64,000 nucleotides of DNA. Source: Sulfurovum sp. GTDB taxonomy: Bacteria; Campylobacterota; Campylobacteria; Campylobacterales; Sulfurovaceae. Below are positions 1 to 64,000 of this stretch, piece after piece. The notes beneath the pieces are model-generated. The model ran no database searches. It was not told the DNA's origin and saw nothing but the letters and a program-made list of their open reading frames with translations. The DNA lies in NCBI GenBank assembly GCA_020525365.1, contig JAIZOF010000001.1, positions 1,201,456 to 1,265,455 of the forward strand, read 5' to 3'. The stretch's first letter is position 1. Every line of letters starts with the position of its first letter. The translations under genes were made by a program, and so were the position numbers.

Positions 1-1
1 A

Positions 2-1378
2 ACCAAATGTCATTTTGAGCCTATTGTTCCAGGAGAGGTTAGCATTTATGTCTGTGGACCAACTGTTTATGATGATGCCCATCTTGGGCATGCTAGGAGT
101 GCACTTGCTTTTGACCTTCTCTCTCGTACACTCAATACCCTTGGCTATAAAGTTACAATGGGTAAAAATTTTACCGATATCGATGATAAAATTATTCAAA
201 AGGTCATAGAAACTGGTAAAAGCATGAAAGAGGTTACCCAATACTATATTGACCGTTATCTAACAGAGATGGCGGCTTTAGGTGTACAGCGTGCCGATAT
301 TGAGCCTAGGGCAACTACGTCATTGGATGCCATAAAAAAAATGATACAAACTCTTATCGACAAGGGGTATGCCTATATAGTTGGTAGTGGTGATATCTAC
401 TTTGATACATCTAAAGATACTCGTTATGGAAAGCTTTCTCGCAAGGTAGCTCACGATGACAATACATTAAGCCGTATTGAACACAATAGTGAAAAGCGAA
501 ACCTCAAAGACTTTGCTCTTTGGAAAGCGTGTAAAGATAAAGAGGATATCTGCTTTGACTCCCCATTCTCTCTTGGTCGCCCAGGCTGGCACATTGAGTG
601 CTCAGCAATGATCGAAACACATTTTAATAGTACTGATGACTATAGTATCGATATTCATGGGGGTGGTGCTGACCTACTCTTTCCTCACCATGAAAATGAA
701 GCAGCACAGAGTCGTTGTGCTACTGGACGTGAACTTGCTAAATACTGGATGCATAATGGTTTTGTGCAGATTGATGGTGAAAAGATGAGCAAAAGCCTTG
801 GTAACTCCTTCTTTCTTAAAGATGCCCTTAAAATCTATGATGGCGAAGTACTGCGTTATTATCTTAACTCAATACACTACAGAAATGATTTCAATTTTAA
901 CGAAGAAGATCTCCAAAGTACCAAGAAGCGTCTAGATAAACTCTATCGCCTAAAAAAACGTCTACTTCCAAGCAAAGCCTCTGTGGTCAATAAAGTATTT
1001 AAACAAGCACTTCTTGATGCCATGAGTGATGACCTCAATATCTCTGTGGCACTCTCTATTATTGATGAGATGATTACGCAAACCAATGATAAACTTGATG
1101 AAAACCCTAAAGAGAAGATACTCAAAGAAGAGACCATTGCCAATATTGACTTTATTGAAAAACTACTTGGTTTTGGAGGAAAGGACCCCTATCGATACTT
1201 TCAAATTGGTGTCGATGAACCCCTTAAAGAGAAGATAGAAACATTGCTTGCAAAACGCATAGAAGCTAAAAAAGCTAAAGATTTTGCTACCTCAGATGCT
1301 ATACGCAGTGAGCTTGCCAAAATGGGTATTGCTATTATGGATACCCCAAAAAATACAATATGGGAGAGAGTACAATGA
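2..1378 (+). CDS. cysS: Cysteinyl-tRNA synthetase (5' end outside the window)
   Basis: Class I aminoacyl-tRNA synthetase that charges tRNA-Cys in the cytoplasm. The frame is open from base 2, so only about ten N-terminal residues are missing; the first internal Met at 158 is not the real start. Visible hallmarks are the Zn-binding CGPTVYD followed by the HIGH-type box HLGHAR, the WHIECSAM and FPHHENE zinc/active-site segments, and the KMSKSLGN loop. The stop overlaps the ATG of the next gene (ATGA), indicating translational coupling. In Campylobacter jejuni cysS also lies close to pyrD, which fits the downstream genes. Identification is secure; only the 5' end is unseen. Confidence 0.97.
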   Translation, partial: TKCHFEPIVPGEVSIYVCGPTVYDDAHLGHARSALAFDLLSRTLNTLGYKVTMGKNFTDIDDKIIQKVIETGKSMKEVTQYYIDRYLTEMAALGVQRADIEPRATTSLDAIKKMIQTLIDKGYAYIVGSGDIYFDTSKDTRYGKLSRKVAHDDNTLSRIEHNSEKRNLKDFALWKACKDKEDICFDSPFSLGRPGWHIECSAMIETHFNSTDDYSIDIHGGGADLLFPHHENEAAQSRCATGRELAKYWMHNGFVQIDGEKMSKSLGNSFFLKDALKIYDGEVLRYYLNSIHYRNDFNFNEEDLQSTKKRLDKLYRLKKRLLPSKASVVNKVFKQALLDAMSDDLNISVALSIIDEMITQTNDKLDENPKEKILKEETIANIDFIEKLLGFGGKDPYRYFQIGVDEPLKEKIETLLAKRIEAKKAKDFATSDAIRSELAKMGIAIMDTPKNTIWERVQ

Positions 1379-1965
1379 AACGACAATTTTGGATCTTATT
1401 TTTACCACTATTTTTGATAGCAGAAGGACAATTTAGTTCTGAAGATAAATTTTCTTTTGGAGAACAGTTTGCTTTTATTGGTACGGGCACCTGTTACGAT
1501 AGAGGGTTTGAAACTCAGTGGGATACCTCTCAAAAGGATTTCCGCAATAGAAAAATCAGCTCTATCCATATAGGAAAACAGTCTCTACGCTGGCGAACCA
1601 CTTTTACGCTTCAATATGACAAAAGTAAGACCTATTATGGTAGCACTGGTGTTAACGTTGATTATATCCTGCGTGATGAGCTGTTTGGTACATCGAAGTT
1701 GCGCCCCTACTTTGGAGTAAATCTCAACTACCACTACTATAAGAATAGGCGTAGCCATGGATATGATTATGGAATTCAGGGAGGATTTATTATCTATGCT
1801 ACCGATATTGTCGATATTGACATTGGATACCATTACAATCGTGTGAAGCGGGTAGAATATCTTAACGACATAGGAACTACATCACAAGAAATCATAGACT
1901 ATCTGCGTTTAGATAGTATCGACCTTACACGAGGTGTAACGCTTTCACTTCACTATTTTTATTGA
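1375..1965 (+). CDS. Small outer-membrane beta-barrel protein
   Basis: A 196-residue protein starting at the ATG that overlaps the cysS stop, preceded by a GGGAGAG ribosome site. The N-terminus (MKRQFWILFLPLFLIAEG) is a signal peptide. The rest is an alternating pattern of aromatic and polar residues typical of antiparallel beta strands (for example RPYFGVNLNYHYYK and IDIGYHYNRV), and the protein ends in LSLHYFY with a terminal aromatic residue, as outer-membrane barrels recognised by BamA do. About eight strands would fit the length, as in OmpA/OmpW-like porins. No specific family is recognised and no function is proposed beyond location. Confidence 0.7.
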   Translation: MKRQFWILFLPLFLIAEGQFSSEDKFSFGEQFAFIGTGTCYDRGFETQWDTSQKDFRNRKISSIHIGKQSLRWRTTFTLQYDKSKTYYGSTGVNVDYILRDELFGTSKLRPYFGVNLNYHYYKNRRSHGYDYGIQGGFIIYATDIVDIDIGYHYNRVKRVEYLNDIGTTSQEIIDYLRLDSIDLTRGVTLSLHYFY

Positions 1966-2016
1966 GATTTGGGTACAATTCTTCCATATCGTAATCATAA
2001 AATCATGGAGTAGATC

Positions 2017-3081
2017 TTGTCACTTTTAAACTACGAAACTTTTAAAAAAATTCTCTTTAAGCTTGACCCTGAAACCGCGCACACCTTTGTGGGTTTTGGG
2101 CTACAAGGCATACAATATTTTCCACCTATTATGCGATATTTTTCAAAGAAATTTTTTGTCCGTGATCCTATGCTCGCACAAGTATTTTTTGGGCATACCT
2201 TTTGTAACCCTGTAGGGCTTGGTGCAGGATTTGATAAGAATGGACAGTACATTACTGCCATATCAGCTATGGGGTTTGGTTTCACTGAGATTGGTACCGT
2301 GACACCCAAACCACAAGAGGGAAACTCTAAACCAAGGCTCTTCCGTCTCATTAAAGATCGTTCTATTCAAAATGCCATGGGATTCAACAACTACGGCATG
2401 GACTATATGCTTCAACGGCTTAACAAGCTCTGCTTCTTTGACTACCCTGTCGGTATCAATATTGGTAAAAATAGAATTACTTCCGAAGGGAAAGCGCTTA
2501 AAGATTACGAAATACTTTTTCATAAATTTAAGGATCATGGTGATTATATTGTCATCAATATCTCCTCACCCAATACACCTAAACTAAGAAACTTACAAAA
2601 TGAGCAATTTGTTAAAGATATTTTCACTATGGCAAAACATATCACCAGTCAGCCTGTTTTACTCAAGATTTCACCAGATATGACCCCAGAAGATGCTGTT
2701 GCCTTATGTAATACTGCTGTTGAAGCGGGTGCTGCAGGCATTATTGCCACCAACACTACCACAGACTACTCCCTGACTTCATCTGCCAAAGAGTTTGGTG
2801 GTATCAGTGGTGCATTGCTGGCTCAAAAAAGTTATGAGCTCTTTAGGGCTATTGGCAAGGAACTACATGACAAGACTTTACTTATTTCTGTAGGTGGTAT
2901 TGACTCTGCAGAGGAAGCATACAAACGCATCAAAGCAGGTGCTTCTCTGGTACAGGTCTATAGTATGTTTATCTATCAAGGTCCTGCTCTTATTAAAGAG
3001 ATAAATGAAGGTCTCATTGCACTACTGAAAGAAGATGGCTACAATCATATTGATGAAGCAATAGGTAGTGAATGGCGATAG
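2017..3081 (+). CDS. pyrD: Dihydroorotate dehydrogenase (quinone), class 2
   Basis: Oxidises dihydroorotate to orotate in pyrimidine synthesis and passes electrons from FMN to membrane quinone. The 354-residue length, the N-terminal membrane-associating helix region (about residues 1-40) and the motifs GLGAGFDKNGQ, AMGFNNYGMDYM, INISSPNTPKLRNLQ (with the class 2 catalytic Ser) and ISVGGIDSAEEA define a class 2 enzyme. The best start is a TTG at 2017 with GGAG eight bases upstream; no ATG gives an intact N-terminus. It is followed by the M16 peptidase gene, the same order as in C. jejuni (pyrD, zinc protease, dapA). Confidence 0.96.
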   Translation: MSLLNYETFKKILFKLDPETAHTFVGFGLQGIQYFPPIMRYFSKKFFVRDPMLAQVFFGHTFCNPVGLGAGFDKNGQYITAISAMGFGFTEIGTVTPKPQEGNSKPRLFRLIKDRSIQNAMGFNNYGMDYMLQRLNKLCFFDYPVGINIGKNRITSEGKALKDYEILFHKFKDHGDYIVINISSPNTPKLRNLQNEQFVKDIFTMAKHITSQPVLLKISPDMTPEDAVALCNTAVEAGAAGIIATNTTTDYSLTSSAKEFGGISGALLAQKSYELFRAIGKELHDKTLLISVGGIDSAEEAYKRIKAGASLVQVYSMFIYQGPALIKEINEGLIALLKEDGYNHIDEAIGSEWR

Positions 3082-3111
3082 GCATAGAATGATTTGTAAA
3101 ATACAAAAAGT

Positions 3112-4524
3112 GTGCGAGGAGAACGATTGATCTACCCCATCATCAATGAAAGTGTTGTAGAAAGACACATAATATCATCATTCAATCTCTACTATCTATC
3201 TTTCACTAAAAAAATAATGCTTATGTTACTTTTAATCTCAGGAGTTTTAATGGCAAATTCACTGCCCAAGCACTACACTAAAACACTAAAAAATGGACTA
3301 CAAATAGTTGTTATTCCTATGGATAATAACTCGGGTGTCATCACGACAGATATTTACTATAAAGTAGGAAGCCGTAACGAACACATGGGTAAAAGCAGTG
3401 GTATGGCACACATGCTCGAACACCTTAGCTTCAAGTCAACCAAGAAGCTTAAAGAGGGTGAGTTTGATGTTATTGTAAAAAGCAAAGGTGGTGTCAATAA
3501 CGCTGCAACTGGATTTGACAAGACCCACTACTACATTAAGACCGCCTCTAAAAACCTTAGTATGACGTTTAATCTTTTTGCTGAACTGATGCACAATCTT
3601 AAGCTTGATGACAAAGAGTTCCAAAGAGAACGTAATGTTGTTGCCGAAGAACGTAGACTGCGTACCGAAAACAATCCCATGGGCTACCTCTACTTTAGGC
3701 TTTTTAATACCCACTATATCCATCACCCTTATCACTGGATGCCTATTGGCTTCATGGAAGATATTCAACACTGGAAGATTGAAGATATTAGGGACTTCTA
3801 TCACCGCTACTATCAGCCATGTAATGCTATTTTAGTCGTTGCTGGAGATATTTCACCTGAAACTGTTTTCAGCAAGGCACAAAAAGTGTTTGGTAAGATT
3901 AAAAATGAGCATACCATTCCTGAAGTTACTACTACAGAGCCTAGAAATGATGGTGCTAAACGTACTATTCTACACAAAAAGAGTAATCGGGTCGACACCA
4001 TTGCTATTGCCTATAGTATTCCAAACTTTGAGCATAAAGATCAAGTTGTACTCTCTGCCATCAGCCATATTCTTAGTATAGGCAAGAGTTCTCGCTTTGA
4101 ACGTACTCTTGTCCACAAGAAACACCTAGCCAATCAGATCTATGGTTACAATATGGAGTTGAAAGATCCTGGTATCTTTCTTATTATGGCAATGGTCAAT
4201 CCTGGTGCTAAAGTCAAAAATGTTGAAAAAGAGATTCTCTCTGAACTGGAAAAACTTAAAAATGGTGATGTTACACAAGCAGAACTTGACAAAGTCAAGA
4301 TTAATACCAAAGCAGAATTTATCTACTCATTAGAAGCTTCCAATAACCTTGCCAGCCTTTATGGAGACTATCTTGTCAAAGGCAATCTAAGACCTTTGCT
4401 TGAATATGAAGAGAATTTAGATAAAATAACACTCAAAGATATTGTACGTGTGGCAAAAAAATACTTTGATCATAACCACTCTACAACCGTAATACTCAAA
4501 AAATATAAAGAAGCCAAACAGTAG
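3112..4524 (+). CDS. M16 family zinc peptidase (PqqL/processing-protease type)
   Basis: Zinc metallopeptidase of the M16 (pitrilysin/MPP) family, probably periplasmic. The inverted zinc motif HMLEH (HxxEH) and the downstream acidic ligand region ERNVVAEERRLR are present, and a second M16 half with SSRFERTLVHKK follows. A hydrophobic stretch (IMLMLLLISGVLMA) before residue 50 looks like a signal peptide, so the start is uncertain: GTG 3112, TTG 3127 (AGGAG six bases upstream) and ATG 3217 are all possible, and 3127 has the best ribosome site. It sits between pyrD and dapA, as in Campylobacter. The substrate is not known. Confidence 0.88.
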   Translation: MRGERLIYPIINESVVERHIISSFNLYYLSFTKKIMLMLLLISGVLMANSLPKHYTKTLKNGLQIVVIPMDNNSGVITTDIYYKVGSRNEHMGKSSGMAHMLEHLSFKSTKKLKEGEFDVIVKSKGGVNNAATGFDKTHYYIKTASKNLSMTFNLFAELMHNLKLDDKEFQRERNVVAEERRLRTENNPMGYLYFRLFNTHYIHHPYHWMPIGFMEDIQHWKIEDIRDFYHRYYQPCNAILVVAGDISPETVFSKAQKVFGKIKNEHTIPEVTTTEPRNDGAKRTILHKKSNRVDTIAIAYSIPNFEHKDQVVLSAISHILSIGKSSRFERTLVHKKHLANQIYGYNMELKDPGIFLIMAMVNPGAKVKNVEKEILSELEKLKNGDVTQAELDKVKINTKAEFIYSLEASNNLASLYGDYLVKGNLRPLLEYEENLDKITLKDIVRVAKKYFDHNHSTTVILKKYKEAKQ

Positions 4525-4533
4525 GAAAACAAT

Positions 4534-5430
4534 ATGCATCACTACATTACAGGTGCGACCACCGCACTTATTACACCACTAAAGAATGGTCAGCTTGATG
4601 AGCCAACCTTTGCAAAACTCATCCAACGCCAGATAGACAACAATATCGATGCTGTCTGTCCAGTTGGTACAACAGGTGAAAGTGCCACACTTAGCCATGA
4701 TGAGCACAAACGTTGCATTGAAATTGCGGTGGAGGTCTGCAAAGGAACCAAAACCAAAGTGCTTGCAGGAGCAGGCAGCAATGCTACACATGAGGCAATT
4801 GATATTGCTAAACATGCTGAACAGTGTGGGGTTGATGCACTGTTCTCGGTTAGTCCCTACTATAACAAGCCAAGCCAAGAAGGGCTCTATCAACACTATA
4901 AAGCCATTGCAAGTGCTGTAGAGGTACCGTTCATGCTCTACAACGTCCCTGGACGTACTGGAGTAGACATTCTGCCTGATACTGTCAAAAGACTCTTTGA
5001 CGACGTACCCAACATCATGGGTATCAAAGAAGCAACAGGTTCTATTGAACGAACCGTTGAGCTTTTGGCAAAGGTACCTGACCTCTATATTTTTAGTGGT
5101 GATGATGCCATTGATTTTCCTATCCTTGCAAGTGGAGGGAAGGGGGTAACCTCTGTTACTTCCAATCTACTTCCTGACATGAAAGCAAAACTAGTACATG
5201 CCGCACTGATGGGTGATTTTAAGACTGCAAAAGCAATCAATGATGATTTGTTTGCAATTAATAAAGTACTTTTCTGTGAAAGTAACCCTATCCCTATCAA
5301 GGCAGCAATGTATATTGCTGGACTGACAGAGACACTTGAATATAGACTGCCATTAGTGCAGCCAAGTAACAAAAGTATGAAAAAAATTGAAGATATTATG
5401 AAACAATACAATACCGTAGGAGTAATATAG
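4534..5430 (+). CDS. dapA: 4-hydroxy-tetrahydrodipicolinate synthase
   Basis: Condenses pyruvate with aspartate semialdehyde, the first committed step to diaminopimelate and lysine. The 298-residue length is standard. The motifs are all there: CPVGTTGESATL (phosphate/carboxylate binding), YYNKPSQEGLYQHY, the catalytic Tyr region YNVPGRTGVDI, and the Schiff-base Lys in IMGIKEATG. It starts at ATG 4534, ten bases after the peptidase stop with AGGA upstream, and its TAG stop overlaps the GTG start of the next gene, so the block from pyrD onward is probably one transcript. Confidence 0.97.
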   Translation: MHHYITGATTALITPLKNGQLDEPTFAKLIQRQIDNNIDAVCPVGTTGESATLSHDEHKRCIEIAVEVCKGTKTKVLAGAGSNATHEAIDIAKHAEQCGVDALFSVSPYYNKPSQEGLYQHYKAIASAVEVPFMLYNVPGRTGVDILPDTVKRLFDDVPNIMGIKEATGSIERTVELLAKVPDLYIFSGDDAIDFPILASGGKGVTSVTSNLLPDMKAKLVHAALMGDFKTAKAINDDLFAINKVLFCESNPIPIKAAMYIAGLTETLEYRLPLVQPSNKSMKKIEDIMKQYNTVGVI

Positions 5431-6209
5431 TGAACAAAATGAAAGATAAAACTGTTGTCATTACAGGTGCAACCAAGGGCATTGGAAAAGCATGTGCAGA
5501 GAAATTTGCTGCAAATGGTGTTAATATAGCATTTACTTACAACTCCAATAAAGAAGTTGCAGATCAAATTGCTTCTGAATTTGAAAATAGATATGGTATC
5601 AAGGCAAAAGCCTACCCGCTTGACATTCTCGATACCGACCAATTTAAGCCTCTCTTTGCTGCTATTGATGAGGATTTTGACCGTGTTGATTTTTTTGTAA
5701 ATAATGCTATGATTTATGGACGTCCTATTATAGGTGGATATGGTAAATTTATGAAGCTTCGCCCCAAAAAAGGTCTGACTAATATTTATACTGCTACTGT
5801 CGGTGCCTTTGTTGCTGGTTCACAAGAGGCAGCAAAACGTATGGAAAAGGTTGGTGGTGGTGCCATCGTTACCCTCTCTTCTACAGGTAATCTAATCTAT
5901 ATTGAAAATTATGCTGGTCATGGTACCAACAAGGCAGCAGTCGAAGCAATGGCACGCTATGCGGCAGTCGAACTTGGTGAGATGGGTATCCGTGTCAATG
6001 CTGTGAGTGGAGGACCTATTGACACCGATGCACTCAAAGCATTTACCAACTATGAAGAGGTCAAGGCAGAGACCATTAAGCGCTCTGCACTCAACCGTAT
6101 GGGAGACCCAAAAGACCTTGCGGGTGCTATCTATTTTCTCTGTACCGATGAAGCAAGCTGGATTACAGGGCAAACCATTGTTGTAGATGGTGGAACAACA
6201 TTTAGGTAA
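5430..6209 (+). CDS. SDR-family enoyl-ACP reductase, FabL-like
   Basis: A 259-residue short-chain dehydrogenase with the nucleotide motif GATKGIGKA near the N-terminus. The catalytic pair is spaced YAGHGTNK (Tyr-x6-Lys) and not the Tyr-x3-Lys of ordinary ketoreductases; Tyr-x6-Lys is the arrangement of enoyl-ACP reductases. The following ALEA-like helix and the segment VNAVSGGPIDTDALKAF closely resemble Bacillus FabL. The likely role is therefore the last reduction of fatty-acid elongation, NAD(P)H-dependent. It starts at GTG 5430 with AGGAG seven bases upstream, overlapping the dapA stop by one base. C. jejuni has an SDR at the same position after dapA. The NADPH versus NADH preference is not settled from sequence. 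Confidence 0.85.
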   Translation: MNKMKDKTVVITGATKGIGKACAEKFAANGVNIAFTYNSNKEVADQIASEFENRYGIKAKAYPLDILDTDQFKPLFAAIDEDFDRVDFFVNNAMIYGRPIIGGYGKFMKLRPKKGLTNIYTATVGAFVAGSQEAAKRMEKVGGGAIVTLSSTGNLIYIENYAGHGTNKAAVEAMARYAAVELGEMGIRVNAVSGGPIDTDALKAFTNYEEVKAETIKRSALNRMGDPKDLAGAIYFLCTDEASWITGQTIVVDGGTTFR

Positions 6210-6219
6210 GTATTAAAAC

Positions 6220-6255
6220 TGTGTCTCATTCCCATATATACAAGAATGAGACACA
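6220..6255. terminator. Perfect 12-bp hairpin between the FabL-like gene and pgsA
   Basis: TGTGTCTCATTC (6220-6231) is the exact reverse complement of 6244-6255, with a 12-base loop. It lies just after the reductase stop and 32 bases before the pgsA ATG. No T run follows on the + strand, so it could be an attenuator or an mRNA-processing or stability hairpin instead of a classical terminator. Confidence 0.5.
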
Positions 6256-6286
6256 AAGCATATATGCTAAAGGAAAAGTGTTAAAC

Positions 6287-6853
6287 ATGAAGACATCTGT
6301 ACAGGTTTTAAATATTCCAAACACTCTTGCCTTTATTCGCTTACTACTTGCGCCACTAATGTTTCTATTTCTTGTCAATCAAGACATAGAGAACTTCAAA
6401 AGCATCCATCCTAGTTGGCTAAACTATTTTGCTGCTTTCATCTTTGTAGTTGCCTCAGCAACTGATTTCTTTGATGGATATATTGCTCGTACTTTCAATC
6501 AGGTAACCATACTTGGATCCATTCTTGATCCACTGGCAGACAAAATGCTCACACTTGCAGGTTTTCTCGGGCTCATGATGCAAGGTATTGCTTCACCATG
6601 GGCGATCTTTCTCATTCTTACTCGTGAACTCTTTATTACTGGTCTAAGAGTCTCTGCTGTCTCTCAAGGACTAGATATCTCAGCCTCATGGATGGGCAAA
6701 CTTAAAACTGTTTCTCAAATGGTTGCCATTGGCTTCCTGCTCATGAGGTGGCCTGGTGCAACACTTCTTCTTTGGATCACTGTAATACTGACACTCTACT
6801 CTGGTTATGAGTATGTAAGGGATTTTTTTAAACATATGTATATATCAATTTAA
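6287..6853 (+). CDS. pgsA: CDP-diacylglycerol--glycerol-3-phosphate 3-phosphatidyltransferase
   Basis: Integral membrane enzyme that makes phosphatidylglycerol phosphate from CDP-diacylglycerol. The CDP-alcohol phosphotransferase signature is complete: FFDGYIAR, then G in ILGSILDP and D in LADKM (DGxxAR-x8-GxxxDxxxD). Several hydrophobic segments flank it. The 188-residue form starting at ATG 6287 is preferred, because an AAAGGA ribosome site precedes it and MKTSVQVLNIPN aligns with family N-termini; an in-frame GTG at 6221 would place the start inside the upstream hairpin. It ends the + strand cluster; the porin gene downstream has its own promoter. Confidence 0.94.
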   Translation: MKTSVQVLNIPNTLAFIRLLLAPLMFLFLVNQDIENFKSIHPSWLNYFAAFIFVVASATDFFDGYIARTFNQVTILGSILDPLADKMLTLAGFLGLMMQGIASPWAIFLILTRELFITGLRVSAVSQGLDISASWMGKLKTVSQMVAIGFLLMRWPGATLLLWITVILTLYSGYEYVRDFFKHMYISI

Positions 6854-6951
6854 CATACAGTTAGCCATTACGTCCATATCTCTTTTTACCAAGACTTCCT
6901 TCTCCCTCATACCCTTCTTTATTTAATTTTTTTATAAAAATAAATATTTTA

Positions 6952-6981
6952 TTGACTTTTCATTGATTTTTATGGTAGAGT
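6952..6981 (+). promoter_or_regulatory. Promoter of the first porin gene
   Basis: TTGACT (6952-6957), 18 bases, then TAGAGT (6976-6981) preceded by TG (an extended -10). The same hexamers with the same 18-base spacing occur before the second porin (8799-8828), which supports function. The porin start lies about 30 bases downstream, with AAAGGA as ribosome site. Confidence 0.7.
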
Positions 6982-7012
6982 TTAGATTGTAAATACAACA
7001 TAAAGGAAAAAC

Positions 7013-8197
7013 ATGAAATTTACAAAACTTAGCTTAGTGGCAATTTTAGCTGTCAGTGCTGCATTTGCGGCTGATAACGGTAAGGTCTCTGGGGATGCAA
7101 GACTCTATTATGGAACAACGGCTGATGACACTGCTAGTCCTAAACAAGATTTGTTTGGAAAAGTAAACTCTTTTGGTGATGTTGCGGCAAGAGTTGACTA
7201 TACTCGCTCACTCATGGGGGGTGCACTAACACTAAATACAGGACTTCAAGGTCTCTCCACACTTGGTCTTGAAAGTGAACTTGTTGGAGGTACATGGGTA
7301 GGACATGGTGCAGGTGCTGTACAAGATGCATATTGGATTGATACATTCAATGCACAAATTCAATTAAGAAAGAATGTGACTGTAACCATTGGACGTCAAG
7401 CGTTGGATACACCATTCTTCTTTACTGAAACATGGAGTATTGCAAAAAATACTTTTGATGCTGTTGTTGCAACAAACAGTGATCTTCCTAAAACTACTTT
7501 AGTTGCAGCATGGGTAGGTAGAGGAAACGGTAGTCCTGGAAAAGTAGTTCAAGTTAACAATACTGACATTAATGGTGGAATGCATACATTTGGTGGTAAG
7601 CCAGCATACGCTTTTGCTGCAGTAACAAAACTGATTCCTAATACCGTAACACAAGCATGGTACTACAAAGTTCCAGGTGCTGCAACTGCTTACTGGGCAC
7701 AAGCTGACAGTAATGTAGCGGGTGTAGACTTGGGTGTACAGTATGCAGGAACTGAACTTACAGCATCAGGAGACAAAACAAGTGGATTTGCTGTAAAACT
7801 TGGGTATGGTAAAGGTGCATGGAGTGCTTATGGTGCATACTCTGCCACAGCAGATGATGCTACTGGTATTGATATCTCCAATATTGCGACAGGACTTACT
7901 GGTGCTTCTCAGTCTAAACTCTATACTGAGTCATACTGGAACTATGGGTATGTTGGTGCAAGAAATGCAAAATCATTTGCAGTAGGTGGAGAATATAATC
8001 TTTCTTCAGTGAAGTTGGGTGCACAATATACAAATGTTACAGGCAACAATAGTAGCATGGATCTTAAAGAGGCTACAGTAACTGCAAGCACAAAACTAAG
8101 TTCAGTCAATGTTGATCTTGCTTATATCAATGCAGAAAAAGGTTCTAGAAAAGAGAATACCGTACTTGTAATGGCAAAACTCCCTTTCAATCTTTAA
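7013..8197 (+). CDS. Major outer-membrane porin, OprD/MOMP-like
   Basis: A 394-residue outer-membrane channel. Residues 1-19 (MKFTKLSLVAILAVSAAFA) form a signal peptide cut before ADNGK. The body is beta-rich with Campylobacterota porin motifs: SGDARLYYGT, ARVDYTRSLMGG, VTIGRQALDTPFFFTE and TQAWYYKVP. GRQ-LDTP is shared with the porins at 8866 and 12597. Unlike many barrels it ends in LPFNL rather than Phe. It probably gives general diffusion of small solutes. It has its own strong promoter and a G/C-rich hairpin downstream, so it appears monocistronic. Substrate selectivity cannot be read from the sequence. Confidence 0.9.
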   Translation: MKFTKLSLVAILAVSAAFAADNGKVSGDARLYYGTTADDTASPKQDLFGKVNSFGDVAARVDYTRSLMGGALTLNTGLQGLSTLGLESELVGGTWVGHGAGAVQDAYWIDTFNAQIQLRKNVTVTIGRQALDTPFFFTETWSIAKNTFDAVVATNSDLPKTTLVAAWVGRGNGSPGKVVQVNNTDINGGMHTFGGKPAYAFAAVTKLIPNTVTQAWYYKVPGAATAYWAQADSNVAGVDLGVQYAGTELTASGDKTSGFAVKLGYGKGAWSAYGAYSATADDATGIDISNIATGLTGASQSKLYTESYWNYGYVGARNAKSFAVGGEYNLSSVKLGAQYTNVTGNNSSMDLKEATVTASTKLSSVNVDLAYINAEKGSRKENTVLVMAKLPFNL

Positions 8198-8306
8198 TCT
8201 TTATGCCCCCTCTCTCCTTTGGGAGGGGTCTCCTTTCTTCTTTTACTCATTATATTAATTTTTATTAATTATTGTTTATTTTTATAAATATCAACAATAA
8301 GGTTAT
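8183..8306 (+). repeat. Direct repeat, copy 1 (124 bp)
   Basis: Exact 124-bp repeat covering the last codons of the first porin, its stop and the downstream terminator region. It recurs at 8669-8792 (offset 486). The two copies bracket the inverted feoB-derived insert, so the duplication probably arose with that insert and is likely an assembly product. Confidence 0.9.
8207..8228 (+). terminator. Hairpin downstream of the first porin
   Basis: CCCCTC (8207-8212) pairs with GAGGGG (8223-8228) ten bases after the porin stop, followed by a pyrimidine-rich stretch (TCTCCTTTCTTCTTTT). It is a plausible Rho-independent terminator; an exact second copy lies at 8693-8714 within the direct repeat. Confidence 0.55.
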
Positions 8307-8668
8307 GAGTTAAAAGAGGGAAGTCTGTGTATTTTGCATCTCCATACAAAAGGCTCATCTTTCCCTTGAAGACAAATATTTTGGCATTTTGCTATAAAAG
8401 TCCAAGAACAGCACCTGAAATATAGATAATGAATAAATATTTCTGCCTCCTTCTTGGTAAAGAATGCACCTGAAAAGAACATAAATAGGCAACTCTGCAC
8501 CACATGACATAAACCACACAAAAGTGTAATCAGTCTGTCTTTTTTCATTCTTGAGTGTACACGTGCCGCTATATAGGCAGGAACGGAACAACCAAAGCCT
8601 GTTACAAGTGGGATGAAACTCTTCCGTGTAGCCTGCAAACTTCAGGAAAGAAACCATCTAGTAAAAAG
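8307..8668 (-). other. Error-rich inverted copy of part of feoB
   Basis: Read on the minus strand, this stretch follows feoB positions about 11440-11818 base for base, including the GFGCSVPAY and CGA-LPIYVLF coding regions, but with many single-base gains and losses that destroy the frame. It is bracketed by exact 124-bp direct repeats. The scattered indels point to raw-read or chimeric sequence rather than a decaying duplicate. Apparent reading frames here (minus strand, 8303-8657) are not genes. Confidence 0.85.
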
Positions 8669-8792
8669 CCTTTCAATCTTTAATCTTTATGCCCCCTCTC
8701 TCCTTTGGGAGGGGTCTCCTTTCTTCTTTTACTCATTATATTAATTTTTATTAATTATTGTTTATTTTTATAAATATCAACAATAAGGTTAT
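8669..8792 (+). repeat. Direct repeat, copy 2 (124 bp)
   Basis: Exact second copy of 8183-8306, including the end of the porin reading frame and its hairpin. It runs straight into the promoter of the second porin. Removing one copy plus the insert would give a simple porin - terminator - porin arrangement. Confidence 0.9.
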
Positions 8793-8798
8793 ATTTTA

Positions 8799-8828
8799 TT
8801 GACTTTTTATAAAGTTTTATGTTAGAGT
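8799..8828 (+). promoter_or_regulatory. Promoter of the second porin gene
   Basis: TTGACT (8799-8804), 18-base spacer, TAGAGT (8823-8828) with TG one base upstream. It is the same architecture as the promoter at 6952-6981, so the two paralogues are probably expressed by the same housekeeping sigma factor. Confidence 0.7.
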
Positions 8829-8865
8829 TATATCGCGATTGCAATATAAAGGATAAAGGGAAAAT

Positions 8866-10098
8866 ATGAAATTGGTAAAATTTAGTTTGGCAATAATCTT
8901 TATGATCAGCTCCGTATTTGCATCTAATAATAGTAAAATATCCGGAGATGCAAGAATCTATTATGGAACAGAAGTGGAAAATACTGCTAATCCAAAAGAA
9001 GATTTATTTGGAAAACCAAACTCTATTGGTGATTTCGGAGCAAGAGTTGATTATACCCGATCGCTTATGAATGATACAGTAGTGCTAAATGCAGGTTTCC
9101 AAAGTCTCTCCCTATTTGGTGTTGATAGTGAATTTGTTGGGTATTCGTGGGTAAAGCATAACAATAAGAAAGGTAGAGGTGATGCGTACTGGATCGATAC
9201 ACTCAATATGCAAATTAAATTAAACAATACTCTCGCTATGACTGTCGGACGTCAAGCACTGGATACTCCATTTTTCTTTACTGAAACATGGAATATTGCA
9301 AAAAATACTTTTGATGCTGCCATTATCACCAATAATGATATTCCTAAAACCACTTTAACTGCAATATGGATAGGGAGAGGGAACGGTATATCAGGAACAG
9401 GTGTAGTCGATGCAAATGGTACTGATTTGAACGGTGGAATGGCTACATTTAGTAGGGTATTAGGTAGCAAACCTAAACCAACATATGCTTTTGCTGTAGT
9501 GACAAAGCTAATTCCCAATACTATAACACAAGCATGGTACTACAAGGCTCCAAGCATTGCAACTGCTTACTGGATGCAAACTGATAGTAACATAATGGGT
9601 ATTGTGCTAGGTGCACAGTATACAGAAATTGAACTTGTAGAAAATAGTAATAAAACAAGTGGATTTGCTGTAAAACTTGGGTATGGTAAAGGTGCATGGA
9701 ATGCTTATGGTGCATACTCTTCCACAACGGGTAATACCGATGGTATTGATATCTCTAATATCGCAACAGGACATACATACGGTTCTCAATCTAAACTATA
9801 TACTGAATCGTATTGGAACTATGGGTATGTTGGTGCAAGAAATGCAAAATCATTTGCAGTAGGTGCACAATATAATCTCTCTTCAGTAAAGCTGAATGCA
9901 CACTATACGCATGTTGCAGGAAATACTAACAATATGGACGTAAAAGAAGCTGCATTGACTGCAACTACAAAGCTAGATTTAGTAGATATTGAGGTTGCTT
10001 ATATTAATGCAGAAATTGGTCTCAATTTTGACGAAAGGACTAATTCTAAGAGAAAAAATACTCTGTTTGTAAAAACAAAAATTCCTTTTGAACTTTAA
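8866..10098 (+). CDS. Outer-membrane porin, paralogue of the upstream porin
   Basis: A 410-residue porin highly similar along its length to the one at 7013: signal peptide MKLVKFSLAIIFMISSVFA, then SGDARIYYGTE, ARVDYTRSLMND, VGRQALDTPFFFTE and ITQAWYYKAP. Differences gather in short stretches (KHNNKKGRGDAYW, a longer SRVLGSKPKPTY segment and the C-terminal NFDERTNSKRK insertion), which would be extracellular loops. Tandem duplication followed by loop divergence is the simplest history. It has its own conserved promoter and a downstream hairpin. The two proteins may be condition-specific alternatives, but nothing in the sequence shows which conditions. Confidence 0.88.
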   Translation: MKLVKFSLAIIFMISSVFASNNSKISGDARIYYGTEVENTANPKEDLFGKPNSIGDFGARVDYTRSLMNDTVVLNAGFQSLSLFGVDSEFVGYSWVKHNNKKGRGDAYWIDTLNMQIKLNNTLAMTVGRQALDTPFFFTETWNIAKNTFDAAIITNNDIPKTTLTAIWIGRGNGISGTGVVDANGTDLNGGMATFSRVLGSKPKPTYAFAVVTKLIPNTITQAWYYKAPSIATAYWMQTDSNIMGIVLGAQYTEIELVENSNKTSGFAVKLGYGKGAWNAYGAYSSTTGNTDGIDISNIATGHTYGSQSKLYTESYWNYGYVGARNAKSFAVGAQYNLSSVKLNAHYTHVAGNTNNMDVKEAALTATTKLDLVDIEVAYINAEIGLNFDERTNSKRKNTLFVKTKIPFEL

Positions 10099-10103
10099 CT
10101 ACT

Positions 10104-10124
10104 CACTCCCTTTTTAGGGAAGTG
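10104..10124 (+). terminator. Hairpin downstream of the second porin
   Basis: CACTCCCT (10104-10111) pairs with AGGGAAGTG (10116-10124) with one bulged base, six bases after the porin stop, followed by TTCTCTTCT. It probably separates porin transcription from feoB. Confidence 0.5.
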
Positions 10125-10241
10125 GTTCTCTTCTATTTATGATGTTATTTCTTGACTATATAATATTTGAAATACCCTAATTATTATTGTCATTTTTACC
10201 TCTTTTTAAGCTAGCTGGTAGTATATTTCTATGAAATAATA

Positions 10242-10260
10242 AATGATAACTATTTTCATT
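10242..10260. promoter_or_regulatory. Candidate Fur box upstream of feoB
   Basis: A 19-base AT-rich imperfect dyad, AATGATAACTATTTTCATT, 24 bases before the feoB start, with mirrored AATGA/TCATT ends. It resembles the GATAATGATAATCATTATC Fur consensus. Iron-Fur repression of feoB is well known in related bacteria; binding here is inferred. Confidence 0.55.
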
Positions 10261-10284
10261 TTAATTTTTCAAAAGGATTAATTT

Positions 10285-12360
10285 ATGGAAAAGATTGTTG
10301 TAGCTTTGGCAGGGCAGCCCAATGTAGGAAAATCTTCCCTCATCAATACCATCTCCAATGCCAAACTCAAAGTGGGTAATTTCTCAGGCGTGACAGTTGA
10401 CAAAACAGAAATTATTTTTCAACTTTGCAATAACATAAAATGCAAGAACTATGAGGTACACATCATCGATCTTCCTGGTGCTTACTCTCTTACAGAGTAT
10501 ACCATTGAAGAGAAAGTGACAAAAAGTTTTCTTCAGAGTGATGAGTATGACCTTGTAGTCAACGTAGTTGATGCAACCAACCTTCAGAGAAATCTCCTCT
10601 TTACTACACAACTACTCGAAACTGGACAAAGAGTCATCGTTGTACTCAATATGATCGACGAAGCAAGAAAAGAAGGCATAGAGATAGATGAGAAACAACT
10701 CTCTGCCATCTTAGGAACACCGGTTATTAAAGCCTCTGCAGTAACCAAAGAGGGTATTGAAGAGCTAAAACATGCTATTGTTGAAGTCTACGAAAATCCT
10801 GAAGTTACCGCTAAAGTAATCTACTCCGATCCCATTGAGGAGGAGATAGATCACATTATTACCTTTTTAAAAGAAAAAAAGTACAAAAGCAACCTCCCCT
10901 ATCGCCATCTCGCTGTTAGACTCCTACAGGAGGACAAAGAGATCTACAAGAAGATGCATGACGAACCCATTTGGATAGAACTGCTTCCAGTCCTGCGTGA
11001 AGCACTTGAGCACATTTACCTACACATGGATACCAAAAATCTCAAAGAGATCTTTAGCGATGAGCACTTTTCCTTTGCCAAAGGGGCAAAGATGGAGGTA
11101 ATGTCACTTAAGCGTATGCGTGCAAAGAATTTGACACAGAAAATTGATAACCTGCTTATTAACAAAATTTTAGGTATACCTCTTTTTCTCTTTTTTATGT
11201 GGGGTCTCTTTCAGCTAACTTTTGAACTTGGAAGTGTCCCTATGGACTATATTGATGCTGCATTCAGTTGGCTTGGCGATCAGGCAAACAATCTACTTGA
11301 CAAAGGAGAACTCGGTTCTCTTGTTGCAGACGGTATCATTGCTGGGGTCGGTGCCGTTGTGATGTTCCTTCCCAATATTATGATTCTTTTCTTGGGAATA
11401 GCCCTACTTGAAACCACCGGATATATGAGTCGTGTTGCCTTTTTACTAGATGGTTTCTTTCACAAGTTTGGGCTACACGGAAAGAGTTTCATCCCACTTG
11501 TAACAGGCTTTGGTTGTTCTGTTCCTGCCTATATGGCGGCACGTACACTCAAGAATGAAAAAGACAGACTGATTACACTTTTTATTATTGGTTTTATGTC
11601 ATGTGGTGCAAGGTTACCTATTTATGTTCTTTTTTCAGGTGCATTCTTTACCCAGAAAGAGGCAGGAAATATTTTATTCATTATCTATATTTCAGGTGCT
11701 GTTCTTGGACTTTTTATGGCAAAAATACTTAAAATATTTGTCTTCAAGGGAGAAGATGAGCCTTTTGTTATGGAGATGCCAAAATACAGACTTCCCTCTT
11801 TTAAACTCATTTGGCATACCGTTTATGGTCAGTCAAAATCCTACTTAAAAAAAGCAGGTACCTTTATTTTGGCTGCCTCTATTCTTATTTGGTTTGCAAG
11901 CAATTACCCAAAGGTCAATGTGCCAGAAAACCTTGATACCAATCAAGTTAAACTCTATGAACTTGAGAGGAGTTATCTTGGAGAGATTGGGCATGCATCT
12001 GAACCATTCTTCTCTCCTCTTGGCATGGATTGGCGCATGGCAGTTGCATTAGAGACTGGCTTAGCAGCCAAGGAAGTAGTTGTATCTACACTTGGTGTGC
12101 TGTATGCACTAGGTGATGAAGTAGATGAAAGAAATGAAGGGTTAACCACTCAAATCAAAGCCAATATCCCATTTGCATCTGCTATTGCTTTTATTGTTTT
12201 TATTATGATCTACCTTCCATGTCTGGCAGCATCTATGGTATTCACGCAAGAGGCTGGAGGCTGGAAATATTTAGCCTACCTGTTTATAATGACCACAGCA
12301 ACTGCATGGATACTAAGTTTTCTTGCATACAAAATGACATCAATAATCACAGGGGGCTAA
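10285..12360 (+). CDS. feoB: Ferrous iron transport protein B
   Basis: Inner-membrane Fe(II) importer with a cytosolic G domain. The GTPase motifs are G1 GQPNVGKSS (about residues 10-18), G3 DLPGAYSL, G4 NMID and a G5-like SA. Membrane segments start near residue 290 and hold the two Gate domains, including GFGCSVPAYMAARTL and CGARLPIYVLF, with conserved Cys residues. At 691 residues it is a normal length. The ribosome site AAAAGGA precedes ATG 10285. The gene is followed after one base by feoA, so the pair is coupled. An error-rich inverted copy of its middle part lies at 8307-8668. Confidence 0.97.
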   Translation: MEKIVVALAGQPNVGKSSLINTISNAKLKVGNFSGVTVDKTEIIFQLCNNIKCKNYEVHIIDLPGAYSLTEYTIEEKVTKSFLQSDEYDLVVNVVDATNLQRNLLFTTQLLETGQRVIVVLNMIDEARKEGIEIDEKQLSAILGTPVIKASAVTKEGIEELKHAIVEVYENPEVTAKVIYSDPIEEEIDHIITFLKEKKYKSNLPYRHLAVRLLQEDKEIYKKMHDEPIWIELLPVLREALEHIYLHMDTKNLKEIFSDEHFSFAKGAKMEVMSLKRMRAKNLTQKIDNLLINKILGIPLFLFFMWGLFQLTFELGSVPMDYIDAAFSWLGDQANNLLDKGELGSLVADGIIAGVGAVVMFLPNIMILFLGIALLETTGYMSRVAFLLDGFFHKFGLHGKSFIPLVTGFGCSVPAYMAARTLKNEKDRLITLFIIGFMSCGARLPIYVLFSGAFFTQKEAGNILFIIYISGAVLGLFMAKILKIFVFKGEDEPFVMEMPKYRLPSFKLIWHTVYGQSKSYLKKAGTFILAASILIWFASNYPKVNVPENLDTNQVKLYELERSYLGEIGHASEPFFSPLGMDWRMAVALETGLAAKEVVVSTLGVLYALGDEVDERNEGLTTQIKANIPFASAIAFIVFIMIYLPCLAASMVFTQEAGGWKYLAYLFIMTTATAWILSFLAYKMTSIITGG

Positions 12361-12361
12361 T

Positions 12362-12586
12362 ATGAGGTTAAACCAACTGCACAAGGGTGACAAAGCTGAA
12401 ATTATCAAAATACATGCCAATAAAATACTCAAAGACCGTCTTAACTCTTTTGGCGTAATACGAGGAGAGGAGCTGACAGTTAAAGGGTGCTCCATAGGCA
12501 AACAGACTATGGAGATAAAAATAGACAATACTCTCATTGCTCTACGTGCCGAAGAGGCAGAGAAAATAGAAATAAAAAAGTTTTAG
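12362..12586 (+). CDS. feoA: Ferrous iron transport protein A
   Basis: A 74-residue SH3-like cytosolic partner of FeoB. It shows the family layout: an N-terminal LNQLHKGDKAEI strand, the helix ILKDRLNSFGVIRGEEL, and a C-terminal IDNTLIALRAEEAEKIEI ending. It starts one base after feoB. Here feoA follows feoB, the reverse of the E. coli order. Confidence 0.92.
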   Translation: MRLNQLHKGDKAEIIKIHANKILKDRLNSFGVIRGEELTVKGCSIGKQTMEIKIDNTLIALRAEEAEKIEIKKF

Positions 12587-12596
12587 GAGATAAAAA

Positions 12597-13862
12597 ATGA
12601 TACATCTCAAGCAACTTACTATATCATTCTTAATGATAATGAGTATTGCTTCATATAGTACGGGGAGTGAGAATATCCTCATGCTCAATACTAAACCATA
12701 TACTTCAACACAAAGCATCAGAGGAGCCCTTGGTGCCCACAACACAACAGTACATACCGAAGGAGAGTTGCGTACAGGGTATATCACATTCAAAAAAAAT
12801 GGTGCGCAGCCTATTTCTGCCTGTGCACTCGGTGGACATATGCATGTTGATACTGAGCGCTGGAATGGCATGATGATAGCACTTTCGGCCTACACAGTAC
12901 TTAACCCTAGTGGAAACCAAAACCCCCTACATCAAAACAGTGACTTTTTTGATAACAATGGTAAGGGTTTTTCTACTCTATCCGAAGCTTTCATTGATGC
13001 CAAATGGAAAAATACTCACATCAAACTTGGTCGCCAGACACTTGATACACCTTTGGTAGATGCAGATGATATCCGTATGATACCAAACTATTTTACCGCC
13101 TATACTATCACCAATACTGCTATTGAAAACCTAATGCTAGCGGTAGGCTTGATTGACAAGATGGCAGGATGGGAGAATGGCGTAAATGCGTCTGAATTTG
13201 TCAATATCTCACAGGTACTTGGTGCAAATGAAGAGACAGGTGGGGTCTACTATATGAGCATCTCTTATGAGGGTATTCAAGATACTTCTCTCTCTTTATG
13301 GTATTACCGCTATGACAACATTGAAGACATACTTTATGCAGAAGCAGATTACACACAGATGCTCTCCAAATCTATTGTGACAACACTTGGTCTTCAGTAT
13401 GCCCACGGTCAAAATAGCGGCAAGGCTCTTTTGGGGAAAAAGGATGCCTCTACTTTTGGTACAAATATTAAAATCAACTTTCAAAAAAGGGGTACAACCC
13501 TCATGGTTGCCTACAACAAAGACAATGGACAAACAGGTGCCATAGATCTCTCACTTGGAGGTGGTCCATTTTTTACCTCCATGGAAGATCAGACAATTGA
13601 TACTATTGCTGGTAAAGGAACAGCTTGGATGGGTGGGTTTACTGTCAATATACCTGTCAACACAACATTTGGTGTTTATTATGGAATGTTCCGTTCAGAT
13701 ACTCTCACTACACACCACCATGCATCCGAAACAGACCTTGTTATTAAATACAGTCCTAACAATCACATTACCCTCACTACCGTTTATGCTCTTATTAAAC
13801 ACAAGGATGACAATATTGTAGACCATAACCAATTTCGCTTCATTGGAAATTACAGCTTCTAA
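12597..13862 (+). CDS. OprD-family outer-membrane porin in the feo operon
   Basis: A 421-residue barrel protein with an N-terminal signal peptide (MIHLKQLTISFLMIMSIASYSTG) and a terminal Phe (IGNYSF). It shares IKLGRQTLDTPLVDADDIRMIPN with OprD/MOMP-type porins but is clearly divergent from the two at 7013 and 8866. It begins ten bases after feoA with AGGAG upstream, and the permease follows after 35 bases, so it is almost certainly cotranscribed with feoBA. A role in letting Fe(II) or a chelate cross the outer membrane is an inference from this context only. Confidence 0.83.
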   Translation: MIHLKQLTISFLMIMSIASYSTGSENILMLNTKPYTSTQSIRGALGAHNTTVHTEGELRTGYITFKKNGAQPISACALGGHMHVDTERWNGMMIALSAYTVLNPSGNQNPLHQNSDFFDNNGKGFSTLSEAFIDAKWKNTHIKLGRQTLDTPLVDADDIRMIPNYFTAYTITNTAIENLMLAVGLIDKMAGWENGVNASEFVNISQVLGANEETGGVYYMSISYEGIQDTSLSLWYYRYDNIEDILYAEADYTQMLSKSIVTTLGLQYAHGQNSGKALLGKKDASTFGTNIKINFQKRGTTLMVAYNKDNGQTGAIDLSLGGGPFFTSMEDQTIDTIAGKGTAWMGGFTVNIPVNTTFGVYYGMFRSDTLTTHHHASETDLVIKYSPNNHITLTTVYALIKHKDDNIVDHNQFRFIGNYSF

Positions 13863-13897
13863 TGTTATGATATGAAAATTGATGCGAAGGAAATACA

Positions 13898-14947
13898 ATG
13901 GCACTTCTGGTAGATTTCTGGCAAGCACTCATATATCTTAGCTATGCTATGGCACCCTATATTCTCTTTGGACTACTTTTTGCTGGCATACTACATGAAC
14001 TAGTGCCCAATAGCATTGTCACAAAACATCTTGGAAAAGACAATATAGGGTCAGTAATCAAATCTACCCTCTTTGGCATTCCCCTACCAGTCTGCTCTTG
14101 TGGGGTTATTCCTTTGGCAACTTCTATCAAAAAAAGTGGTGCCAGCAAAGGAGCCACCCTCTCATTTCTGATTTCAACCCCCATTACTGGTGCTGACTCC
14201 ATACTTGCTACCTATGGGATATTTGGATGGATTTTCACGATTTATCGTATTATCACCTCAATGATTATTGCCATCATGGCAGGGATACTAACAAACCTTA
14301 TTGATAAGAAACAAGAAGAGAGTCCTTCGTGCTGTAACCCTAACCCTTGTTGTAATAATGAAAAAAAATATACCTTCTCGTTTTTTTCTGCCTTACATTA
14401 CGGTTTTATCACCCTTCTAGGAGACATTGCAAAACCACTCTTTTGGGGGCTACTTATCGGTGCAGCGGTTACTGTAGTCATTCCTGATAATCTCAATAAA
14501 ATACTTATCGACCACAGCTGGCTAAGCTACCTTATTGTTGTCATCATTGCTGTACCTATGTATGTTTGTGCTACAGCATCACTTCCCATTGCAGCAGGAC
14601 TAATGCTTAGTGGTGTAAGTGCCGGTGCGGCATTTGTTTTTCTCTCTGCAGGACCAGCAACCAACACCGTTACTATTGGTGTGGTCAAAAAGATGCTCGG
14701 AACCCGTTCACTCTACATCTACCTTGGTAGTATTATTGTTGGTAGCATTCTCTTTGGATTGGGGCTTGATGCCCTTTTTGATGCTTCAAGCATCAATCCT
14801 GCATCACTCATACATATAGATGAGCATGGTAGTATGATTACCATATTGAGTAGTATTATTCTCTGGGGTTTCATACTTTGGTTTATAATCAAACCCTATA
14901 TGACAAAAAAAGAGCCTTGCCATAATAAAAGCTGTTGTGAAAAATAA
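13898..14947 (+). CDS. ArsP/DUF318-type permease (SO_0444-like metal efflux family)
   Basis: A 349-residue inner-membrane protein with about eight to ten hydrophobic segments. The segment IPLPVCSCGVIPLA with its paired cysteines, and ISTPITGADSILATYG, are typical of the DUF318/ArsP permease family, whose members export organoarsenicals or are proposed Cu/Zn exporters. A Cys-rich cytoplasmic loop (SCCNPNPCCNNEKK) and a CHNKSCCEK tail look metal- or metalloid-binding. The ribosome site GAAGGAA precedes the ATG. Its place at the end of feoBA-porin suggests metal homeostasis, but the transported ion cannot be named. Confidence 0.78.
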   Translation: MALLVDFWQALIYLSYAMAPYILFGLLFAGILHELVPNSIVTKHLGKDNIGSVIKSTLFGIPLPVCSCGVIPLATSIKKSGASKGATLSFLISTPITGADSILATYGIFGWIFTIYRIITSMIIAIMAGILTNLIDKKQEESPSCCNPNPCCNNEKKYTFSFFSALHYGFITLLGDIAKPLFWGLLIGAAVTVVIPDNLNKILIDHSWLSYLIVVIIAVPMYVCATASLPIAAGLMLSGVSAGAAFVFLSAGPATNTVTIGVVKKMLGTRSLYIYLGSIIVGSILFGLGLDALFDASSINPASLIHIDEHGSMITILSSIILWGFILWFIIKPYMTKKEPCHNKSCCEK

Positions 14948-15011
14948 TAGTGGACAAAAATTTGATTCACATATCAATTTTTAGTGCACTTAGATATAAT
15001 CTTGAAAAACT

Positions 15012-15032
15012 AAACCCAGTTAATGAGGGTTT
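15012..15032 (+). other. Short hairpin before rseP
   Basis: AAACCC (15012-15017) and GGGTTT (15027-15032) form a 6-bp stem with a 9-base loop, 65 bases after the permease stop and ending 15 bases before the preferred rseP ATG. It could terminate the metal operon or affect rseP translation. Confidence 0.35.
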
Positions 15033-15047
15033 ATGCTGAGGATGAAT

Positions 15048-16103
15048 ATGGGTATTTTAGTTGCATTGCTGGTTTTGTCGGTTCTTATCTTTTTTCATGA
15101 GTTGGGGCATTTCATTGCTGCACGCTTTTTTGGGGTACAGGTTGATGTCTTCAGTATTGGATTTGGCAAACGTCTTTGGATCAAAAAGATAGGCAAGACC
15201 GAGTGGAGCATCTCTGCCATACCTCTTGGTGGCTATGTTAAGATGAAGGGGCAAGATGATACTGATCCAACCATAAAAAGCCTCGATGCTGATAGCTACA
15301 ATAGTAAAAAACCATGGCAACGTATCATCATTTTACTTGCTGGTCCTTTTGCTAATTTTCTAATGGCATTTTTACTCTACCTTACCATTGCCTACATGGG
15401 TGTACCTAAGTTGTTGCCGTACATTGGAGAGGTAAGCAAAACCTCACCAGCACTGCAGGCAGGATTACAGAAAGAAGATAAAATTGTACAGATTAATGGG
15501 GAAAATATACACTACTGGGAAGAGATTGGCACACAGATCAATGCCCATGAAGGAAAAATCACCTTAATGATTGAAAGAGATCACCATCTCAAAACCCTAC
15601 TACTCAAACCTAAGGTCATTGAAGATAAAAATACTTTTGGCGAACCAATCACCCGTCGCATCATCGGCATCAGCCCCATGCTTAAACAGACTACAGTAGT
15701 TTATGGCTTTACGGAGGGTTTCAGATATGCATGGAGCGAAACACTCAAGGCAAGTAGTCTCATTTTTGAAGGTATTCAAAAACTCATTACCGGTGCAGTA
15801 GGTACAGAAAACCTTGGCGGTATCATTACCATTGTCGACGTCACTGCCCAAGCCAGTCATGCGGGTATATTGGCACTCTTTTTCTTTACTGCACTTATCT
15901 CGGTCAACCTCGGCATATTAAATCTTTTTCCCATCCCAGCACTTGATGGTGGGCACATTGTGTTTAATCTCTATGAAATGATTGCACGCAAAGAAGCCAA
16001 TGAGAAGGTAATGTACTACATGACCATCACCGGATGGATACTGCTTGGAGGCTTAATGATGTTAGGACTCTATAACGATATCAATAGATTAATAATGGGC
16101 TAA
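15048..16103 (+). CDS. rseP: RIP metalloprotease (site-2 protease) RseP
   Basis: Intramembrane zinc protease that cuts transmembrane regulators such as anti-sigma factors and leftover signal peptides. The zinc motif HELGH lies at residues 17-21 in the first membrane helix, one PDZ domain follows (about 110-200), and the second active-site motif NLFPIPALDGGH lies in the C-terminal half. The start at 15048 is chosen because GAGG lies six bases upstream and MGILVALLVLSVLIFFHELGH matches family N-termini; an in-frame ATG at 15033 is the alternative. The PLP-protein gene follows after two bases. Confidence 0.94.
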   Translation: MGILVALLVLSVLIFFHELGHFIAARFFGVQVDVFSIGFGKRLWIKKIGKTEWSISAIPLGGYVKMKGQDDTDPTIKSLDADSYNSKKPWQRIIILLAGPFANFLMAFLLYLTIAYMGVPKLLPYIGEVSKTSPALQAGLQKEDKIVQINGENIHYWEEIGTQINAHEGKITLMIERDHHLKTLLLKPKVIEDKNTFGEPITRRIIGISPMLKQTTVVYGFTEGFRYAWSETLKASSLIFEGIQKLITGAVGTENLGGIITIVDVTAQASHAGILALFFFTALISVNLGILNLFPIPALDGGHIVFNLYEMIARKEANEKVMYYMTITGWILLGGLMMLGLYNDINRLIMG

Positions 16104-16105
16104 AC

Positions 16106-16792
16106 ATGATACTAGACAAAGAACACCTAAGAGCCAATCTTGATAGAGTAATTTGGAATATTGAACAGGCACGTATTGCGGTTAGCGAACACCATATTGT
16201 CAAACTGGTAACCGTCTCAAAGTATACAAAAACAGAAAATATTGCCACACTTTACAATCTAGGACAACGTACTTTTGGAGAAAATCAAGTACAGCAGTTA
16301 CGTGAAAGAGTGGTCCAATTTGAAGATCTTCCACTTGAATGGCATATGATTGGAAGGTTACAAAAAAATAAGATCAATAATCTTATCGATCTCAATCCTA
16401 CATTGATGCAGTCGCTTGATTCACTCAGTCTTGCACAAGAGATACAGAAAAAACTTTCCGCCAAAGAAACAAAGATGAACTGTCTACTTCAGATCAATGC
16501 CGCCCACGAAGAGGGTAAGGCAGGTGTTTCTCCTGAAAAAGCAATAGATATCTATCTTCATATCAAAGAGACATGCCCAAGCATTATCCTTAAGGGAGTT
16601 ATGACTATTGGTGCACATACTGACAACAGAACAGAGGTACAAAAAAGTTTTGAGACAACATACAGCATCTATGAAAAACTTAAAAAATCAGAAGCAACTA
16701 TCTGTTCAATGGGAATGAGTGGAGATTATGAACTCGCAATTAAATGTGGATCAAATTTAGTAAGAGTAGGTTCAGTACTGTTTAAAACATAG
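16106..16792 (+). CDS. YggS-family pyridoxal phosphate homeostasis protein
   Basis: Single-domain alanine-racemase-fold PLP-binding protein involved in vitamin B6 and amino-acid homeostasis. The PLP-lysine motif is in LVTVSKYTKTENI, followed by TFGENQVQQL, WHMIGRLQKNK and the C-terminal MGMSGDYELAIKCGSNLVRVGS. The length of 228 residues is standard. It starts two bases after rseP and ends before a bidirectional terminator facing the peroxiredoxin gene. Confidence 0.93.
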   Translation: MILDKEHLRANLDRVIWNIEQARIAVSEHHIVKLVTVSKYTKTENIATLYNLGQRTFGENQVQQLRERVVQFEDLPLEWHMIGRLQKNKINNLIDLNPTLMQSLDSLSLAQEIQKKLSAKETKMNCLLQINAAHEEGKAGVSPEKAIDIYLHIKETCPSIILKGVMTIGAHTDNRTEVQKSFETTYSIYEKLKKSEATICSMGMSGDYELAIKCGSNLVRVGSVLFKT

Positions 16793-16823
16793 CTAAATGA
16801 TCATGTTTAAAAATAAGGGTTAC

Positions 16824-16854
16824 AAAAAGAGCCTGAGAAAAAGGCCTCTTTTTT
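16824..16854. terminator. Bidirectional terminator between the YggS-type and peroxiredoxin genes
   Basis: AAAAAGAGCCT (16824-16834) pairs with AGGCCTCTTTTTT (16842-16854) with one bulged base. A-run and T-run flanks serve the two convergent genes. Confidence 0.75.
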
Positions 16855-16863
16855 GCCTCTTTC

Positions 16864-17460
16864 TTACAACCCTTCAGCGTGTTTTGCAAGATATGTTGCA
16901 ACACCTTCTGCGTCAGGCTTCATTGCCTCATCACCTTTTTGCCAACCTGCAGGACACACTTCACCATGTTCGTTTGTAAACTGCATTGCATCAATCATCC
17001 TAAGCATCTCATCTACATTTCTTCCAAGTGGAAGGTCATTAATGACTGCGTGTCTAATTGTACCATCAGTATCAATCAAAAAAGAACCTCTTAGGGCAAC
17101 AGACTCATCAAGAAGTACATCATAATCTCTAGAAATCTGCTTTGTCAAGTCAGCCACAAGAGGGAAATTGATGCAGCCTATACCCCCCTTCTCTACAGGG
17201 GTTTCTCTCCATGCAAAGTGTGAAAACTGGCTGTCTATAGAGACACCAATAACATTGATTCCTCTATCTTGAAACTCATTGTATCTACGAGAGAACGCAA
17301 TAATCTCAGATGGACATACAAATGTAAAGTCAAGTGGATAGAAAAATACAACTGTTCCCTTCTTGCCGAAGTTTTTGTAAAGGTTGAAATCTTCTACAAT
17401 CTGACCGTCTCCAAGTACGGTGGTTGCTGTAAAATCTGGTGCTTTTTTGGTTACTAGCAT
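16864..17460 (-). CDS. 2-Cys peroxiredoxin (AhpC/TSA family)
   Basis: Thiol peroxidase of 198 residues that reduces hydrogen peroxide and organic peroxides. The peroxidatic cysteine is in DFTFVCPSEI (about residue 50) and the resolving cysteine in HGEVCPAGW (about residue 170), making it a typical dimeric 2-Cys Prx. The C-terminus (EGVATYLAKHAEGL) matches Campylobacterota peroxiredoxins. It is convergent with the YggS-type gene and shares its terminator. No alkyl hydroperoxide reductase partner (AhpF) gene is nearby. Confidence 0.94.
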   Translation of the reverse strand: MLVTKKAPDFTATTVLGDGQIVEDFNLYKNFGKKGTVVFFYPLDFTFVCPSEIIAFSRRYNEFQDRGINVIGVSIDSQFSHFAWRETPVEKGGIGCINFPLVADLTKQISRDYDVLLDESVALRGSFLIDTDGTIRHAVINDLPLGRNVDEMLRMIDAMQFTNEHGEVCPAGWQKGDEAMKPDAEGVATYLAKHAEGL

Positions 17461-17539
17461 GCTATTTCCTGGCTCTATTGAGTGCTTTCACTTTGTATTT
17501 ATTAAGATAAACCTCTTCGTATTTGATGCTTCGCCAGAA

Positions 17540-18238
17540 TCTTAGTATGTCATGTTGTTGATTTGTTTGCAATGAGGGTAGTGCATTTCCCGTGTGGTTT
17601 AAATAAAGCCAGTTTTAAGTAAAATTATAGAACTATATACAGCAATCAAAGGAGAAAATAAAGTGGGATTTTTTCTTTCATGGAGAGAGAGTAGGAGGTA
17701 AGTGATGTGCTTGTACCCAACGAAAGAGAAGCGCACGTGCAGGAGCGGGAATACTTTTCATGGGGATACTCAGTCTCAGAATGCAGTAGCATTTTCGGGG
17801 CATGTGGGATTGTTACTTCAAAGTATTTATCCTTACTTTTACGTTAGACTTCATACGAACCATACAACCTCAAGCAAGCCCCCAGCCTATTACTTTGTAG
17901 GTTTTGCGCAAAATCAACGTCCAGAGTATGTGGGTGCGAATAACAAAAAGCGTTTTGCATGGAGCATAGCTTTGTTGGTTTCTGGTTTGGCGTTTTTACC
18001 TTTGGTCATTCACTTTCAGCATAACCCCATCAAAGTAGTGGTGTGTATACCGTTTGGCACTACTTTTTGAAGCAGCATTTTCCGTCTGCGTAGGGTGTGT
18101 AAAATATATGGATTCTTTAAAAAAGACCCTAAAATACACTGTCCTCGAGGTATCTGTGAAGTACGCACCAAAGATACCATACACCTCTCTTTGATTTACT
18201 CACAAAAGATCACTAAGGTCATGTTTGTTCTGGTAGCT
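17540..18238 (+). other. Error-rich copy of the DUF4395 gene and its upstream region
   Basis: From about 17555 the sequence follows 20465-21120 (and so the reverse complement of 19604-20259) closely, but with frequent inserted, lost or changed bases in both coding and non-coding parts. The frame of the DUF4395 protein is broken several times. It meets clean ubiD sequence near 18238 at the shared bases GGTAGCTC. It is best read as uncorrected or chimeric read sequence. No gene is called here. Confidence 0.8.
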
Positions 18239-19386
18239 CCTACACCCCAAAAAGCGTGCATAAACTGCTGGGCATGACCAGGATAGAGTGTCTTCATCTT
18301 GGCCAAAATAAGGTTATGAAAAACTCCATTCTCTGGCATATAGTAATCAGTAAGGTCAGGTGCCATTGGCTTAAGCATTGGCAAAAAGACTCGCTCAGTC
18401 GCCCAGCCCATATATTTGTCCTCAAGTGGTGGTTTTCCCACCACCGTTGCGGCAAAGACTGGATTTTCTTTCATCGTAATGGTCTCCACCTCCATAACCG
18501 GGAATGACTCTTTAAGTGTATAGTAACCAGTATGATCTCCAAAGGGGCCTTCAACTTCCATCTTTTCAGGGTCAACCAATCCTTCAATAACAATATCTAC
18601 ATCACGGGGAATATAGATGTCATTGGTAATGGATTTTACAAGCTGGGCATTTTGGTTGCGCACAAAACCATAGAGCAACATTTCAAACATCCCATGTGGC
18701 ATAGGGGCTTGCCCACACCAAATATAGAGTGGGTCTCCTCCAATGGCAACAGTCACAGGCATTTTCTTGCCTGCACGTTGATACTGGTCAAAAAAGTGGG
18801 AGGCATCTTTGTGTATCTGCCAGTGCATCCCTAAACGGTGCTTATCGTACTGTTGCAATCGGTACATTCCAAGGTTTTGCATCTTGCCATCAAGGCTTTG
18901 GGTATAAACCTGCCCCATTGTAATAAATGGACCACCATCCTCTTCCCATGTTTTAAGTATGGGTAATTTGTCTAAGTCTACTGCCTCTTTGGGCACAATG
19001 ACCTCTTGGCACTCGCCCTTAAAATTCAGACGCTTTGGAAATACATTTTTAAGATTAAAAAGCTTGGGTATCATTGCCAGTTTTTCCTTGAAACCTTTAG
19101 GCGGCTTCAGTTTAAGCAGTTCATCTATTCCCTCTGCTACAAGGTCAGGGTGTTTACCAAAAATTTTTTCGGTAAGTGCCTTATTTGCAAAGATATTCAT
19201 TAGGACAGGCATATCATACGCTATCTTCTTGGCTTTGTTAATCGGATTAGTAAAGAGTATAGGACGCGAATCCTCTTTTTTAACTTCTATGTAGGCAACA
19301 TGCGGAATCTCAAGTTCTACATCAAGTGGTTCATCTATTATTTTTAAATTGCCATTCTCTTTAAGCCACTGTATCACATCTTGCAT
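18196..19386 (-). CDS. ubiD: UbiD-family decarboxylase, C-terminus lost
   Basis: UbiD enzymes use prenylated FMN to decarboxylate aromatic or unsaturated acids, such as the ubiquinone/menaquinone precursor in quinone synthesis. Family segments include WEEDGGPFITMGQVYTQ, RLQQYDKHRLGMHWQIHKD, AIGGDPLYIW and EGPFGDHTGYYT. The protein starts at ATG 19386, but reliable sequence ends near MHAFWGVGA at about 18240; the last 14 residues come from a junction with unrelated low-quality sequence. Full family members run to roughly 600 residues, so about 200 C-terminal residues are missing. A 5' duplicate lies at 21338-21569 inside the inverted repeat. The loss is probably an assembly error and not a true pseudogene. 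Confidence 0.85.
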   Translation of the reverse strand: MQDVIQWLKENGNLKIIDEPLDVELEIPHVAYIEVKKEDSRPILFTNPINKAKKIAYDMPVLMNIFANKALTEKIFGKHPDLVAEGIDELLKLKPPKGFKEKLAMIPKLFNLKNVFPKRLNFKGECQEVIVPKEAVDLDKLPILKTWEEDGGPFITMGQVYTQSLDGKMQNLGMYRLQQYDKHRLGMHWQIHKDASHFFDQYQRAGKKMPVTVAIGGDPLYIWCGQAPMPHGMFEMLLYGFVRNQNAQLVKSITNDIYIPRDVDIVIEGLVDPEKMEVEGPFGDHTGYYTLKESFPVMEVETITMKENPVFAATVVGKPPLEDKYMGWATERVFLPMLKPMAPDLTDYYMPENGVFHNLILAKMKTLYPGHAQQFMHAFWGVGATRTNMTLVIFCE

Positions 19387-20360
19387 TGAACATCCCTCTT
19401 TTAAGTTATAACCATAATAATAAAAACCTATTATAGCAATTCATTCATACTAAAATCCCTAAAAACGATCAAACTCTTCTTGCATTTTTATCTCTTCTAA
19501 AGCTTCTCTTTCTGCATCACTCATCATCATTGTTTCTACTTTCTTGGCCAAAAGTGTTTTACTCTCTACTTTTGTAAAGTAAAGATATAGTCCAAAAACC
19601 AGAGCTACCGAAACAAGCATGACAATGATCTTTTGTGGTAAATCAAAAGTCTGTATGGTATCTTTGGTGCGTACTTCACAGATACCTCCAGGACAGTGTG
19701 TTACAGGGTCTTTTTGAAAAAGTCCATATATTTTACACCCTACGCAGACGGAAAATGCTGCTTCAAAAAAAAGTAGTGCCAAACAGAGTATGCACACCAC
19801 TACTTTGATGGGGTTATGCTGAAAGTGAATGACCAAAAGGTAAAACATAGGCAAAGCCAACAAAAGCCCTATGCTCCATGCAAAACGCTTCTGTGTCGCA
19901 CCCACATACTCTGGACGTTGATTTTGCACAAAAACCCTACCTAGTAATAGGCTGGGGGCATAGCGAGGTTGTATGGTTCGTATGAAGAAGTCTAACGTAA
20001 AAAATGAGATAAATACTTTAGTAACAATCACATGCCCCAATGCTACTGCATTCACAAGACTGAGTATCCCCATCAGAAAAAGTATTCCCGCTCCTGCACG
20101 TGCTTCTCTTTCGTTGAGTACAAGCACATCATACCCCTCTACTCTCTCTCCATACTGAAAAAATCCCACTTTATTTTCTCCTTTGCTGTATATAGTTCTG
20201 TAATTTTACTCAAACTGACTTATTTAAACCACATAGGAAATGTGCTACCCTCATTGCAAACAAGTCAACTTCACACTCTTGCAAAGGCTTTTTCTCATCT
20301 GCACTTTAAGTACCCACCGGAAATAAAAACAGCTCATCTCAAGGCTGTTACAAAATGCAT
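19155..20360. repeat. Perfect inverted repeat 1, left arm (1,206 bp)
   Basis: Exact reverse complement of 20364-21569, separated by only three bases (CAA, 20361-20363). It carries the first 77 codons of ubiD, the whole DUF4395 gene and its 5' region. The left arm seems the authentic one, because it continues into more ubiD sequence. Confidence 0.95.
19459..20169 (-). CDS. DUF4395 membrane protein
   Basis: A 236-residue inner-membrane protein of unknown function. The DUF4395 features are visible in order: TLDFFIRTIQPRYAPSLLLG, then the KRFAWSIGL helix, and EAAFSVCVGCKIYGLF with paired cysteines. Four membrane segments are likely. It has a Campylobacterota-style extension after the domain: HCPGGICEVRTKD, a further membrane helix (IIVMLVSVALVFGLYLYF) and an acidic amphipathic tail (AEREALEEIKMQEEFDRF). 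It lies 72 bases upstream of ubiD on the same strand. The paired Cys residues could bind metal or be redox-active; this is not established. Confidence 0.8.
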   Translation of the reverse strand: MGFFQYGERVEGYDVLVLNEREARAGAGILFLMGILSLVNAVALGHVIVTKVFISFFTLDFFIRTIQPRYAPSLLLGRVFVQNQRPEYVGATQKRFAWSIGLLLALPMFYLLVIHFQHNPIKVVVCILCLALLFFEAAFSVCVGCKIYGLFQKDPVTHCPGGICEVRTKDTIQTFDLPQKIIVMLVSVALVFGLYLYFTKVESKTLLAKKVETMMMSDAEREALEEIKMQEEFDRF

Positions 20361-20363
20361 CAA

Positions 20364-21569
20364 ATGCATTTTGTAACAGCCTTGAGATGAGCTGTTTTTA
20401 TTTCCGGTGGGTACTTAAAGTGCAGATGAGAAAAAGCCTTTGCAAGAGTGTGAAGTTGACTTGTTTGCAATGAGGGTAGCACATTTCCTATGTGGTTTAA
20501 ATAAGTCAGTTTGAGTAAAATTACAGAACTATATACAGCAAAGGAGAAAATAAAGTGGGATTTTTTCAGTATGGAGAGAGAGTAGAGGGGTATGATGTGC
20601 TTGTACTCAACGAAAGAGAAGCACGTGCAGGAGCGGGAATACTTTTTCTGATGGGGATACTCAGTCTTGTGAATGCAGTAGCATTGGGGCATGTGATTGT
20701 TACTAAAGTATTTATCTCATTTTTTACGTTAGACTTCTTCATACGAACCATACAACCTCGCTATGCCCCCAGCCTATTACTAGGTAGGGTTTTTGTGCAA
20801 AATCAACGTCCAGAGTATGTGGGTGCGACACAGAAGCGTTTTGCATGGAGCATAGGGCTTTTGTTGGCTTTGCCTATGTTTTACCTTTTGGTCATTCACT
20901 TTCAGCATAACCCCATCAAAGTAGTGGTGTGCATACTCTGTTTGGCACTACTTTTTTTTGAAGCAGCATTTTCCGTCTGCGTAGGGTGTAAAATATATGG
21001 ACTTTTTCAAAAAGACCCTGTAACACACTGTCCTGGAGGTATCTGTGAAGTACGCACCAAAGATACCATACAGACTTTTGATTTACCACAAAAGATCATT
21101 GTCATGCTTGTTTCGGTAGCTCTGGTTTTTGGACTATATCTTTACTTTACAAAAGTAGAGAGTAAAACACTTTTGGCCAAGAAAGTAGAAACAATGATGA
21201 TGAGTGATGCAGAAAGAGAAGCTTTAGAAGAGATAAAAATGCAAGAAGAGTTTGATCGTTTTTAGGGATTTTAGTATGAATGAATTGCTATAATAGGTTT
21301 TTATTATTATGGTTATAACTTAAAAGAGGGATGTTCAATGCAAGATGTGATACAGTGGCTTAAAGAGAATGGCAATTTAAAAATAATAGATGAACCACTT
21401 GATGTAGAACTTGAGATTCCGCATGTTGCCTACATAGAAGTTAAAAAAGAGGATTCGCGTCCTATACTCTTTACTAATCCGATTAACAAAGCCAAGAAGA
21501 TAGCGTATGATATGCCTGTCCTAATGAATATCTTTGCAAATAAGGCACTTACCGAAAAAATTTTTGGTA
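20364..21569. repeat. Perfect inverted repeat 1, right arm (1,206 bp)
   Basis: Exact reverse complement of 19155-20360. It ends abruptly inside the ubiD copy at 21569, after which the sequence becomes error-rich. It is probably a fold-back duplicate and not a real second locus. Confidence 0.95.
20555..21265 (+). CDS. DUF4395 membrane protein, inverted duplicate
   Basis: Residue-for-residue identical to the protein at 19459-20169 and located in the right arm of the perfect inverted repeat. It should not be counted as a paralogue unless read data confirm the palindrome. Confidence 0.6.
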   Translation: MGFFQYGERVEGYDVLVLNEREARAGAGILFLMGILSLVNAVALGHVIVTKVFISFFTLDFFIRTIQPRYAPSLLLGRVFVQNQRPEYVGATQKRFAWSIGLLLALPMFYLLVIHFQHNPIKVVVCILCLALLFFEAAFSVCVGCKIYGLFQKDPVTHCPGGICEVRTKDTIQTFDLPQKIIVMLVSVALVFGLYLYFTKVESKTLLAKKVETMMMSDAEREALEEIKMQEEFDRF

Positions 21570-21598
21570 GAGGTGCAGCGTACAAAATATTAGGGTGA
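21338..21598 (+). pseudogene. 5' fragment of ubiD, inverted duplicate
   Basis: The first 77 codons are identical to ubiD at 19386-19155. Identity stops at 21569 and the frame then ends after nine unrelated residues. It lies at the outer end of the right repeat arm and is very likely an assembly duplicate. Confidence 0.75.
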
Positions 21599-22790
21599 GC
21601 ATCATCCGCTGTCTTCATTTGACAATCGAGTTGTGCCGCAATCTTTTCAACTGTGTGAAGCTAACGTGCAGAATCAGTTCCCATCAGTGTTCAAATCTGT
21701 GCAGAATTGCCTGCCACAAACACTGTATCACATCTTTGGGCTGTCTGGCACAGAGACCATAACCATAATGTAGAAACCTGACCTGCTGAGACTATAAATA
21801 CTAAAATCTAAAAACGTCCGAGCTCTTCTTGCATTTTATCTCTTCTAGCTTCTTCTTCATCACTCATCATCGTGTTTCTACTTTCTTGACAAAATGTTTT
21901 ACTCTCTGCTGTAAAGTAAAGATGATCAAAAACCAAACTACCAGCTGGCATGTTTAATGATGCGTATTAAATCAAAGATGTATGTTGTATCTTGATGCGT
22001 ATCTGAACACTCAGGAGAGTGGTGAAAGTCCATGCTATTACGCGAACAATGCCTTTCAAAATGGTGCTGAAACATGCCTGCTTTGGGGGTTATGCTGAGA
22101 ATGGTTTGCAGGCAAACAGCTGAAAAGCCACAGTAACCTCCATGCTGCTTTGGCCTACTCTGGACGTGCGTATGCCTAACTGTGAGGGCATAACTGGTGC
22201 CTCGGTTCGTATGAAGAAGTCTGGCAAAAACGGACCACTCTTGTATTTTCGATCCGCATGCTGTCTTTACTGGGCTGGCTATCCCCATCGTATTCGCTCC
22301 TACCGTGCTAAGTTGATCACAACATCTCTACCTCCTCTCTCATGAAAATCCGCCATTACTATCTTTACTAACACGGTTGGTACTCAAACTTGTTTCATTA
22401 AACTACGCCAATGTGCACTCATTACACTGAGTCGGCTTCACGCTGCTACGAAAGGCACTCTCTCTGCACTTTCCACCGGCAGTAAATCCAGGCTGTTACA
22501 AAATCATCGTAGTAATCGTGCAGGCTGTTAGAGGCGACCTTCAGTTCAACCGTGAAACTCAAATATCTGTCTGTATTATCTGAAACAACTTTGTCTTTAC
22601 ATCATTAAGAGGGGTACGGATCCGTCCCATTCGGGCGTCTCCCTCTATCTATGTGCTGTTAACTGGGCTCGTTGATGCGATGTTACTCTGCGCCCGCTGA
22701 GCATGCGTAGTCATCCAGAGTGACGGTCGCTAACGGCATTAGGCACGCTCATCCAAGCTCGGCTTTGGGTATAATGTCCCGAATAATTTC
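21570..22790 (-). other. Error-rich third copy of the ubiD/DUF4395 region, then the SIR2-like 3' part
   Basis: From about 21590 to 22500 the bases follow 19200-20350 in the same orientation with many indels and substitutions; for example the ubiD 5' end lies near 21720 and the DUF4395 stop region near 21810. From about 22500 to 22790 it appears to continue, equally error-rich, into the 3' part of the minus-strand SIR2-like gene. Its order suggests the true genome runs ubiD - DUF4395 - SIR2-like. No intact gene can be called in it. Confidence 0.75.
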
Positions 22791-23145
22791 CCCTCTGCAA
22801 CTGGGTATTATCTTTTGCCTGTCTGAAAAGTGCTTCAAATAATTGGAAATAAAGAGTGACTACCTTGTCACGCAACTGATGATATTTTTCTTTATCAGAC
22901 AAATCTTCTTTTTCGAGTCTCTCTTCTGCCAATTTTCTTATTTTATCATCTAAATGTTTTTTTATAAACTTATCGAATTTATATGTCTCTTTTTTTAATT
23001 TTAAAAACCACTCTACTGCAAGTTCCCCTGCTAATGGGATACCAGAACTTTTCGAACACCCCGCACCCAAGAAAAAAACATAGTTCGTATCTTTGTCTCT
23101 TTTATGAGAAGCATATATCTCATCTATAAATTCATTTAGCGTCAT
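22711..23145 (-). CDS. SIR2-like domain protein, 3' part unreadable
   Basis: The start is ATG 23145, with an AAGGAATATAGAGA upstream region. Residues 22-43 (YVFFLGAGCSKSSGIPLAGEL region) match the NAD-binding GAGxS/CxxSGIP motif of SIR2-like proteins. A charged helical region follows (about residues 55-95: KKHLDDKIRKLAEERLEKED). Sequence is reliable only to about residue 118 (near 22790); the remaining residues come from error-rich sequence and the true C-terminus is unknown. SIR2-like NADase domains of this type often occur in anti-phage proteins, but no partner gene is visible, so a defence role is only a possibility. Confidence 0.6.
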   Translation of the reverse strand: MTLNEFIDEIYASHKRDKDTNYVFFLGAGCSKSSGIPLAGELAVEWFLKLKKETYKFDKFIKKHLDDKIRKLAEERLEKEDLSDKEKYHQLRDKVVTLYFQLFEALFRQAKDNTQLQRGNYSGHYTQSRAWMSVPNAVSDRHSG

Positions 23146-23291
23146 TCTCTATATTCCTTGTGCAAAATATGACTACTTTAGCTAAATTATCGAAATCAAA
23201 TTCGTATTCTTCTTCCATTGTTGTTTTTTAATAGTATTTTATTGGGTTAATGCAGAATTGCTAATACTCCCTTATATGAGATAATTTTCTG

Positions 23292-23975
23292 CTATATCAA
23301 TCCAAACTGCTCTTTATAAATTTCCTGAATATCTTGCTTATTTTTATAATCAATCAAATCACCTACTTCCACGGTAACTTCTCTTCGTACTGAATTATCG
23401 CGGATTGCTTCTTTTAAAATCTCTGCTGCATTTCCTTTAATATAGACTGGTAGTATTGGTAACTTATTTTTTAGTGCGATGATGCGTGAGCCATCTTTAA
23501 AGGTACCAATTTGTTTATCTGTTTTATTTCGTGTTCCCTCTGGGAAAATAAAAATTGAGTCCCCTCCCTTAACACCCATTTTGATATCAGAAAAAAAACC
23601 TGTCATCTGCTTCTGGCTTCTGTCAAGAAGGATGGACCCCCCATTGCGTACAAACATACCAAAAAAGAATGAATTATAAAGCTCTTTTTTAGAAACCCAA
23701 AAACCAAATATTTTTGTATTTTTTAACATAATCTCAATAATAGGAGGATCAATGATTGTCCGATGATTGCTTATTAAAAGAAATTGACCCTCTTGGGGTA
23801 GCTTATGGATGTTTTCAACTCTCACTTCAATATTAAGTGTTTTCATCTGCTTTTGCGAATACTCAAGTCGTAAACGTTTCTTTTCCATAGAATCACGGGT
23901 ACGCTTCAATTTTAAACCATATGAGTTGGTCAGATAGAGTGCTATCAAAAACTGTTTAATTTCCCTAAGCGTCAT
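23292..23975 (-). CDS. 1-acyl-sn-glycerol-3-phosphate acyltransferase-like protein (PlsC family)
   Basis: Membrane-associated acyltransferase of 227 residues. The catalytic HX4D motif is NHRTIID, and the substrate-binding motif FPEGTRNK follows about 70 residues later, with the usual LPILPVYIKG segment. It likely transfers the second acyl chain in phosphatidic acid synthesis, although related PlsC-type enzymes act on other acceptors. The N-terminal 50 residues are basic and amphipathic rather than strongly hydrophobic. It is divergent from radA. Confidence 0.87.
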   Translation of the reverse strand: MTLREIKQFLIALYLTNSYGLKLKRTRDSMEKKRLRLEYSQKQMKTLNIEVRVENIHKLPQEGQFLLISNHRTIIDPPIIEIMLKNTKIFGFWVSKKELYNSFFFGMFVRNGGSILLDRSQKQMTGFFSDIKMGVKGGDSIFIFPEGTRNKTDKQIGTFKDGSRIIALKNKLPILPVYIKGNAAEILKEAIRDNSVRREVTVEVGDLIDYKNKQDIQEIYKEQFGLI

Positions 23976-24100
23976 ACAATCATCCTATGTCATAAAATAA
24001 ATAAAATTATAACTAAAAAAATGTCAAAATGACATACTTTATGCTCTTGTAGAAAAATATTCCTATACTACATCTATAACTTTCCAATAAAAGAGAAATT

Positions 24101-25447
24101 ATGGCAAAGAAAAAAACAATATTTGAATGTCAGGCATGCGGTTTTCAATCTCCAAGATGGATAGGAAGGTGTACCTCATGTGGCGAGTGGGAGAGTATGA
24201 TAGAGCTTACTTCTAGTCAGATTAAATTTCTTAAAGAAACCTCTACATGCATCAACAATACCCTAGCTAAGGCAACCCCAATTACAGAGGTCAATGAAGA
24301 CGATATTACCCGTTTTCCCTCTGGTAGCGATGAACTTGATTTGGTACTTGGTGGGGGCATTATTCCAGGATCTCTAACACTTGTTGGTGGTAGCCCAGGT
24401 ATTGGAAAATCTACACTTCTACTAAAAGTTGTAGGCAATTTAGCACAGCAACACAAGCAAGTATTGTATGTCTCGGGAGAAGAGTCAGCCGGACAAATCA
24501 AACTACGGGCCAACAGACTAGGTGCCAACCATGAACGACTATATCTCCTCTCTGAGATCAATCTTCAATCTATCATTGCTGAAATTAATAGCCGTACTTA
24601 CGATTTTATTGTCATAGACTCCATCCAAACACTCTATTCTGATGAAATCCCTTCTGCTCCTGGTTCCGTTACACAGGTAAGAACCATTACTTTTGAACTG
24701 ATGCGTATTGCCAAGAACTTACATATTCCCATTTTTATCATTGGGCATATCACCAAAGATGGCTCTATTGCTGGTCCAAGAGTACTTGAGCACATGGTTG
24801 ACACAGTACTCTACTTCGAAGGTGACAGTAATTCTGAATTACGCATACTTCGTAGTTTTAAAAACCGTTTTGGCTCAACAAATGAAGTTGGTATTTTTGA
24901 AATGAATAAAGAGGGATTCAATGATGCCAAAAGTATGGCAGGACGCTTTTTTAATAAAGAGAAACTCCAATCTGGTTCAGCACTAACTGTTATCATGGAA
25001 GGAAGTCGTCCCATTATCATCGAAGTTCAAGCCCTTGTGAGTGAATCCCATGGACACCCTAAACGTAGCTCAACAGGTTTTGATAACAACCGTTTAGGAA
25101 TGCTTCTGGCACTCTTGGAGAAAAAACTTGATCTTCCTTTGGGAACTTATGATGTTTTTATTAATATTGGTGGTGGTATAAAAGTTACCGAACCTTCTGC
25201 GGATCTTGCTATCATTGCTGCCATACTCAGCTCTTATCGCGATAGAGAAATAAACACAGAGACTCTCTTTCTTGGGGAAGTCTCTCTTACGGGAGAAATT
25301 CGTGAAATTTCTAAATTATCACAACGACTCAAAGAGATAGAGACTCAAGGATTTAAAAAGGCAATCATTCCCAATAAACCTATGGAGAAGACAGCAATCA
25401 AATGTTTTATTGCAGACGAAGTATCAAAAGTTGTTGAATGGATGTAA
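24101..25447 (+). CDS. radA: DNA repair protein RadA
   Basis: RecA-like ATPase/helicase for branch migration in recombination repair. All parts are visible in 448 residues: an N-terminal four-cysteine zinc finger (CQACGFQSPRWIGRCTSC), Walker A GGSPGIGKST, Walker B-like FIVIDSIQTL, the RadA-specific KNRFGS motif, and a C-terminal Lon-protease-like domain (PSADLAIIAAILSSY). The length and order are normal. Confidence 0.97.
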   Translation: MAKKKTIFECQACGFQSPRWIGRCTSCGEWESMIELTSSQIKFLKETSTCINNTLAKATPITEVNEDDITRFPSGSDELDLVLGGGIIPGSLTLVGGSPGIGKSTLLLKVVGNLAQQHKQVLYVSGEESAGQIKLRANRLGANHERLYLLSEINLQSIIAEINSRTYDFIVIDSIQTLYSDEIPSAPGSVTQVRTITFELMRIAKNLHIPIFIIGHITKDGSIAGPRVLEHMVDTVLYFEGDSNSELRILRSFKNRFGSTNEVGIFEMNKEGFNDAKSMAGRFFNKEKLQSGSALTVIMEGSRPIIIEVQALVSESHGHPKRSSTGFDNNRLGMLLALLEKKLDLPLGTYDVFINIGGGIKVTEPSADLAIIAAILSSYRDREINTETLFLGEVSLTGEIREISKLSQRLKEIETQGFKKAIIPNKPMEKTAIKCFIADEVSKVVEWM

Positions 25448-25489
25448 TGCTTCAATCATTTGCATATATTAATTTTGATTGGTTAGACT

Positions 25490-25846
25490 ATGGCTATGAA
25501 AATTGGAACAGACATTGTGCAGATACAGCGTATCGAAAAACTTATTCAAAATCATGGTGTTACCTTTAAACAACGTTTTCTCTCCAAAGATGAGATTACC
25601 CTTGCAAAACAGACAGAGACTATTGCTGGATTTTGGGCAGCAAAAGAAGCAATTGCAAAAGCACTTGGTTGTGGTATTGGCTCCCAACTCTCTTTTCATG
25701 ATATTGTTATTACAAAAGATCATAAGGGAGCGCCTCACTTCAAACTTACCAAAGAGATACAAAAAAGATACAAAATCAAAGAGACTTCTCTCTCTATTAG
25801 TCACGATGGTGGATTTGCAATTGCTGTTGCTGTTATAGTGCAATAG
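25490..25846 (+). CDS. acpS: Holo-[acyl-carrier-protein] synthase
   Basis: Transfers 4'-phosphopantetheine from CoA to acyl carrier protein, activating fatty-acid synthesis. The 118-residue protein has both family motifs: IGTDIVQIQRIE with the metal-binding Asp, and FWAAKEAIAKALG with the catalytic Glu and Lys. The C-terminal SLSISHDGGFAIAVAVI strand pair is typical. It starts 42 bases after radA and may be cotranscribed. Confidence 0.95.
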   Translation: MAMKIGTDIVQIQRIEKLIQNHGVTFKQRFLSKDEITLAKQTETIAGFWAAKEAIAKALGCGIGSQLSFHDIVITKDHKGAPHFKLTKEIQKRYKIKETSLSISHDGGFAIAVAVIVQ

Positions 25847-25878
25847 TATTGTTACATTTTCCTATACAGAAACATATA

Positions 25879-26871
25879 TCAACTAAACTTTCTTAGATGC
25901 ATCATTTTAAAACGATCTCCCATCATTGTTGGAGCAATAAGTGTCTTAATTTTGTCTACTTCCCTAAGATAATTTGCCTTGGAGGTTTGCTTGGAAAACT
26001 GTTCAAGAATATCAATGAGACCAAATCGGATTAATGCTCTTGCTTGTGTTTCATACACTTCTTCAGAAAACCCTACTACTTCAAATGCTTCAAGTACTTG
26101 TGAAAAATTGACATCATACGTAATATCATCCTTTTGAAATGACTCTGAGAGACTCAGCCCTTCATCAAAAAGTGCAAAGGTCTCATGTTTTCGATATACC
26201 CTTATTGAAAAGTCATTTCGTACATATTTTTCTCCATAATCAAAGGTTACAAAGTCACACTGCTTTATGCCTGCTCCCATTGCTTTGGCAAAATCATCAT
26301 ACCCTACAGAAATCTCTCCAGTTTGCAGGTAGTGCTTCTGTGCCCAAGATTTTATCTCTTCAGGAGCATCCATCCAACTTATTGTATGGTTCTCCACTGT
26401 TGCAATCTGCCCATCTTTATAAAGTTCACATGGAAAGGCATCAAATATCTCATTAGCGACCACAAAAGCATAATCAACATTTACCTCTGCAATATCATCA
26501 AAGTGTACCACTTCTACATCACTCCCAAAACGAGAAAAAATATAGTCACGCTGTATTGCCCGCAGTTCAGGCTGTCGCTCAACAATACCAAACTTCATAG
26601 TCTTAACCAAGCGTGGATTACAAGTATAGAGCCACTGTATCATATCGCAAAGCAAATACCCTTGGTGTGCTCCTACTTCGATCAGCCAACCATCACAATC
26701 AGCAATTTTATGCTCCAGCATTGTGTAAAGATAGTTTGCAGTACTTGCCCCAAAAAAAGAACTGGCACTCACAGCCGTATAGAAATCTCCCGCTTTCCCA
26801 ATTGACTTAAAATTTTTGTAGTATCCATTCTCTCCATAAAGCCATTCATTTATATATTGACTAAAATACAT
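25879..26871 (-). CDS. MidA/NDUFAF7-family SAM-dependent methyltransferase
   Basis: A 330-residue class I methyltransferase of the SAM-MT superfamily MidA (DUF185). The N-terminus GKAGDFYTAVS and the SAM-binding WLIEVGAHQGYLLCDM are characteristic, followed by VVANEIFDAFPCELY, which is nearly invariant in the family. In mitochondria the homologue methylates an arginine of a complex I subunit; the bacterial substrate is unknown. The start overlaps the end of the TolC-like gene by eleven bases, so the two are translationally coupled, which is an odd pairing by function. Confidence 0.88.
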   Translation of the reverse strand: MYFSQYINEWLYGENGYYKNFKSIGKAGDFYTAVSASSFFGASTANYLYTMLEHKIADCDGWLIEVGAHQGYLLCDMIQWLYTCNPRLVKTMKFGIVERQPELRAIQRDYIFSRFGSDVEVVHFDDIAEVNVDYAFVVANEIFDAFPCELYKDGQIATVENHTISWMDAPEEIKSWAQKHYLQTGEISVGYDDFAKAMGAGIKQCDFVTFDYGEKYVRNDFSIRVYRKHETFALFDEGLSLSESFQKDDITYDVNFSQVLEAFEVVGFSEEVYETQARALIRFGLIDILEQFSKQTSKANYLREVDKIKTLIAPTMMGDRFKMMHLRKFS

Positions 26872-28093
26872 TTTCTACTCGCGCATAAAGCTTTAAAAGC
26901 TGTATTTGCTTTTCTATTTTATAAATTTCCTGATCGACTTGACGTATACGAAGGGAATTATGCATGATATCAATATCTTGGGAAGTTTTCTCGCCTACTT
27001 TTACAAGGTTTTGAGTTAACCTATAGAGGTTTTGGTAAACTTCTTCATCTTTTTTTGCCAATGCAATCTTTCTATCAAGAATCTTAAGGGAGTTCCGAAT
27101 CCGCTCATACTCTTTGTTAATGGCTATTTTTAAATCTGCTACCTGTATTTTTGTACGCAATTTCGCCACTTTACTTGCTTCTATATCGGAAAAACTATTC
27201 ATATCAATTGGCATAGAAATAGTGATACCATAGTTATAATAGGTCTGCTTAATGCTAAGATCAGATCTTCCAAAACTACTATAAATTAGAGGCAAATCAC
27301 CTTTGCTATACTTCCCTTGTAGTGAAATTTTTGGCATATATTTGGTAAATGTTATCTTGGATTGATAATTTACTTCCTCTGCAAATGCTTGCTCTTTTTG
27401 AAGTCTTAAGTTGGTATTTTGATAATATTCTTTACTGATTAATTTTAATTTTGGTAGTTTCAGTGCCATAGGATTCTTATCGCTTAAAAGAGAAAAATGT
27501 TGCAAAAGCTCCTCTTGCTGGAGCTTCAACTCCAATAGGCTTGTCTCATTTTGACTCTTTTCCAGAATAGACTGATCCAAAAAACTGCTATCAAGCAAAC
27601 CTGCCTTATATTTCTCACGTTTTTGGTGTATATTGATTTTATCGCTATCAATTTGATAGGTTGTTTTTTCTTGTAAAAGCGTATTTTTTTTTAGTTGGAA
27701 CAGTATAGAAACTGCATCACCAGCCATTCTACGTTTCTGTAAAACAATCTCTGCTTTATTGGTTTTTTTATGTGCTTCTGCGTACTTCATCGCATAATAA
27801 ATTCCACCTGAACGAAAAATAGGCTGATCTATAGAGACTGTATAGGTATCTATTTTTTCAGTAGGTTCAAACTGAGTTGTAATATTTTTGTTGTAGCCTA
27901 AAATCACTGGCTTAATCCAGCTAGTTGAAAGCTTATTACTCTCTAGTTCATTGCGTTTTAGATCATATGTAAACATTAGATTTTTATTATGGGACAAGAT
28001 ATCATCTAACTCATCTGCCATCAACAAAATGACACTAAGACTACAAAACACAAAGAGCTGTTTCAAAACGTTTAAATCCTTCATCAATTTCAT
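26861..28093 (-). CDS. TolC-family outer-membrane efflux protein
   Basis: A 410-residue outer-membrane factor. It has a hydrophobic signal segment (LKQLFVFCSLSVILLMADE), two long alpha-helical hairpin regions rich in Lys, Gln and Leu (about residues 140-210 and 300-400), and beta-strand segments between (VSIDQPIFRSGGIYYAMKYA and YGITISMPIDM). The start is either codon 1 (28093) or Met4 (28084); both overlap the end of argD by about 50 bases. It is somewhat short and divergent for the family. The HlyD-like adaptor gene lies three genes upstream on the same strand, but no inner-membrane pump is nearby. Confidence 0.82.
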   Translation of the reverse strand: MKLMKDLNVLKQLFVFCSLSVILLMADELDDILSHNKNLMFTYDLKRNELESNKLSTSWIKPVILGYNKNITTQFEPTEKIDTYTVSIDQPIFRSGGIYYAMKYAEAHKKTNKAEIVLQKRRMAGDAVSILFQLKKNTLLQEKTTYQIDSDKINIHQKREKYKAGLLDSSFLDQSILEKSQNETSLLELKLQQEELLQHFSLLSDKNPMALKLPKLKLISKEYYQNTNLRLQKEQAFAEEVNYQSKITFTKYMPKISLQGKYSKGDLPLIYSSFGRSDLSIKQTYYNYGITISMPIDMNSFSDIEASKVAKLRTKIQVADLKIAINKEYERIRNSLKILDRKIALAKKDEEVYQNLYRLTQNLVKVGEKTSQDIDIMHNSLRIRQVDQEIYKIEKQIQLLKLYARVENVF

Positions 28094-29225
28094 CCTTGGT
28101 AATAGTCAAACTTGGTAAAAAACGTACTGTATTACGTCCTGCTTTCAGTATGATTAATCGTTCTCTAAGTGCTGTCTCAAGTACACTTTTTTGTATTTTG
28201 GCACTCTTTGCACGTAGTCCACGCATCAATCCAATCCCCACCTCTTGTTCAAATAATTCAGTATACTGTTGTGCTATTGTCCGAAGCCTCTGTTCAAAAT
28301 AGAGCAATGTCTTATGCAATCTACCACTCTTATACTCTTCTGTAAGAATATCAAGTACAGCTAATCCTGCTACCGTAGAGAGGTAGTTCCCTCCAAAAGT
28401 ACTACCATGATCTCCAAATTGAAGTATCTCTTTATGCTTTGTCATCACTGCCCCTATGGGTACTCCACCACCAAGTCCTTTGGCAAGTGTAATAATATCA
28501 GGCTCTATCTCATAAAGATTGGAGGCAAGAAACTCACCTGTGCGATAAACTCCTGTCTGTACTTCATCAACAATGAGTAATACCTTCTTTTCTTTTAAGT
28601 AAGCAACAAGTTTCTGTACTTCAGCTTTATTGAAAGGCTGTACACCACCTTCTCCTTGCACCAGCTCTAACAGTACTGCTACTGTCTCATCATCTATAGC
28701 ATTATAGATATCGGTAATGCTTGGTACATAATCAAAACCATCGGGATATGGTGAAAAATGAGGTGTATGGAAACTCTCCTGTCCCGTTGCCTTCACTGTA
28801 GTAATGGTACGACCATGAAAAGAGTGCTCAAGTGTAATGACCTTATATCGCTTCTTTTGAAACTGTGTCTCACCATATTTTCTGGCAATCTTAATTGCTC
28901 CCTCGTTCGCCTCTGCTCCAGAGTTAGCAAAGAACACACCCATATCGTAGCCTGATAGCTTCACCATACGTTCCGCTAGCTTTGCCTGTGGTTCAATCAC
29001 CTGAAGGTTGGAAATATGCATGATCTTCTTTGCCTGTTCACATATAACATTTGTCAATCTCTCATTTCCATGCCCTACCGAATTAACCGCAATACCCGAA
29101 GCAAAGTCAATATAATCATTGCTATCCTCATCATAGAGTGTTGCACCAACACCTCTTACAAAATTGGTATAGTCACGCACATAAGTCTGCAGTACATACT
29201 TTCTGTCAAGTTCTTCTAATGTCAT
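28041..29225 (-). CDS. argD: Acetylornithine aminotransferase
   Basis: PLP-dependent class III aminotransferase of arginine synthesis, which may also serve as succinyl-diaminopimelate aminotransferase. In its 394 residues it shows FANSGAEANEGAIKIARKY, EHSFHGRTITT, VDEVQTGVYRTG and the PLP-lysine in ITLAKGLGGGVPIGA. The start at 29225 is preceded by an open gap of 60 bases from the molybdopterin oxidoreductase gene. Its 3' end overlaps the TolC-like gene. Confidence 0.94.
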   Translation of the reverse strand: MTLEELDRKYVLQTYVRDYTNFVRGVGATLYDEDSNDYIDFASGIAVNSVGHGNERLTNVICEQAKKIMHISNLQVIEPQAKLAERMVKLSGYDMGVFFANSGAEANEGAIKIARKYGETQFQKKRYKVITLEHSFHGRTITTVKATGQESFHTPHFSPYPDGFDYVPSITDIYNAIDDETVAVLLELVQGEGGVQPFNKAEVQKLVAYLKEKKVLLIVDEVQTGVYRTGEFLASNLYEIEPDIITLAKGLGGGVPIGAVMTKHKEILQFGDHGSTFGGNYLSTVAGLAVLDILTEEYKSGRLHKTLLYFEQRLRTIAQQYTELFEQEVGIGLMRGLRAKSAKIQKSVLETALRERLIILKAGRNTVRFLPSLTITKDEIDEGFKRFETALCVL

Positions 29226-29285
29226 TTCATTATCCCATTCGTATCATTCGTATCATTATATCAAAATCTACCGTTAAATCTTGCC

Positions 29286-31094
29286 TTAAGCATTGATCTT
29301 TTCAATGGAAACCTTTATCTCTTGATAGCAAGCATTCTTCCCCTCATCACTTAAAATAGAAGGGGTTAAAAAGTTTACTCCTATTGTATTGCTAGTTACC
29401 AAAGCACAATTAGGTCTGATATCATCATTTATATGTACAATAAAAATTTGCTCTCCATACTCTGAAGTAAGTTTCACTTTTTCTCCCTCCTCATACCCTA
29501 TTTGGGAATGAAGCTGTACTCTATTGTCGCGCACAAACTGTGTATTAAGAGACTTGGCAGATTTAGGAGAGAGTAGCCAGAAAGTAGTATCGTTAGAATT
29601 GTTCTTGCGCTGTTTTCGGTATCTTCTAAAGCGTTTAGTATCTATAAAATGATCATCATAGTCATCAATGAATTCAAACTTATCATCTTCTTCTTCACCA
29701 AAACCCTCTTCGTATGGACATAGTGTGCAATCTGGTGCTATATAATACCCTTCATCTGATTTTTCACACTGCTCTACCCACTTCTCAAGATAGTATGATT
29801 CACCTTCAAGGTTGTCAAAACCAAATCTCTCAAGAAGCACTTTAGTAAAGTCATACTCACTGATTCCTATTTTACTATCAGATACAGTACGCATACGTTC
29901 AATATACTGATGCCCATAGGAGAGCCGAATATCCTCTTTTTCAAAGAAGTTCTTTGCCGGAATGACAATATTTGCCAATGCTGAAGTTTCATTCTCATAC
30001 AACCCAAAATAAATTAGGTTTTTAACTCGTTTAAGTGCCTCAATAACACGATTACTATCGGGCATAGAGGCAGCAGGATTTCCTCCCTGAACAATGACTG
30101 TCCCAAACTCAGAAAAAGGTGTTGTTGCTTTTGGTACACATTTTGTCTTAACGTCAAAAGGGTTTTTAAATCCAAGTTTAGAATCACCCAGATAGTGTAC
30201 ACCGCACCCTTCTTTACCAAAGAGTCCAAGCGTTGCTGCCAGTGAATCGATCGCATGCAATGTGTAGGAACCAACTGTATACTTCTGTACTCCCACACCA
30301 ACAAGAAAAACTGTCCTTTTTCCACGCATGTACTCCAATACTGTTCCCATCTCTCCAAGGTCTGTACCAATATGTTCTAAGATTGCCTTAATGCGGTGCT
30401 CTCTAGTATAATCATAAAAGTCTTCGAACTCTGGAGCAAATTCCTCGAGCCACGTATCATCTTGTCCATCCTCCATAAAAATAAAACGTGCCAATAGAAT
30501 TGCCACATAGTAGTCTGTTCTTGGCTCAATTTGCATATGAAGGTCAGCTCGTTTGGCAATTGGTGTTTTAATAGGGTCAATCACTATAATCTTTTTTTTC
30601 TCTAAGAAAGGCGCTAAATGGGCATTGGTTACAGTAATATTGCGGCCCCAAATTACAACTGTTTCTGCTTTGGCTATCTGCTCTAGTGGCAAAGTACGGT
30701 TAACACCTCTACCTGCCTCTATGCCAGCATGACCTGCTGCATCACATAGGCTACCTGAAGTAAGTGTCCCTCCAATTTTCTCCATAAGCAGGTTTGTCAC
30801 CTCCTGCATAACACCAAGATTTCCCGAACCCCTCCATAGCAGTTTTTCAGGTATATTCAAGGCTTTTGCAACTGCATCAAGAGCCTCTTTCATAGAGACC
30901 TCTTTGCTATTGACCCGTGGCTTTTCAATACGTACTTCTTCATGGATATACTTATTCAACAGTGTACAGAGTGCTCCATTTCCAGCAGGATGTGTTTTGT
31001 CTCCTCTAATCTTAGGAAAGACCTCTTTGTCCACGATGATACGACAGGCATCGTAACAGTCTAAACCACAAGCAGTGTCTATACATTCACTCAT
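29286..31094 (-). CDS. Molybdopterin oxidoreductase (MopB/BisC family)
   Basis: A 602-residue molybdenum- or tungsten-cofactor enzyme. The N-terminus has a cysteine cluster (CGLDCYDACR, then GALCTLL) fitting one [4Fe-4S] centre, followed by MGD-binding regions (ETVVIWGRNITVTNAHL, IVIDPIKTPIAKRADLHMQI, FGTVIVQGGNPAASMP) and a C-terminal molydopterin-binding domain (GEKVKLTSEYGE, NTIGVNF). No Tat signal is seen, so it is likely cytoplasmic. A very acidic then basic insert (EEEDDKFEFIDDYDDHFID followed by RFRRYRKQRKNN) separates the catalytic and C-terminal domains. Its start overlaps the adaptor gene by four bases. The substrate is unknown. Confidence 0.85.
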   Translation of the reverse strand: MSECIDTACGLDCYDACRIIVDKEVFPKIRGDKTHPAGNGALCTLLNKYIHEEVRIEKPRVNSKEVSMKEALDAVAKALNIPEKLLWRGSGNLGVMQEVTNLLMEKIGGTLTSGSLCDAAGHAGIEAGRGVNRTLPLEQIAKAETVVIWGRNITVTNAHLAPFLEKKKIIVIDPIKTPIAKRADLHMQIEPRTDYYVAILLARFIFMEDGQDDTWLEEFAPEFEDFYDYTREHRIKAILEHIGTDLGEMGTVLEYMRGKRTVFLVGVGVQKYTVGSYTLHAIDSLAATLGLFGKEGCGVHYLGDSKLGFKNPFDVKTKCVPKATTPFSEFGTVIVQGGNPAASMPDSNRVIEALKRVKNLIYFGLYENETSALANIVIPAKNFFEKEDIRLSYGHQYIERMRTVSDSKIGISEYDFTKVLLERFGFDNLEGESYYLEKWVEQCEKSDEGYYIAPDCTLCPYEEGFGEEEDDKFEFIDDYDDHFIDTKRFRRYRKQRKNNSNDTTFWLLSPKSAKSLNTQFVRDNRVQLHSQIGYEEGEKVKLTSEYGEQIFIVHINDDIRPNCALVTSNTIGVNFLTPSILSDEGKNACYQEIKVSIEKINA

Positions 31095-31888
31095 TTAATC
31101 TCTATCTTTATTAGTTGGGAAAAGTGTTGTTTTGGCGCATCAATATAAATTTCAGCTCGATAAGAGGAGATATATTTTTCATCTGCAACACGCCATACTT
31201 TGTTGACATGATAGTCCGTTTTTGTATCATTTAAATACACTTGCTTCTCTTTGATATTTTCAACCTCTTCAGATTCAAGATAAAATACTAACTTTGCACG
31301 ACTTGTATCATCTATCCTTGCCAATGGTGTCCCCCGTGTGATAAAATCTCCCTCTTTAACCATCAGTTTATAAAGATACTTTCTATACAACACCACACTT
31401 TTCTTTTTAATTGTATCTTCAAGCATTGCTAATTTGTATCGGGTATCAAGCAACTGTTTCTTCAAAGAAGCAATCTTTTCTTGGGTACCAAGGTATTGTG
31501 TTTTGGCTGAAACATAAGCATTATAGGCACTGTCTTTTTGTGTTTTCGATGCAGTAACAATTTTGGAGATACGCTTGTAGTGCTCCTGCTGACGCTCAAC
31601 CATCTCTGAGAGTGATGAGGCAATCTCTCTGTTAATCTCTAACATCTTTTCAAAAAGCACAATACTCTCTTTGGTCGCTTGCAAATTGGCTTTGTCCAGC
31701 AGGTCATCAATATGTATAACCTGTTTTTTAGATATCAATCTTCCTTCTGCATTGATATCTGCCTCAAGTACCCGTCCACTTACAGAAGACTTAAGAAGCA
31801 CTGAATCATAAGGCTCTACTTTGGCATAGTAAATTTTTCCCCATCCCAATATCGGTACTAGAAATAGAAATAACCATAACCTTTTCAT
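31091..31888 (-). CDS. HlyD-like periplasmic adaptor (membrane fusion protein)
   Basis: A 265-residue exported protein with signal peptide MKRLWLFLFLVPILGWG. The lipoyl/barrel-sandwich halves are visible (LKSSVSGRVLEADINAEGRLISKKQVI and YKLMVKEGDFITRGTPLARID), split by a helical coiled-coil hairpin (about residues 75-160, including SEMVERQQEHYKRISKIVTA). It is shorter than most adaptors (350 or more) because it ends soon after the beta-barrel domain. It likely bridges an inner-membrane transporter to the TolC-like protein at 26861, but no pump gene is present between them. It overlaps the oxidoreductase gene by four bases. Confidence 0.8.
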   Translation of the reverse strand: MKRLWLFLFLVPILGWGKIYYAKVEPYDSVLLKSSVSGRVLEADINAEGRLISKKQVIHIDDLLDKANLQATKESIVLFEKMLEINREIASSLSEMVERQQEHYKRISKIVTASKTQKDSAYNAYVSAKTQYLGTQEKIASLKKQLLDTRYKLAMLEDTIKKKSVVLYRKYLYKLMVKEGDFITRGTPLARIDDTSRAKLVFYLESEEVENIKEKQVYLNDTKTDYHVNKVWRVADEKYISSYRAEIYIDAPKQHFSQLIKIEIK

Positions 31889-31894
31889 ATCAAT

Positions 31895-32200
31895 CTATTC
31901 ACACTTGGTCACAATAGAGGAGACAAGATCAATGAAGACTGTTGCTGTTCTCTCATCAATTTCCTTGTCCACCATAGTTTGCCGGATCTCACGTTCAAGC
32001 TCTTCGTCCAATCCATGATCCTCAAGTATTTTCTCTGCTACGGCCAAACGCCTAAATATAGCCTCCAGCTCATTCTCTACCACATTTTGGTTGGCAGTTT
32101 TGGCAATCTGAAAATATGAAGACTTGGGTGAACGTCCCATAAAATCTTCCGTGTAGTCATCATATCCATAATCATTGTCATCATCTTCAAGCATTCCCAT
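31895..32200 (-). CDS. Small acidic protein of unknown function
   Basis: A 101-residue soluble protein, not recognised. Its first 20 residues are unusually acidic and tyrosine-rich (LEDDDNDYGYDDYTEDF). The rest is predicted helical with charged heptad-like stretches (VENELEAIFRRLAVAEKILEDHGLDEELEREI). The start is Met1 at 32200 or Met3 at 32194. It lies six bases upstream of the adaptor gene and is probably the first gene of that operon; rnpB lies further upstream. Confidence 0.6.
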   Translation of the reverse strand: MGMLEDDDNDYGYDDYTEDFMGRSPKSSYFQIAKTANQNVVENELEAIFRRLAVAEKILEDHGLDEELEREIRQTMVDKEIDERTATVFIDLVSSIVTKCE

Positions 32201-32343
32201 GTGTTATCCTTTGTCAATATTTACAGGTAAACATATTATAACTGAGAAAAATGAATAATGAGTGAGTGGTCTCTTGTGATAGAATAATAGAAGGGGTGGC
32301 GTGTTACTTTGTTATATAAATATCATTTTTACAATCTTAGGAG

Positions 32344-32762
32344 CAACGATAAGCCGGGTTCTGTCGTGGGTAGTTATTTATCTAGACCTGCTGTTGCCAA
32401 CAGGTTCAAGCGAAGCACTATTTGCCTTAAGGCATAGCAAGAGTTATTACCATATGCTTCTTGCTGCAGACAGGGTTTACCTAGCTGAATATGTTACCAT
32501 ACCCACTGGTGGTCTCTTACACCACCCTTTCACCCTTTACCATAGGAAGTTCTCTTGCAAAAGAAACAAAGTCCCTTTTGCACTCCTCTCACTAAAGTTA
32601 TATGCCTATTGGCAAGAACTAAAGTTATGGTTTTCTACTCTCTGTTGCACTTGCCCTCGGATTACTCCGGCCATCCGTTAGATGGAGTCCTCTCTTGCAT
32701 GCAGCCCGGACTTTCCTCTCGTGGCAAAAAGCCACCAGCAACTACCTATTGCTCCTGAGAAT
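32344..32762 (-). ncRNA. rnpB: RNase P RNA
   Basis: Catalytic RNA that matures tRNA 5' ends. On the minus strand the 5' end carries GGAGCAATAGGTAGTTGCTGG and the highly conserved GAGGAAAGTCCGGGCTGCATG core (CRI). The 3' end is the near-universal ACAGAACCCGGCTTAT (at 32348-32363 on the + strand as ATAAGCCGGGTTCTGT). The length of about 420 bases fits bacterial type A. The exact ends are estimated to within several bases. Confidence 0.9.
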
Positions 32763-32794
32763 GAATTATAGCATACAATATAATAAATTGATAA

Positions 32795-33349
32795 TTACAC
32801 TGTTGCTTCAAGCGCATACTTCTTGCCAAGCTCGTATGCTTTGAGGTTTGCTTCATGTACTTTTTTAGGTACCTTGGAAAGCATAGTGTCGATCAGAAGT
32901 TGTTCATCCAATGCATTCATTAGTGTATTTGCAATTGCCAATGCTACAACCGACTGAGTAATAACATTACCAACTTCTTCTTTTGCAATCGTAATAATTG
33001 GTATTTCAACAATATTCCATTTTTTTCTATCTTCTTCTGTTGGGTGTACAAGGTTTGGCTCAACAACAATGATACCACCTTCTTTTACACCTTTTTTAAA
33101 CTGTTGATAGCTTACATCAGCAACAGAGAGCATAAAGTCTATCTGCCCATCAATTGCATAGGGGTACCATATCTCTTCATCATCCAATTGGATATCAACA
33201 ACTGTTGGACCTCCACGTACTTGTGAAGTATAGGTTGCGGTTTTAAGACCATAGCCCCCCTCTTTGATCTTTGCTGCTGCAAAAATCTCTCCAGCAAGAA
33301 GAACCCCTTGTCCGCCAACACCAGTAAATCTCATTATATTTCTACTCAT
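32795..33349 (-). CDS. oorC: 2-oxoglutarate:ferredoxin oxidoreductase, gamma subunit
   Basis: A 184-residue subunit of the OorDABC complex, which interconverts 2-oxoglutarate and succinyl-CoA plus CO2 with ferredoxin; it works oxidatively or in CO2 fixation by the reductive TCA cycle. The gamma-subunit signature FTGVGGQGVLLAGEI, TSQVRGGPTVVDIQL and the central SVADVSYQQF segment are present. It is the last gene of the oor block, 11 bases after the beta subunit. Confidence 0.93.
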   Translation of the reverse strand: MSRNIMRFTGVGGQGVLLAGEIFAAAKIKEGGYGLKTATYTSQVRGGPTVVDIQLDDEEIWYPYAIDGQIDFMLSVADVSYQQFKKGVKEGGIIVVEPNLVHPTEEDRKKWNIVEIPIITIAKEEVGNVITQSVVALAIANTLMNALDEQLLIDTMLSKVPKKVHEANLKAYELGKKYALEATV

Positions 33350-33360
33350 GGCTCTTCTCC

Positions 33361-34202
33361 TTATATCTTTTTCTTAAAGTCATCTTGCGTAATAGGACCT
33401 CTTAGACCCTGATGTACTTTCTGTATCTCTTTATACATATCACAATATTCATTGACTTCTGTATCTTGTTTTAAGATTCCCGTAGGGAGGAAGTTTAGCT
33501 TCTCCTCTTCCGGAAGAGCATCATACTTCTTCTTGGAAATTGTAATAGAATCAATCCAGTCAAGATTTGCCATAGCAGACTGCATTTTATTCTTTCTACC
33601 AAGATTGATATGGCAGTTAGACATTGCTTCAACATAAGAAAACCCTTTGTGTTGCATTGCCTGAAGTAATAATTTTTCTAATTTCTTTGGTGCTGTAACA
33701 TTCTCTCTTCCAACAAAAGATGCGCCTGCAGCAATAGCAAGCTCACATCCATCGAATGTTGGGTCAATATTACCTGCCTTTTGAGAGACTGTCCACATAC
33801 CCTGAGGTGTTGTTGGAGAAGTTTGAGAATTTGTCAGACCATAGATAAAATTCTGAATAATAATTAGTGTAATGTCAATATTTCTTCTACATCCATGGAT
33901 CGTATGGTTACCACCAATGGCAAGACCATCACCGTCACCTGCTACACTACGCTGCAGGCGCATCTTTGTTGGAAGAGTGCTACCGTTCTTCCATGGGTAG
34001 TGTGTACCGTATTGAAGTCAACATAGGAAGAGAATCTTCCTGAACATCCAATACCAGAAACAACACAAACATCATCTTTTTCCCAACCGAGCTTCTCAAT
34101 TGCACGGATAAAAGTTTTCAAAATAACCCCATCACCACAGCCCCAACACCATAGTGTTGGCATTTTTTCCATTCTTAAATAATTATCATAATTAAATGCC
34201 AT
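33361..34202 (-). pseudogene. oorB: 2-oxoglutarate:ferredoxin oxidoreductase, beta subunit, frameshifted here
   Basis: This is the thiamine-diphosphate subunit of the complex. The N-terminal part (MPTLWCWGCGDGVIL, GIGCSGRFSSY, VHTTHGRT) reads from ATG 34202 to about 33978. The rest (AGDGDGLAIGGNHTIH, GLTNSQTSPTTPQG, NCHINLGRKN) lies in another frame from about 33963 to 33361. Between HGRT and AGDGDG the family has about seven more codons (as in HGRTVAFATG..), so about 20 bases are lost plus a frame change. The rest is intact and the partner genes are intact, so a local sequence error is more likely than a true loss of this central enzyme. Confidence 0.85.
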
Positions 34203-34203
34203 C

Positions 34204-35340
34204 TTAAAGCTCCTTTACTTTTTCAATAATATCTGCAGGAGAGAAGGGGCGACCATTTGTTTTTGTCAACTTTTCAATATCTCTTCTACCCATACATCTT
34301 TGTACTTCTTCAAGGTACTGACCTTGGTTAAGTTCTACAGCAAGAACCTTGTCAAACTTCTGACCAAGTTCATACATGCGCTCTTCTGGGCTTGGCCAAA
34401 TAGTAATAGGTCTGAATAGACCGGCCTTAATTCCTTCTTTTCTAAGCACATTGACTGCCTCTTTGATAGCCAGCGAAGCCGATCCATAACCAATTAAGAG
34501 AATGTCTGCATCATCAATCATATATTCTTCATTACTTTCTATCTCGTCTCTATGATCATCAACTTTTCTGAAGAGTCTATCAATTAGTTTTCTACATGTT
34601 TCAATCTCTTCTGTTGGAAATCCCATTGCATCATGGTGTAACCCAGTAAAATGGTATCTATATCCTGTAAACATAGGGTTAAGCACTGCAGGCTCATCCT
34701 CTGCAACTCCATACGGCTTATAGTCTGCTGCATTGCCTTCAAATTTTTTTCTTGGCTTAATCTCTGCTTTTACTACTTCTGGTGTTGGAATCATTGCTTT
34801 ACCGTGCATATGCCCTAATGTCTCATCCAACAGAACAAATACTGGTTGCATAAATCTATCTGCAAGATTAAATGCTCTAACTGTTTCAGTATAGCATTCT
34901 TCCAATGTTCCTGCACATACAGTAATGGACTTGTAGTCACCATGGCTCGGATTCTTCGCCTGAGCAACATCACCCTGTGCAACACGTGTTGGAAGACCAG
35001 TTGATGGTCCCCCTCTCATAACATTAATTACAACCAAAGGCACTTCTGCCATCTGTGCTAGACCGAGATTCTCTGCTTTGAGAGAAATACCTGGACCTGA
35101 AGTAGCAGTCAACGTTCTTAAACCTGCCATACCCGCACCAATTGCTGCAGCAACCCCTGCAATTTCATCTTCCATCTGAATTGCTGTACCACCTATTTTA
35201 GGAAGTAGGTCAGAAATTGTATGCATTACTTCACTTGATGGTGTAATAGGATATCCACCAAAAAACATACATCCTGCATCTACTGCTGCAATAGCAGCAA
35301 GGTCATTACCTGTTGAAATAATTTCTCTTGTTGCTGACAT
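34204..35340 (-). CDS. oorA: 2-oxoglutarate:ferredoxin oxidoreductase, alpha subunit
   Basis: A 378-residue subunit of the ferredoxin-dependent 2-oxoglutarate synthase. It has the pyruvate/2-oxoacid synthase alpha-fold motifs GNDLAAIAAVDAGCMFFGGYPITPSSE, QMEDEIAGVAAAIGAGMAG, TSGPGISLKAENLG and MRGGPSTGLPTR. It overlaps oorD by one base upstream and is one base from oorB, so the genes are tightly coupled. Confidence 0.96.
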   Translation of the reverse strand: MSATREIISTGNDLAAIAAVDAGCMFFGGYPITPSSEVMHTISDLLPKIGGTAIQMEDEIAGVAAAIGAGMAGLRTLTATSGPGISLKAENLGLAQMAEVPLVVINVMRGGPSTGLPTRVAQGDVAQAKNPSHGDYKSITVCAGTLEECYTETVRAFNLADRFMQPVFVLLDETLGHMHGKAMIPTPEVVKAEIKPRKKFEGNAADYKPYGVAEDEPAVLNPMFTGYRYHFTGLHHDAMGFPTEEIETCRKLIDRLFRKVDDHRDEIESNEEYMIDDADILLIGYGSASLAIKEAVNVLRKEGIKAGLFRPITIWPSPEERMYELGQKFDKVLAVELNQGQYLEEVQRCMGRRDIEKLTKTNGRPFSPADIIEKVKEL

Positions 35341-35672
35341 TAGTTCGCCTCCTTGTACTCGTCAGGTAATCTATACCCATTATTTCTAATTGCTTCCTGT
35401 CTTACTTTTGAAGAATCAGTTAGTTTTGCAAATTTGTATTCTTTTTTTTCTGCCACATAGATTGCAAAATCTGGACAACAAAGTTCACACTCATTGCACC
35501 CAATACATGCCTCAGATGCAATGACGGAAATCATTGCTCCAAGTACTGAAGTTGCTTCAGGCTTCATTGCAAGAACACCTGCAGGACATGCATCCACACA
35601 AATATCACAAGCTTTGCAACGATCCGTGTTCACCCATACGGAAGTATTTTCTGGAGCTGCCATTACTGCCAT
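35340..35672 (-). CDS. oorD: 2-oxoglutarate:ferredoxin oxidoreductase, delta (ferredoxin-like) subunit
   Basis: A 110-residue protein with two [4Fe-4S] motifs, CKACDICVDACP (about residues 18-29) and CIGCNECELCCPD (about 56-68), which pass electrons between the complex and ferredoxin. It is the first gene of the oor set, and its TAA/ATG junction with oorA overlaps by one base. Confidence 0.94.
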   Translation of the reverse strand: MAVMAAPENTSVWVNTDRCKACDICVDACPAGVLAMKPEATSVLGAMISVIASEACIGCNECELCCPDFAIYVAEKKEYKFAKLTDSSKVRQEAIRNNGYRLPDEYKEAN

Positions 35673-35838
35673 ATTTTCCCCTTTTTATTAAAAGTTTTTC
35701 GTGAGATCATTTAAGAGATATATCCCTTATTCACTAAGTAGAGGATAGCTTACTTTTCGTAATGTTGCTATGAATAAGCTTGAATTATTGGAAGCATAAG
35801 GGGTGTTGTTACCATTTGAAGCAACACTTTTTTACTTT

Positions 35839-36117
35839 TTATTGATTTATTTTTCCAATTGCACAAGAGATAAAACTTTTGGCTTTTGCTGACCCACTTT
35901 CCATAAAACCCATTTTTTCACCCACAAAAGGATATCCCATCTCTTTTAATATTTTTGAGAGTGTTTCTATTTGGCTTTCTTCAATATCAAGCATAATTTG
36001 ACGTGGCTCTTTTTCAAGATCAACCTCTACTTCACCAAAAAGTGGACGTAGTTTCTCTTTTAAGGTATGTGCACATCCACCGCATTTAACGTTCTGTACC
36101 TTGAATGTCTGTATCAT
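35839..36117 (-). CDS. Small heavy-metal-associated (HMA) domain protein
   Basis: A 92-residue protein with a ferredoxin-like HMA domain in its first 70 residues. The motif VQNVKCGGCAHTLKEKL carries the CxxC copper/zinc-binding pair, and the C-terminal KEMGYPFVGE strand is typical of CopZ-like chaperones. A 22-residue tail with one more Cys (SFISCAIGKINQ) follows. No copper ATPase gene is adjacent, so it stands alone between the TCA genes sucD and oorD. Copper delivery to a cytochrome oxidase or an exporter is plausible but unproven. Confidence 0.85.
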   Translation of the reverse strand: MIQTFKVQNVKCGGCAHTLKEKLRPLFGEVEVDLEKEPRQIMLDIEESQIETLSKILKEMGYPFVGEKMGFMESGSAKAKSFISCAIGKINQ

Positions 36118-36239
36118 TTTGTTACCTTTTTTTAGTATATAAGGGGAAATTCTTTTTTAAGACTGAACAAAAATATTCAATGCCTATAGGTGACTTGATT
36201 TACTAAAGATTTAGAGGTTATTTCAAAGGAGATTATTTC

Positions 36240-36253
36240 CAGTCAAGTGACTG
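36240..36253. other. Small perfect hairpin after sucD
   Basis: CAGTCA-AG-TGACTG, a 6-bp stem with a 2-base loop, lies about 30 bases past the sucD stop (minus strand), within a wider imperfect pairing of AGGAG near 36230 with CTCCT near 36260. It may mark the 3' end of the sucCD message. No clear T run. Confidence 0.35.
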
Positions 36254-36284
36254 AAAAACTCCTCCGAAGATTTAGTGAAGAAAG

Positions 36285-37157
36285 TTACCTGGAAAGAACC
36301 TCTTTGACAGCCTTGCCAATCTCTGCTGGAGAGACTACAACTTTTACACCTGCTGCCTCAAGTGCATCCATTTTCTCTTTTGCTGTACCAGCACTTCCTG
36401 AAACAATTGCACCTGCATGTCCCATTCTTTTACCTTTAGGTGCAGTCTGTCCTGCAATAAAAGCAACTACTGGTTTGGTAATGTTCTCTTTGATAAATTT
36501 TGCTGCTTGAATCTCAAGATCTCCACCAATCTCTCCAATCATTACAATTGCTTCTGTCTGAGGATCTGCCTCGAACATAGGAAGAAGCTGTTTGTAACTC
36601 AAACCGATAATTGGGTCACCACCAATACCTACTGCAGTAGTAATACCATAGCCCTCTTTGACTACCTGATTTGCACCTTCATAAGTAAGTGTACCAGACT
36701 TGGAGATAAGACCAACATTTCCTTTCTTAAAAATGTTTCCAGGCATAATCCCAATTTTACATTCTCCAGCAGTAATAACACCTGGGCAGTTAGGTCCAAT
36801 GGTCATCATGCCATGTTTCACTGCATAGGCTTTTGCCATCTGCATGTCACGTACCGGTGCGCCTTCTGTAATGATAACAGCAAGCTCAATACCTGCATCT
36901 GCTGCTTCCATTACAGCATCAGCAACAAATGCAGGTGGAACAAATACCATAGAGACAGTTGCGCCTGTTGTGTCAACTGCATCTTTCACTGTATTAAAAA
37001 CAGGCTTTCCAAGATGCTTCTGACCACCCTTATTTGGTGTTACACCACCAACAATATTTGTTCCATATGCCAAACACTGTTCTGCATGAAATGTTCCTTC
37101 GCTTCCCGTGAAGCCTTGCACTATGACTTTTGTGTCCTTGTTTACCAAAATACTCAT
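36285..37157 (-). CDS. sucD: Succinyl-CoA ligase, alpha subunit
   Basis: Converts succinyl-CoA and succinate with phosphorylation of ADP or GDP (reversible, so used in either direction of the TCA cycle). The 290-residue subunit has the CoA-binding [15 protein letters not shown] and the phosphohistidine loop [12 protein letters not shown] near residue 245. The start overlaps the sucC stop (shared base), as usual for this pair. Confidence 0.97.
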
Positions 37158-38332
37158 TATAGCCCTCCTTTTGCTGCTGCAACCGCTTTAGCCGCACCAT
37201 CTGCCAGGTCTGTTGCAGGAATGACATTATCAATATTTGCATTTTTCAAAATCTCTGCTGCTTCAGGAGCATTGGTTCCATCAAGTCTTACAACAACAGG
37301 TACGCTAACATCAACCATTTTTGTTGCCTCAAGAATACCATTCGCAATTCTATCACAACGTACAATGCCACCAAAGATATTGACAAAAATTGCCTTAACC
37401 TTTGGATTTTTGAGGATAATCTCAAACCCTTTTGCCACTGTCTCCGCATTGGCTTTACCACCAACATCAAGGAAGTTTGCTGGTGTTCCACCCATATAGT
37501 TAATCGTATCCATGGTACCCATTGCCAGCCCTGCACCATTGACCATGCAACCAATCTCTCCATCAAGTGCAATATAACTCAATCCGTAACGCGCTGCTTC
37601 TCTCTCATCAGGATCCTCTTCGGAGATATCTCTCATCTCTTCAATTTCAGAGTGTCTGTAAAGTGCAGAGTCATCAAAGCCCATCTTACCATCAAGTGCA
37701 AGGAAATTACCACTACCTGTTTTAATAAGTGGGTTAATCTCAATCATTTCTGCATCTTTATCCATATAGACTTTGTAAAGTTTGGAAGCAAAATCCATAA
37801 ACTTTTTTTGTTCATTTTTATCTGTAATATTAAGACCAAAAATAAGTTCTCTGGCGTGGAATCCCTGAAATCCAATTGCAGGATCAACTACAACTTTTAC
37901 AATCTTCTCGGGAGTCTCTTCCGCTACTTTCTCAATTTCCATACCACCTTCCGTGGAAGCCATGATTACCGGCATCTCTTTTGCCCTATCAAGCACCACA
38001 CCAAGATAGAGCTCATCTTTAATGTCTGCACCCTCTTCAATATATACTTTTTGTACCAGTTTTCCCTCAGGACCAGTCTGGTGTGTAACCAATGTCATAC
38101 CAAGAATCTCTCCTGCAAGTACCTCAACCTCTTCGATAGACTTGGCAAGCTTCACGCCACCACCAAGTCCTCTACCTCCAGCATGGATCTGTGCTTTAAC
38201 AACCCAAATATTCCCGCCAAGTTCATGTGCTGCTCTCACCGCTTCTTCAGGTGTATTTGCAACAATTCCTCTTGGTGTTGGCACACCGTACTGAGCAAAA
38301 ATCTGCTTTGCCTGATACTCATGAATATTCAT
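37157..38332 (-). CDS. sucC: Succinyl-CoA ligase, beta subunit
   Basis: ATP-grasp subunit of 391 residues. Motifs are [38 protein letters not shown], and the C-terminal [17 protein letters not shown] with the nucleotide power helix. The start at 38332 (MNIHEYQAK) is preferred over an in-frame ATG at 38350, because AAAAAGGAG lies directly upstream and all family members begin MNIHEYQ. Confidence 0.97.
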
Positions 38333-38463
38333 GCAGTCTCCTTTTTTCAATAAGTTTTTACATTATACGCCTACTATAAACAATAAGTGATTAATTGCAT
38401 TATCGTAGAGGGTGAATTACAGAAAGTGGTAATTTTTTACACAGTTTAGAGGAAGTGGAGAGT

Positions 38464-38490
38464 AGAAAGATAGCAAAATACTATCTTTCT
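38464..38490. terminator. Perfect 10-bp hairpin between fumC and sucC
   Basis: AGAAAGATAG (38464-38473) and CTATCTTTCT (38481-38490) form a perfect stem with a 7-base loop just downstream of the fumC stop on the minus strand. There is no long T run, so it may be a processing or stability hairpin within the TCA cluster. Confidence 0.5.
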
Positions 38491-38512
38491 ATCTAAAAAT
38501 ATATCATACTGT

Positions 38513-39910
38513 TTAGGCTTTAGGAGAGATCATCTCTTTGGGCTGAACATACTTCTCAAACTCCTCTTCTGTCAATAAGCCTAATTTAACTGCTTCCTCT
38601 TTAAGTGTTGTACCATTTGTATGTGCTGTTTTAGCAATCTTGGCAGCATTCTCGTACCCAATATATGGATTAAGTGCGGTCACCAACATCAGTGAATCAT
38701 TAAGGAACTTTTCAATCTTCTCTTCAATGGGTTCAATGCCTACAACACAGTTAGTATCAAAGCTTCTCATAGAGTCAGCCAGTAGTCTAACAGACTGGAG
38801 AATATTGTAAGCAATGACAGGCTTAAATACATTTAACTCAAAGTTTCCCTGTGATGCAGCAAATCCAACAGCTGCATCATTTCCCATCACCTGCACGGCA
38901 ACCATTGTAATTGCTTCTGCTTGTGTTGGATTGACCTTGCCTGGCATAATAGAGGAGCCAGGCTCATTAGCAGGGATAGATATCTCGCCAACTCCACAAC
39001 GAGGACCAGATGCTAACCATCTAACATCATTGGCAATCTTCATCAAGTTTGCTGCCAACGCTTTAAGTGCTCCAGAAAGTACCACTTCTGCATCATGTCC
39101 TGTAAGTGCATGGAACTTGTTGGGCTGAGAAACAAACCCATAGTTTTTCTCCATGAAACAATTGAGCTGTGTCGCAACATCCTCAGAAAACTTAGGGTGT
39201 GAGTTAAGTCCGGTACCCACTGCTGTGCCACCAATAGCAAGCTCTTTAACATAAACCAATGCATCTTCAATCTGCTTGAGGTTTGTTTCAAGCATTGCTA
39301 CATAGCCACTAATCTCTTGACCAAGGGTTAATGGTGTCGCATCTTGCAGGTGCGTACGACCAATCTTAACAATATCTTCAAATGCTTTGGACTTTGTTTC
39401 AAGTGTCCCTTTAAGTTGCTTAAGTGCAGGAATCAAGTTGTCTGTTACGGCAACCACTTCAGCAATACGCATCCCTGTTGGGTAAGTATCATTAGAACTC
39501 TGTCCTTTGTTAACATCATCATTGGGGTGCACCAAATACTCTTTAGTAAAATCACCACCGAGAATCTCTGTGGCTTTATTGGCAATCACTTCATTCATGT
39601 TCATGTTTGACTGTGTTCCAGAGCCCGTCTGCCAGACTACCAGCGGAAAATGGTCATCAAGCTCCCCAGAGAGTACACTGTCACATGCCTTTCTAATCGC
39701 TTCAGTCTTATTGTCTTCAAGACGTCCCAGTTTATTGTTTACCAATGCACATGCCTTCTTGAGATTAGCAAATCCATAGACAACCTCCATTGGCATCTTC
39801 TCTTCACCAATCTGAAAATTCTGTACCGAGCGTTGTGTCTGCGCTGCCCAATATTTAGTTGCAGGTACTTGCATTTCTCCCATTGTATCTTTTTCGATTC
39901 TATATTCCAT
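38513..39910 (-). CDS. fumC: Fumarate hydratase, class II
   Basis: Reversible hydration of fumarate to malate. The 465-residue protein has the fumarase/aspartase signature [13 protein letters not shown], plus [32 protein letters not shown] and [12 protein letters not shown] with the catalytic residues. It lacks the Fe-S cluster of class I enzymes. It is 12 bases from the mdh gene, in a likely operon. Confidence 0.95.
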
Positions 39911-39922
39911 TACTATTTTCTC

Positions 39923-40867
39923 CTACTTAAAAAATTGGTTTTTCTTGAGTATATTAATACTGTTTTTAATACCGTCTATAGATATTTTAAATTTGGCTAC
40001 TATCTCCTTATCCAGTACCATTTCAATAATCTGCTCTACACCATTCTTGCCAAGCACAATGGGTACACCCACAGAAACATCACGATAGCCATACTCTCCA
40101 TCGAGCAACACAGATGATGAAACAACCACCTTGGCGTCATTGAGGATTGCTTCAACCATATGAGCAATTGCTCTACCTGGCCCATAATAGCCTGAAGTAC
40201 CCAAATGCTCAACAATTTCTGCACCACCATTCTTGGTTCGTTCAATAATCTGTGCCATCTCCTCTTTACTCAATAGTTCAGATATATTGATTGATTCTAC
40301 CTGTACTTTCTGTGGAAGCGGAATCATATTCTCTCCATGATCACCAATAACCAAGGTACCAATCTGCCCCATACCATAACCAAGTTTTTTATATATCTGG
40401 TATGCCATACGTGCACCATCAAGTGCACCAGAGAGCCCAATAATACGATTACGTTCCCAGCCTGTTATCTTGTGAATGATATAGCTCATCACATCAAGTG
40501 GATTAGAGACACAGATAATGATTGCATCAGGAGAGTACTTCATGACATCTTTGACGACACTTTTAATAATCTTGGCATTAATCATTAAAAGATCCTCTCG
40601 TGTCATATCTCCTTTACGTGGTACTCCTGCTGTAATGACTACAATATCGCAATTACTTATCTCAGCTGGTGTTTCAGCTGCTGTAATAATGGTATTATTA
40701 GGTGCATAGTAGGCTGATTGGGCAATATCAATTGCCTTACCTCTAGCCACACCTTCTGTGATATCAAAGAGTACAATCTCACCACACGTCCCCATCATAC
40801 TCAAACTGTATGCTGCTGTAGCACCAACTGCTCCAACGCCAATAATCCCTACTTTAGGGTTTGCCAT
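39923..40867 (-). CDS. mdh: Malate dehydrogenase, NAD-type
   Basis: A 314-residue LDH-like malate dehydrogenase. The nucleotide fold reads GVGAVGATAAYSL and ends its second strand in VLFD, where the Asp selects NAD. Substrate specificity is shown by RKGDMTREDLL, with the Arg pair of malate enzymes, and the catalytic His is in IGDHGENMIPL. It lies three bases downstream of a second malate-dehydrogenase-like gene, its paralogue. Confidence 0.93.
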   Translation of the reverse strand: MANPKVGIIGVGAVGATAAYSLSMMGTCGEIVLFDITEGVARGKAIDIAQSAYYAPNNTIITAAETPAEISNCDIVVITAGVPRKGDMTREDLLMINAKIIKSVVKDVMKYSPDAIIICVSNPLDVMSYIIHKITGWERNRIIGLSGALDGARMAYQIYKKLGYGMGQIGTLVIGDHGENMIPLPQKVQVESINISELLSKEEMAQIIERTKNGGAEIVEHLGTSGYYGPGRAIAHMVEAILNDAKVVVSSSVLLDGEYGYRDVSVGVPIVLGKNGVEQIIEMVLDKEIVAKFKISIDGIKNSINILKKNQFFK

Positions 40868-40870
40868 AGC

Positions 40871-41842
40871 CTATGATTTCCCTTCTTTAAGATCATTGAA
40901 AAATTTGAGCTTATAGAGTGTATCTATCATCTCTTGTACGGAAGCGACCGAATCTTTAAAACGTTTCTGTTGAAGTGGTTTTAATGTCATATTGATTACC
41001 TGCTCTGCACCACCAGAACCAATCATTACCGGTACACCAGAGACAATATCTGAGTAACCATAATCATCCTTAAGCATAATTGCACAAGAGTGTATCTGAT
41101 TAGTATCTTTAAGAATCGCCTCAACCATAACTGTTGTAGACTTTGCTGGCGCATAATAGGCAGAGCCATTTCCTAAAAAATTTACTATCTCTGCACCACC
41201 ATTACGTGTCTTGCGTACAATCTCGACAATCTCTTCACTGTCAAGCAGATCTTCAATAGGTACACCCGCTACGGTGGTAAATTTTGGAAGTGGTACCATC
41301 GTATCACCATGACCACCCATTACTGTCGCACGAACCTGCCCTGCACCATACTGAAGCTTTTCGTAAATGAAATGTGCCATACGTGCCGCATCAAGAATAC
41401 CAGCCATTCCAAGTACCCTTTCTCTTGGAAAACCAGTATATCTAAGTGCCACATAGGTCATCGCATCAAGTGGATTAGACACCACAATCACAATGGCATT
41501 TGGTGCATACTCCTTAATCATTAATGCATAGTTTTTTACAATATCTGCATTTTTTAACAGCAGATCATCACGACTCATTCCTGGTGTACGTGGTGCTCCT
41601 GCTGTAATGATAACTACTTCCGAGTCAGTAAGATCCTCTGGTCCTCTTGCCGCACGTACGATAGTGTGCTGTCTTGCTGCGTTAGCAGCTTGTGACATAT
41701 CAAGAGCTTTCCCTTTGGCAACATCTTTATTTCGACCATAAAGTGTGACATGGTGGCAGGCACCATTCATTGCCAAAATAAATGCAACAGTCGAGCCAAA
41801 ATTTCCAGTACCAATAACGGTGACTTTTTTTCCTTTTGCCAT
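40871..41842 (-). CDS. Second malate dehydrogenase, probably NADP-type
   Basis: A 323-residue paralogue of the adjacent mdh. It keeps the fold GTGNFGSTVAF, the malate-type RTPGMSRDDLL, and the catalytic His in MGGHGDTMVPL. Aligned over the first 26 residues of the Rossmann motif, the Asp at the end of strand two (VLFD) is replaced by Gly and followed by Arg-Asn (VTLYGRN), the change seen in NADP-preferring dehydrogenases. The start at 41842 is preferred to 41923 because GAGAGG precedes MAKGKKVT. The cofactor prediction is an inference. Confidence 0.88.
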   Translation of the reverse strand: MAKGKKVTVIGTGNFGSTVAFILAMNGACHHVTLYGRNKDVAKGKALDMSQAANAARQHTIVRAARGPEDLTDSEVVIITAGAPRTPGMSRDDLLLKNADIVKNYALMIKEYAPNAIVIVVSNPLDAMTYVALRYTGFPRERVLGMAGILDAARMAHFIYEKLQYGAGQVRATVMGGHGDTMVPLPKFTTVAGVPIEDLLDSEEIVEIVRKTRNGGAEIVNFLGNGSAYYAPAKSTTVMVEAILKDTNQIHSCAIMLKDDYGYSDIVSGVPVMIGSGGAEQVINMTLKPLQQKRFKDSVASVQEMIDTLYKLKFFNDLKEGKS

Positions 41843-42073
41843 TTCTATCCTCTCTTCTATTAGATTTTTATAGGATAGACTTACCAGCAAAACATCATTC
41901 ATAACTCCACAGAGAGTTATCAAAAATATTTTGTATTGCTAATGAAGCTCTTATCCTATGTATGAAGTGTTTTGGGTATATAGTTTAGCATAATATACGT
42001 TACAGAGTACAAATTCAGGCTTTTAAATGTATAAAATGGTAACAAGTGCTACTTTTTTGGATAGATTTTTTAG

Positions 42074-42090
42074 AAAAAAAAAGGGGGGGG
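42074..42090. repeat. A9-G8 homopolymer tract in the mdh - icd gap
   Basis: Nine A followed by eight G in the 304-base stretch between icd and the second malate dehydrogenase (41843-42146). On the minus strand it is an upstream C8-T9 run about 230 bases before the dehydrogenase start. Long G/C runs in Campylobacterota can vary in length between cells; no coding effect is evident here. The rest of the gap holds only AT-rich DNA and a small hairpin. Confidence 0.6.
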
Positions 42091-42112
42091 AAACAAATAA
42101 ACTGTATCACTC

Positions 42113-42131
42113 CTCCCAAAAAAGATGGGAG
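42113..42131 (-). terminator. Weak hairpin after icd
   Basis: CTCCCA (42113-42118) and TGGGAG (42126-42131) form a 6-bp stem with an A-rich loop, 16 bases past the icd stop. There is no clear U tail, so this is a tentative terminator. Confidence 0.4.
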
Positions 42132-42146
42132 AATGAACACCGAGAA

Positions 42147-44330
42147 TTAAATAGCATCAATAATTGCATTTAGCGTTGCAGATGGTCTCATTGCAACTTT
42201 TGCTTTGGCATCATCTGGGTGGTAATATCCACCAATATCTTTTGGAGAACCTTCAATCGCAAGAAGTTCGGAAAGAATTTTTTCTTCATTTTTTACCAAT
42301 GCGTCCAAAACTGGTGCAAACTTTCCTGCAAGCTCTGTATCTACAGTTTGAGCGGAGAGTGCTTCTGCCCAGTAACGTGCTACCCAATAATGGGATGCTT
42401 TATTGTCAGGTTCACCACATTTTCTACTTGGCGCCTTATCGTTATCAAGATATCCTTCATTCGCTTTATCGAGTGCCTCTGTCAAGATGCCAATTTTACT
42501 GTCATTGGACTTATTGTACTCCATTCTAAGTGATTCAGCCAGTGCGAGGAACTCACCAAGTGAATCCCATCTAAGGTGTCCCTCTGAAAGAAACTGATCA
42601 ACATGCTTTGGTGCAGAACCACCCGCGCCAGTTTCAAAGAGTCCACCTCCTGCAAGAAGCGGGACGATAGAAAGCATTTTTGCAGAGGTACCAAGCTCAA
42701 GGATAGGATACATATCTGTTAGATGGTCACGTAATACATTTCCAGTTACAGAGATGGTATCTTTTCCAGCCCTAACTCTTTCATTGGTATATTGTGTTGC
42801 AGCTGTTACATCCATAACCTGTATATCAAGACCTGTGGTATCGTGCTCTTTGAGATACTTTTCTACTTTTCTGAGCATCTGTACGTCATGTGCTCTATTT
42901 TTATCAAGCCAAAAGATTGCAGGGTTTCCTGTCAGCCTTGCTCTCTCAACTGCTAGTCTGACCCAATCTTTAATTGGAATATCTTTTGCACGTGACATTC
43001 TCCAGATATCTCCTGCTTCTACTTCATGTTTCATCAGAACATCACCATTAGCACCAATGACTTCAACCACTCCATCTTCAGCAATCTCAAATGTAGTTGG
43101 GTGGGAACCATACTCCTCTGCTTTTTGTGCCATAAGACCAACATTAGAAACGTTACCCATGGTTGTCACATCAAACTGTCCATTTTTCACACAATCTGCT
43201 ACCATCTCTTGATGAAACATCGCATAGGTAGAGTCAGGAACGACTGCCACACACTCATCTGCCGCACCCGTTCTGTCCCACTGTTTACCACCTTCTCTTA
43301 CAACCACTGGCATAGATGCATCAATAATAATGTCATTTGGTGCATTGAAATTGGTGGTACCCTTGTCAGAGTCAACCATAGCGATTCTTGGAGAATCAGA
43401 GTCAATCACTGCTTGAAATGCTGCTTTAATCTCAGCCTCTTTCTCGTGTCCTGCTATCTTCTTCTCGAGGTCAGCCATACCAAGATTCGGATTAACTTCA
43501 AGCTCTTGAAAGAGGTCTGCATATTGAGTAAATACGCTTTCAAAGAAAACTTCAAATGCATGACCGAACATAATAGGGTCAGAGATTTTCATCATAGTCG
43601 CCTTAAGATGAATAGACCATATGACACCTCTCTCTTTGGCTTCATCAATTGTTTTTCTGATAAATGCTCTAAGTGCCTTTGCGGACATAAAAGTACCATC
43701 AAGGATTTCACCATCATGTGCTTGGATACTTTTAAGCTCTTTTTTATTAAGCATAATGGTTACAGTTTGTGCCTTTTCGATAGTAACAGACTGTTCATTG
43801 CCATAAAAGTCACCATTCCCACCCATATGTGCAACATACGCTTTGGAGTTCTCTGCAAATGGCTTAAGTCTATGTGGATGATTTTGTGCATACTTCTTCA
43901 CTGCCGATGCTGCACGTCTATCGGAATTACCTTCTCTAAGTACTGGGTTTACTGCGGAACCAAGACAAGTACTATACTTTGCCTGAATCTCTTTCTCTTC
44001 AGCTGTTTCGGGATTTTCAGGATAATCTGGGATACTAAACCCTTGAGATTGAAGCTCTGCAATACACTCTTTAAGCTGACCAACAGATGCAGAAATATTT
44101 GGAAGCTTAATAATATTTGCCTCAGGCTTAACCACAAGCTCTCCTAGTTTTGCTAGTTCATCTTCTGCAAGACCCATGGCTGCTAATACTCGTGCCGCAA
44201 GAGAGATATCACTCTGCTTGACATCGACACCGACTGCATTTGTAAATTTCTCTACAATTGGTAGCAGTGAGTAGGTTGCCAAAGCTGGCGCTTCATCAAT
44301 TTTTGACCAAATGATAGTTGGTTTAGACAT
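42147..44330 (-). CDS. icd: Isocitrate dehydrogenase (NADP), monomeric type
   Basis: A 727-residue protein, the normal length for the monomeric class (Idh2/IcdII), which is unrelated in length to the 400-residue dimeric class. Conserved segments are PTIIWSKIDEAPALATYSLLP at the start, YAQNHPHRLKPF, HMGGNGDFYGNEQS, VVREGGKQWDRTGA and LAGGGLFETGAGGSAPKHVDQF. In Campylobacterota this enzyme can run in the carboxylating direction of the reductive TCA cycle. It is the upstream end of the TCA cluster; 240 bases of AT-rich DNA without a recognised feature separate it from dnaE. Confidence 0.96.
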   Translation of the reverse strand: MSKPTIIWSKIDEAPALATYSLLPIVEKFTNAVGVDVKQSDISLAARVLAAMGLAEDELAKLGELVVKPEANIIKLPNISASVGQLKECIAELQSQGFSIPDYPENPETAEEKEIQAKYSTCLGSAVNPVLREGNSDRRAASAVKKYAQNHPHRLKPFAENSKAYVAHMGGNGDFYGNEQSVTIEKAQTVTIMLNKKELKSIQAHDGEILDGTFMSAKALRAFIRKTIDEAKERGVIWSIHLKATMMKISDPIMFGHAFEVFFESVFTQYADLFQELEVNPNLGMADLEKKIAGHEKEAEIKAAFQAVIDSDSPRIAMVDSDKGTTNFNAPNDIIIDASMPVVVREGGKQWDRTGAADECVAVVPDSTYAMFHQEMVADCVKNGQFDVTTMGNVSNVGLMAQKAEEYGSHPTTFEIAEDGVVEVIGANGDVLMKHEVEAGDIWRMSRAKDIPIKDWVRLAVERARLTGNPAIFWLDKNRAHDVQMLRKVEKYLKEHDTTGLDIQVMDVTAATQYTNERVRAGKDTISVTGNVLRDHLTDMYPILELGTSAKMLSIVPLLAGGGLFETGAGGSAPKHVDQFLSEGHLRWDSLGEFLALAESLRMEYNKSNDSKIGILTEALDKANEGYLDNDKAPSRKCGEPDNKASHYWVARYWAEALSAQTVDTELAGKFAPVLDALVKNEEKILSELLAIEGSPKDIGGYYHPDDAKAKVAMRPSATLNAIIDAI

Positions 44331-44572
44331 AGTCGATTCCTTATTATTTAAGTTGTTTTGTAAAGGGATTCTAACACAGTTTCAATCATGGAAAAATGAA
44401 TCAAATCGTTTTTACTAAGTTATATGAATTTCTGTTTCTATTTTACCCAAAAATAACGTATCACATACCTTCTAAAAGGGTGGGTGGGTGCCATATTCAG
44501 GCATATCACTTCAAATATATTCAAAAGTGTATTGTATGCTCCTCATGGTAACAGGGTAGCTCTATTTTTATC

Positions 44573-47212
44573 TTAATTCTCTACAGACAATGGCTCCTCT
44601 TTATAAATACCCAGTGCTTTGGCCTCTTCGAGGATCATTTCACTCACCTTATAACGACTCTCAATAACCACATCAGCAAGTTTAGATTTAATATGAAGTT
44701 CCAATGGGTACTTGCCAGGATAACGCTCCACCAAACACATCAACGATTCTACTATCTTGCTATCAGGCATCAGATTAACTGCCAAAATAAGTGGTGGCTG
44801 TTCAGACTCAGGGGTATGATGCTGTTCTTTTTTAACATTAACTTTTATCTTATTTGCATCTTTGAGTGATTCAATCTTAAGAATATTCATACGGGTAAAA
44901 TCCCTGTCTTTGGTAATCTTGACCTTAAAAGCGATGGGTTTAGTGATATCAAAGTTCTCCTCAAGCTCCTTAAGACGGTTTTCAAAAAGCATCAATTCGA
45001 TGTTTCCATGCAGATCCATAATGCTGGCAATACCAAACTTATTCCCTCTCTTAGAAATCTTCTCTGTAATACTCTCTATTTTTCCAATAAAAAGTACTTG
45101 TGATCCATCAGCAAGGTCATCTATCTCAGAACTCAGTGTATATTCAATATCTTCAAGTGTTTGGCGATATTTATCAAGAGGATGTCCAGAGACATAGAAG
45201 CCTAGAGACTCTTTTTCCATCTCTAAAATCTCCATTGCCTCAAACTCCTCCATCTCTTTAAGCTGAAGCTGCACACTGGTCATCTCTTCACCTTCTCCAA
45301 AGAGAGACCCTACTGCCATTTTCTTGGCTTCCCCTGCCTTCTTCGCTGCCTCAATAATCTCATCTATTTGGGTGAGCATTGCTTTTCGGCTATAGCCAAA
45401 ACCATCAAATGCCCCTGCTTTAATCAGTGATTCAACTACCTTTTTGTTTACTTTGCTTTGGTCAATACGAGAGATAAAATCACTCAAGTCTTTAAATGGT
45501 TCATCCCCTCGTGCTTCTATAATGGAGTGGATAGCAATATCCCCTGCTCCCTTAATGGCCGAAAGTCCAAAAATAACTGACTCATTTTCTTCAATATGAT
45601 GTGCTTCAAACTCCTGTCCCGAGCGGTTAATATCTGGTGACAAAAGCTTAATATTCATACACTTAAGCGCATCAACATACTTGACAACCTTGTCAGTATT
45701 GTTCCGCTCAAGGGTCAGCATAGCTGCCATAAACTCAGTAGGATAGTACAATTTTAAAAATGTGGTATAAAAGGTAATCATTGCATAAGCTGCCGAATGC
45801 GATTTATTGAAGCCATAACCAGCAAATTTAACAATCAGATCGAAAAGCTCTTCTGCCTTTTTAGGATTAAATCCTTTCTCCTGTGCACCCTTAGAAAACT
45901 CTCCTTTGAGCTTATCCATCTCCTCTTTAATCTTCTTTCCCATTGCACGTCTTACAAGGTCTGCTCCACCAAGTGAAAAGCCCCCAATTGTCTGCACAAT
46001 CTGCATGACCTGTTCTTGGTAGACAATAACCCCATAGGTTGGTTTCAAAATTGGTTCAAGCTCAGGAAACATATAGGTGATTTTTGCGCGTCCGTGCTTA
46101 CGCTCGACAAAGTCATCAAGCATTCCTGATTCCATGGGACCAGGACGATAAAGTGCAAGCATCGCAACAATATCTTCAAAACGTGAAGGCTTCAGTTTTT
46201 TAGCAAGATCCTGCATTCCTGCCGATTCAACTTGAAAAAGCCCAAGTGTCTCACCTGTTGAAATATATTCATATACCTTAGGGTCTTCAATATTCTCTTC
46301 AATAAAATTGATACGTTTTCCATGACGCTTCTCAACCAGCTTCAATGCCTCTTCAATGATAGTAAGGGTCTTGAGTCCAAGGAAGTCAAACTTGATAAGA
46401 TCAACATCCTCTACATACTTTCCACTGTACTGCGTTGCAAGTGTATCAAGCCCTGTGGGCTTAAACAGTGGTGTTTTCTGCCAAAGTGGCTCATTACCAA
46501 TAACCACACCTGCTGCATGCGTACCTGCGTTACGGTTGAGCCCCTCAAGTGCCAACGCATATTCCCATACACGCTTTGCTTGTGGATCTTTTTCAAGCAA
46601 CTCTTTAATCTTGGGTTCTTTTTCATAAGCGTTCTTCAGGTCAATACCCAACTCATCAGGAATGAGTTTTGCCATCGCATCAGCTTTGGCATATGGCATA
46701 TCAAGCACACGGGCAACATCACGAATAACCCCTTTTGCCAGTAATTTACCAAATGTAATAATCTGCGCAACATTAACCCGTCCATACCGCTCTACCACAT
46801 AGTCGAGTATCTCCTGACGGCGTGCTTGACAAAAGTCCATATCGATATCAGGCATTGATACACGCTCAGGGTTAAGGAAACGTTCAAAAAGTAGCCCGTA
46901 GGGTATGGGATCAATATCGGTAATCTTTAATGCATAGGCCACCAGTGACCCTGCTGCCGATCCCCGTCCTGGTCCTACTGGTATGCCCATATCTTTTGCA
47001 GCCCTAACGAAGTCCCAAACAATAAGCATATAACCAGGAAACTTCATATTGTTTATGATGTCTATCTCTACCTGCAAACGGTCACGATACTCTTGATGTC
47101 TCTCTTTTGAAATAATTTTTAAACGCTCTTCTAATCCTCTGCGGGACTCTTCGGCAAAAAGCACCTTGTCATTCTCAAGCGAATACTCCACTTCAGGTTC
47201 AGGCAGCATCAA
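44573..47212 (-). CDS. dnaE: DNA polymerase III alpha subunit, N-terminal part lost here
   Basis: Replicative polymerase subunit. The clean frame extends upstream to 47272 (TRDPTPPNFKFAREHAKDIGL before the codon at 47212). Catalytic and structural motifs are GPGRGSAAGSLVAYAL, PDIDMDFCQARRQE, GVIVYQEQVMQ and GYGFNKSHSAAYAMI, then a tandem HhH region and an OB fold (VLFIGKIESITEKISKRG). About 300 N-terminal residues (the PHP domain) lie in error-rich sequence at about 47273-48050, where fragments such as NLMFLSSGAYIEGF can still be read. The gene is very probably intact in the organism. Confidence 0.93.
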   Translation of the reverse strand: MMLPEPEVEYSLENDKVLFAEESRRGLEERLKIISKERHQEYRDRLQVEIDIINNMKFPGYMLIVWDFVRAAKDMGIPVGPGRGSAAGSLVAYALKITDIDPIPYGLLFERFLNPERVSMPDIDMDFCQARRQEILDYVVERYGRVNVAQIITFGKLLAKGVIRDVARVLDMPYAKADAMAKLIPDELGIDLKNAYEKEPKIKELLEKDPQAKRVWEYALALEGLNRNAGTHAAGVVIGNEPLWQKTPLFKPTGLDTLATQYSGKYVEDVDLIKFDFLGLKTLTIIEEALKLVEKRHGKRINFIEENIEDPKVYEYISTGETLGLFQVESAGMQDLAKKLKPSRFEDIVAMLALYRPGPMESGMLDDFVERKHGRAKITYMFPELEPILKPTYGVIVYQEQVMQIVQTIGGFSLGGADLVRRAMGKKIKEEMDKLKGEFSKGAQEKGFNPKKAEELFDLIVKFAGYGFNKSHSAAYAMITFYTTFLKLYYPTEFMAAMLTLERNNTDKVVKYVDALKCMNIKLLSPDINRSGQEFEAHHIEENESVIFGLSAIKGAGDIAIHSIIEARGDEPFKDLSDFISRIDQSKVNKKVVESLIKAGAFDGFGYSRKAMLTQIDEIIEAAKKAGEAKKMAVGSLFGEGEEMTSVQLQLKEMEEFEAMEILEMEKESLGFYVSGHPLDKYRQTLEDIEYTLSSEIDDLADGSQVLFIGKIESITEKISKRGNKFGIASIMDLHGNIELMLFENRLKELEENFDITKPIAFKVKITKDRDFTRMNILKIESLKDANKIKVNVKKEQHHTPESEQPPLILAVNLMPDSKIVESLMCLVERYPGKYPLELHIKSKLADVVIESRYKVSEMILEEAKALGIYKEEPLSVEN

Positions 47213-47272
47213 GCCAATATCTTTGGCGTGCTCTCTGGCAAACTTGAAATTAGGTGGTGTAGGGTCTCTAGT

Positions 47273-48453
47273 TTAATTTCAAAAGATTACACTTATTTAT
47301 AAGAACTCCGTCAAAGTTGGGTTCTTTAGCTATTTCAGGAATATCTAAAGTTCTACCATCTCCGCTGGGATTTCACATAAAATTCATGTACTGAATGGCG
47401 TAGACGATTAGGGTCATCATAGAGTTTATTCATTGCAATACACATGAACGCTTCATGTGCATCGGCATCTCAGACAGTAATTTCATTGGTTGCAAATAAT
47501 CTTGATGCCTTGTCTCTATAGCAGCTGAGGTATCATCTGTTTGTCAATGCTATGGTTGATCCTCACTCATGACGTATAATTTCGTAGAAGTCATCCCCAA
47601 AGACTTTAAAGTAGTGCCACCTGTTTGCCTCTTCTCAGATCCTCAAAAACTAAATTTTACGTTGCTTGGTCACTTAAATTTAGTGCCAATTTACTCCTCC
47701 CCCTGCAGACAGGCAGAGAGCAGACAGCCCTCGGAATGTTTCTTTTGAGCAAACCCAATTGATACGCGGATAGTAAGAACCCTTCAATATAGGCTCCAGA
47801 GCTAAGGAACATTAAGTTTTCAACCTTAGTTTCATTCTTTGGCATACAGACAAAGATGAAAACGCTGTCGTTCGATTTGTCACCAATCCTCTTGACAGGA
47901 CAGGTTTCCCATGCCTTAATGGGCTTAATGCCCTTTTCAGACATCAGTTGTAGAAGCCAATGGTACCCAAATATATTACCATATGGTTTGTCATGTTACC
48001 GAGGTCATACCTAGCTCTTTCACCCGCCGACTGAATTGCCTGGCCTGATTTTATCGATCAAACCCATTCACCACCAATATGGTTTGGTCACGGTTGAGCA
48101 AACCATCAGCCAAAGGCTGACACCACCAACCAGCAACTGATACCCACTGACAATATTCAACGGCAAATGGCATTGGCAAAACCCCACGTGGGATGTACCC
48201 ATACTGCTGAGCTAAAAATTGATGAAGATGGCATGGTGTTGATGATGTGCGAAGCACCGCTAATTAAGTGTAATGAGAGAAAATATTCTTTGTTTCTTTT
48301 GTTACAGGCAATTCTGCAAATCCCTTCGTAGACATCTTGGCATCGTGGTAATATGTTTATGGGTACCGAATGAGGTAACGCTTGGAGAGTTCTATGTGGT
48401 AGAGAAAGTATCTGTGATGCTTTGGCAGTAAAATTTGCCGCGAATAATATCGT
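47273..48453 (-). other. Error-rich sequence: dnaE 5' part and radC 3' part
   Basis: On the minus strand, 47273-48050 gives interrupted pieces of the DnaE PHP domain (GIKPI.., then CMPKNET..NLMFLSSGAYIEGF, then a DDPNRLRHSVHEF-like stretch), and about 48040-48453 gives pieces of RadC (AKASQIL, KEYFLSLHL, GASHII, WVHPTWGFANAI). The order shows radC directly upstream of dnaE on the minus strand. Frequent single-base indels and sharp borders with clean sequence at both ends indicate unpolished sequence. Apparent short frames here are not independent genes. Confidence 0.85.
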
Positions 48454-48655
48454 ACAACGTTTCCAACGACACGCCATCTAACCCTGCATTAAGTACAGAG
48501 ATAATCTCTTTAGAGAGTTTGCGTACATCATTTCCCTGTACACCAGAGCCAATCAGCACTGCCATCAACTCCTCATTTTTGAGTGCCTCAACCCCTTTAG
48601 AAATCAGTTTTTCACGAGGCTTATCCTTCTTATAGAGTTCAGCTATCTTTTTCAT
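48392..48655 (-). CDS. radC: RadC-family protein, 5' part
   Basis: The reliable part is residues 1-67 (MKKIAELYKKDKPREKLISK to GVSLETL), the helix-hairpin-helix N-terminal region of RadC/MPN+ proteins, from ATG 48655 to 48454. Beyond 48454 the sequence becomes error-rich, but remnants of the C-terminal metalloprotease-like domain can be read down to about 48050, so the true gene is probably full length (about 225 residues). The cellular role of RadC is unsettled. Confidence 0.75.
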   Translation of the reverse strand: MKKIAELYKKDKPREKLISKGVEALKNEELMAVLIGSGVQGNDVRKLSKEIISVLNAGLDGVSLETLYDIIRGKFYCQSITDTFSTT

Positions 48656-48801
48656 GCAAAAACCCTATTTTCATTGTCACAAACATACTATACCCCTTAT
48701 CATAAGGGTATTTTAGACTAAGATGTGATTAGAAGAAAAAAATATGTCATATTGTCATATTTATATAGTAGCGTGTCGGTCTTTTAAATGATTTGAGAGG
48801 A

Positions 48802-49119
48802 TTATTTGGACTTAAGCATCCACACCAACAGCAGTATGCCTACGGTAATGTTGAGCCAGCTTACACCATCTTTGAACATTGATTCAAGTGCTGTATACAT
48901 CCACCGTATCTGCGAGAGTGGTTCGATGATGCTGTGTAGGTGTGCCCACTCTATCAGTTCAGACTGCCAAATATAGGTAACAAGTTCAGGCACAAAGAAA
49001 AAGAGTACAACACCCAGTACACCCCAAATCGTCCGTTCTGGCTTTATGCGCCCTACGGCTTGCTTAAGTTTTGGATCATTGGCAATATGCTCTTGTATTT
49101 GGGTAATCTTTTTACGCAT
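48802..49119 (-). CDS. Small two-helix membrane protein
   Basis: A 105-residue protein of unknown function. A basic N-terminal region (about residues 1-28) is followed by two membrane helices (WGVLGVVLFFFVPELVTYIW and WLNITVGILLLVWMLKS). Its ATG overlaps the TGA of the DJ-1 gene by one base, indicating coupling. No family is recognised. Confidence 0.65.
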   Translation of the reverse strand: MRKKITQIQEHIANDPKLKQAVGRIKPERTIWGVLGVVLFFFVPELVTYIWQSELIEWAHLHSIIEPLSQIRWMYTALESMFKDGVSWLNITVGILLLVWMLKSK

Positions 49120-49676
49120 CAGCAGTAACCAAGCAACATTCCCTCTTTAACCTGCTGTGCTGTCTCTTCACCTACAAGGCGTTTAACAATGACCAATCCA
49201 AAACAAACGGATGTTCCAGGACCTTGCGATGTAATAATGTTGTCATCTTCAACAACTTTTTGATCTGAGATATAGCCAGGGTGGTCTATCTCTTCAATTG
49301 CACCAGGATAGGCAGTATATCGTTCACCCAATACCCCTGCCTTTTTTAGTGCATAGGGTGCAGCACACATAGCACCGACAATCTTCTTCTCCTTAAACTC
49401 CTTGAGTAACTCCTGCACCCTAGGACTCTCTGCTAGAGCATAGGTACCACCCCACCCTCCAGGTAGTACTATCATATCAAAATCTTCAACGATGACATTG
49501 TTTATGGGGATATCTGCCTTAATGGTAATGCCATTGGCACCTGTAACCAATTCGCCATGCAACTCATCGATATATGCCAATTGTACATCAATGCCACCAC
49601 GACGCATCACATCACACAGTGCTACTGCTTCAAGCTCCTCAAACCCTTCTGCCAATGGTAATAATACACTTGCCAC
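49119..49676 (-). CDS. DJ-1/PfpI-family protein
   Basis: A 185-residue protein with the DJ-1 fold: LLPLAEGFEELEAVALCDVMRR at the N-terminus with the conserved Glu, VLPGGWGGTYALAES, and the nucleophile elbow VGAMCAAPYALKKAG with the catalytic Cys. It is closest to the DJ-1/YajL group rather than the PfpI proteases. Proposed roles are stress defence and handling of glyoxal-type damage. The start is GTG 49676 with AAGGAG upstream. Confidence 0.88.
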   Translation of the reverse strand: MASVLLPLAEGFEELEAVALCDVMRRGGIDVQLAYIDELHGELVTGANGITIKADIPINNVIVEDFDMIVLPGGWGGTYALAESPRVQELLKEFKEKKIVGAMCAAPYALKKAGVLGERYTAYPGAIEEIDHPGYISDQKVVEDDNIITSQGPGTSVCFGLVIVKRLVGEETAQQVKEGMLLGYC

Positions 49677-49805
49677 AAAAGACTCCTTGGTAGTATTTGC
49701 TATATCATTATAAATTTTTTAGGTAAATCAATAATCATAAAAAGATATGTTATTGCTTTTTAGCTACAAATCATTACTTTAATACACATCGTTTACAGAA
49801 AAGAT

Positions 49806-50231
49806 TTACCACTTTCGAAGTCTCACGTGACACTTCATACACTGCCCAATAATTTTACTATGCTGCTGTAGTGCCTGAACTGCATCGCCTGTTTCGAAAC
49901 GCTCTTCAAGTATTTCTGCTTTTTTAACAATTTTCTTTTGTATTTTACTTGTCATCTTTAAGTTATTGTTGAGCCATTTCTCATAAATATCTTTACTGTT
50001 TATCTCTTCATCAGTTGCATGTATTTTTACAATTGTATCTTTCAATACCCTTGTCCCTGCCTTAATGATATCTATATTATTATAGAGCAAACCCGATTGG
50101 ATATCTTGCATTGCTTGTGCCATCTTTTGCATATCTGCAATTCTATCTGCTTGCGTATATCCACTCGCCATGGCAAAACGACTTAAGAGTACAAATATTG
50201 ATACTACTGTTAACAATAGTGATAATTTCAT
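49806..50231 (-). CDS. c-type cytochrome, cytochrome c'-like
   Basis: A 141-residue exported protein. Residues 1-22 are a signal peptide (MKLSLLLTVVSIFVLLSRFAMA). The mature part is an all-helical bundle with the single haem motif CMKCH near the C-terminus (IIGQCMKCHVRLRKW), the layout of cytochrome c'/c-556 proteins. It lies in the periplasm and may carry electrons or bind small gases. A ribosome site AAGGAG precedes the ATG. Confidence 0.83.
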   Translation of the reverse strand: MKLSLLLTVVSIFVLLSRFAMASGYTQADRIADMQKMAQAMQDIQSGLLYNNIDIIKAGTRVLKDTIVKIHATDEEINSKDIYEKWLNNNLKMTSKIQKKIVKKAEILEERFETGDAVQALQQHSKIIGQCMKCHVRLRKW

Positions 50232-50862
50232 TATATCTCCTTATTAATAATATAAAAGTATCATAACATGATAACGCATTATCTTTAAATAACTCAATTC
50301 GATTTATATTCATCACATATTTTGATGATAAATTTTTATAAAATTTAAGTTTTATTTTAAAGTTTTGGTGATAATATGGTGTTGTATCAAAAATTAATAT
50401 AAAGGATATAGTGATGACAAAAATACTTATTTCGTGTGCAGTAGCAGCCGCACTTGCAACAACTACACAAGCAGATTTTAGCTTTGGAGACATGTTTAAA
50501 GACATGAAAGAGGCGGCAATCAGCATGAGTAAGGATGCCAAAGATAGCGTTGAATCCATGAAAGATGGCGCTGTTGAAACCAGTAAAAGTGCAGAGCGAA
50601 CAGTTACTAATGTTAGCCATGACGCCAGAGATACATCCGTGAAAGTATCTGATGACTTAACATTAGTAACTGTTCGCTCTGCACTTTTACTGGTTTCAAC
50701 AGCGCCATCTTTCATGGATTCAACGCTATCTTTGGCATCCTTACTCATGCTGATTGCCGCCTCTTTCATGTCTTTAAACATGTCTCCAAAGCTAAAATCT
50801 GCTTGTGTAGTTGTTGCAAGTGCGGCTGCTACTGCACACGAAATAAGTATTTTTGTCATCAC
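50143..50862 (-). pseudogene. Mirror image of the periplasmic-protein gene
   Basis: The first 67 codons from 50862 are identical to those of the plus-strand gene at 50411, because both cross the centre of the inverted repeat. The reading then passes through the spacer and continues antisense. It is a product of the palindrome and not an independent gene. Confidence 0.6.
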
Positions 50863-51130
50863 TATATCCTTTATATTAATTTTTGATACAACACCATATT
50901 ATCACCAAAACTTTAAAATAAAACTTAAATTTTATAAAAATTTATCATCAAAATATGTGATGAATATAAATCGAATTGAGTTATTTAAAGATAATGCGTT
51001 ATCATGTTATGATACTTTTATATTATTAATAAGGAGATATAATGAAATTATCACTATTGTTAACAGTAGTATCAATATTTGTACTCTTAAGTCGTTTTGC
51101 CATGGCGAGTGGATATACGCAAGCAGATAG
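50411..51130 (+). CDS. Small periplasmic protein, 3' end replaced by fold-back sequence
   Basis: The start is probably ATG 50414 after AAAGGATATAGTG. The first 20 residues (MTKILISCAVAAALATTTQA) are a signal peptide. The mature part is Lys/Asp/Ser-rich and helical with loose repeats (MKEAAISMSKDAKDSVESMKDGAVETSKSAERTVTNV). Genuine sequence continues through the spacer to SHDARDTSVKVSDD at 50657; everything after is the reverse complement of the gene itself, so the true C-terminus is unknown. It is divergent from the cytochrome gene in the left arm. No family is recognised. Confidence 0.55.
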   Translation: MMTKILISCAVAAALATTTQADFSFGDMFKDMKEAAISMSKDAKDSVESMKDGAVETSKSAERTVTNVSHDARDTSVKVSDDLTLVTVRSALLLVSTAPSFMDSTLSLASLLMLIAASFMSLNMSPKLKSACVVVASAAATAHEISIFVITISFILIFDTTPYYHQNFKIKLKFYKNLSSKYVMNINRIELFKDNALSCYDTFILLIRRYNEIITIVNSSINICTLKSFCHGEWIYASR

Positions 51131-51467
51131 AATTGCAGATATGCAAAAGATGGCACAAGCAATGCAAGATATCCAATCGGGTTTGCTCTATAATAATATA
51201 GATATCATTAAGGCAGGGACAAGGGTATTGAAAGATACAATTGTAAAAATACATGCAACTGATGAAGAGATAAACAGTAAAGATATTTATGAGAAATGGC
51301 TCAACAATAACTTAAAGATGACAAGTAAAATACAAAAGAAAATTGTTAAAAAAGCAGAAATACTTGAAGAGCGTTTCGAAACAGGCGATGCAGTTCAGGC
51401 ACTACAGCAGCATAGTAAAATTATTGGGCAGTGTATGAAGTGTCACGTGAGACTTCGAAAGTGGTAA
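51042..51467 (+). CDS. c-type cytochrome, inverted duplicate
   Basis: Residue-for-residue identical to the cytochrome c'-like protein at 49806-50231, lying in the right repeat arm. It should not be counted as a second gene without read support. Confidence 0.6.
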   Translation: MKLSLLLTVVSIFVLLSRFAMASGYTQADRIADMQKMAQAMQDIQSGLLYNNIDIIKAGTRVLKDTIVKIHATDEEINSKDIYEKWLNNNLKMTSKIQKKIVKKAEILEERFETGDAVQALQQHSKIIGQCMKCHVRLRKW

Positions 51468-51596
51468 ATCTTTTCTGTAAACGATGTGTATTAAAGTAAT
51501 GATTTGTAGCTAAAAAGCAATAACATATCTTTTTATGATTATTGATTTACCTAAAAAATTTATAATGATATAGCAAATACTACCAAGGAGTCTTTT

Positions 51597-52154
51597 GTGG
51601 CAAGTGTATTATTACCATTGGCAGAAGGGTTTGAGGAGCTTGAAGCAGTAGCACTGTGTGATGTGATGCGTCGTGGTGGCATTGATGTACAATTGGCATA
51701 TATCGATGAGTTGCATGGCGAATTGGTTACAGGTGCCAATGGCATTACCATTAAGGCAGATATCCCCATAAACAATGTCATCGTTGAAGATTTTGATATG
51801 ATAGTACTACCTGGAGGGTGGGGTGGTACCTATGCTCTAGCAGAGAGTCCTAGGGTGCAGGAGTTACTCAAGGAGTTTAAGGAGAAGAAGATTGTCGGTG
51901 CTATGTGTGCTGCACCCTATGCACTAAAAAAGGCAGGGGTATTGGGTGAACGATATACTGCCTATCCTGGTGCAATTGAAGAGATAGACCACCCTGGCTA
52001 TATCTCAGATCAAAAAGTTGTTGAAGATGACAACATTATTACATCGCAAGGTCCTGGAACATCCGTTTGTTTTGGATTGGTCATTGTTAAACGCCTTGTA
52101 GGTGAAGAGACAGCACAGCAGGTTAAAGAGGGAATGTTGCTTGGTTACTGCTGA
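51597..52154 (+). CDS. DJ-1/PfpI-family protein, inverted duplicate
   Basis: Identical to the protein at 49119-49676, including the GTG start with AAGGAG upstream. It lies in the right repeat arm. Confidence 0.6.
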   Translation: MASVLLPLAEGFEELEAVALCDVMRRGGIDVQLAYIDELHGELVTGANGITIKADIPINNVIVEDFDMIVLPGGWGGTYALAESPRVQELLKEFKEKKIVGAMCAAPYALKKAGVLGERYTAYPGAIEEIDHPGYISDQKVVEDDNIITSQGPGTSVCFGLVIVKRLVGEETAQQVKEGMLLGYC

Positions 52155-52471
52155 TGCGTAAAAAGATTACCCAAATACAAGAGCATATTGCCAATGATCC
52201 AAAACTTAAGCAAGCCGTAGGGCGCATAAAGCCAGAACGGACGATTTGGGGTGTACTGGGTGTTGTACTCTTTTTCTTTGTGCCTGAACTTGTTACCTAT
52301 ATTTGGCAGTCTGAACTGATAGAGTGGGCACACCTACACAGCATCATCGAACCACTCTCGCAGATACGGTGGATGTATACAGCACTTGAATCAATGTTCA
52401 AAGATGGTGTAAGCTGGCTCAACATTACCGTAGGCATACTGCTGTTGGTGTGGATGCTTAAGTCCAAATAA
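52154..52471 (+). CDS. Small two-helix membrane protein, inverted duplicate
   Basis: Identical to the protein at 48802-49119 and coupled in the same way to the DJ-1 gene by a one-base overlap. It lies in the right repeat arm. Confidence 0.55.
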   Translation: MRKKITQIQEHIANDPKLKQAVGRIKPERTIWGVLGVVLFFFVPELVTYIWQSELIEWAHLHSIIEPLSQIRWMYTALESMFKDGVSWLNITVGILLLVWMLKSK

Positions 52472-52617
52472 TCCTCTCAAATCATTTAAAAGACCGACAC
52501 GCTACTATATAAATATGACAATATGACATATTTTTTTCTTCTAATCACATCTTAGTCTAAAATACCCTTATGATAAGGGGTATAGTATGTTTGTGACAAT
52601 GAAAATAGGGTTTTTGC

Positions 52618-53301
52618 ATGAAAAAGATAGCTGAACTCTATAAGAAGGATAAGCCTCGTGAAAAACTGATTTCTAAAGGGGTTGAGGCACTCAAAAATGA
52701 GGAGTTGATGGCAGTGCTGATTGGCTCTGGTGTACAGGGAAATGATGTACGCAAACTCTCTAAAGAGATTATCTCTGTACTTAATGCAGGGTTAGATGGC
52801 GTGTCGTTGGAAACGTTGTCGCAAAAAAAGTATGATAAAAATATTCCTATGGCCATACTCAAAAAAATTAAAGCCAACTTCGAAGGACTCATCAACTCTA
52901 AAGACAAACTCAAATATCAGATGCTATCAAATTATCAATTTATGATTGGCATGCCAAGATATGAAGACATGATAGAAGTTGCCATGGGTAGTGACTTGCT
53001 TAAAAACATACAAGGAAAAAGCCAGGTGGTCTTCCAGCAAAAACTCCCAAATGGTGCCATATTATTTGGTATGCAGTTTAGAGAACCTACACAGAAATTC
53101 CCTTACCAAATTGGTACAAATAATGCCGTATTGCTACCCTATCCGGTACTCATTAAAGAGAAAAAAGCATATATAATGAATCCAAAGTACTACATCTCTA
53201 TCATGTATCCACTCTTAAAAATGTCACAGTTTATGGCTATTTCTACTATACCAGGTGCAATCTTGAAAGAGGCACAGAGCGTATTTAGAAAAGGGAGATA
53301 A
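52618..53301 (+). CDS. Chimeric frame: radC 5' part fused to the 3' part of an unknown gene
   Basis: Residues 1-67 are the RadC N-terminus, identical to 48655-48454. At 52819/52820 the frame passes into about 160 residues that do not resemble RadC (QKKYDKNIPMAILKK, then MLSNYQFMIGMPRYEDM, GTNNAVLLPYPVLIKEKKAY, and MAISTIPGAILKEAQSVF). This second part looks like the true C-terminal end of a different gene on the plus strand, convergent with efp. The join coincides exactly with the end of the inverted repeat arm, so the fusion is very probably artificial. The downstream protein is not recognised. Confidence 0.5.
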   Translation: MKKIAELYKKDKPREKLISKGVEALKNEELMAVLIGSGVQGNDVRKLSKEIISVLNAGLDGVSLETLSQKKYDKNIPMAILKKIKANFEGLINSKDKLKYQMLSNYQFMIGMPRYEDMIEVAMGSDLLKNIQGKSQVVFQQKLPNGAILFGMQFREPTQKFPYQIGTNNAVLLPYPVLIKEKKAYIMNPKYYISIMYPLLKMSQFMAISTIPGAILKEAQSVFRKGR

Positions 53302-53306
53302 AGAGC

Positions 53307-53873
53307 CTATTTTGCCTTTTCAAGGTATTCACCATCAACAGTATTGACTTTAACCTTTTCACCTTCAAGTACATGAAAAGGTACTTGAATGACTGCCCCA
53401 CTGTTAAGTGTTGCTGGTTTTCTGCCGCCCTGAGAGTCACCTTTGAAATTAGGTGGTGTCTCAATGATTTCATACACATATGTGTTAGGAAGCTCAACAG
53501 TAATGGCTTTACCATTATGGAAAAGAATATCTGTCTCCATGCCGTCTACTAAAAAATCGATTATATCTTTACCCACTTGCTCGTGCGTTAAACCAATTTG
53601 GTCAAATGTTGTCGTATCCATGAACTGCAAAAACTCTCCATCATCATAAAGATACTGCATTTTTTTCTGCTCAAGTTCAGGAACCTCAAACTTGTCACCT
53701 GCATGCACTGTCTTTTCAATCACCTTTCCAGATTTGAGGTTCTTGATTTTGACACGTACAAATGCTGCACCTTTTCCAGGCTTGACATGCTGAAATTCCG
53801 TTACCCTATAGGGATTTCCATCTATCTCTAGTCTTACACCTTTTTTTATATCGCCCATTCCAATTGTTGCCAT
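53307..53873 (-). CDS. efp: Elongation factor P
   Basis: Translation factor of 188 residues that rescues ribosomes stalled at polyproline. The three beta-barrel domains are of normal length. The modifiable loop is [12 protein letters not shown] with the Lys near position 34, and the C-terminal signature is [24 protein letters not shown]. No epmA or epmB gene is in the window, so the state of Lys modification is unknown. It is convergent with the chimeric frame ending at 53301. Confidence 0.96.
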
Positions 53874-53990
53874 AGCATATCCTTCACATAAATTGGGTGA
53901 TTATAGCAAAAGTGTGGTTAAAGAGTTTGCCATAAACAATACTTTATGTATTTTAAAAATTTTTTCTTAAGACAAAGACCCTATGGTGAA

Positions 53991-55580
53991 TTAAAGTGTT
54001 GCGCATGATACGCTGATGCAAGCATCAAGTGTAGAGAGTGCATCAAGTACTTTTTTGGGAACCTGTCCATCTACACGTACAACAGCAAGTGCTTGCTGTT
54101 TATTGTCTCGACCTAATCTAAAGTCAGAAATATTCAGTCCATTCTCTGCTAAAATATGTCCAACATCTCCAATAACGCCTGGAGTATCTGTATTTCTAAA
54201 GAAGATCATTGTGCCTTTAGGTTCCACTTCTAGCATGTAATCATCAATATCAATAATACGCTGTACAGAATCATCAAAAACCGTACCTGCAATAGAGATT
54301 GTACCATCTGTTGTTGTTAGCTTGATAGCAACCTTATTAGTAAAACCACTTGTATTGGGTAGTGCCTCATTTGTTAAATCAATATCTCGTTCCTTTGCAA
54401 CAAATTCAGCATTAACATAATTGACTTGATCAGCCAGTGACTCTGTCAATACACCAACTACTGCAAACGTCTGCATGGAGGCAAGATAGTCTGCAATTGG
54501 CCCTTTTGCCGTTACCTTAATAGACTTGACCGCACTCTTGGTTACTTGTGCACTCAAATGTCCCATCTTCTGAACCAGTTCAAGATAAGGTCGTACAAAA
54601 TCAGGTAATTCATTTTCTTTAATGGGGAGGTTTAGTGCATTGGGATAGGCAATACCCTTAGCCGCTACAATTGCATTCTCTGCTGCTTGAATGGCAATAT
54701 TGCACTGAGACTCTTTGGTATTTGCCCCTAGATGTGGTGTTACTGTCACATTATTCAGATCGAGCAACGGATGATCTATTGCAGGCTCCTTGTTAAACAC
54801 ATCAATTCCTGCCATAGAAATCTTTCCAGATTTTAGCCCTTCAAGAAGTGCTTCTTCATTATAGAGCCCTCCACGTGCACAATTGATGAGAATAACCCCA
54901 TCTTTCATTTTGGCAATCTCTTCTTTGTCAATCATGCCAATAGTCTCTTCTGTTTTGGGTGTATGGATAGTGATAATATCACAAGCAAGGATATCATTAA
55001 AATTTTTGGTATATAGAATATCAAGATTAGTCACCTTGCTTGAATCGATATATGGATCATAGGCAATCACATCCATCTCAAATGCTTTAGCACGTTTCCC
55101 TACCCGTGAACCAATATTACCAAAACCAATGATACCCAACTTTTTATCTTTAAGTTCCGTACCATACCAATCTTGTCTCCTCCAAACACGATCTTGTTTG
55201 AGATTATTATGCGCATAGGGAAACTGACGTACACAAGAGAGCATATGTGCCATCGTAAGTTCAACTGCTGCAATCGTATTGGCAGTTGGTACATTCATCA
55301 CAACAATTCCCTGTTTACTTGCCCCAGGAATATTAACATTATCGACACCAACTCCTGCCCGAACAATCGCAGTAATCTTTTTTGAAGATGCAAGAAATGC
55401 ATCATCTACATCAGTAGAAGAGCGTGTAATGGCAACATCTGCCAACGGAATGATTTCAGAAACCAGTTTGTCTTTAGGCTCATCAGCCGCATTAATCAAT
55501 TCAATCTCAGAATCGCTAGAAAGAATATCTAGTCCGCTTTGGTGTATATGGTCACAAACAACAATAGTTTTCTTTGACAT
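53991..55580 (-). CDS. serA: D-3-phosphoglycerate dehydrogenase
   Basis: First enzyme of serine synthesis, oxidising 3-phosphoglycerate. At 529 residues it is the long type with an inserted ASB domain and a C-terminal ACT domain (about residues 455-529: MIFFRNTDTPGVIGDVGHIL) for serine feedback. NAD-binding GFGNIGSRVGKRAKAFEMDV and catalytic RAGVGVDNV, NCARGGLYNE and TPHLGANTKESQ segments are present. It stands 93 bases downstream of rpsA on the same strand. Confidence 0.96.
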   Translation of the reverse strand: MSKKTIVVCDHIHQSGLDILSSDSEIELINAADEPKDKLVSEIIPLADVAITRSSTDVDDAFLASSKKITAIVRAGVGVDNVNIPGASKQGIVVMNVPTANTIAAVELTMAHMLSCVRQFPYAHNNLKQDRVWRRQDWYGTELKDKKLGIIGFGNIGSRVGKRAKAFEMDVIAYDPYIDSSKVTNLDILYTKNFNDILACDIITIHTPKTEETIGMIDKEEIAKMKDGVILINCARGGLYNEEALLEGLKSGKISMAGIDVFNKEPAIDHPLLDLNNVTVTPHLGANTKESQCNIAIQAAENAIVAAKGIAYPNALNLPIKENELPDFVRPYLELVQKMGHLSAQVTKSAVKSIKVTAKGPIADYLASMQTFAVVGVLTESLADQVNYVNAEFVAKERDIDLTNEALPNTSGFTNKVAIKLTTTDGTISIAGTVFDDSVQRIIDIDDYMLEVEPKGTMIFFRNTDTPGVIGDVGHILAENGLNISDFRLGRDNKQQALAVVRVDGQVPKKVLDALSTLDACISVSCATL

Positions 55581-55673
55581 TGTATGCCTTTTATTTTATT
55601 TGAAGTTGAGCCTGAAAAGGCTCATTTGAACGTAGTTTATTTAGTAAGTATTATAGAGCATTCTAGAAGAGAG

Positions 55674-57326
55674 TTATTTTTTAAGGATATCTCCAAACGC
55701 ATCTCCAAGGGTCATGCTGTCATCCTGATTTAGATTTAGATTTTTCATCGCTTCATGCTCTTCTTGGCGTTCAAGTTGCTTAACAGAGACTCTAATACGG
55801 TCAGAATTTGAATCAATAAAGCTAATAACGCCTTTAATCTCTTGTCCTTTTTCAATTTCATCAAACTTCAATGGGTGAAGATCTTCTGTTCGAATTAAGG
55901 CATCAACATTTTCATCAAGTGCAACAAATACACCAAAATCTTTCTTATCCTTTACCGTACCTGTCACAATAGAACCACGCTTATGCTCATGGGAAAATGC
56001 TACAACTGGAGAATCTTCCAAGGCTTTTTTACTCAAAGAGATTTTTCCTGCATCCCTATCAATTTTAATAATCTTAACCTCTACTTCATCATCAACATTG
56101 AGTTCAGATTTGGCATTTTTGCTTTTATCCCATGAAACTTCTTGGTTGTGCAACAAACCTTCAATCGACCCTACTTTAACAAATGCGCCAAAGTCTGTAA
56201 TGGAAGTCACCACACCCTTTACAGTATCTCCAACTCTATACTTGGAAGTAAAAGTATCTATAGGCTTTGGAAGAAGGCTCTTCAGGCTTACCCTTAACCT
56301 TCTGCCCTCTTTGTCAATTTCAATCACTTCTACGTCAATCTCTTCACCATTACTGAGGTAGTCCTTAGGATGCTTGACATTTTTATCCCAAGAAATTTTA
56401 GAAACATGCAAGAAGGCTTCAAGGTCTTCGCCAAGATCTACAAAAACACCATATGGCTCGATATTTGAAACCGTTACTGTTACAGTATCACCTAAGCCAA
56501 TAATTGCATCGATATCCTCCCAAGGATCAGGGTTGGCATCTTTAATAGAAAGAGAAAGGTGTCTTTTCTTTTTATCATACTCAAGTGCTATTACATTAAC
56601 CTCATCACCCTCTTGAAAATATTTGGATGGGTTTACTGGACCTTTATGTGAAATCTGAGAATAGTGAACAAGTCCATCTAGTCCGCCTACATCTACAAAC
56701 ATACCATAAGAGGTAATTTTCTTAATCGTACCAACAACAGGCTCTTTATTTCCAAGCAAATTAGCAACAATCTCTTCACTCTTTGCCTTATCTCTCTCTA
56801 TCAACTCTTTTCTAGAGATAACCACAGACCCTTTCTCTTTGTCAACTTTAACAATAACTGCTTTAATCTTTTTACCAATAGGGTCAACTTTTGATGAAAG
56901 ATATGACAGTGTACGTGGCATAAAAAATTCTAGTCCATCCGCTTCAACAACATATCCACCCTTATTCTTTTTAATAACGATACCTTCAATGATATACTCT
57001 TTCTCTTCATCATATTCAGAAATAAACTCTTTCAATGCAACACGGCTCAATGCTGCTTTTCGGGAAACTCTTCCTCTACCTTGATTGACCACCTCAATCT
57101 CATCACCGACATGAAAGGTGATATTTTCCTCTTCATCTTTAATCTCATCAAGGTTAAGATTGGCATCTCTTCCTCCACCAATGTCAACCACTACAAGATT
57201 ATCTTTCTCATCAATCTTAACAATTGTACCTGTTATTAAATCACTTTTTGATTCTGATTTCTTAAACGACTCCTCAAGCATCGCCTCAAAATCGACCTCT
57301 TCAATTTCGATATCTTCGAACTTCAT
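55674..57326 (-). CDS. rpsA: 30S ribosomal protein S1
   Basis: A 550-residue RNA-binding ribosomal protein with six S1 OB-fold repeats. Repeats can be followed by their signature strands: GTIVKIDEKDNLVVVDIGG, KKNKGGYVVEADGLEFFMP, GTIKKITSYGMFVDVGGLDGLVH, VSNIEPYGVFVDLGEDLEAFLH, GVVTSITDFGAFVKVGSIEGLLH and TGTVKDKKDFGVFVALDENVDALI. It binds mRNA leaders and helps initiation. It is likely cotranscribed with serA, as in other Campylobacterota. Confidence 0.96.
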   Translation of the reverse strand: MKFEDIEIEEVDFEAMLEESFKKSESKSDLITGTIVKIDEKDNLVVVDIGGGRDANLNLDEIKDEEENITFHVGDEIEVVNQGRGRVSRKAALSRVALKEFISEYDEEKEYIIEGIVIKKNKGGYVVEADGLEFFMPRTLSYLSSKVDPIGKKIKAVIVKVDKEKGSVVISRKELIERDKAKSEEIVANLLGNKEPVVGTIKKITSYGMFVDVGGLDGLVHYSQISHKGPVNPSKYFQEGDEVNVIALEYDKKKRHLSLSIKDANPDPWEDIDAIIGLGDTVTVTVSNIEPYGVFVDLGEDLEAFLHVSKISWDKNVKHPKDYLSNGEEIDVEVIEIDKEGRRLRVSLKSLLPKPIDTFTSKYRVGDTVKGVVTSITDFGAFVKVGSIEGLLHNQEVSWDKSKNAKSELNVDDEVEVKIIKIDRDAGKISLSKKALEDSPVVAFSHEHKRGSIVTGTVKDKKDFGVFVALDENVDALIRTEDLHPLKFDEIEKGQEIKGVISFIDSNSDRIRVSVKQLERQEEHEAMKNLNLNQDDSMTLGDAFGDILKK

Positions 57327-57420
57327 ACCTATCCTTCACTGTGTACACAAATTTTAGCGTCATTATATCGAAATTTACTATGAGGATGCTTAGCAGAATT
57401 AGGAGAAATCAGGAACATTT

Positions 57421-58626
57421 CTAACCATTTTTCTCTAAAAGTAGTACTTCTCCAAATGGCACCTCCTTAAATACAGGCATACTCCATATCACATCATAGT
57501 TTGGTCTATTTTTGGGGAATATTCCCATTCCGTCAGTAAAATACAGGAGTAACGTAGGATAATCTATTGTCTTGTCAATATAATCAAACGTGGGGCGAAA
57601 GTCTGTTCCTCCACCACCACTGATAGTATAATCAAGGGGCTCTCCATGTAGAAAGGTTTGATGTGACTGCACCTTAATATCGGCAGTAATAAGATCTATC
57701 TCATAGTTTCTATGGCTTTGCATAATACCCTCTACCTCTCCAAGAAATATTGAGAGCAATGACTTATCCACGGAACCAGAAGTATCTATGGCAATAACAA
57801 TACGTAGCAGATCTGACCCAAGGCTTGGCAGACAAATACCATGGTGAAGATATTTCATATTTGGTGGCATAAAACTATAGGCACTTTTGGCAAATTCGGC
57901 AATGTAGCGATAGAGTAATTCACGCCAATGTAGCTTGTGTACAAAGTACGCGGGAACAAGTATCTCTATTCCTTTGGGTAGTGCTTTTTGGCGTTTAAAC
58001 TTTTGAAATATCTGCTCAAAGTACTCTTCAGCTTCTTTCTGCAATGCTGTCATCTCTTCTGCATCAATCTCTAGAAGAGAAGTCTGTTCATTGGGTGGTG
58101 TGTAGTTGCTATGGTGTTCTTCTTCACACTTTTGTTGTGATTCTTGTTCTTTATTCTGTTTCTCTGCTTTACTTTTGGCATCATCAGGCGTAGGTGCTTC
58201 AGCAGTATCAAGTGTCTGGTTATATATTAGCTCATCTTTAAGTACATCATAAATCTCTTCAGCATACATTCCATCAAACCGCTCATCATAATAGACATAG
58301 GGAGGAAGAATAAAGTTGTTCTTTACTAGTATATTGTTAACCAGCAGATCGGTTGCTGCTTGCCAGATACGACCAACCCGGTCATGTTGGCGTTGGGCAT
58401 GTTTGAATACTGCATGCATTGCTCCATTAGCAAGTGCAAACTCTATCTCATCTAATGGTGCCTTTTCAATATATTCATTATTATATTTTAGGCTCACCCC
58501 ATCACTACTAAAGGTTAGTGTCTCATGATTAACATCAAGATTCAGTACTGTTGCAATCGAACCAATATAAGGATGCTCAAGCATCAATTTTGCTTTTGCC
58601 TTGGCTAGCTTATCTTTATGTGTCAT
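57421..58626 (-). CDS. DUF2201/VWA-like metallopeptidase-domain protein
   Basis: A 401-residue protein with an N-terminal DUF2201-type region (FALANGAMHAVFKHAQRQHDR, where the expected zinc-binding His residues are present but the usual catalytic Glu appears to be Ala), a Glu/Gln-rich linker (about residues 160-190), and a C-terminal von Willebrand A-like domain with the MIDAS-type start IVIAIDTSGSVD and the segment SGGGGTDFRP. The start is ATG 58626, because an upstream extension to 58746 would overlap the divergent znuA promoter. Such proteins usually pair with an AAA+ ATPase; none is adjacent here. The function is unknown. Confidence 0.78.
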   Translation of the reverse strand: MTHKDKLAKAKAKLMLEHPYIGSIATVLNLDVNHETLTFSSDGVSLKYNNEYIEKAPLDEIEFALANGAMHAVFKHAQRQHDRVGRIWQAATDLLVNNILVKNNFILPPYVYYDERFDGMYAEEIYDVLKDELIYNQTLDTAEAPTPDDAKSKAEKQNKEQESQQKCEEEHHSNYTPPNEQTSLLEIDAEEMTALQKEAEEYFEQIFQKFKRQKALPKGIEILVPAYFVHKLHWRELLYRYIAEFAKSAYSFMPPNMKYLHHGICLPSLGSDLLRIVIAIDTSGSVDKSLLSIFLGEVEGIMQSHRNYEIDLITADIKVQSHQTFLHGEPLDYTISGGGGTDFRPTFDYIDKTIDYPTLLLYFTDGMGIFPKNRPNYDVIWSMPVFKEVPFGEVLLLEKNG

Positions 58627-58711
58627 GGTACGATTATAACAAAGAATTTTACAAAAAAGAAGTAGAGGGAAAACGCTAATATATTTATATATTTTCGCTA
58701 CAATATAGGAC

Positions 58712-59563
58712 ATGAAACGGATTGTTATCACTATTTTTCTTACCAATATTCTTTATGCTAATTTATCTACAATCGTAAGTATCTTGCCTGAAAAAATATT
58801 TGTTAAAGCCATTGGTGGTAACCGTGTCACTGTGTCACTCATGGTATTACCAAGCAATTCTCCACATACTTACGAACCCAAACCCTCTCAAATGAAAAAA
58901 GTATCACAGGCACAACTCTACTTTGCTATTGGTGTGGGATTCGAGAAGATTTGGTTACCCAAGTTTAAAAATCTCAATTCCAATATAAACATTATTGACC
59001 TTTCACAAGGTATTGAAAAATTACCCATGACAACAGGGCACCTTCATGAAGATATACATCACCACGAAAAAGAGGGTGAACTAGATCCGCATATTTGGCT
59101 CTCTCCTACCAATATTGCAAAGATGGCAGAGCATATCTATACTGCTCTTTCCCAAGCCGATCCCAGCAATCAAGCCTATTATCAAAAAAATCTTAAAATA
59201 TTTCTTGCTACAGTTCAAGCAACTGACAAAAAAATACAAAAGATACTCTCTGTTAAACCAAAAGGGACGGCTTTTATGGTCGTTCATCCTTCATGGGGCT
59301 ACTTTGCTAAAGCATATGGACTCACACAGCTCCCCATAGAAATAGAAGGAAAAGAACCTAAACCCAAAGAACTTATTATGCTTATTAAAAAGGCAAAGAG
59401 AAAAAAGGTTCATGCTATCTTTACACAACCCGAACTCTCTGACAATACAGCAAAAGTTATTGCTCATGAACTGCATATCTCCCTCATTAAGATTAGTCCA
59501 CTTGCTTCAGATTGGTCTACTAATCTTATACGTATTGCCAAGGCAATCGTAGGAGAAGAGTAA
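58712..59563 (+). CDS. znuA: Zinc ABC transporter, substrate-binding protein
   Basis: Periplasmic cluster A-I binding protein of 283 residues with a signal peptide (MKRIVITIFLTNILYANL). The metal ligands are in SPHTYEPKPSQM, in DPHIWLSP and in VVHPSWGYFAKAYGL, and a His-rich loop (GHLHEDIHHHEKEGE) precedes the second ligand, as in zinc-specific ZnuA and unlike manganese-type PsaA. It is the first gene of znuACB, one base from the ATPase gene. Confidence 0.92.
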   Translation: MKRIVITIFLTNILYANLSTIVSILPEKIFVKAIGGNRVTVSLMVLPSNSPHTYEPKPSQMKKVSQAQLYFAIGVGFEKIWLPKFKNLNSNINIIDLSQGIEKLPMTTGHLHEDIHHHEKEGELDPHIWLSPTNIAKMAEHIYTALSQADPSNQAYYQKNLKIFLATVQATDKKIQKILSVKPKGTAFMVVHPSWGYFAKAYGLTQLPIEIEGKEPKPKELIMLIKKAKRKKVHAIFTQPELSDNTAKVIAHELHISLIKISPLASDWSTNLIRIAKAIVGEE

Positions 59564-60376
59564 ATGGCTGTCATTGAGATAAAGAATCTTCTGTTCTCCT
59601 ATGAAAAAGATATTATTTTGGAAAACATAAACCTTACCGTTAAACCACTTGACTTTCTTGCCATCATTGGTCCTAATGGTGGAGGAAAATCCACGCTCAT
59701 TAAACTCATACTTGGGCTATTGAAGCCCACCAAAGGTACCATATGTACCCTTGGCAGATTATCCTCAAAACCCCTCTCCTCTATTGGCTATGTTCCACAA
59801 AACACTAATATCAATACCGATTTCCCTATCAAAGTACTTGAAGTAGTACTCATGGGACATGTAGACGGCAAAAAACCACTTTGGGGGTATGGCAAAGAGG
59901 AGATTGTGTGTGCCATGGGTGCACTCACTCAGGTTGGTATGGAACATTATGCCCAAAGCAAGATAGGTGATCTCTCGGGGGGTCAACGTCAACGTGTGAT
60001 GATTGCCCGTGCACTCTGTGCATGCCCAAAGATCTTGATGCTTGATGAACCCACCTCTAGTATTGATATCAAAGGACAAAAGGAGATCTACGAACTGCTA
60101 AAGCAACTTAATAAAACCATTACTATCATTGTCGTTAGTCACGATATTTCAGTCATTCTTGAGTATGCCAACAAGGCTGCACATGTCAATAAAAGGCTTG
60201 CCTTTCATGATATTAGCAATAAGCAGAAGACATTCCATACACATGGAAATAATGAGCATTTCTGTGAGATAGAACTGTTACAACTTCTTGGAGCCGAGAA
60301 CTGTGAATCTTGTTTACCTGCAGATACCATACCAGATGACACACCCTTAAATGGTATCATGGAGGCAAGAACATGA
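59564..60376 (+). CDS. znuC: Zinc ABC transporter, ATP-binding protein
   Basis: A 270-residue ABC ATPase with Walker A IGPNGGGKSTL, Q-loop VPQNTNINT, signature LSGGQRQRV, Walker B ILMLDEPTSSID and the H-loop VVSHDIS. A C-terminal extension of about 50 residues contains Cys and His residues (ENCESCLPADT, HTHGNNEHFCEIE) that could sense zinc. Its start follows znuA directly and its end overlaps znuB by four bases. Confidence 0.94.
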   Translation: MAVIEIKNLLFSYEKDIILENINLTVKPLDFLAIIGPNGGGKSTLIKLILGLLKPTKGTICTLGRLSSKPLSSIGYVPQNTNINTDFPIKVLEVVLMGHVDGKKPLWGYGKEEIVCAMGALTQVGMEHYAQSKIGDLSGGQRQRVMIARALCACPKILMLDEPTSSIDIKGQKEIYELLKQLNKTITIIVVSHDISVILEYANKAAHVNKRLAFHDISNKQKTFHTHGNNEHFCEIELLQLLGAENCESCLPADTIPDDTPLNGIMEART

Positions 60377-61176
60377 TAGAGGCACTCCAGTTCACTTTCA
60401 TACAACATGCGCTTATTGCAGGCATACTTGTTTCACTTGCAGCAGGAATTATTGGTTCACTGATTGTAGTCAATCGCATGGTCTTTCTTGCCGGTGGTAT
60501 TGCACATGCCTCCTATGGAGGTATTGGCATGGCAGTCTACTTTGGTTTTCCTATATTTTTTGGTGCCTCCATTTTTGCAGTACTTTCCGCACTTATTATA
60601 GCCAACCTGACCCTATACAAGCGTTACCGTATTGATACCTTTATTGGTCTTATCTGGACAGCAGGTATGGCAATTGGTATACTCTTTGTCGATATGACGC
60701 CAGGCTACAATGTTGACCTCATGAGCTACCTCTTTGGTTCTATTCTCACTGTCAATACACAAGATCTCTACTTTATGGGTGCTCTACTACTCTTCATCAT
60801 TTTTTCTATCACTTTTTGGTATCGAAACATTTTAGCTGTTAGTTATGATAGTGAATATGCAAGACTTAGAGGTATTTCTGTACGCTTCTTCTATACACTA
60901 ATTCTCATTCTTTCGGCACTGACAGTAGTCATTGCCATCAAGGTAGTTGGACTTATTTTGGTAATTGCTATGCTCACTATCCCTGTTTACATTGCCGAGA
61001 AAATCTCCAATACACTATGGCAGATGATGATACTCTCTGGACTCATCTCCATACTCTTCACCGTAATTGGACTTTGGTTATCCTATACCTATAATCTCAC
61101 TTCTGGTGCTTCTATTATTGTTGTTTCATCTATATCATTGGTTATCTTCTTGTTTCTTATTAAGAATAGATCATAA
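60373..61176 (+). CDS. znuB: Zinc ABC transporter, permease
   Basis: A 267-residue inner-membrane permease of the ABC-3 family with about seven to eight hydrophobic helices and the family motif GGIAHASYGGIGMAVYFGF near residue 37. SYDSEYARLRGISVRFFY contacts the ATPase. It overlaps znuC by four bases, giving a compact znuACB operon read away from the DUF2201 gene. Confidence 0.94.
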   Translation: MIEALQFTFIQHALIAGILVSLAAGIIGSLIVVNRMVFLAGGIAHASYGGIGMAVYFGFPIFFGASIFAVLSALIIANLTLYKRYRIDTFIGLIWTAGMAIGILFVDMTPGYNVDLMSYLFGSILTVNTQDLYFMGALLLFIIFSITFWYRNILAVSYDSEYARLRGISVRFFYTLILILSALTVVIAIKVVGLILVIAMLTIPVYIAEKISNTLWQMMILSGLISILFTVIGLWLSYTYNLTSGASIIVVSSISLVIFLFLIKNRS

Positions 61177-61267
61177 AAATATAACCATTTTCTTTACATT
61201 CACATATCTTGACAAGTAAAATATTTGGTGCTATAATGCCGTCCACATAAGCCAAATAGGTTAACAT

Positions 61268-61342
61268 TGGGGTATAGCCAAGCGGTAAGGCAACTGGTTT
61301 TGGTCCAGTCATTCGGGGGTTCGAATCCCTCTACCCCATCCA
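61268..61342 (+). tRNA. tRNA-Gln (anticodon TTG)
   Basis: A cloverleaf with acceptor TGGGGTA/TACCCCA, the anticodon loop TTTTGGT with TTG, the T arm GGGGGTTCGAATCCCTC, and an encoded CCA end at 61340-61342. Confidence 0.95.
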
Positions 61343-61398
61343 CAATAGATTTCAGCTTGAATATAATTATTCGGGCTATAATCGCATACTTCATTTGA

Positions 61399-61475
<77 letters not shown>

Positions 61476-61521
61476 AAATCTTATCAAATACAATGATTAT
61501 ACTACTACAGATAAACAATAT

Positions 61522-64000
61522 TTAGGAAATATTGACAACAATCTTACCATTTTGTACATCAAACTCAACACTACTGCCATCAATAACCTTATCTTCAAGA
61601 ATAAGCTCAGCAAGTCTATCCTCAACCACTTCATAGAGTGCACGTTTCAAAGGTCTTGCACCATAAACAGGGTCAAATCCTGCCTCAGCAATATAGGTTT
61701 TGGCAGTAGTAGTAAGTGTAATAGTAATATCACGTTCTGCTAACTTGTTTTGAATACCCTTGAAGAGAATATTTACAATATGAGTAATTGCATCCAGATC
61801 AAGTGGATTAAAAATGACGATATCATCAAGACGATTAAGGAATTCTGGCTTAAAATAAAATTTCAACTCATCATTGACTGCTTTTCTTCTCTCCTGAGGA
61901 TTATCAAATTCTACAATCTTGTCAGAAGCAATATTAGATGTCATGATGATAATGGTGTTCTTAAAATCTACCGTTACTCCTTTATTGTCTGTTAGACGAC
62001 CATCTTCAAGTACTTGAAGTAGTATATTGAAAACATCTGGATGTGCTTTCTCAATCTCATCAAAAAGTACAACAGCATATGGTTTTCTTCTCACAGCTTC
62101 GGTTAGCTGACCACCCTCATCATACCCAACATATCCTGGAGGTGCACCAACCAGCCTACTTGCTGCATGCTTCTCCATATATTCACTCATATCAATACGG
62201 ATAAGTGACTTTTCACTGTCAAAGAGGAATTTTGCCAATGTCTTGGCTACTTGTGTCTTTCCAACACCAGTGGATCCAAGAAATATAAAGCTTCCAATAG
62301 GGCGATTGATATCACTCAGACCTGCTTTATTGCGCTTGATAGCACGTGCGATGGCTCTCAGTGCCTCTTCTTGTCCGATGACCTCCTCTTCAAGGACATC
62401 CTCAATATGGAGAATTTTCTCTTTTTCACTTTGAAGCATCTTGTTAACAGGAATACCTGTCCAGCGACTAATAATACTGGCAATCATCTCTTCATCAACT
62501 GAGTTCTTTAGTAAAGTTCCCTCTCTCATCATATGTGTCCACTTCTCTTCAAATGACTTGAGTTCTGACTGCTTCTTGGGAATTTGACCATACTCAATCT
62601 CTGCTGCCTTATTAAAATCACCCTCTCGTTTTACAGTCTCTGCTTGATGCTTAAGTGATTCAATAGCAGACTTAGTCTCTGCAATATGACTAAATACCTG
62701 TTTCTCACTCTCAAACTGATTCTGGAGACTCATGCGATGCTCTTCAAGGTTGGCAAGCACTTTTTCAATCTCCTCAAGACGTACAGCATTTTTATTACCC
62801 TCTTCCATCTTGAGTGCCTCCTTCTCTACTTGAAGTGCAGAGATCTCACGCTTAACGCGTGCCAATTCGGTCGGCTCACTCTCAATTTGCATCTTTAGCT
62901 CTGCTGCTGCTTCATCAATCAAGTCAATTGCTTTGTCTGGTAGAAATCTGTCGGTAATATAACGGTCTGAGAGCTTCGTTGCCACAACAAGTGCACTATC
63001 AGTGATGATTACATTATGATGTGTTTCAAGACGCTCTTTAATTCCTCTGAGTATCTGTAGTGCTTCATTGATATTTGGCTCATCCACCTTAACTGGCTGG
63101 AAACGTCTTTGGAGTGCAGTATCTTTCTCAAAATACTTTCTATACTCTTTAAGTGTGGTTGCACCAATGGTATGCAACTCTCCGCGTGCAAGGGCAGGCT
63201 TAAGGATATTTGCCGCATCCATACTTCCTTCACTTGCACCCGCACCCACAATGGTATGAATCTCATCAATAAAGAGGATGATATTACTTGCCTCTTTCAC
63301 CTCATCAATCACTGCCTTAAGTCTATCTTCAAACTCACCACGATACTTTGCACCAGCAATAAGACGGCTCATATCAAGTGAGACGACACGCATATTTTGT
63401 AAACTCAGTGGTACCTCTTTGCTAACAATACGTTGTGCCAAACCTTCGACAATGGCAGTCTTTCCTGTACCTGGTTCTCCAATGAGAATTGGGTTATTTT
63501 TGGTTTTACGAATCAGAATCTGCATCACACGCTGCACCTCTTCATCACGCCCAATCACTGGATCAAGTTCACCATCAATTGCTTTTTGATTCAGGTCTAT
63601 TCCATACTGTGCTAGTGCCTCAAATGTTTCATCTGCAGACTGTGAGTCAATCTGCTTACCACCCCTGATGGACTCAAGTGTTTTTTTAAGCTCAGTAATA
63701 TCCACATACTTTCCAATGGTATCTTCAATAAAACTCTCATTGATATTGGCAACGAGCCATGTGTCGACCGCAAGATACTGGTCTCCATTGGTTACCATAG
63801 TTCCTTCGGCTTTTTGAAGTGAATGTACAAAATTCTGACCAAGCCTAATGTTCTCCTTGGTCACAGTCGAAACCGAAGATAGTTTTTGTGCCATACTCTT
63901 GGTCTCAAGTTCAATGGTTGCTCTTTCTGTATTCATTCTATTGAGTGCTTGATTGAGAATGGAGTTACTATTGGTCAATAGTGCCCAAATAAGATGAATT
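61522..64000 (-). CDS. clpB: ATP-dependent chaperone ClpB (5' end outside the window)
   Basis: Hsp104-family disaggregase working with DnaK. The frame is open through base 64000 ([13 protein letters not shown] in frame before the codon at 63978), so about 30-40 N-terminal residues are missing. Visible parts in order are the remaining N domain, AAA1 Walker [14 protein letters not shown] and Walker B FIDEIHT, the long coiled-coil middle domain (about residues 400-520), AAA2 Walker [14 protein letters not shown] and Walker [10 protein letters not shown], and the ClpB-type C-terminus. Confidence 0.97.

What the first reader, a model, noticed from the sequence alone, without database searches (positions are those of the whole stretch)
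19155..21569. Perfect 1,206-bp inverted repeat with a 3-base spacer, breaking ubiD
19155-20360 and 20364-21569 are exact reverse complements around CAA. The arms hold a complete gene and a gene start but no mobile-element features. Long near-spacerless perfect palindromes are unstable in bacteria, being cleaved by SbcCD-type nucleases, so a fold-back (inverted chimera) in sequencing or assembly is the most likely cause. A real recent inverted duplication is the alternative.
Basis: partly seen in the sequence, partly recalled or inferred. Interest (0 to 1): 0.6.

Follow-up and report, generated by a model that had tools for sequence, protein, structure and literature searches.

The report
Fold-back chimera in a Sulfurovum assembly
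The perfect 1.2-kb palindrome is really in the deposited sequence, but it is almost certainly an assembly artefact: zigzag long reads were stitched into this Sulfurovum genome here and at several other places, so it is not a biological feature.

Summary

(1) The palindrome sits among noisy extra copies of its own arm. 17553-18239 is 86% identical. 21549-22028 and 22183-22508 are 62-67% identical and fold back a second time (B-B'-B''). The copies are riddled with 1-2 base indels, and their mismatches are flat over codon positions, as in raw long reads and unlike old paralogues.

(2) Every intact relative examined has a 606-609 aa ubiD, usually followed directly by the peroxiredoxin gene. Here ubiD stops at residue 383, the rest is replaced by a noisy copy of the arm, and the missing 223 residues are found nowhere in the genome.

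(3) The window has a second perfect palindrome (48454-52819). It fuses the RadC N-terminus to an unrelated gene and adjoins noise that destroys the start of the only dnaE.

(4) About 388 kb sampled elsewhere in the genome shows more inverted copies; 400 kb of two single-contig Sulfurovum relatives shows none.

(5) Exact adjacent 126/127-bp repeats look like unmerged short-read contig overlaps.

Verdict: not a real feature. Genome flagged for re-assembly.

The parts
19155..20360 (-). Left arm (B): start of ubiD and a complete 236-aa ORF. It is continuous with ubiD codons leftwards to about 18240.
   Evidence: exact reverse complement of 20364-21569; ORFs
20361..20363 (.). CAA spacer at the fold. 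With ATGCAT on both sides it makes a short hairpin at which a strand end could self-prime.
   Evidence: sequence; self-priming is inference
20364..21569 (+). Right arm (B'), perfect copy; ubiD reading frame ends here after 78 codons
21549..22508 (+). B'': second fold, a degraded third copy of the left arm. 21549-22028 matches 19154-19706 at 67%; 22183-22508 matches 19953-20361 at 62%.
   Evidence: sensitive self-alignment; sequence
22509..22800 (.). Noise-like, GC-raised (0.48) sequence up to roughly the point where the SIR2-like ORF becomes clean; boundary approximate
17553..18239 (+). 86% identical, indel-rich copy of 20451-21122. It stands where relatives have the last ~223 codons of ubiD.
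18240..19386 (-). ubiD residues 1-383, cut off; the C-terminal part is missing from the whole assembly
8183..8792 (.). Same class of artefact: exact 124-bp direct repeat (8183-8306, 8669-8792) around a noisy inverted copy of feoB 11437-11853
48454..50615 (.). Second palindrome, left arm
50658..52819 (.). Second palindrome, right arm; RadC N-terminus fused at 52819 to the C-terminus of a ~700-aa protein
47213..48453 (-). Noisy sequence next to the second palindrome; holds the frameshifted N-terminal part of the only dnaE

Best explanation
The palindrome is an assembly artefact. A long read, or a few, from inverted-chimeric (zigzag, B-B'-B'') DNA was used to bridge gaps between accurate short-read segments of a Sulfurovum genome. 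Where accurate sequence could be laid on the read, both arms came out letter-perfect. Where it could not, the raw error-rich read was left in place. The chimeric molecule most plausibly arose when a displaced 3' end re-primed on its own strand at a short inverted repeat (ATGCAT-CAA-ATGCAT) during whole-genome amplification. A fold-back read from nanopore ligation or a missed adapter is the alternative source. Shown here: the structure, the noisy copies, the genome-wide recurrence, the broken or lost genes and the absence in relatives. Inferred: hybrid bridging, the amplification step and the platform.
For: Noisy arm copies flank the palindrome. Their indels are almost all not multiples of 3 (32 of 36, and 23 of 24 in the feoB copy), and mismatches are flat over codon positions (11/11/7 and 6/10/11). 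ubiD is 606-609 aa in the intact relatives examined and is followed directly by the peroxiredoxin gene in most of them; here it is cut at residue 383 and the rest is absent. 387.7 kb sampled from the same genome holds further inverted copies, including an 11.5-kb palindrome at 89% with 756 gap positions, whose left half has 9% long-ORF coverage against 78%, and an exact B-B'-B array. 400 kb of relatives G024 and G016 holds no inverted copy >=300 bp. Exact adjacent repeats of 126, 126 and 127 bp look like unmerged k-mer overlaps. The second palindrome fuses RadC to an unrelated gene, no RadC domain remains, and the only dnaE turns into frameshifted noise. Palindromic multi-inversion long reads that damage assemblies are documented for amplified DNA (PMC6218980; PMC13265396) and inverted-repeat chimeras for nanopore ligation libraries (PMC13141652).
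Against: No reads were examined. The arms themselves are perfect, and a real palindrome could also confuse an assembler and leave noise beside it. No SbcD was found in this assembly, so long palindromes may be less unstable in this organism than in E. coli. The listed quality is high (99.86% complete).
Confidence: 0.95

Rival explanations
1. A real, recent inverted duplication in the chromosome, made by template switching at the short inverted repeat, in a lineage lacking SbcCD.
For: Exact arms; a plausible hairpin at the centre; SbcD not detected here.
Against: It needs a second fold into a 62-67% copy, a replaced ubiD end, and several such events in the sampled genome, many with one half full of frameshifts. 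Essential dnaE is hit by the same noise. No inverted copy of >=300 bp was found in 400 kb of relatives.
Confidence: 0.03
2. Old duplications decayed as pseudogenes: the 86% and 62-67% copies are ancient, the perfect palindrome the newest of a recurrent series.
For: Copies of graded identity lie around the palindrome.
Against: The copies carry an indel event about every 15-20 bases, mostly one base, nearly all frame-breaking, with mismatches flat over codon positions. True porin paralogues in the same window (73% identity) show third-position excess and open frames. The same pattern occurs inside dnaE.
Confidence: 0.01
3. A mixture of co-occurring strains collapsed into one chimeric contig.
For: Direct noisy duplicates at about 88-93% also exist (L127, L129).
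Against: Strain variants would differ mainly at third codon positions and keep reading frames; these do neither. Mixing strains does not by itself create perfect palindromes.
Confidence: 0.01

Closest known systems
Palindromic (inverted chimeric) long reads after whole-genome/multiple displacement amplification (Pacasus, PMC6218980; tardigrade mitogenomes, PMC13265396)
   Same: Exact or noisy inverted copies, multiple inversions in one molecule, misassembly when left uncorrected
   Different: Amplification of this sample is not documented; the dataset is unnamed and the reads were not available
Inverted-repeat chimeric reads of nanopore ligation libraries (PMC13141652)
   Same: Fold-back of a strand onto its complement giving inverted repeats >500 bp
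   Different: That source would mostly give a single fold; here B-B'-B'' and displaced folds (17553-18239) occur, which fits amplification chimeras better (inference)

Membership tests
Fold-back/inverted-chimera assembly artefact | Inverted copy joined nearly without spacer, with no mobile-element features at the ends | tested here: met
   no transposase-like ORF in the arms (by inspection)
Fold-back/inverted-chimera assembly artefact | Copies with long-read error pattern (frequent short frame-breaking indels, no codon-position bias) | tested here: met
Fold-back/inverted-chimera assembly artefact | Recurs across the same assembly, absent in relatives | tested here: met
   (387.7 kb own sample; 400 kb in two relatives)
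Fold-back/inverted-chimera assembly artefact | No independent reads span the structure into both unique flanks | not testable with these tools
   raw reads not available
Real chromosomal inverted duplication | Flanking genes joined coherently and essential genes intact | tested here: not met
   ubiD end lost; RadC fused and its domain absent; dnaE noisy
Amplification (MDA) chimera specifically | Sample DNA was amplified before sequencing | not testable with these tools
   record unnamed; no matching paper found

The most novel reading that the evidence does not exclude
A Sulfurovum lineage without a detectable SbcD really tolerates many long perfect palindromes in its chromosome, and these are what confused the assembler.
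Probability: 0.03. Interest if true: 0.7.

Novelty: not a real feature. Interest (0 to 1): 0.1.

Why it matters
As biology it does not matter. As data quality it does: a genome rated 99.86% complete and 0.09% contaminated carries many zigzag copies, raw-read noise, truncated genes (ubiD, radC, dnaE) and an apparently animal-derived second contig. Gene losses, duplications, pseudogenes and rearrangements inferred from it would be wrong. Scanning assemblies for inverted copies of which one half is rich in frameshifts is a simple test that completeness scores miss.

Tried and rejected
I took a spaced sample of 20 stretches instead and did not reassemble the genome. The source dataset or platform could not be identified from papers; an Alviniconcha symbiont was considered from memory but not shown. 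The error pattern (mixed insertions, deletions and mismatches) did not let me choose between nanopore and PacBio. The SbcCD-instability argument was set aside because no SbcD was detected in this assembly. The 236-aa ORF was not pursued as a cause: it is an ordinary gene with 55-60% identical homologues in relatives, though it was not found next to ubiD in the relatives' ubiD loci.

Full report
Observation. The arms 19155-20360 and 20364-21569 are exact reverse complements around CAA, and complementarity stops at once outside them. A self-comparison of the window shows that this is not alone. A second perfect palindrome lies at 48454-50615 / 50658-52819 (2162-nt arms, 42-nt spacer). An exact 124-bp direct repeat at 8183-8306 / 8669-8792 encloses an inverted copy of part of feoB.

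Noisy copies of the arm. 17553-18239 matches 20451-21122 at 86%. 21549-22028 matches 19154-19706 at 67% and 22183-22508 matches 19953-20361 at 62%, so that after the right arm the sequence turns round again and runs back to the centre: A-B-B'-B''-C. In the 86% copy, 32 of 36 indel events are not multiples of three and mismatches fall 11/11/7 over codon positions; in the feoB copy the figures are 23 of 24 and 6/10/11. True paralogues in the same window (two porins, 73% identical) keep their frames and show a third-position excess. The copies therefore carry sequencing error and not evolutionary divergence.

Genes at the joints. The genome belongs near Sulfurovum. In the intact relatives examined UbiD has 606-609 residues, and in most of them its gene is followed within about 70-120 bp by the peroxiredoxin gene. 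In the window UbiD is cut at residue 383, the peroxiredoxin gene stands at 16864-17460, and the space between them, which should hold the rest of ubiD, is filled by the noisy arm copy. The missing 223 residues were not found anywhere in the genome, while the first 383 residues were found by the same method. At the second palindrome an ORF joins RadC residues 1-68 to the C-terminus of a protein of about 700 residues. No RadC domain is detectable in the assembly, and only distant partial matches to the rest of the 700-residue protein were seen. Beside it the only dnaE, 1190-1213 residues in close relatives, is clean from about residue 317 on, but its first ~280 residues appear only as frameshifted fragments at about 42% identity. 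An essential polymerase gene that turns abruptly into noise is strong evidence for raw-read sequence in the assembly.

Genome-wide picture. A spaced sample of 387.7 kb from the same genome contains, among others, an inverted pair of 11.5 kb at 89% with 531 mismatches and 756 gap positions in L136. The left half of that pair has 9% long-ORF coverage and the right half 78%. It also contains an exact B-B'-B array in L143, inverted pairs in L130, L134 and L127, and noisy direct tandem copies in L127 and L129. 400 kb from two single-contig relatives (G024, G016) contains no inverted pair of at least 300 bp. Adjacent exact repeats of 126, 126 and 127 bp in L127 and L143 look like contig overlaps of one k-mer left unmerged, which suggests that short-read contigs were joined with long reads. 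This last step is inference.

Mechanism. The literature describes the pieces. Whole-genome amplification yields DNA with one or more inverted repeats that harm long-read assembly (PMC6218980). Multi-inversion palindromic nanopore reads can make up about a third of reads after multiple displacement amplification (PMC13265396). Nanopore ligation libraries produce inverted-repeat chimeras as well (PMC13141652). The repeated folding and the displaced fold at 18239/18240 fit amplification chimeras best, and the centre (ATGCAT-CAA-ATGCAT) could have served as a self-priming hairpin. The choice between these sources is not proven.

Verdict. The argument that SbcCD would destroy such a palindrome should not be used here, because no SbcD was detected in this assembly. 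Only raw reads or PCR can give the last proof.

Noticed in passing
window 48454-52819: Second perfect palindrome (2162-nt arms, 42-nt spacer) that fuses the RadC N-terminus to an unrelated gene.
   Followed up: yes
window 44573-48453: The only dnaE is intact from about residue 317 on; its N-terminal part is frameshifted noise.
   Followed up: yes
window 8183-8792: Exact 124-bp direct repeat around a noisy inverted 362-bp piece of feoB (11437-11853).
   Followed up: yes
L136 1-11509 (G000:C1:700001-720000): 11.5-kb noisy palindrome, one half coding and one half frameshift-ridden.
   Followed up: partly
L145 (G000:C2, 7717 bp): Second contig looks eukaryotic (simple repeats, ~64-bp tandem array, 2.7 kb of N) and is probably animal-host contamination.
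   Followed up: partly
L127 14871-15122 and 16066-16317; L143 8568-8822: Exact adjacent tandem repeats of 126-127 bp, as left by unmerged contig overlaps.
   Followed up: partly
G000 whole genome: No SbcD (TIGR00619) detected, while G003 of the same genus has one; may be real loss or assembly damage.
   Followed up: no

Follow-up and report, generated by a model that had tools for sequence, protein, structure and literature searches.

A SIR2_2-type gene cut short beside a palindrome in a Sulfurovum contig, probably the 5′ part of a stand-alone SIR2-TPR NADase

Introduction

Among the known systems closest to the gene considered here are DSR2, which according to published abstracts depletes NAD+, and the Sir2-Argonaute systems, which the same kind of source describes as antiviral. 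For Avs5, excerpts of one study report that the GAGXS and TTNXD motifs, the Asn and the residue at the HG/NG position contact NAD or are needed for immunity (PMC12931631). A tree legend in a second study places TPR among the partner domains of SIR2_2 proteins, the SIR2_2 or SIRim class (PMC12700824), and the excerpts consulted here on SIR2 with TPR in defence name no tested SIR2-TPR protein that is free of a STAND part.

We know of no member of the SIR2_2-TPR group that has been tested. Here, we analyze a SIR2-like open reading frame in a stretch of 64,000 nucleotides (the window) from Sulfurovum sp., which sits in a two-contig, 1.47-Mb assembly rated 99.86% complete. We consider it probable that this ORF is the 5′ part of a stand-alone SIR2_2-TPR NADase that combines sensing and acting in one protein, that its role is anti-phage, and that it was cut by an artefact.

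Results

The ORF begins as a SIR2-like gene and ends in noise

Two features define the locus:
22825..23145, minus strand: the 5′ part of a SIR2_2-type gene, judged real from same-order matches, alignment and an extent test; 107 codons, perhaps up to 118, with a GAGCS motif
22504..22824, no strand: noisy junction, made up of the last ORF codons (22711-22824) and other sequence; defined by base composition, reading frames and an own-genome search

The ORF at 22711-23145 on the minus strand encodes 144 aa. The first-pass annotation had placed a nucleotide-binding signature of SIR2-like proteins near its start, and the motif is where it was claimed to be, with YVFFLGAGCSKSSGIP at residues 22-37 and the nucleotide-binding GAGCS at residues 27-31. 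Weak matches to the PADLOC SIR2/pAgo models (best 2e-6), together with clear matches in same-order genomes, place the similarity beyond chance; the best of the latter reaches 1.7e-21 with 59% identity over residues 2-65, and the top three share 59-60% identity over ≈64 residues. Read from its sequence, the ORF is the start of a genuine SIR2-like gene. A Pfam search at E values up to 1 yielded no SIR2 match, a sub-threshold hit to DUF722 being all that it returned, and the SIR2_2 model (PF13289) does not match the ORF. That model begins at about residue 128 of intact relatives, past the break, and the missing Pfam match is thus explained by a model that covers the region beyond the break. Likewise, the PADLOC matches are weak because the diagnostic part is absent.

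To delimit the gene, all 144 residues were compared with 13 relatives. Strong similarity is confined to residues 1-71, and phmmer detects a second block at residues 93-110 or 93-118 in two of the 13. Residues 108-144 score no better than shuffled sequence in most of these relatives, with 8 to 180 of 200 shuffles reaching the observed score; the fewest were counted for L090 (8 of 200) and L091 (10 of 200). A separate alignment with five relatives took residues 1-107 alone as input. Since in most comparisons the tail does not rise above shuffles, we place the end of the genuine coding sequence near residue 107-118 (base 22825-22792, minus strand) and regard the remaining 26-37 codons of the ORF as junction noise. 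The earlier suspicion that the 3′ part is hidden in low-quality sequence is thereby borne out, the tail residues being mostly indistinguishable from shuffles. The catalytic Asn and His of this copy are unreadable because the assembly breaks before these positions.

Relatives are patchily distributed and mostly pair SIR2_2 with TPR

The gene is matched in none of 36 other same-genus genomes, in agreement with the accessory nature first ascribed to it, in one of 23 other same-order genomes and in seven of a wider same-order draw of 397 other genomes. With the fragment alone as query, named genomes, viral contigs and plasmids gave no match, nor did viral contigs give a relative when the alignment served as query. 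A scan of named genomes recovered 11 relatives, seven of them labelled Epsilonproteobacteria, Arcobacter, Campylobacteraceae, Campylobacterota, Nitratifractor or Sulfurovum. Of the other four, two come from Heimdallarchaeota MAGs, one bears no label beyond Proteobacteria, and one comes from a Coatesbacteria MAG, where ORF calling found no member. The SIR2-TPR proteins encoded in the two Heimdallarchaeota MAGs are 819 and 818 aa long (L095:9980-12436 and L096:7988-10441) and have ≈35% identity to the bacterial query. In a MAG labelled Sulfurovum (isolate Faavne), the SIR2-TPR gene is split into several ORFs (L094:10180-11332). Excerpts of a study of a vent field with a name like Faavne describe nanopore reads with Illumina polishing (PMC10734525); that L094 derives from this study is a guess on our part.

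We aligned 13 members, leaving out L094, for its broken frame, and L097; among those aligned, L072 is a short protein of 334 aa, and L091 and L092 extend up to where their sequence stops. The assignment to a SIR2-like family made from the fragment is upheld by these relatives, all 13 of which contain SIR2_2 (PF13289) by Pfam, as well as GAG[C/A]S and T[T/V]NFD, the latter with the catalytic Asn; their His lies in HG in 10 and in HR in three. Their N-terminal SIR2_2 domain spans ≈260-300 residues and in most cases leads into TPR repeats whose number varies, and those with a complete ORF are 528-819 residues long. The partner domain that the first-pass annotation had left to be found is TPR in most relatives, TPR_11 being present in 11 of the 13; any TPR part of the window copy is missing from this assembly. 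On the relatives, NCBIfam returns mainly generic TPR models, and for L087 one domain model (TPR_END_plus) is past its cut-off.

The PADLOC models for SIR2-APAZ, pAgo and PDC-S65 match all 13 relatives, and the ThsA models match five to six of them weakly, in L087 over the SIR2 part. Matches by phmmer reach 9.8e-13 for SPARSA Sir2 chains and 7.1e-5 for DSR2. The predicted model of L087 (528 aa; mean pLDDT 85.2, pTM 0.60) has SPARSA Sir2 and then DSR2 as its nearest solved structures, at TM-scores by query length of 0.33-0.44, which are low for the whole model. These matches to SIR2-APAZ/pAgo models and SPARSA chains, the best found by PADLOC and by structure, would suit a short Argonaute system of SPARSA type in which the gene supplies the Sir2 subunit. 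Most close relatives have TPR at their C-terminus, however, and this genome lacks a match to Piwi (PF02171) at E values up to 0.01, in a search whose control matched in one of 14 control genomes. SPARSA membership is accordingly rejected, as an extremely improbable reading.

Mobile elements carry related genes as well. For the SIR2 part of L087, relatives occur on 19 plasmid records and three phage records, each at less than 60% identity. The SIR2_2 gene adjoins an integrase gene in PQ189367, whose notes mention a PM2-like capsid, and lies between repressor and integrase, together with two small ORFs, in PQ189330, which carries phage 186/P2-type notes. Both are Vibrio cyclitrophicus prophages, one PM2-like and one of the phage 186/P2 type, and their SIR2_2 genes, beside the integrase, belong to the wider family (L098:1354-3228 and L099:7947-9785). 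In these two prophage proteins, SIR2_2 is present and no TPR was detected; three plasmid proteins (L100-L102) have both SIR2_2 and TPR.

A defence function draws support from the patchy distribution and from the carriage of relatives by plasmids and prophages. An intact SIR2-TPR gene could instead serve NAD signalling, a stress response or toxin-like plasmid maintenance, and the neighbours of the relatives offer this view some room. We scanned 102 of their 117 neighbour proteins with PADLOC at 1e-5, using models without cut-offs here, and 32 families matched; among the 25 of these that were listed, none matches more than two of the 102 proteins, and no recurrent defence cluster emerges. Strong single matches were to PDC-S05 (3.2e-62), DndA (1.5e-16), DolB (9.7e-15) and DrmC (1e-13). 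Against a role outside defence speak the same patchy distribution and carriage by prophages and plasmids, and the closest solved relatives are antiphage NADases, so that we regard such a role as unlikely.

The break coincides with a palindrome and its noisy copies

The sequence beyond the junction contains the following features:
19155..21569, no strand: near-perfect 2415-bp palindrome (mirror comparison and BLAST, 99.876%)
19459-20169, minus strand, and 20555-21265, plus strand: DUF4395 gene, twice within the palindrome (Pfam)
21570..22503, plus strand: deletion-rich third copy of the arm 19155-20362 (alignment)
17459..18290, plus strand: further noisy arm copy, of 20364-21206 (score 1085; BLAST 85% over 17557-18239)

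The two 1206-bp arms of the palindrome are identical around a 3-bp centre (20361-20363), and the 5′ part of a UbiD gene is also present twice within it (UbiD_N by Pfam). Aligned with the arm 19155-20362, the third copy at 21570-22503 agrees at 775 positions, differs at 101, lacks 332 and has 58 insertions, scores 801 as compared with 302-317 for three shuffles, and is shortened to 934 bases from the 1208 of the arm. The noisy copy at 17459-18290 begins at the palindrome centre. At its edge, the UbiD ORF 18196-19386 (minus strand) is truncated in its C-terminal domain, with 65 of 127 positions of the UbiD_C model covered by Pfam.

Further repeats lie elsewhere in the window. A second near-perfect palindrome occupies 48454-52819, with 2183-bp arms, four mismatches and 10 gap positions, and contains ORFs of 141, 185 and 105 aa, each twice and mirrored. 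We looked for a noisy arm copy beside it and found none, and the artefact pattern is thus not uniform. In inverted orientation, the segment 8305-8668 copies 11439-11810 at 89% identity; an exact direct repeat of 124 bp borders it on either side (8183-8306 and 8669-8792), so that 8183-8792 resembles another fold-back insertion. The adjoining ORFs 7013-8197 and 8866-10098, within 6944-10015, share ≈75% DNA identity and are either paralogues or another assembly effect.

Published excerpts describe processes that leave such traces: folded multi-copy molecules with inverted copies in series arise after whole-genome amplification (PMC6218980), nanopore reads of inverted duplicates have a second half that is shorter, miscalled and missing bases (PMC7229812), and fold-backs in general are treated in a third source (PMC12870357). 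Two marks of a fold-back artefact are seen here, an extended, near-perfect inverted copy whose arms are hardly separated (1206-bp arms, 3-bp centre) and adjoining error-rich, shortened copies, at 21570-22503 and 17459-18290. The serial inverted copies likewise resemble the fold-back or amplification palindromes of long reads, except that here they are seen in the contig and not in reads. From the near-perfect palindrome, the noisy third and fourth copies, the second palindrome and the literature on folded reads, we strongly infer that the SIR2 gene was cut by a fold-back assembly artefact and not by biology.

The palindrome could in principle be a real inverted duplication of the genome, given that its contig belongs to a near-complete assembly (99.86%). 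Bacteria are not known to keep 1206-bp arms around 3 bp stably, which counts against such a duplication, as do the error-rich copies on both sides of 19155-21569 and the second large palindrome in the same window (48454-52819). We therefore rejected a real chromosomal palindrome at this position and hold it to be very improbable.

The missing 3′ part is not recovered from the assembly

Between the third copy and the SIR2 piece, G+C content is 0.484 (22504-22825), compared with 0.312 in the SIR2 piece, and the longest frame in 22504-22825 has 39 codons. When the junction noise was searched in its own genome, it matched itself and otherwise segments of 16-24 bases. A PF13289 search of the whole 1.47-Mb assembly detected no SIR2_2 core; with an intact relative as query for the missing half, the assembly returned nothing beyond the fragment and, weakly, two TPR regions (L085 and L086), of which the stronger match, L085, is a 214-aa TPR protein.

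A continuation of the SIR2 gene within 22504-22815 was sought by frameshift-tolerant alignment to four relatives and gave no signal beyond shuffles, 5, 20, 18 and 17 of 25 shuffles reaching the observed score, in a test of limited power. As a positive control, the noisy DUF4395 copy was aligned with its own protein, and none of 15 shuffles reached its score; simulated cases built on relatives scored 39-115, a range overlapping with that of shuffles, hence the limited power. The junction noise also bears a weak likeness to 18620-18991 (score 163, reached by none of 300 shuffles), yet this is the best of ≈50 chunk-and-strand comparisons, and we do not claim it as a copy.

Gene order of the genus is disrupted at the SIR2 site

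One further gene borders the start of the SIR2 ORF:
23292..23975, minus strand: acyltransferase (PlsC-like) gene beside the SIR2 start (Pfam Acyltransferase, 1.9e-24)

Nine same-genus loci were chosen among the 19 loci of other genomes with the best acyltransferase matches. In all nine, the acyltransferase gene adjoins a RadA-like gene and is flanked on its other side by a 288-aa gene, which in L056 is an SRP54-type GTPase; a SIR2 match is found in none of them. In the Sulfurovum genome itself, the 288-aa gene and the RNase Y gene of L056 have their counterparts near 1.09 Mb, ≈133 kb away. Either a genuine rearrangement or a misjoin could account for the join. No SIR2 gene is found in the own-genome stretch beside the SRP54-type gene, whose neighbour there we take, from reading its sequence, to be subtilase-like. 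Between these two genes lies ≈1 kb free of ORFs of at least 60 aa (L082:11780-12760, near 1090000), on the far side of the break in the gene order of the genus. When the DUF4395 loci of six relatives were compared with the window, G423 alone had a gene order in common with it.

The disrupted gene order, with the 288-aa neighbour ≈133 kb off, would fit a SIR2 gene that is broken in the organism itself and survives as a remnant where the genome was rearranged. So would an assembly in which the SIR2_2 core is found nowhere and an intact relative retrieves just the fragment and the two weak TPR-region matches. The break coincides with the palindrome-plus-noisy-copy structure, however, and the surviving SIR2 codons form an open, well conserved frame; a genuine remnant seems to us quite improbable. 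We favor a gene cut in the assembly, of which the organism would have an intact copy.

Discussion

The intact relatives suggest what the complete protein might do. Its SIR2 domain is predicted to have NADase activity, its TPR part may act as the sensor, and a phage would be the trigger. In such a mechanism, the TPR part would bind an infection cue, binding would change the oligomer, the SIR2 domain would then hydrolyze NAD+, and the loss of NAD+ would stop the growth of the infected cell. Extending this from the single gene to its group, we tentatively suggest that the Campylobacterota SIR2_2-TPR proteins, with relatives in the two Heimdallarchaeota MAGs and on plasmids, could form an anti-phage class that needs a single gene, the phage being sensed by a TPR array whose length differs between relatives and NAD being depleted by SIR2 as the effector. 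A patchy SIR2_2-TPR group that is intact in relatives is a likely single-gene NADase defence, and the size of the protein is handy for testing. Because the contig carries fold-back structures, its broken or doubled genes (UbiD, DUF4395 and the 48-53 kb block) should not be taken as biology.

Among known systems, the SPARSA Sir2 subunit has the solved SIR2 domain that comes closest to the relatives in both sequence and structure; the relatives differ from it in carrying TPR rather than an Argonaute partner. DSR2 is similar in that one gene encodes both the SIR2 effector and a helical C-terminal part, and the sequence and structure matches to it are significant, but its chains comprise ≈1000 residues as opposed to the 528-819, of TPR type, in the relatives described here. 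Avs5, a SIR2-STAND protein that in some cases has TPR, shares the SIR2 effector and, in the excerpted account, uses TPR or other repeats as its sensing part (PMC12931631). The relatives differ from Avs5 in that STAND NTPase is absent among the 25 of 29 Pfam families listed for them. With the SIR2_2 or antiphage sirtuin class, the window ORF shares the GAGXS motif, as GAGCS, as do all 13 relatives; the relatives share with the TPR-bearing members both domain and partner, and the window copy ends before the SIR2_2 core.
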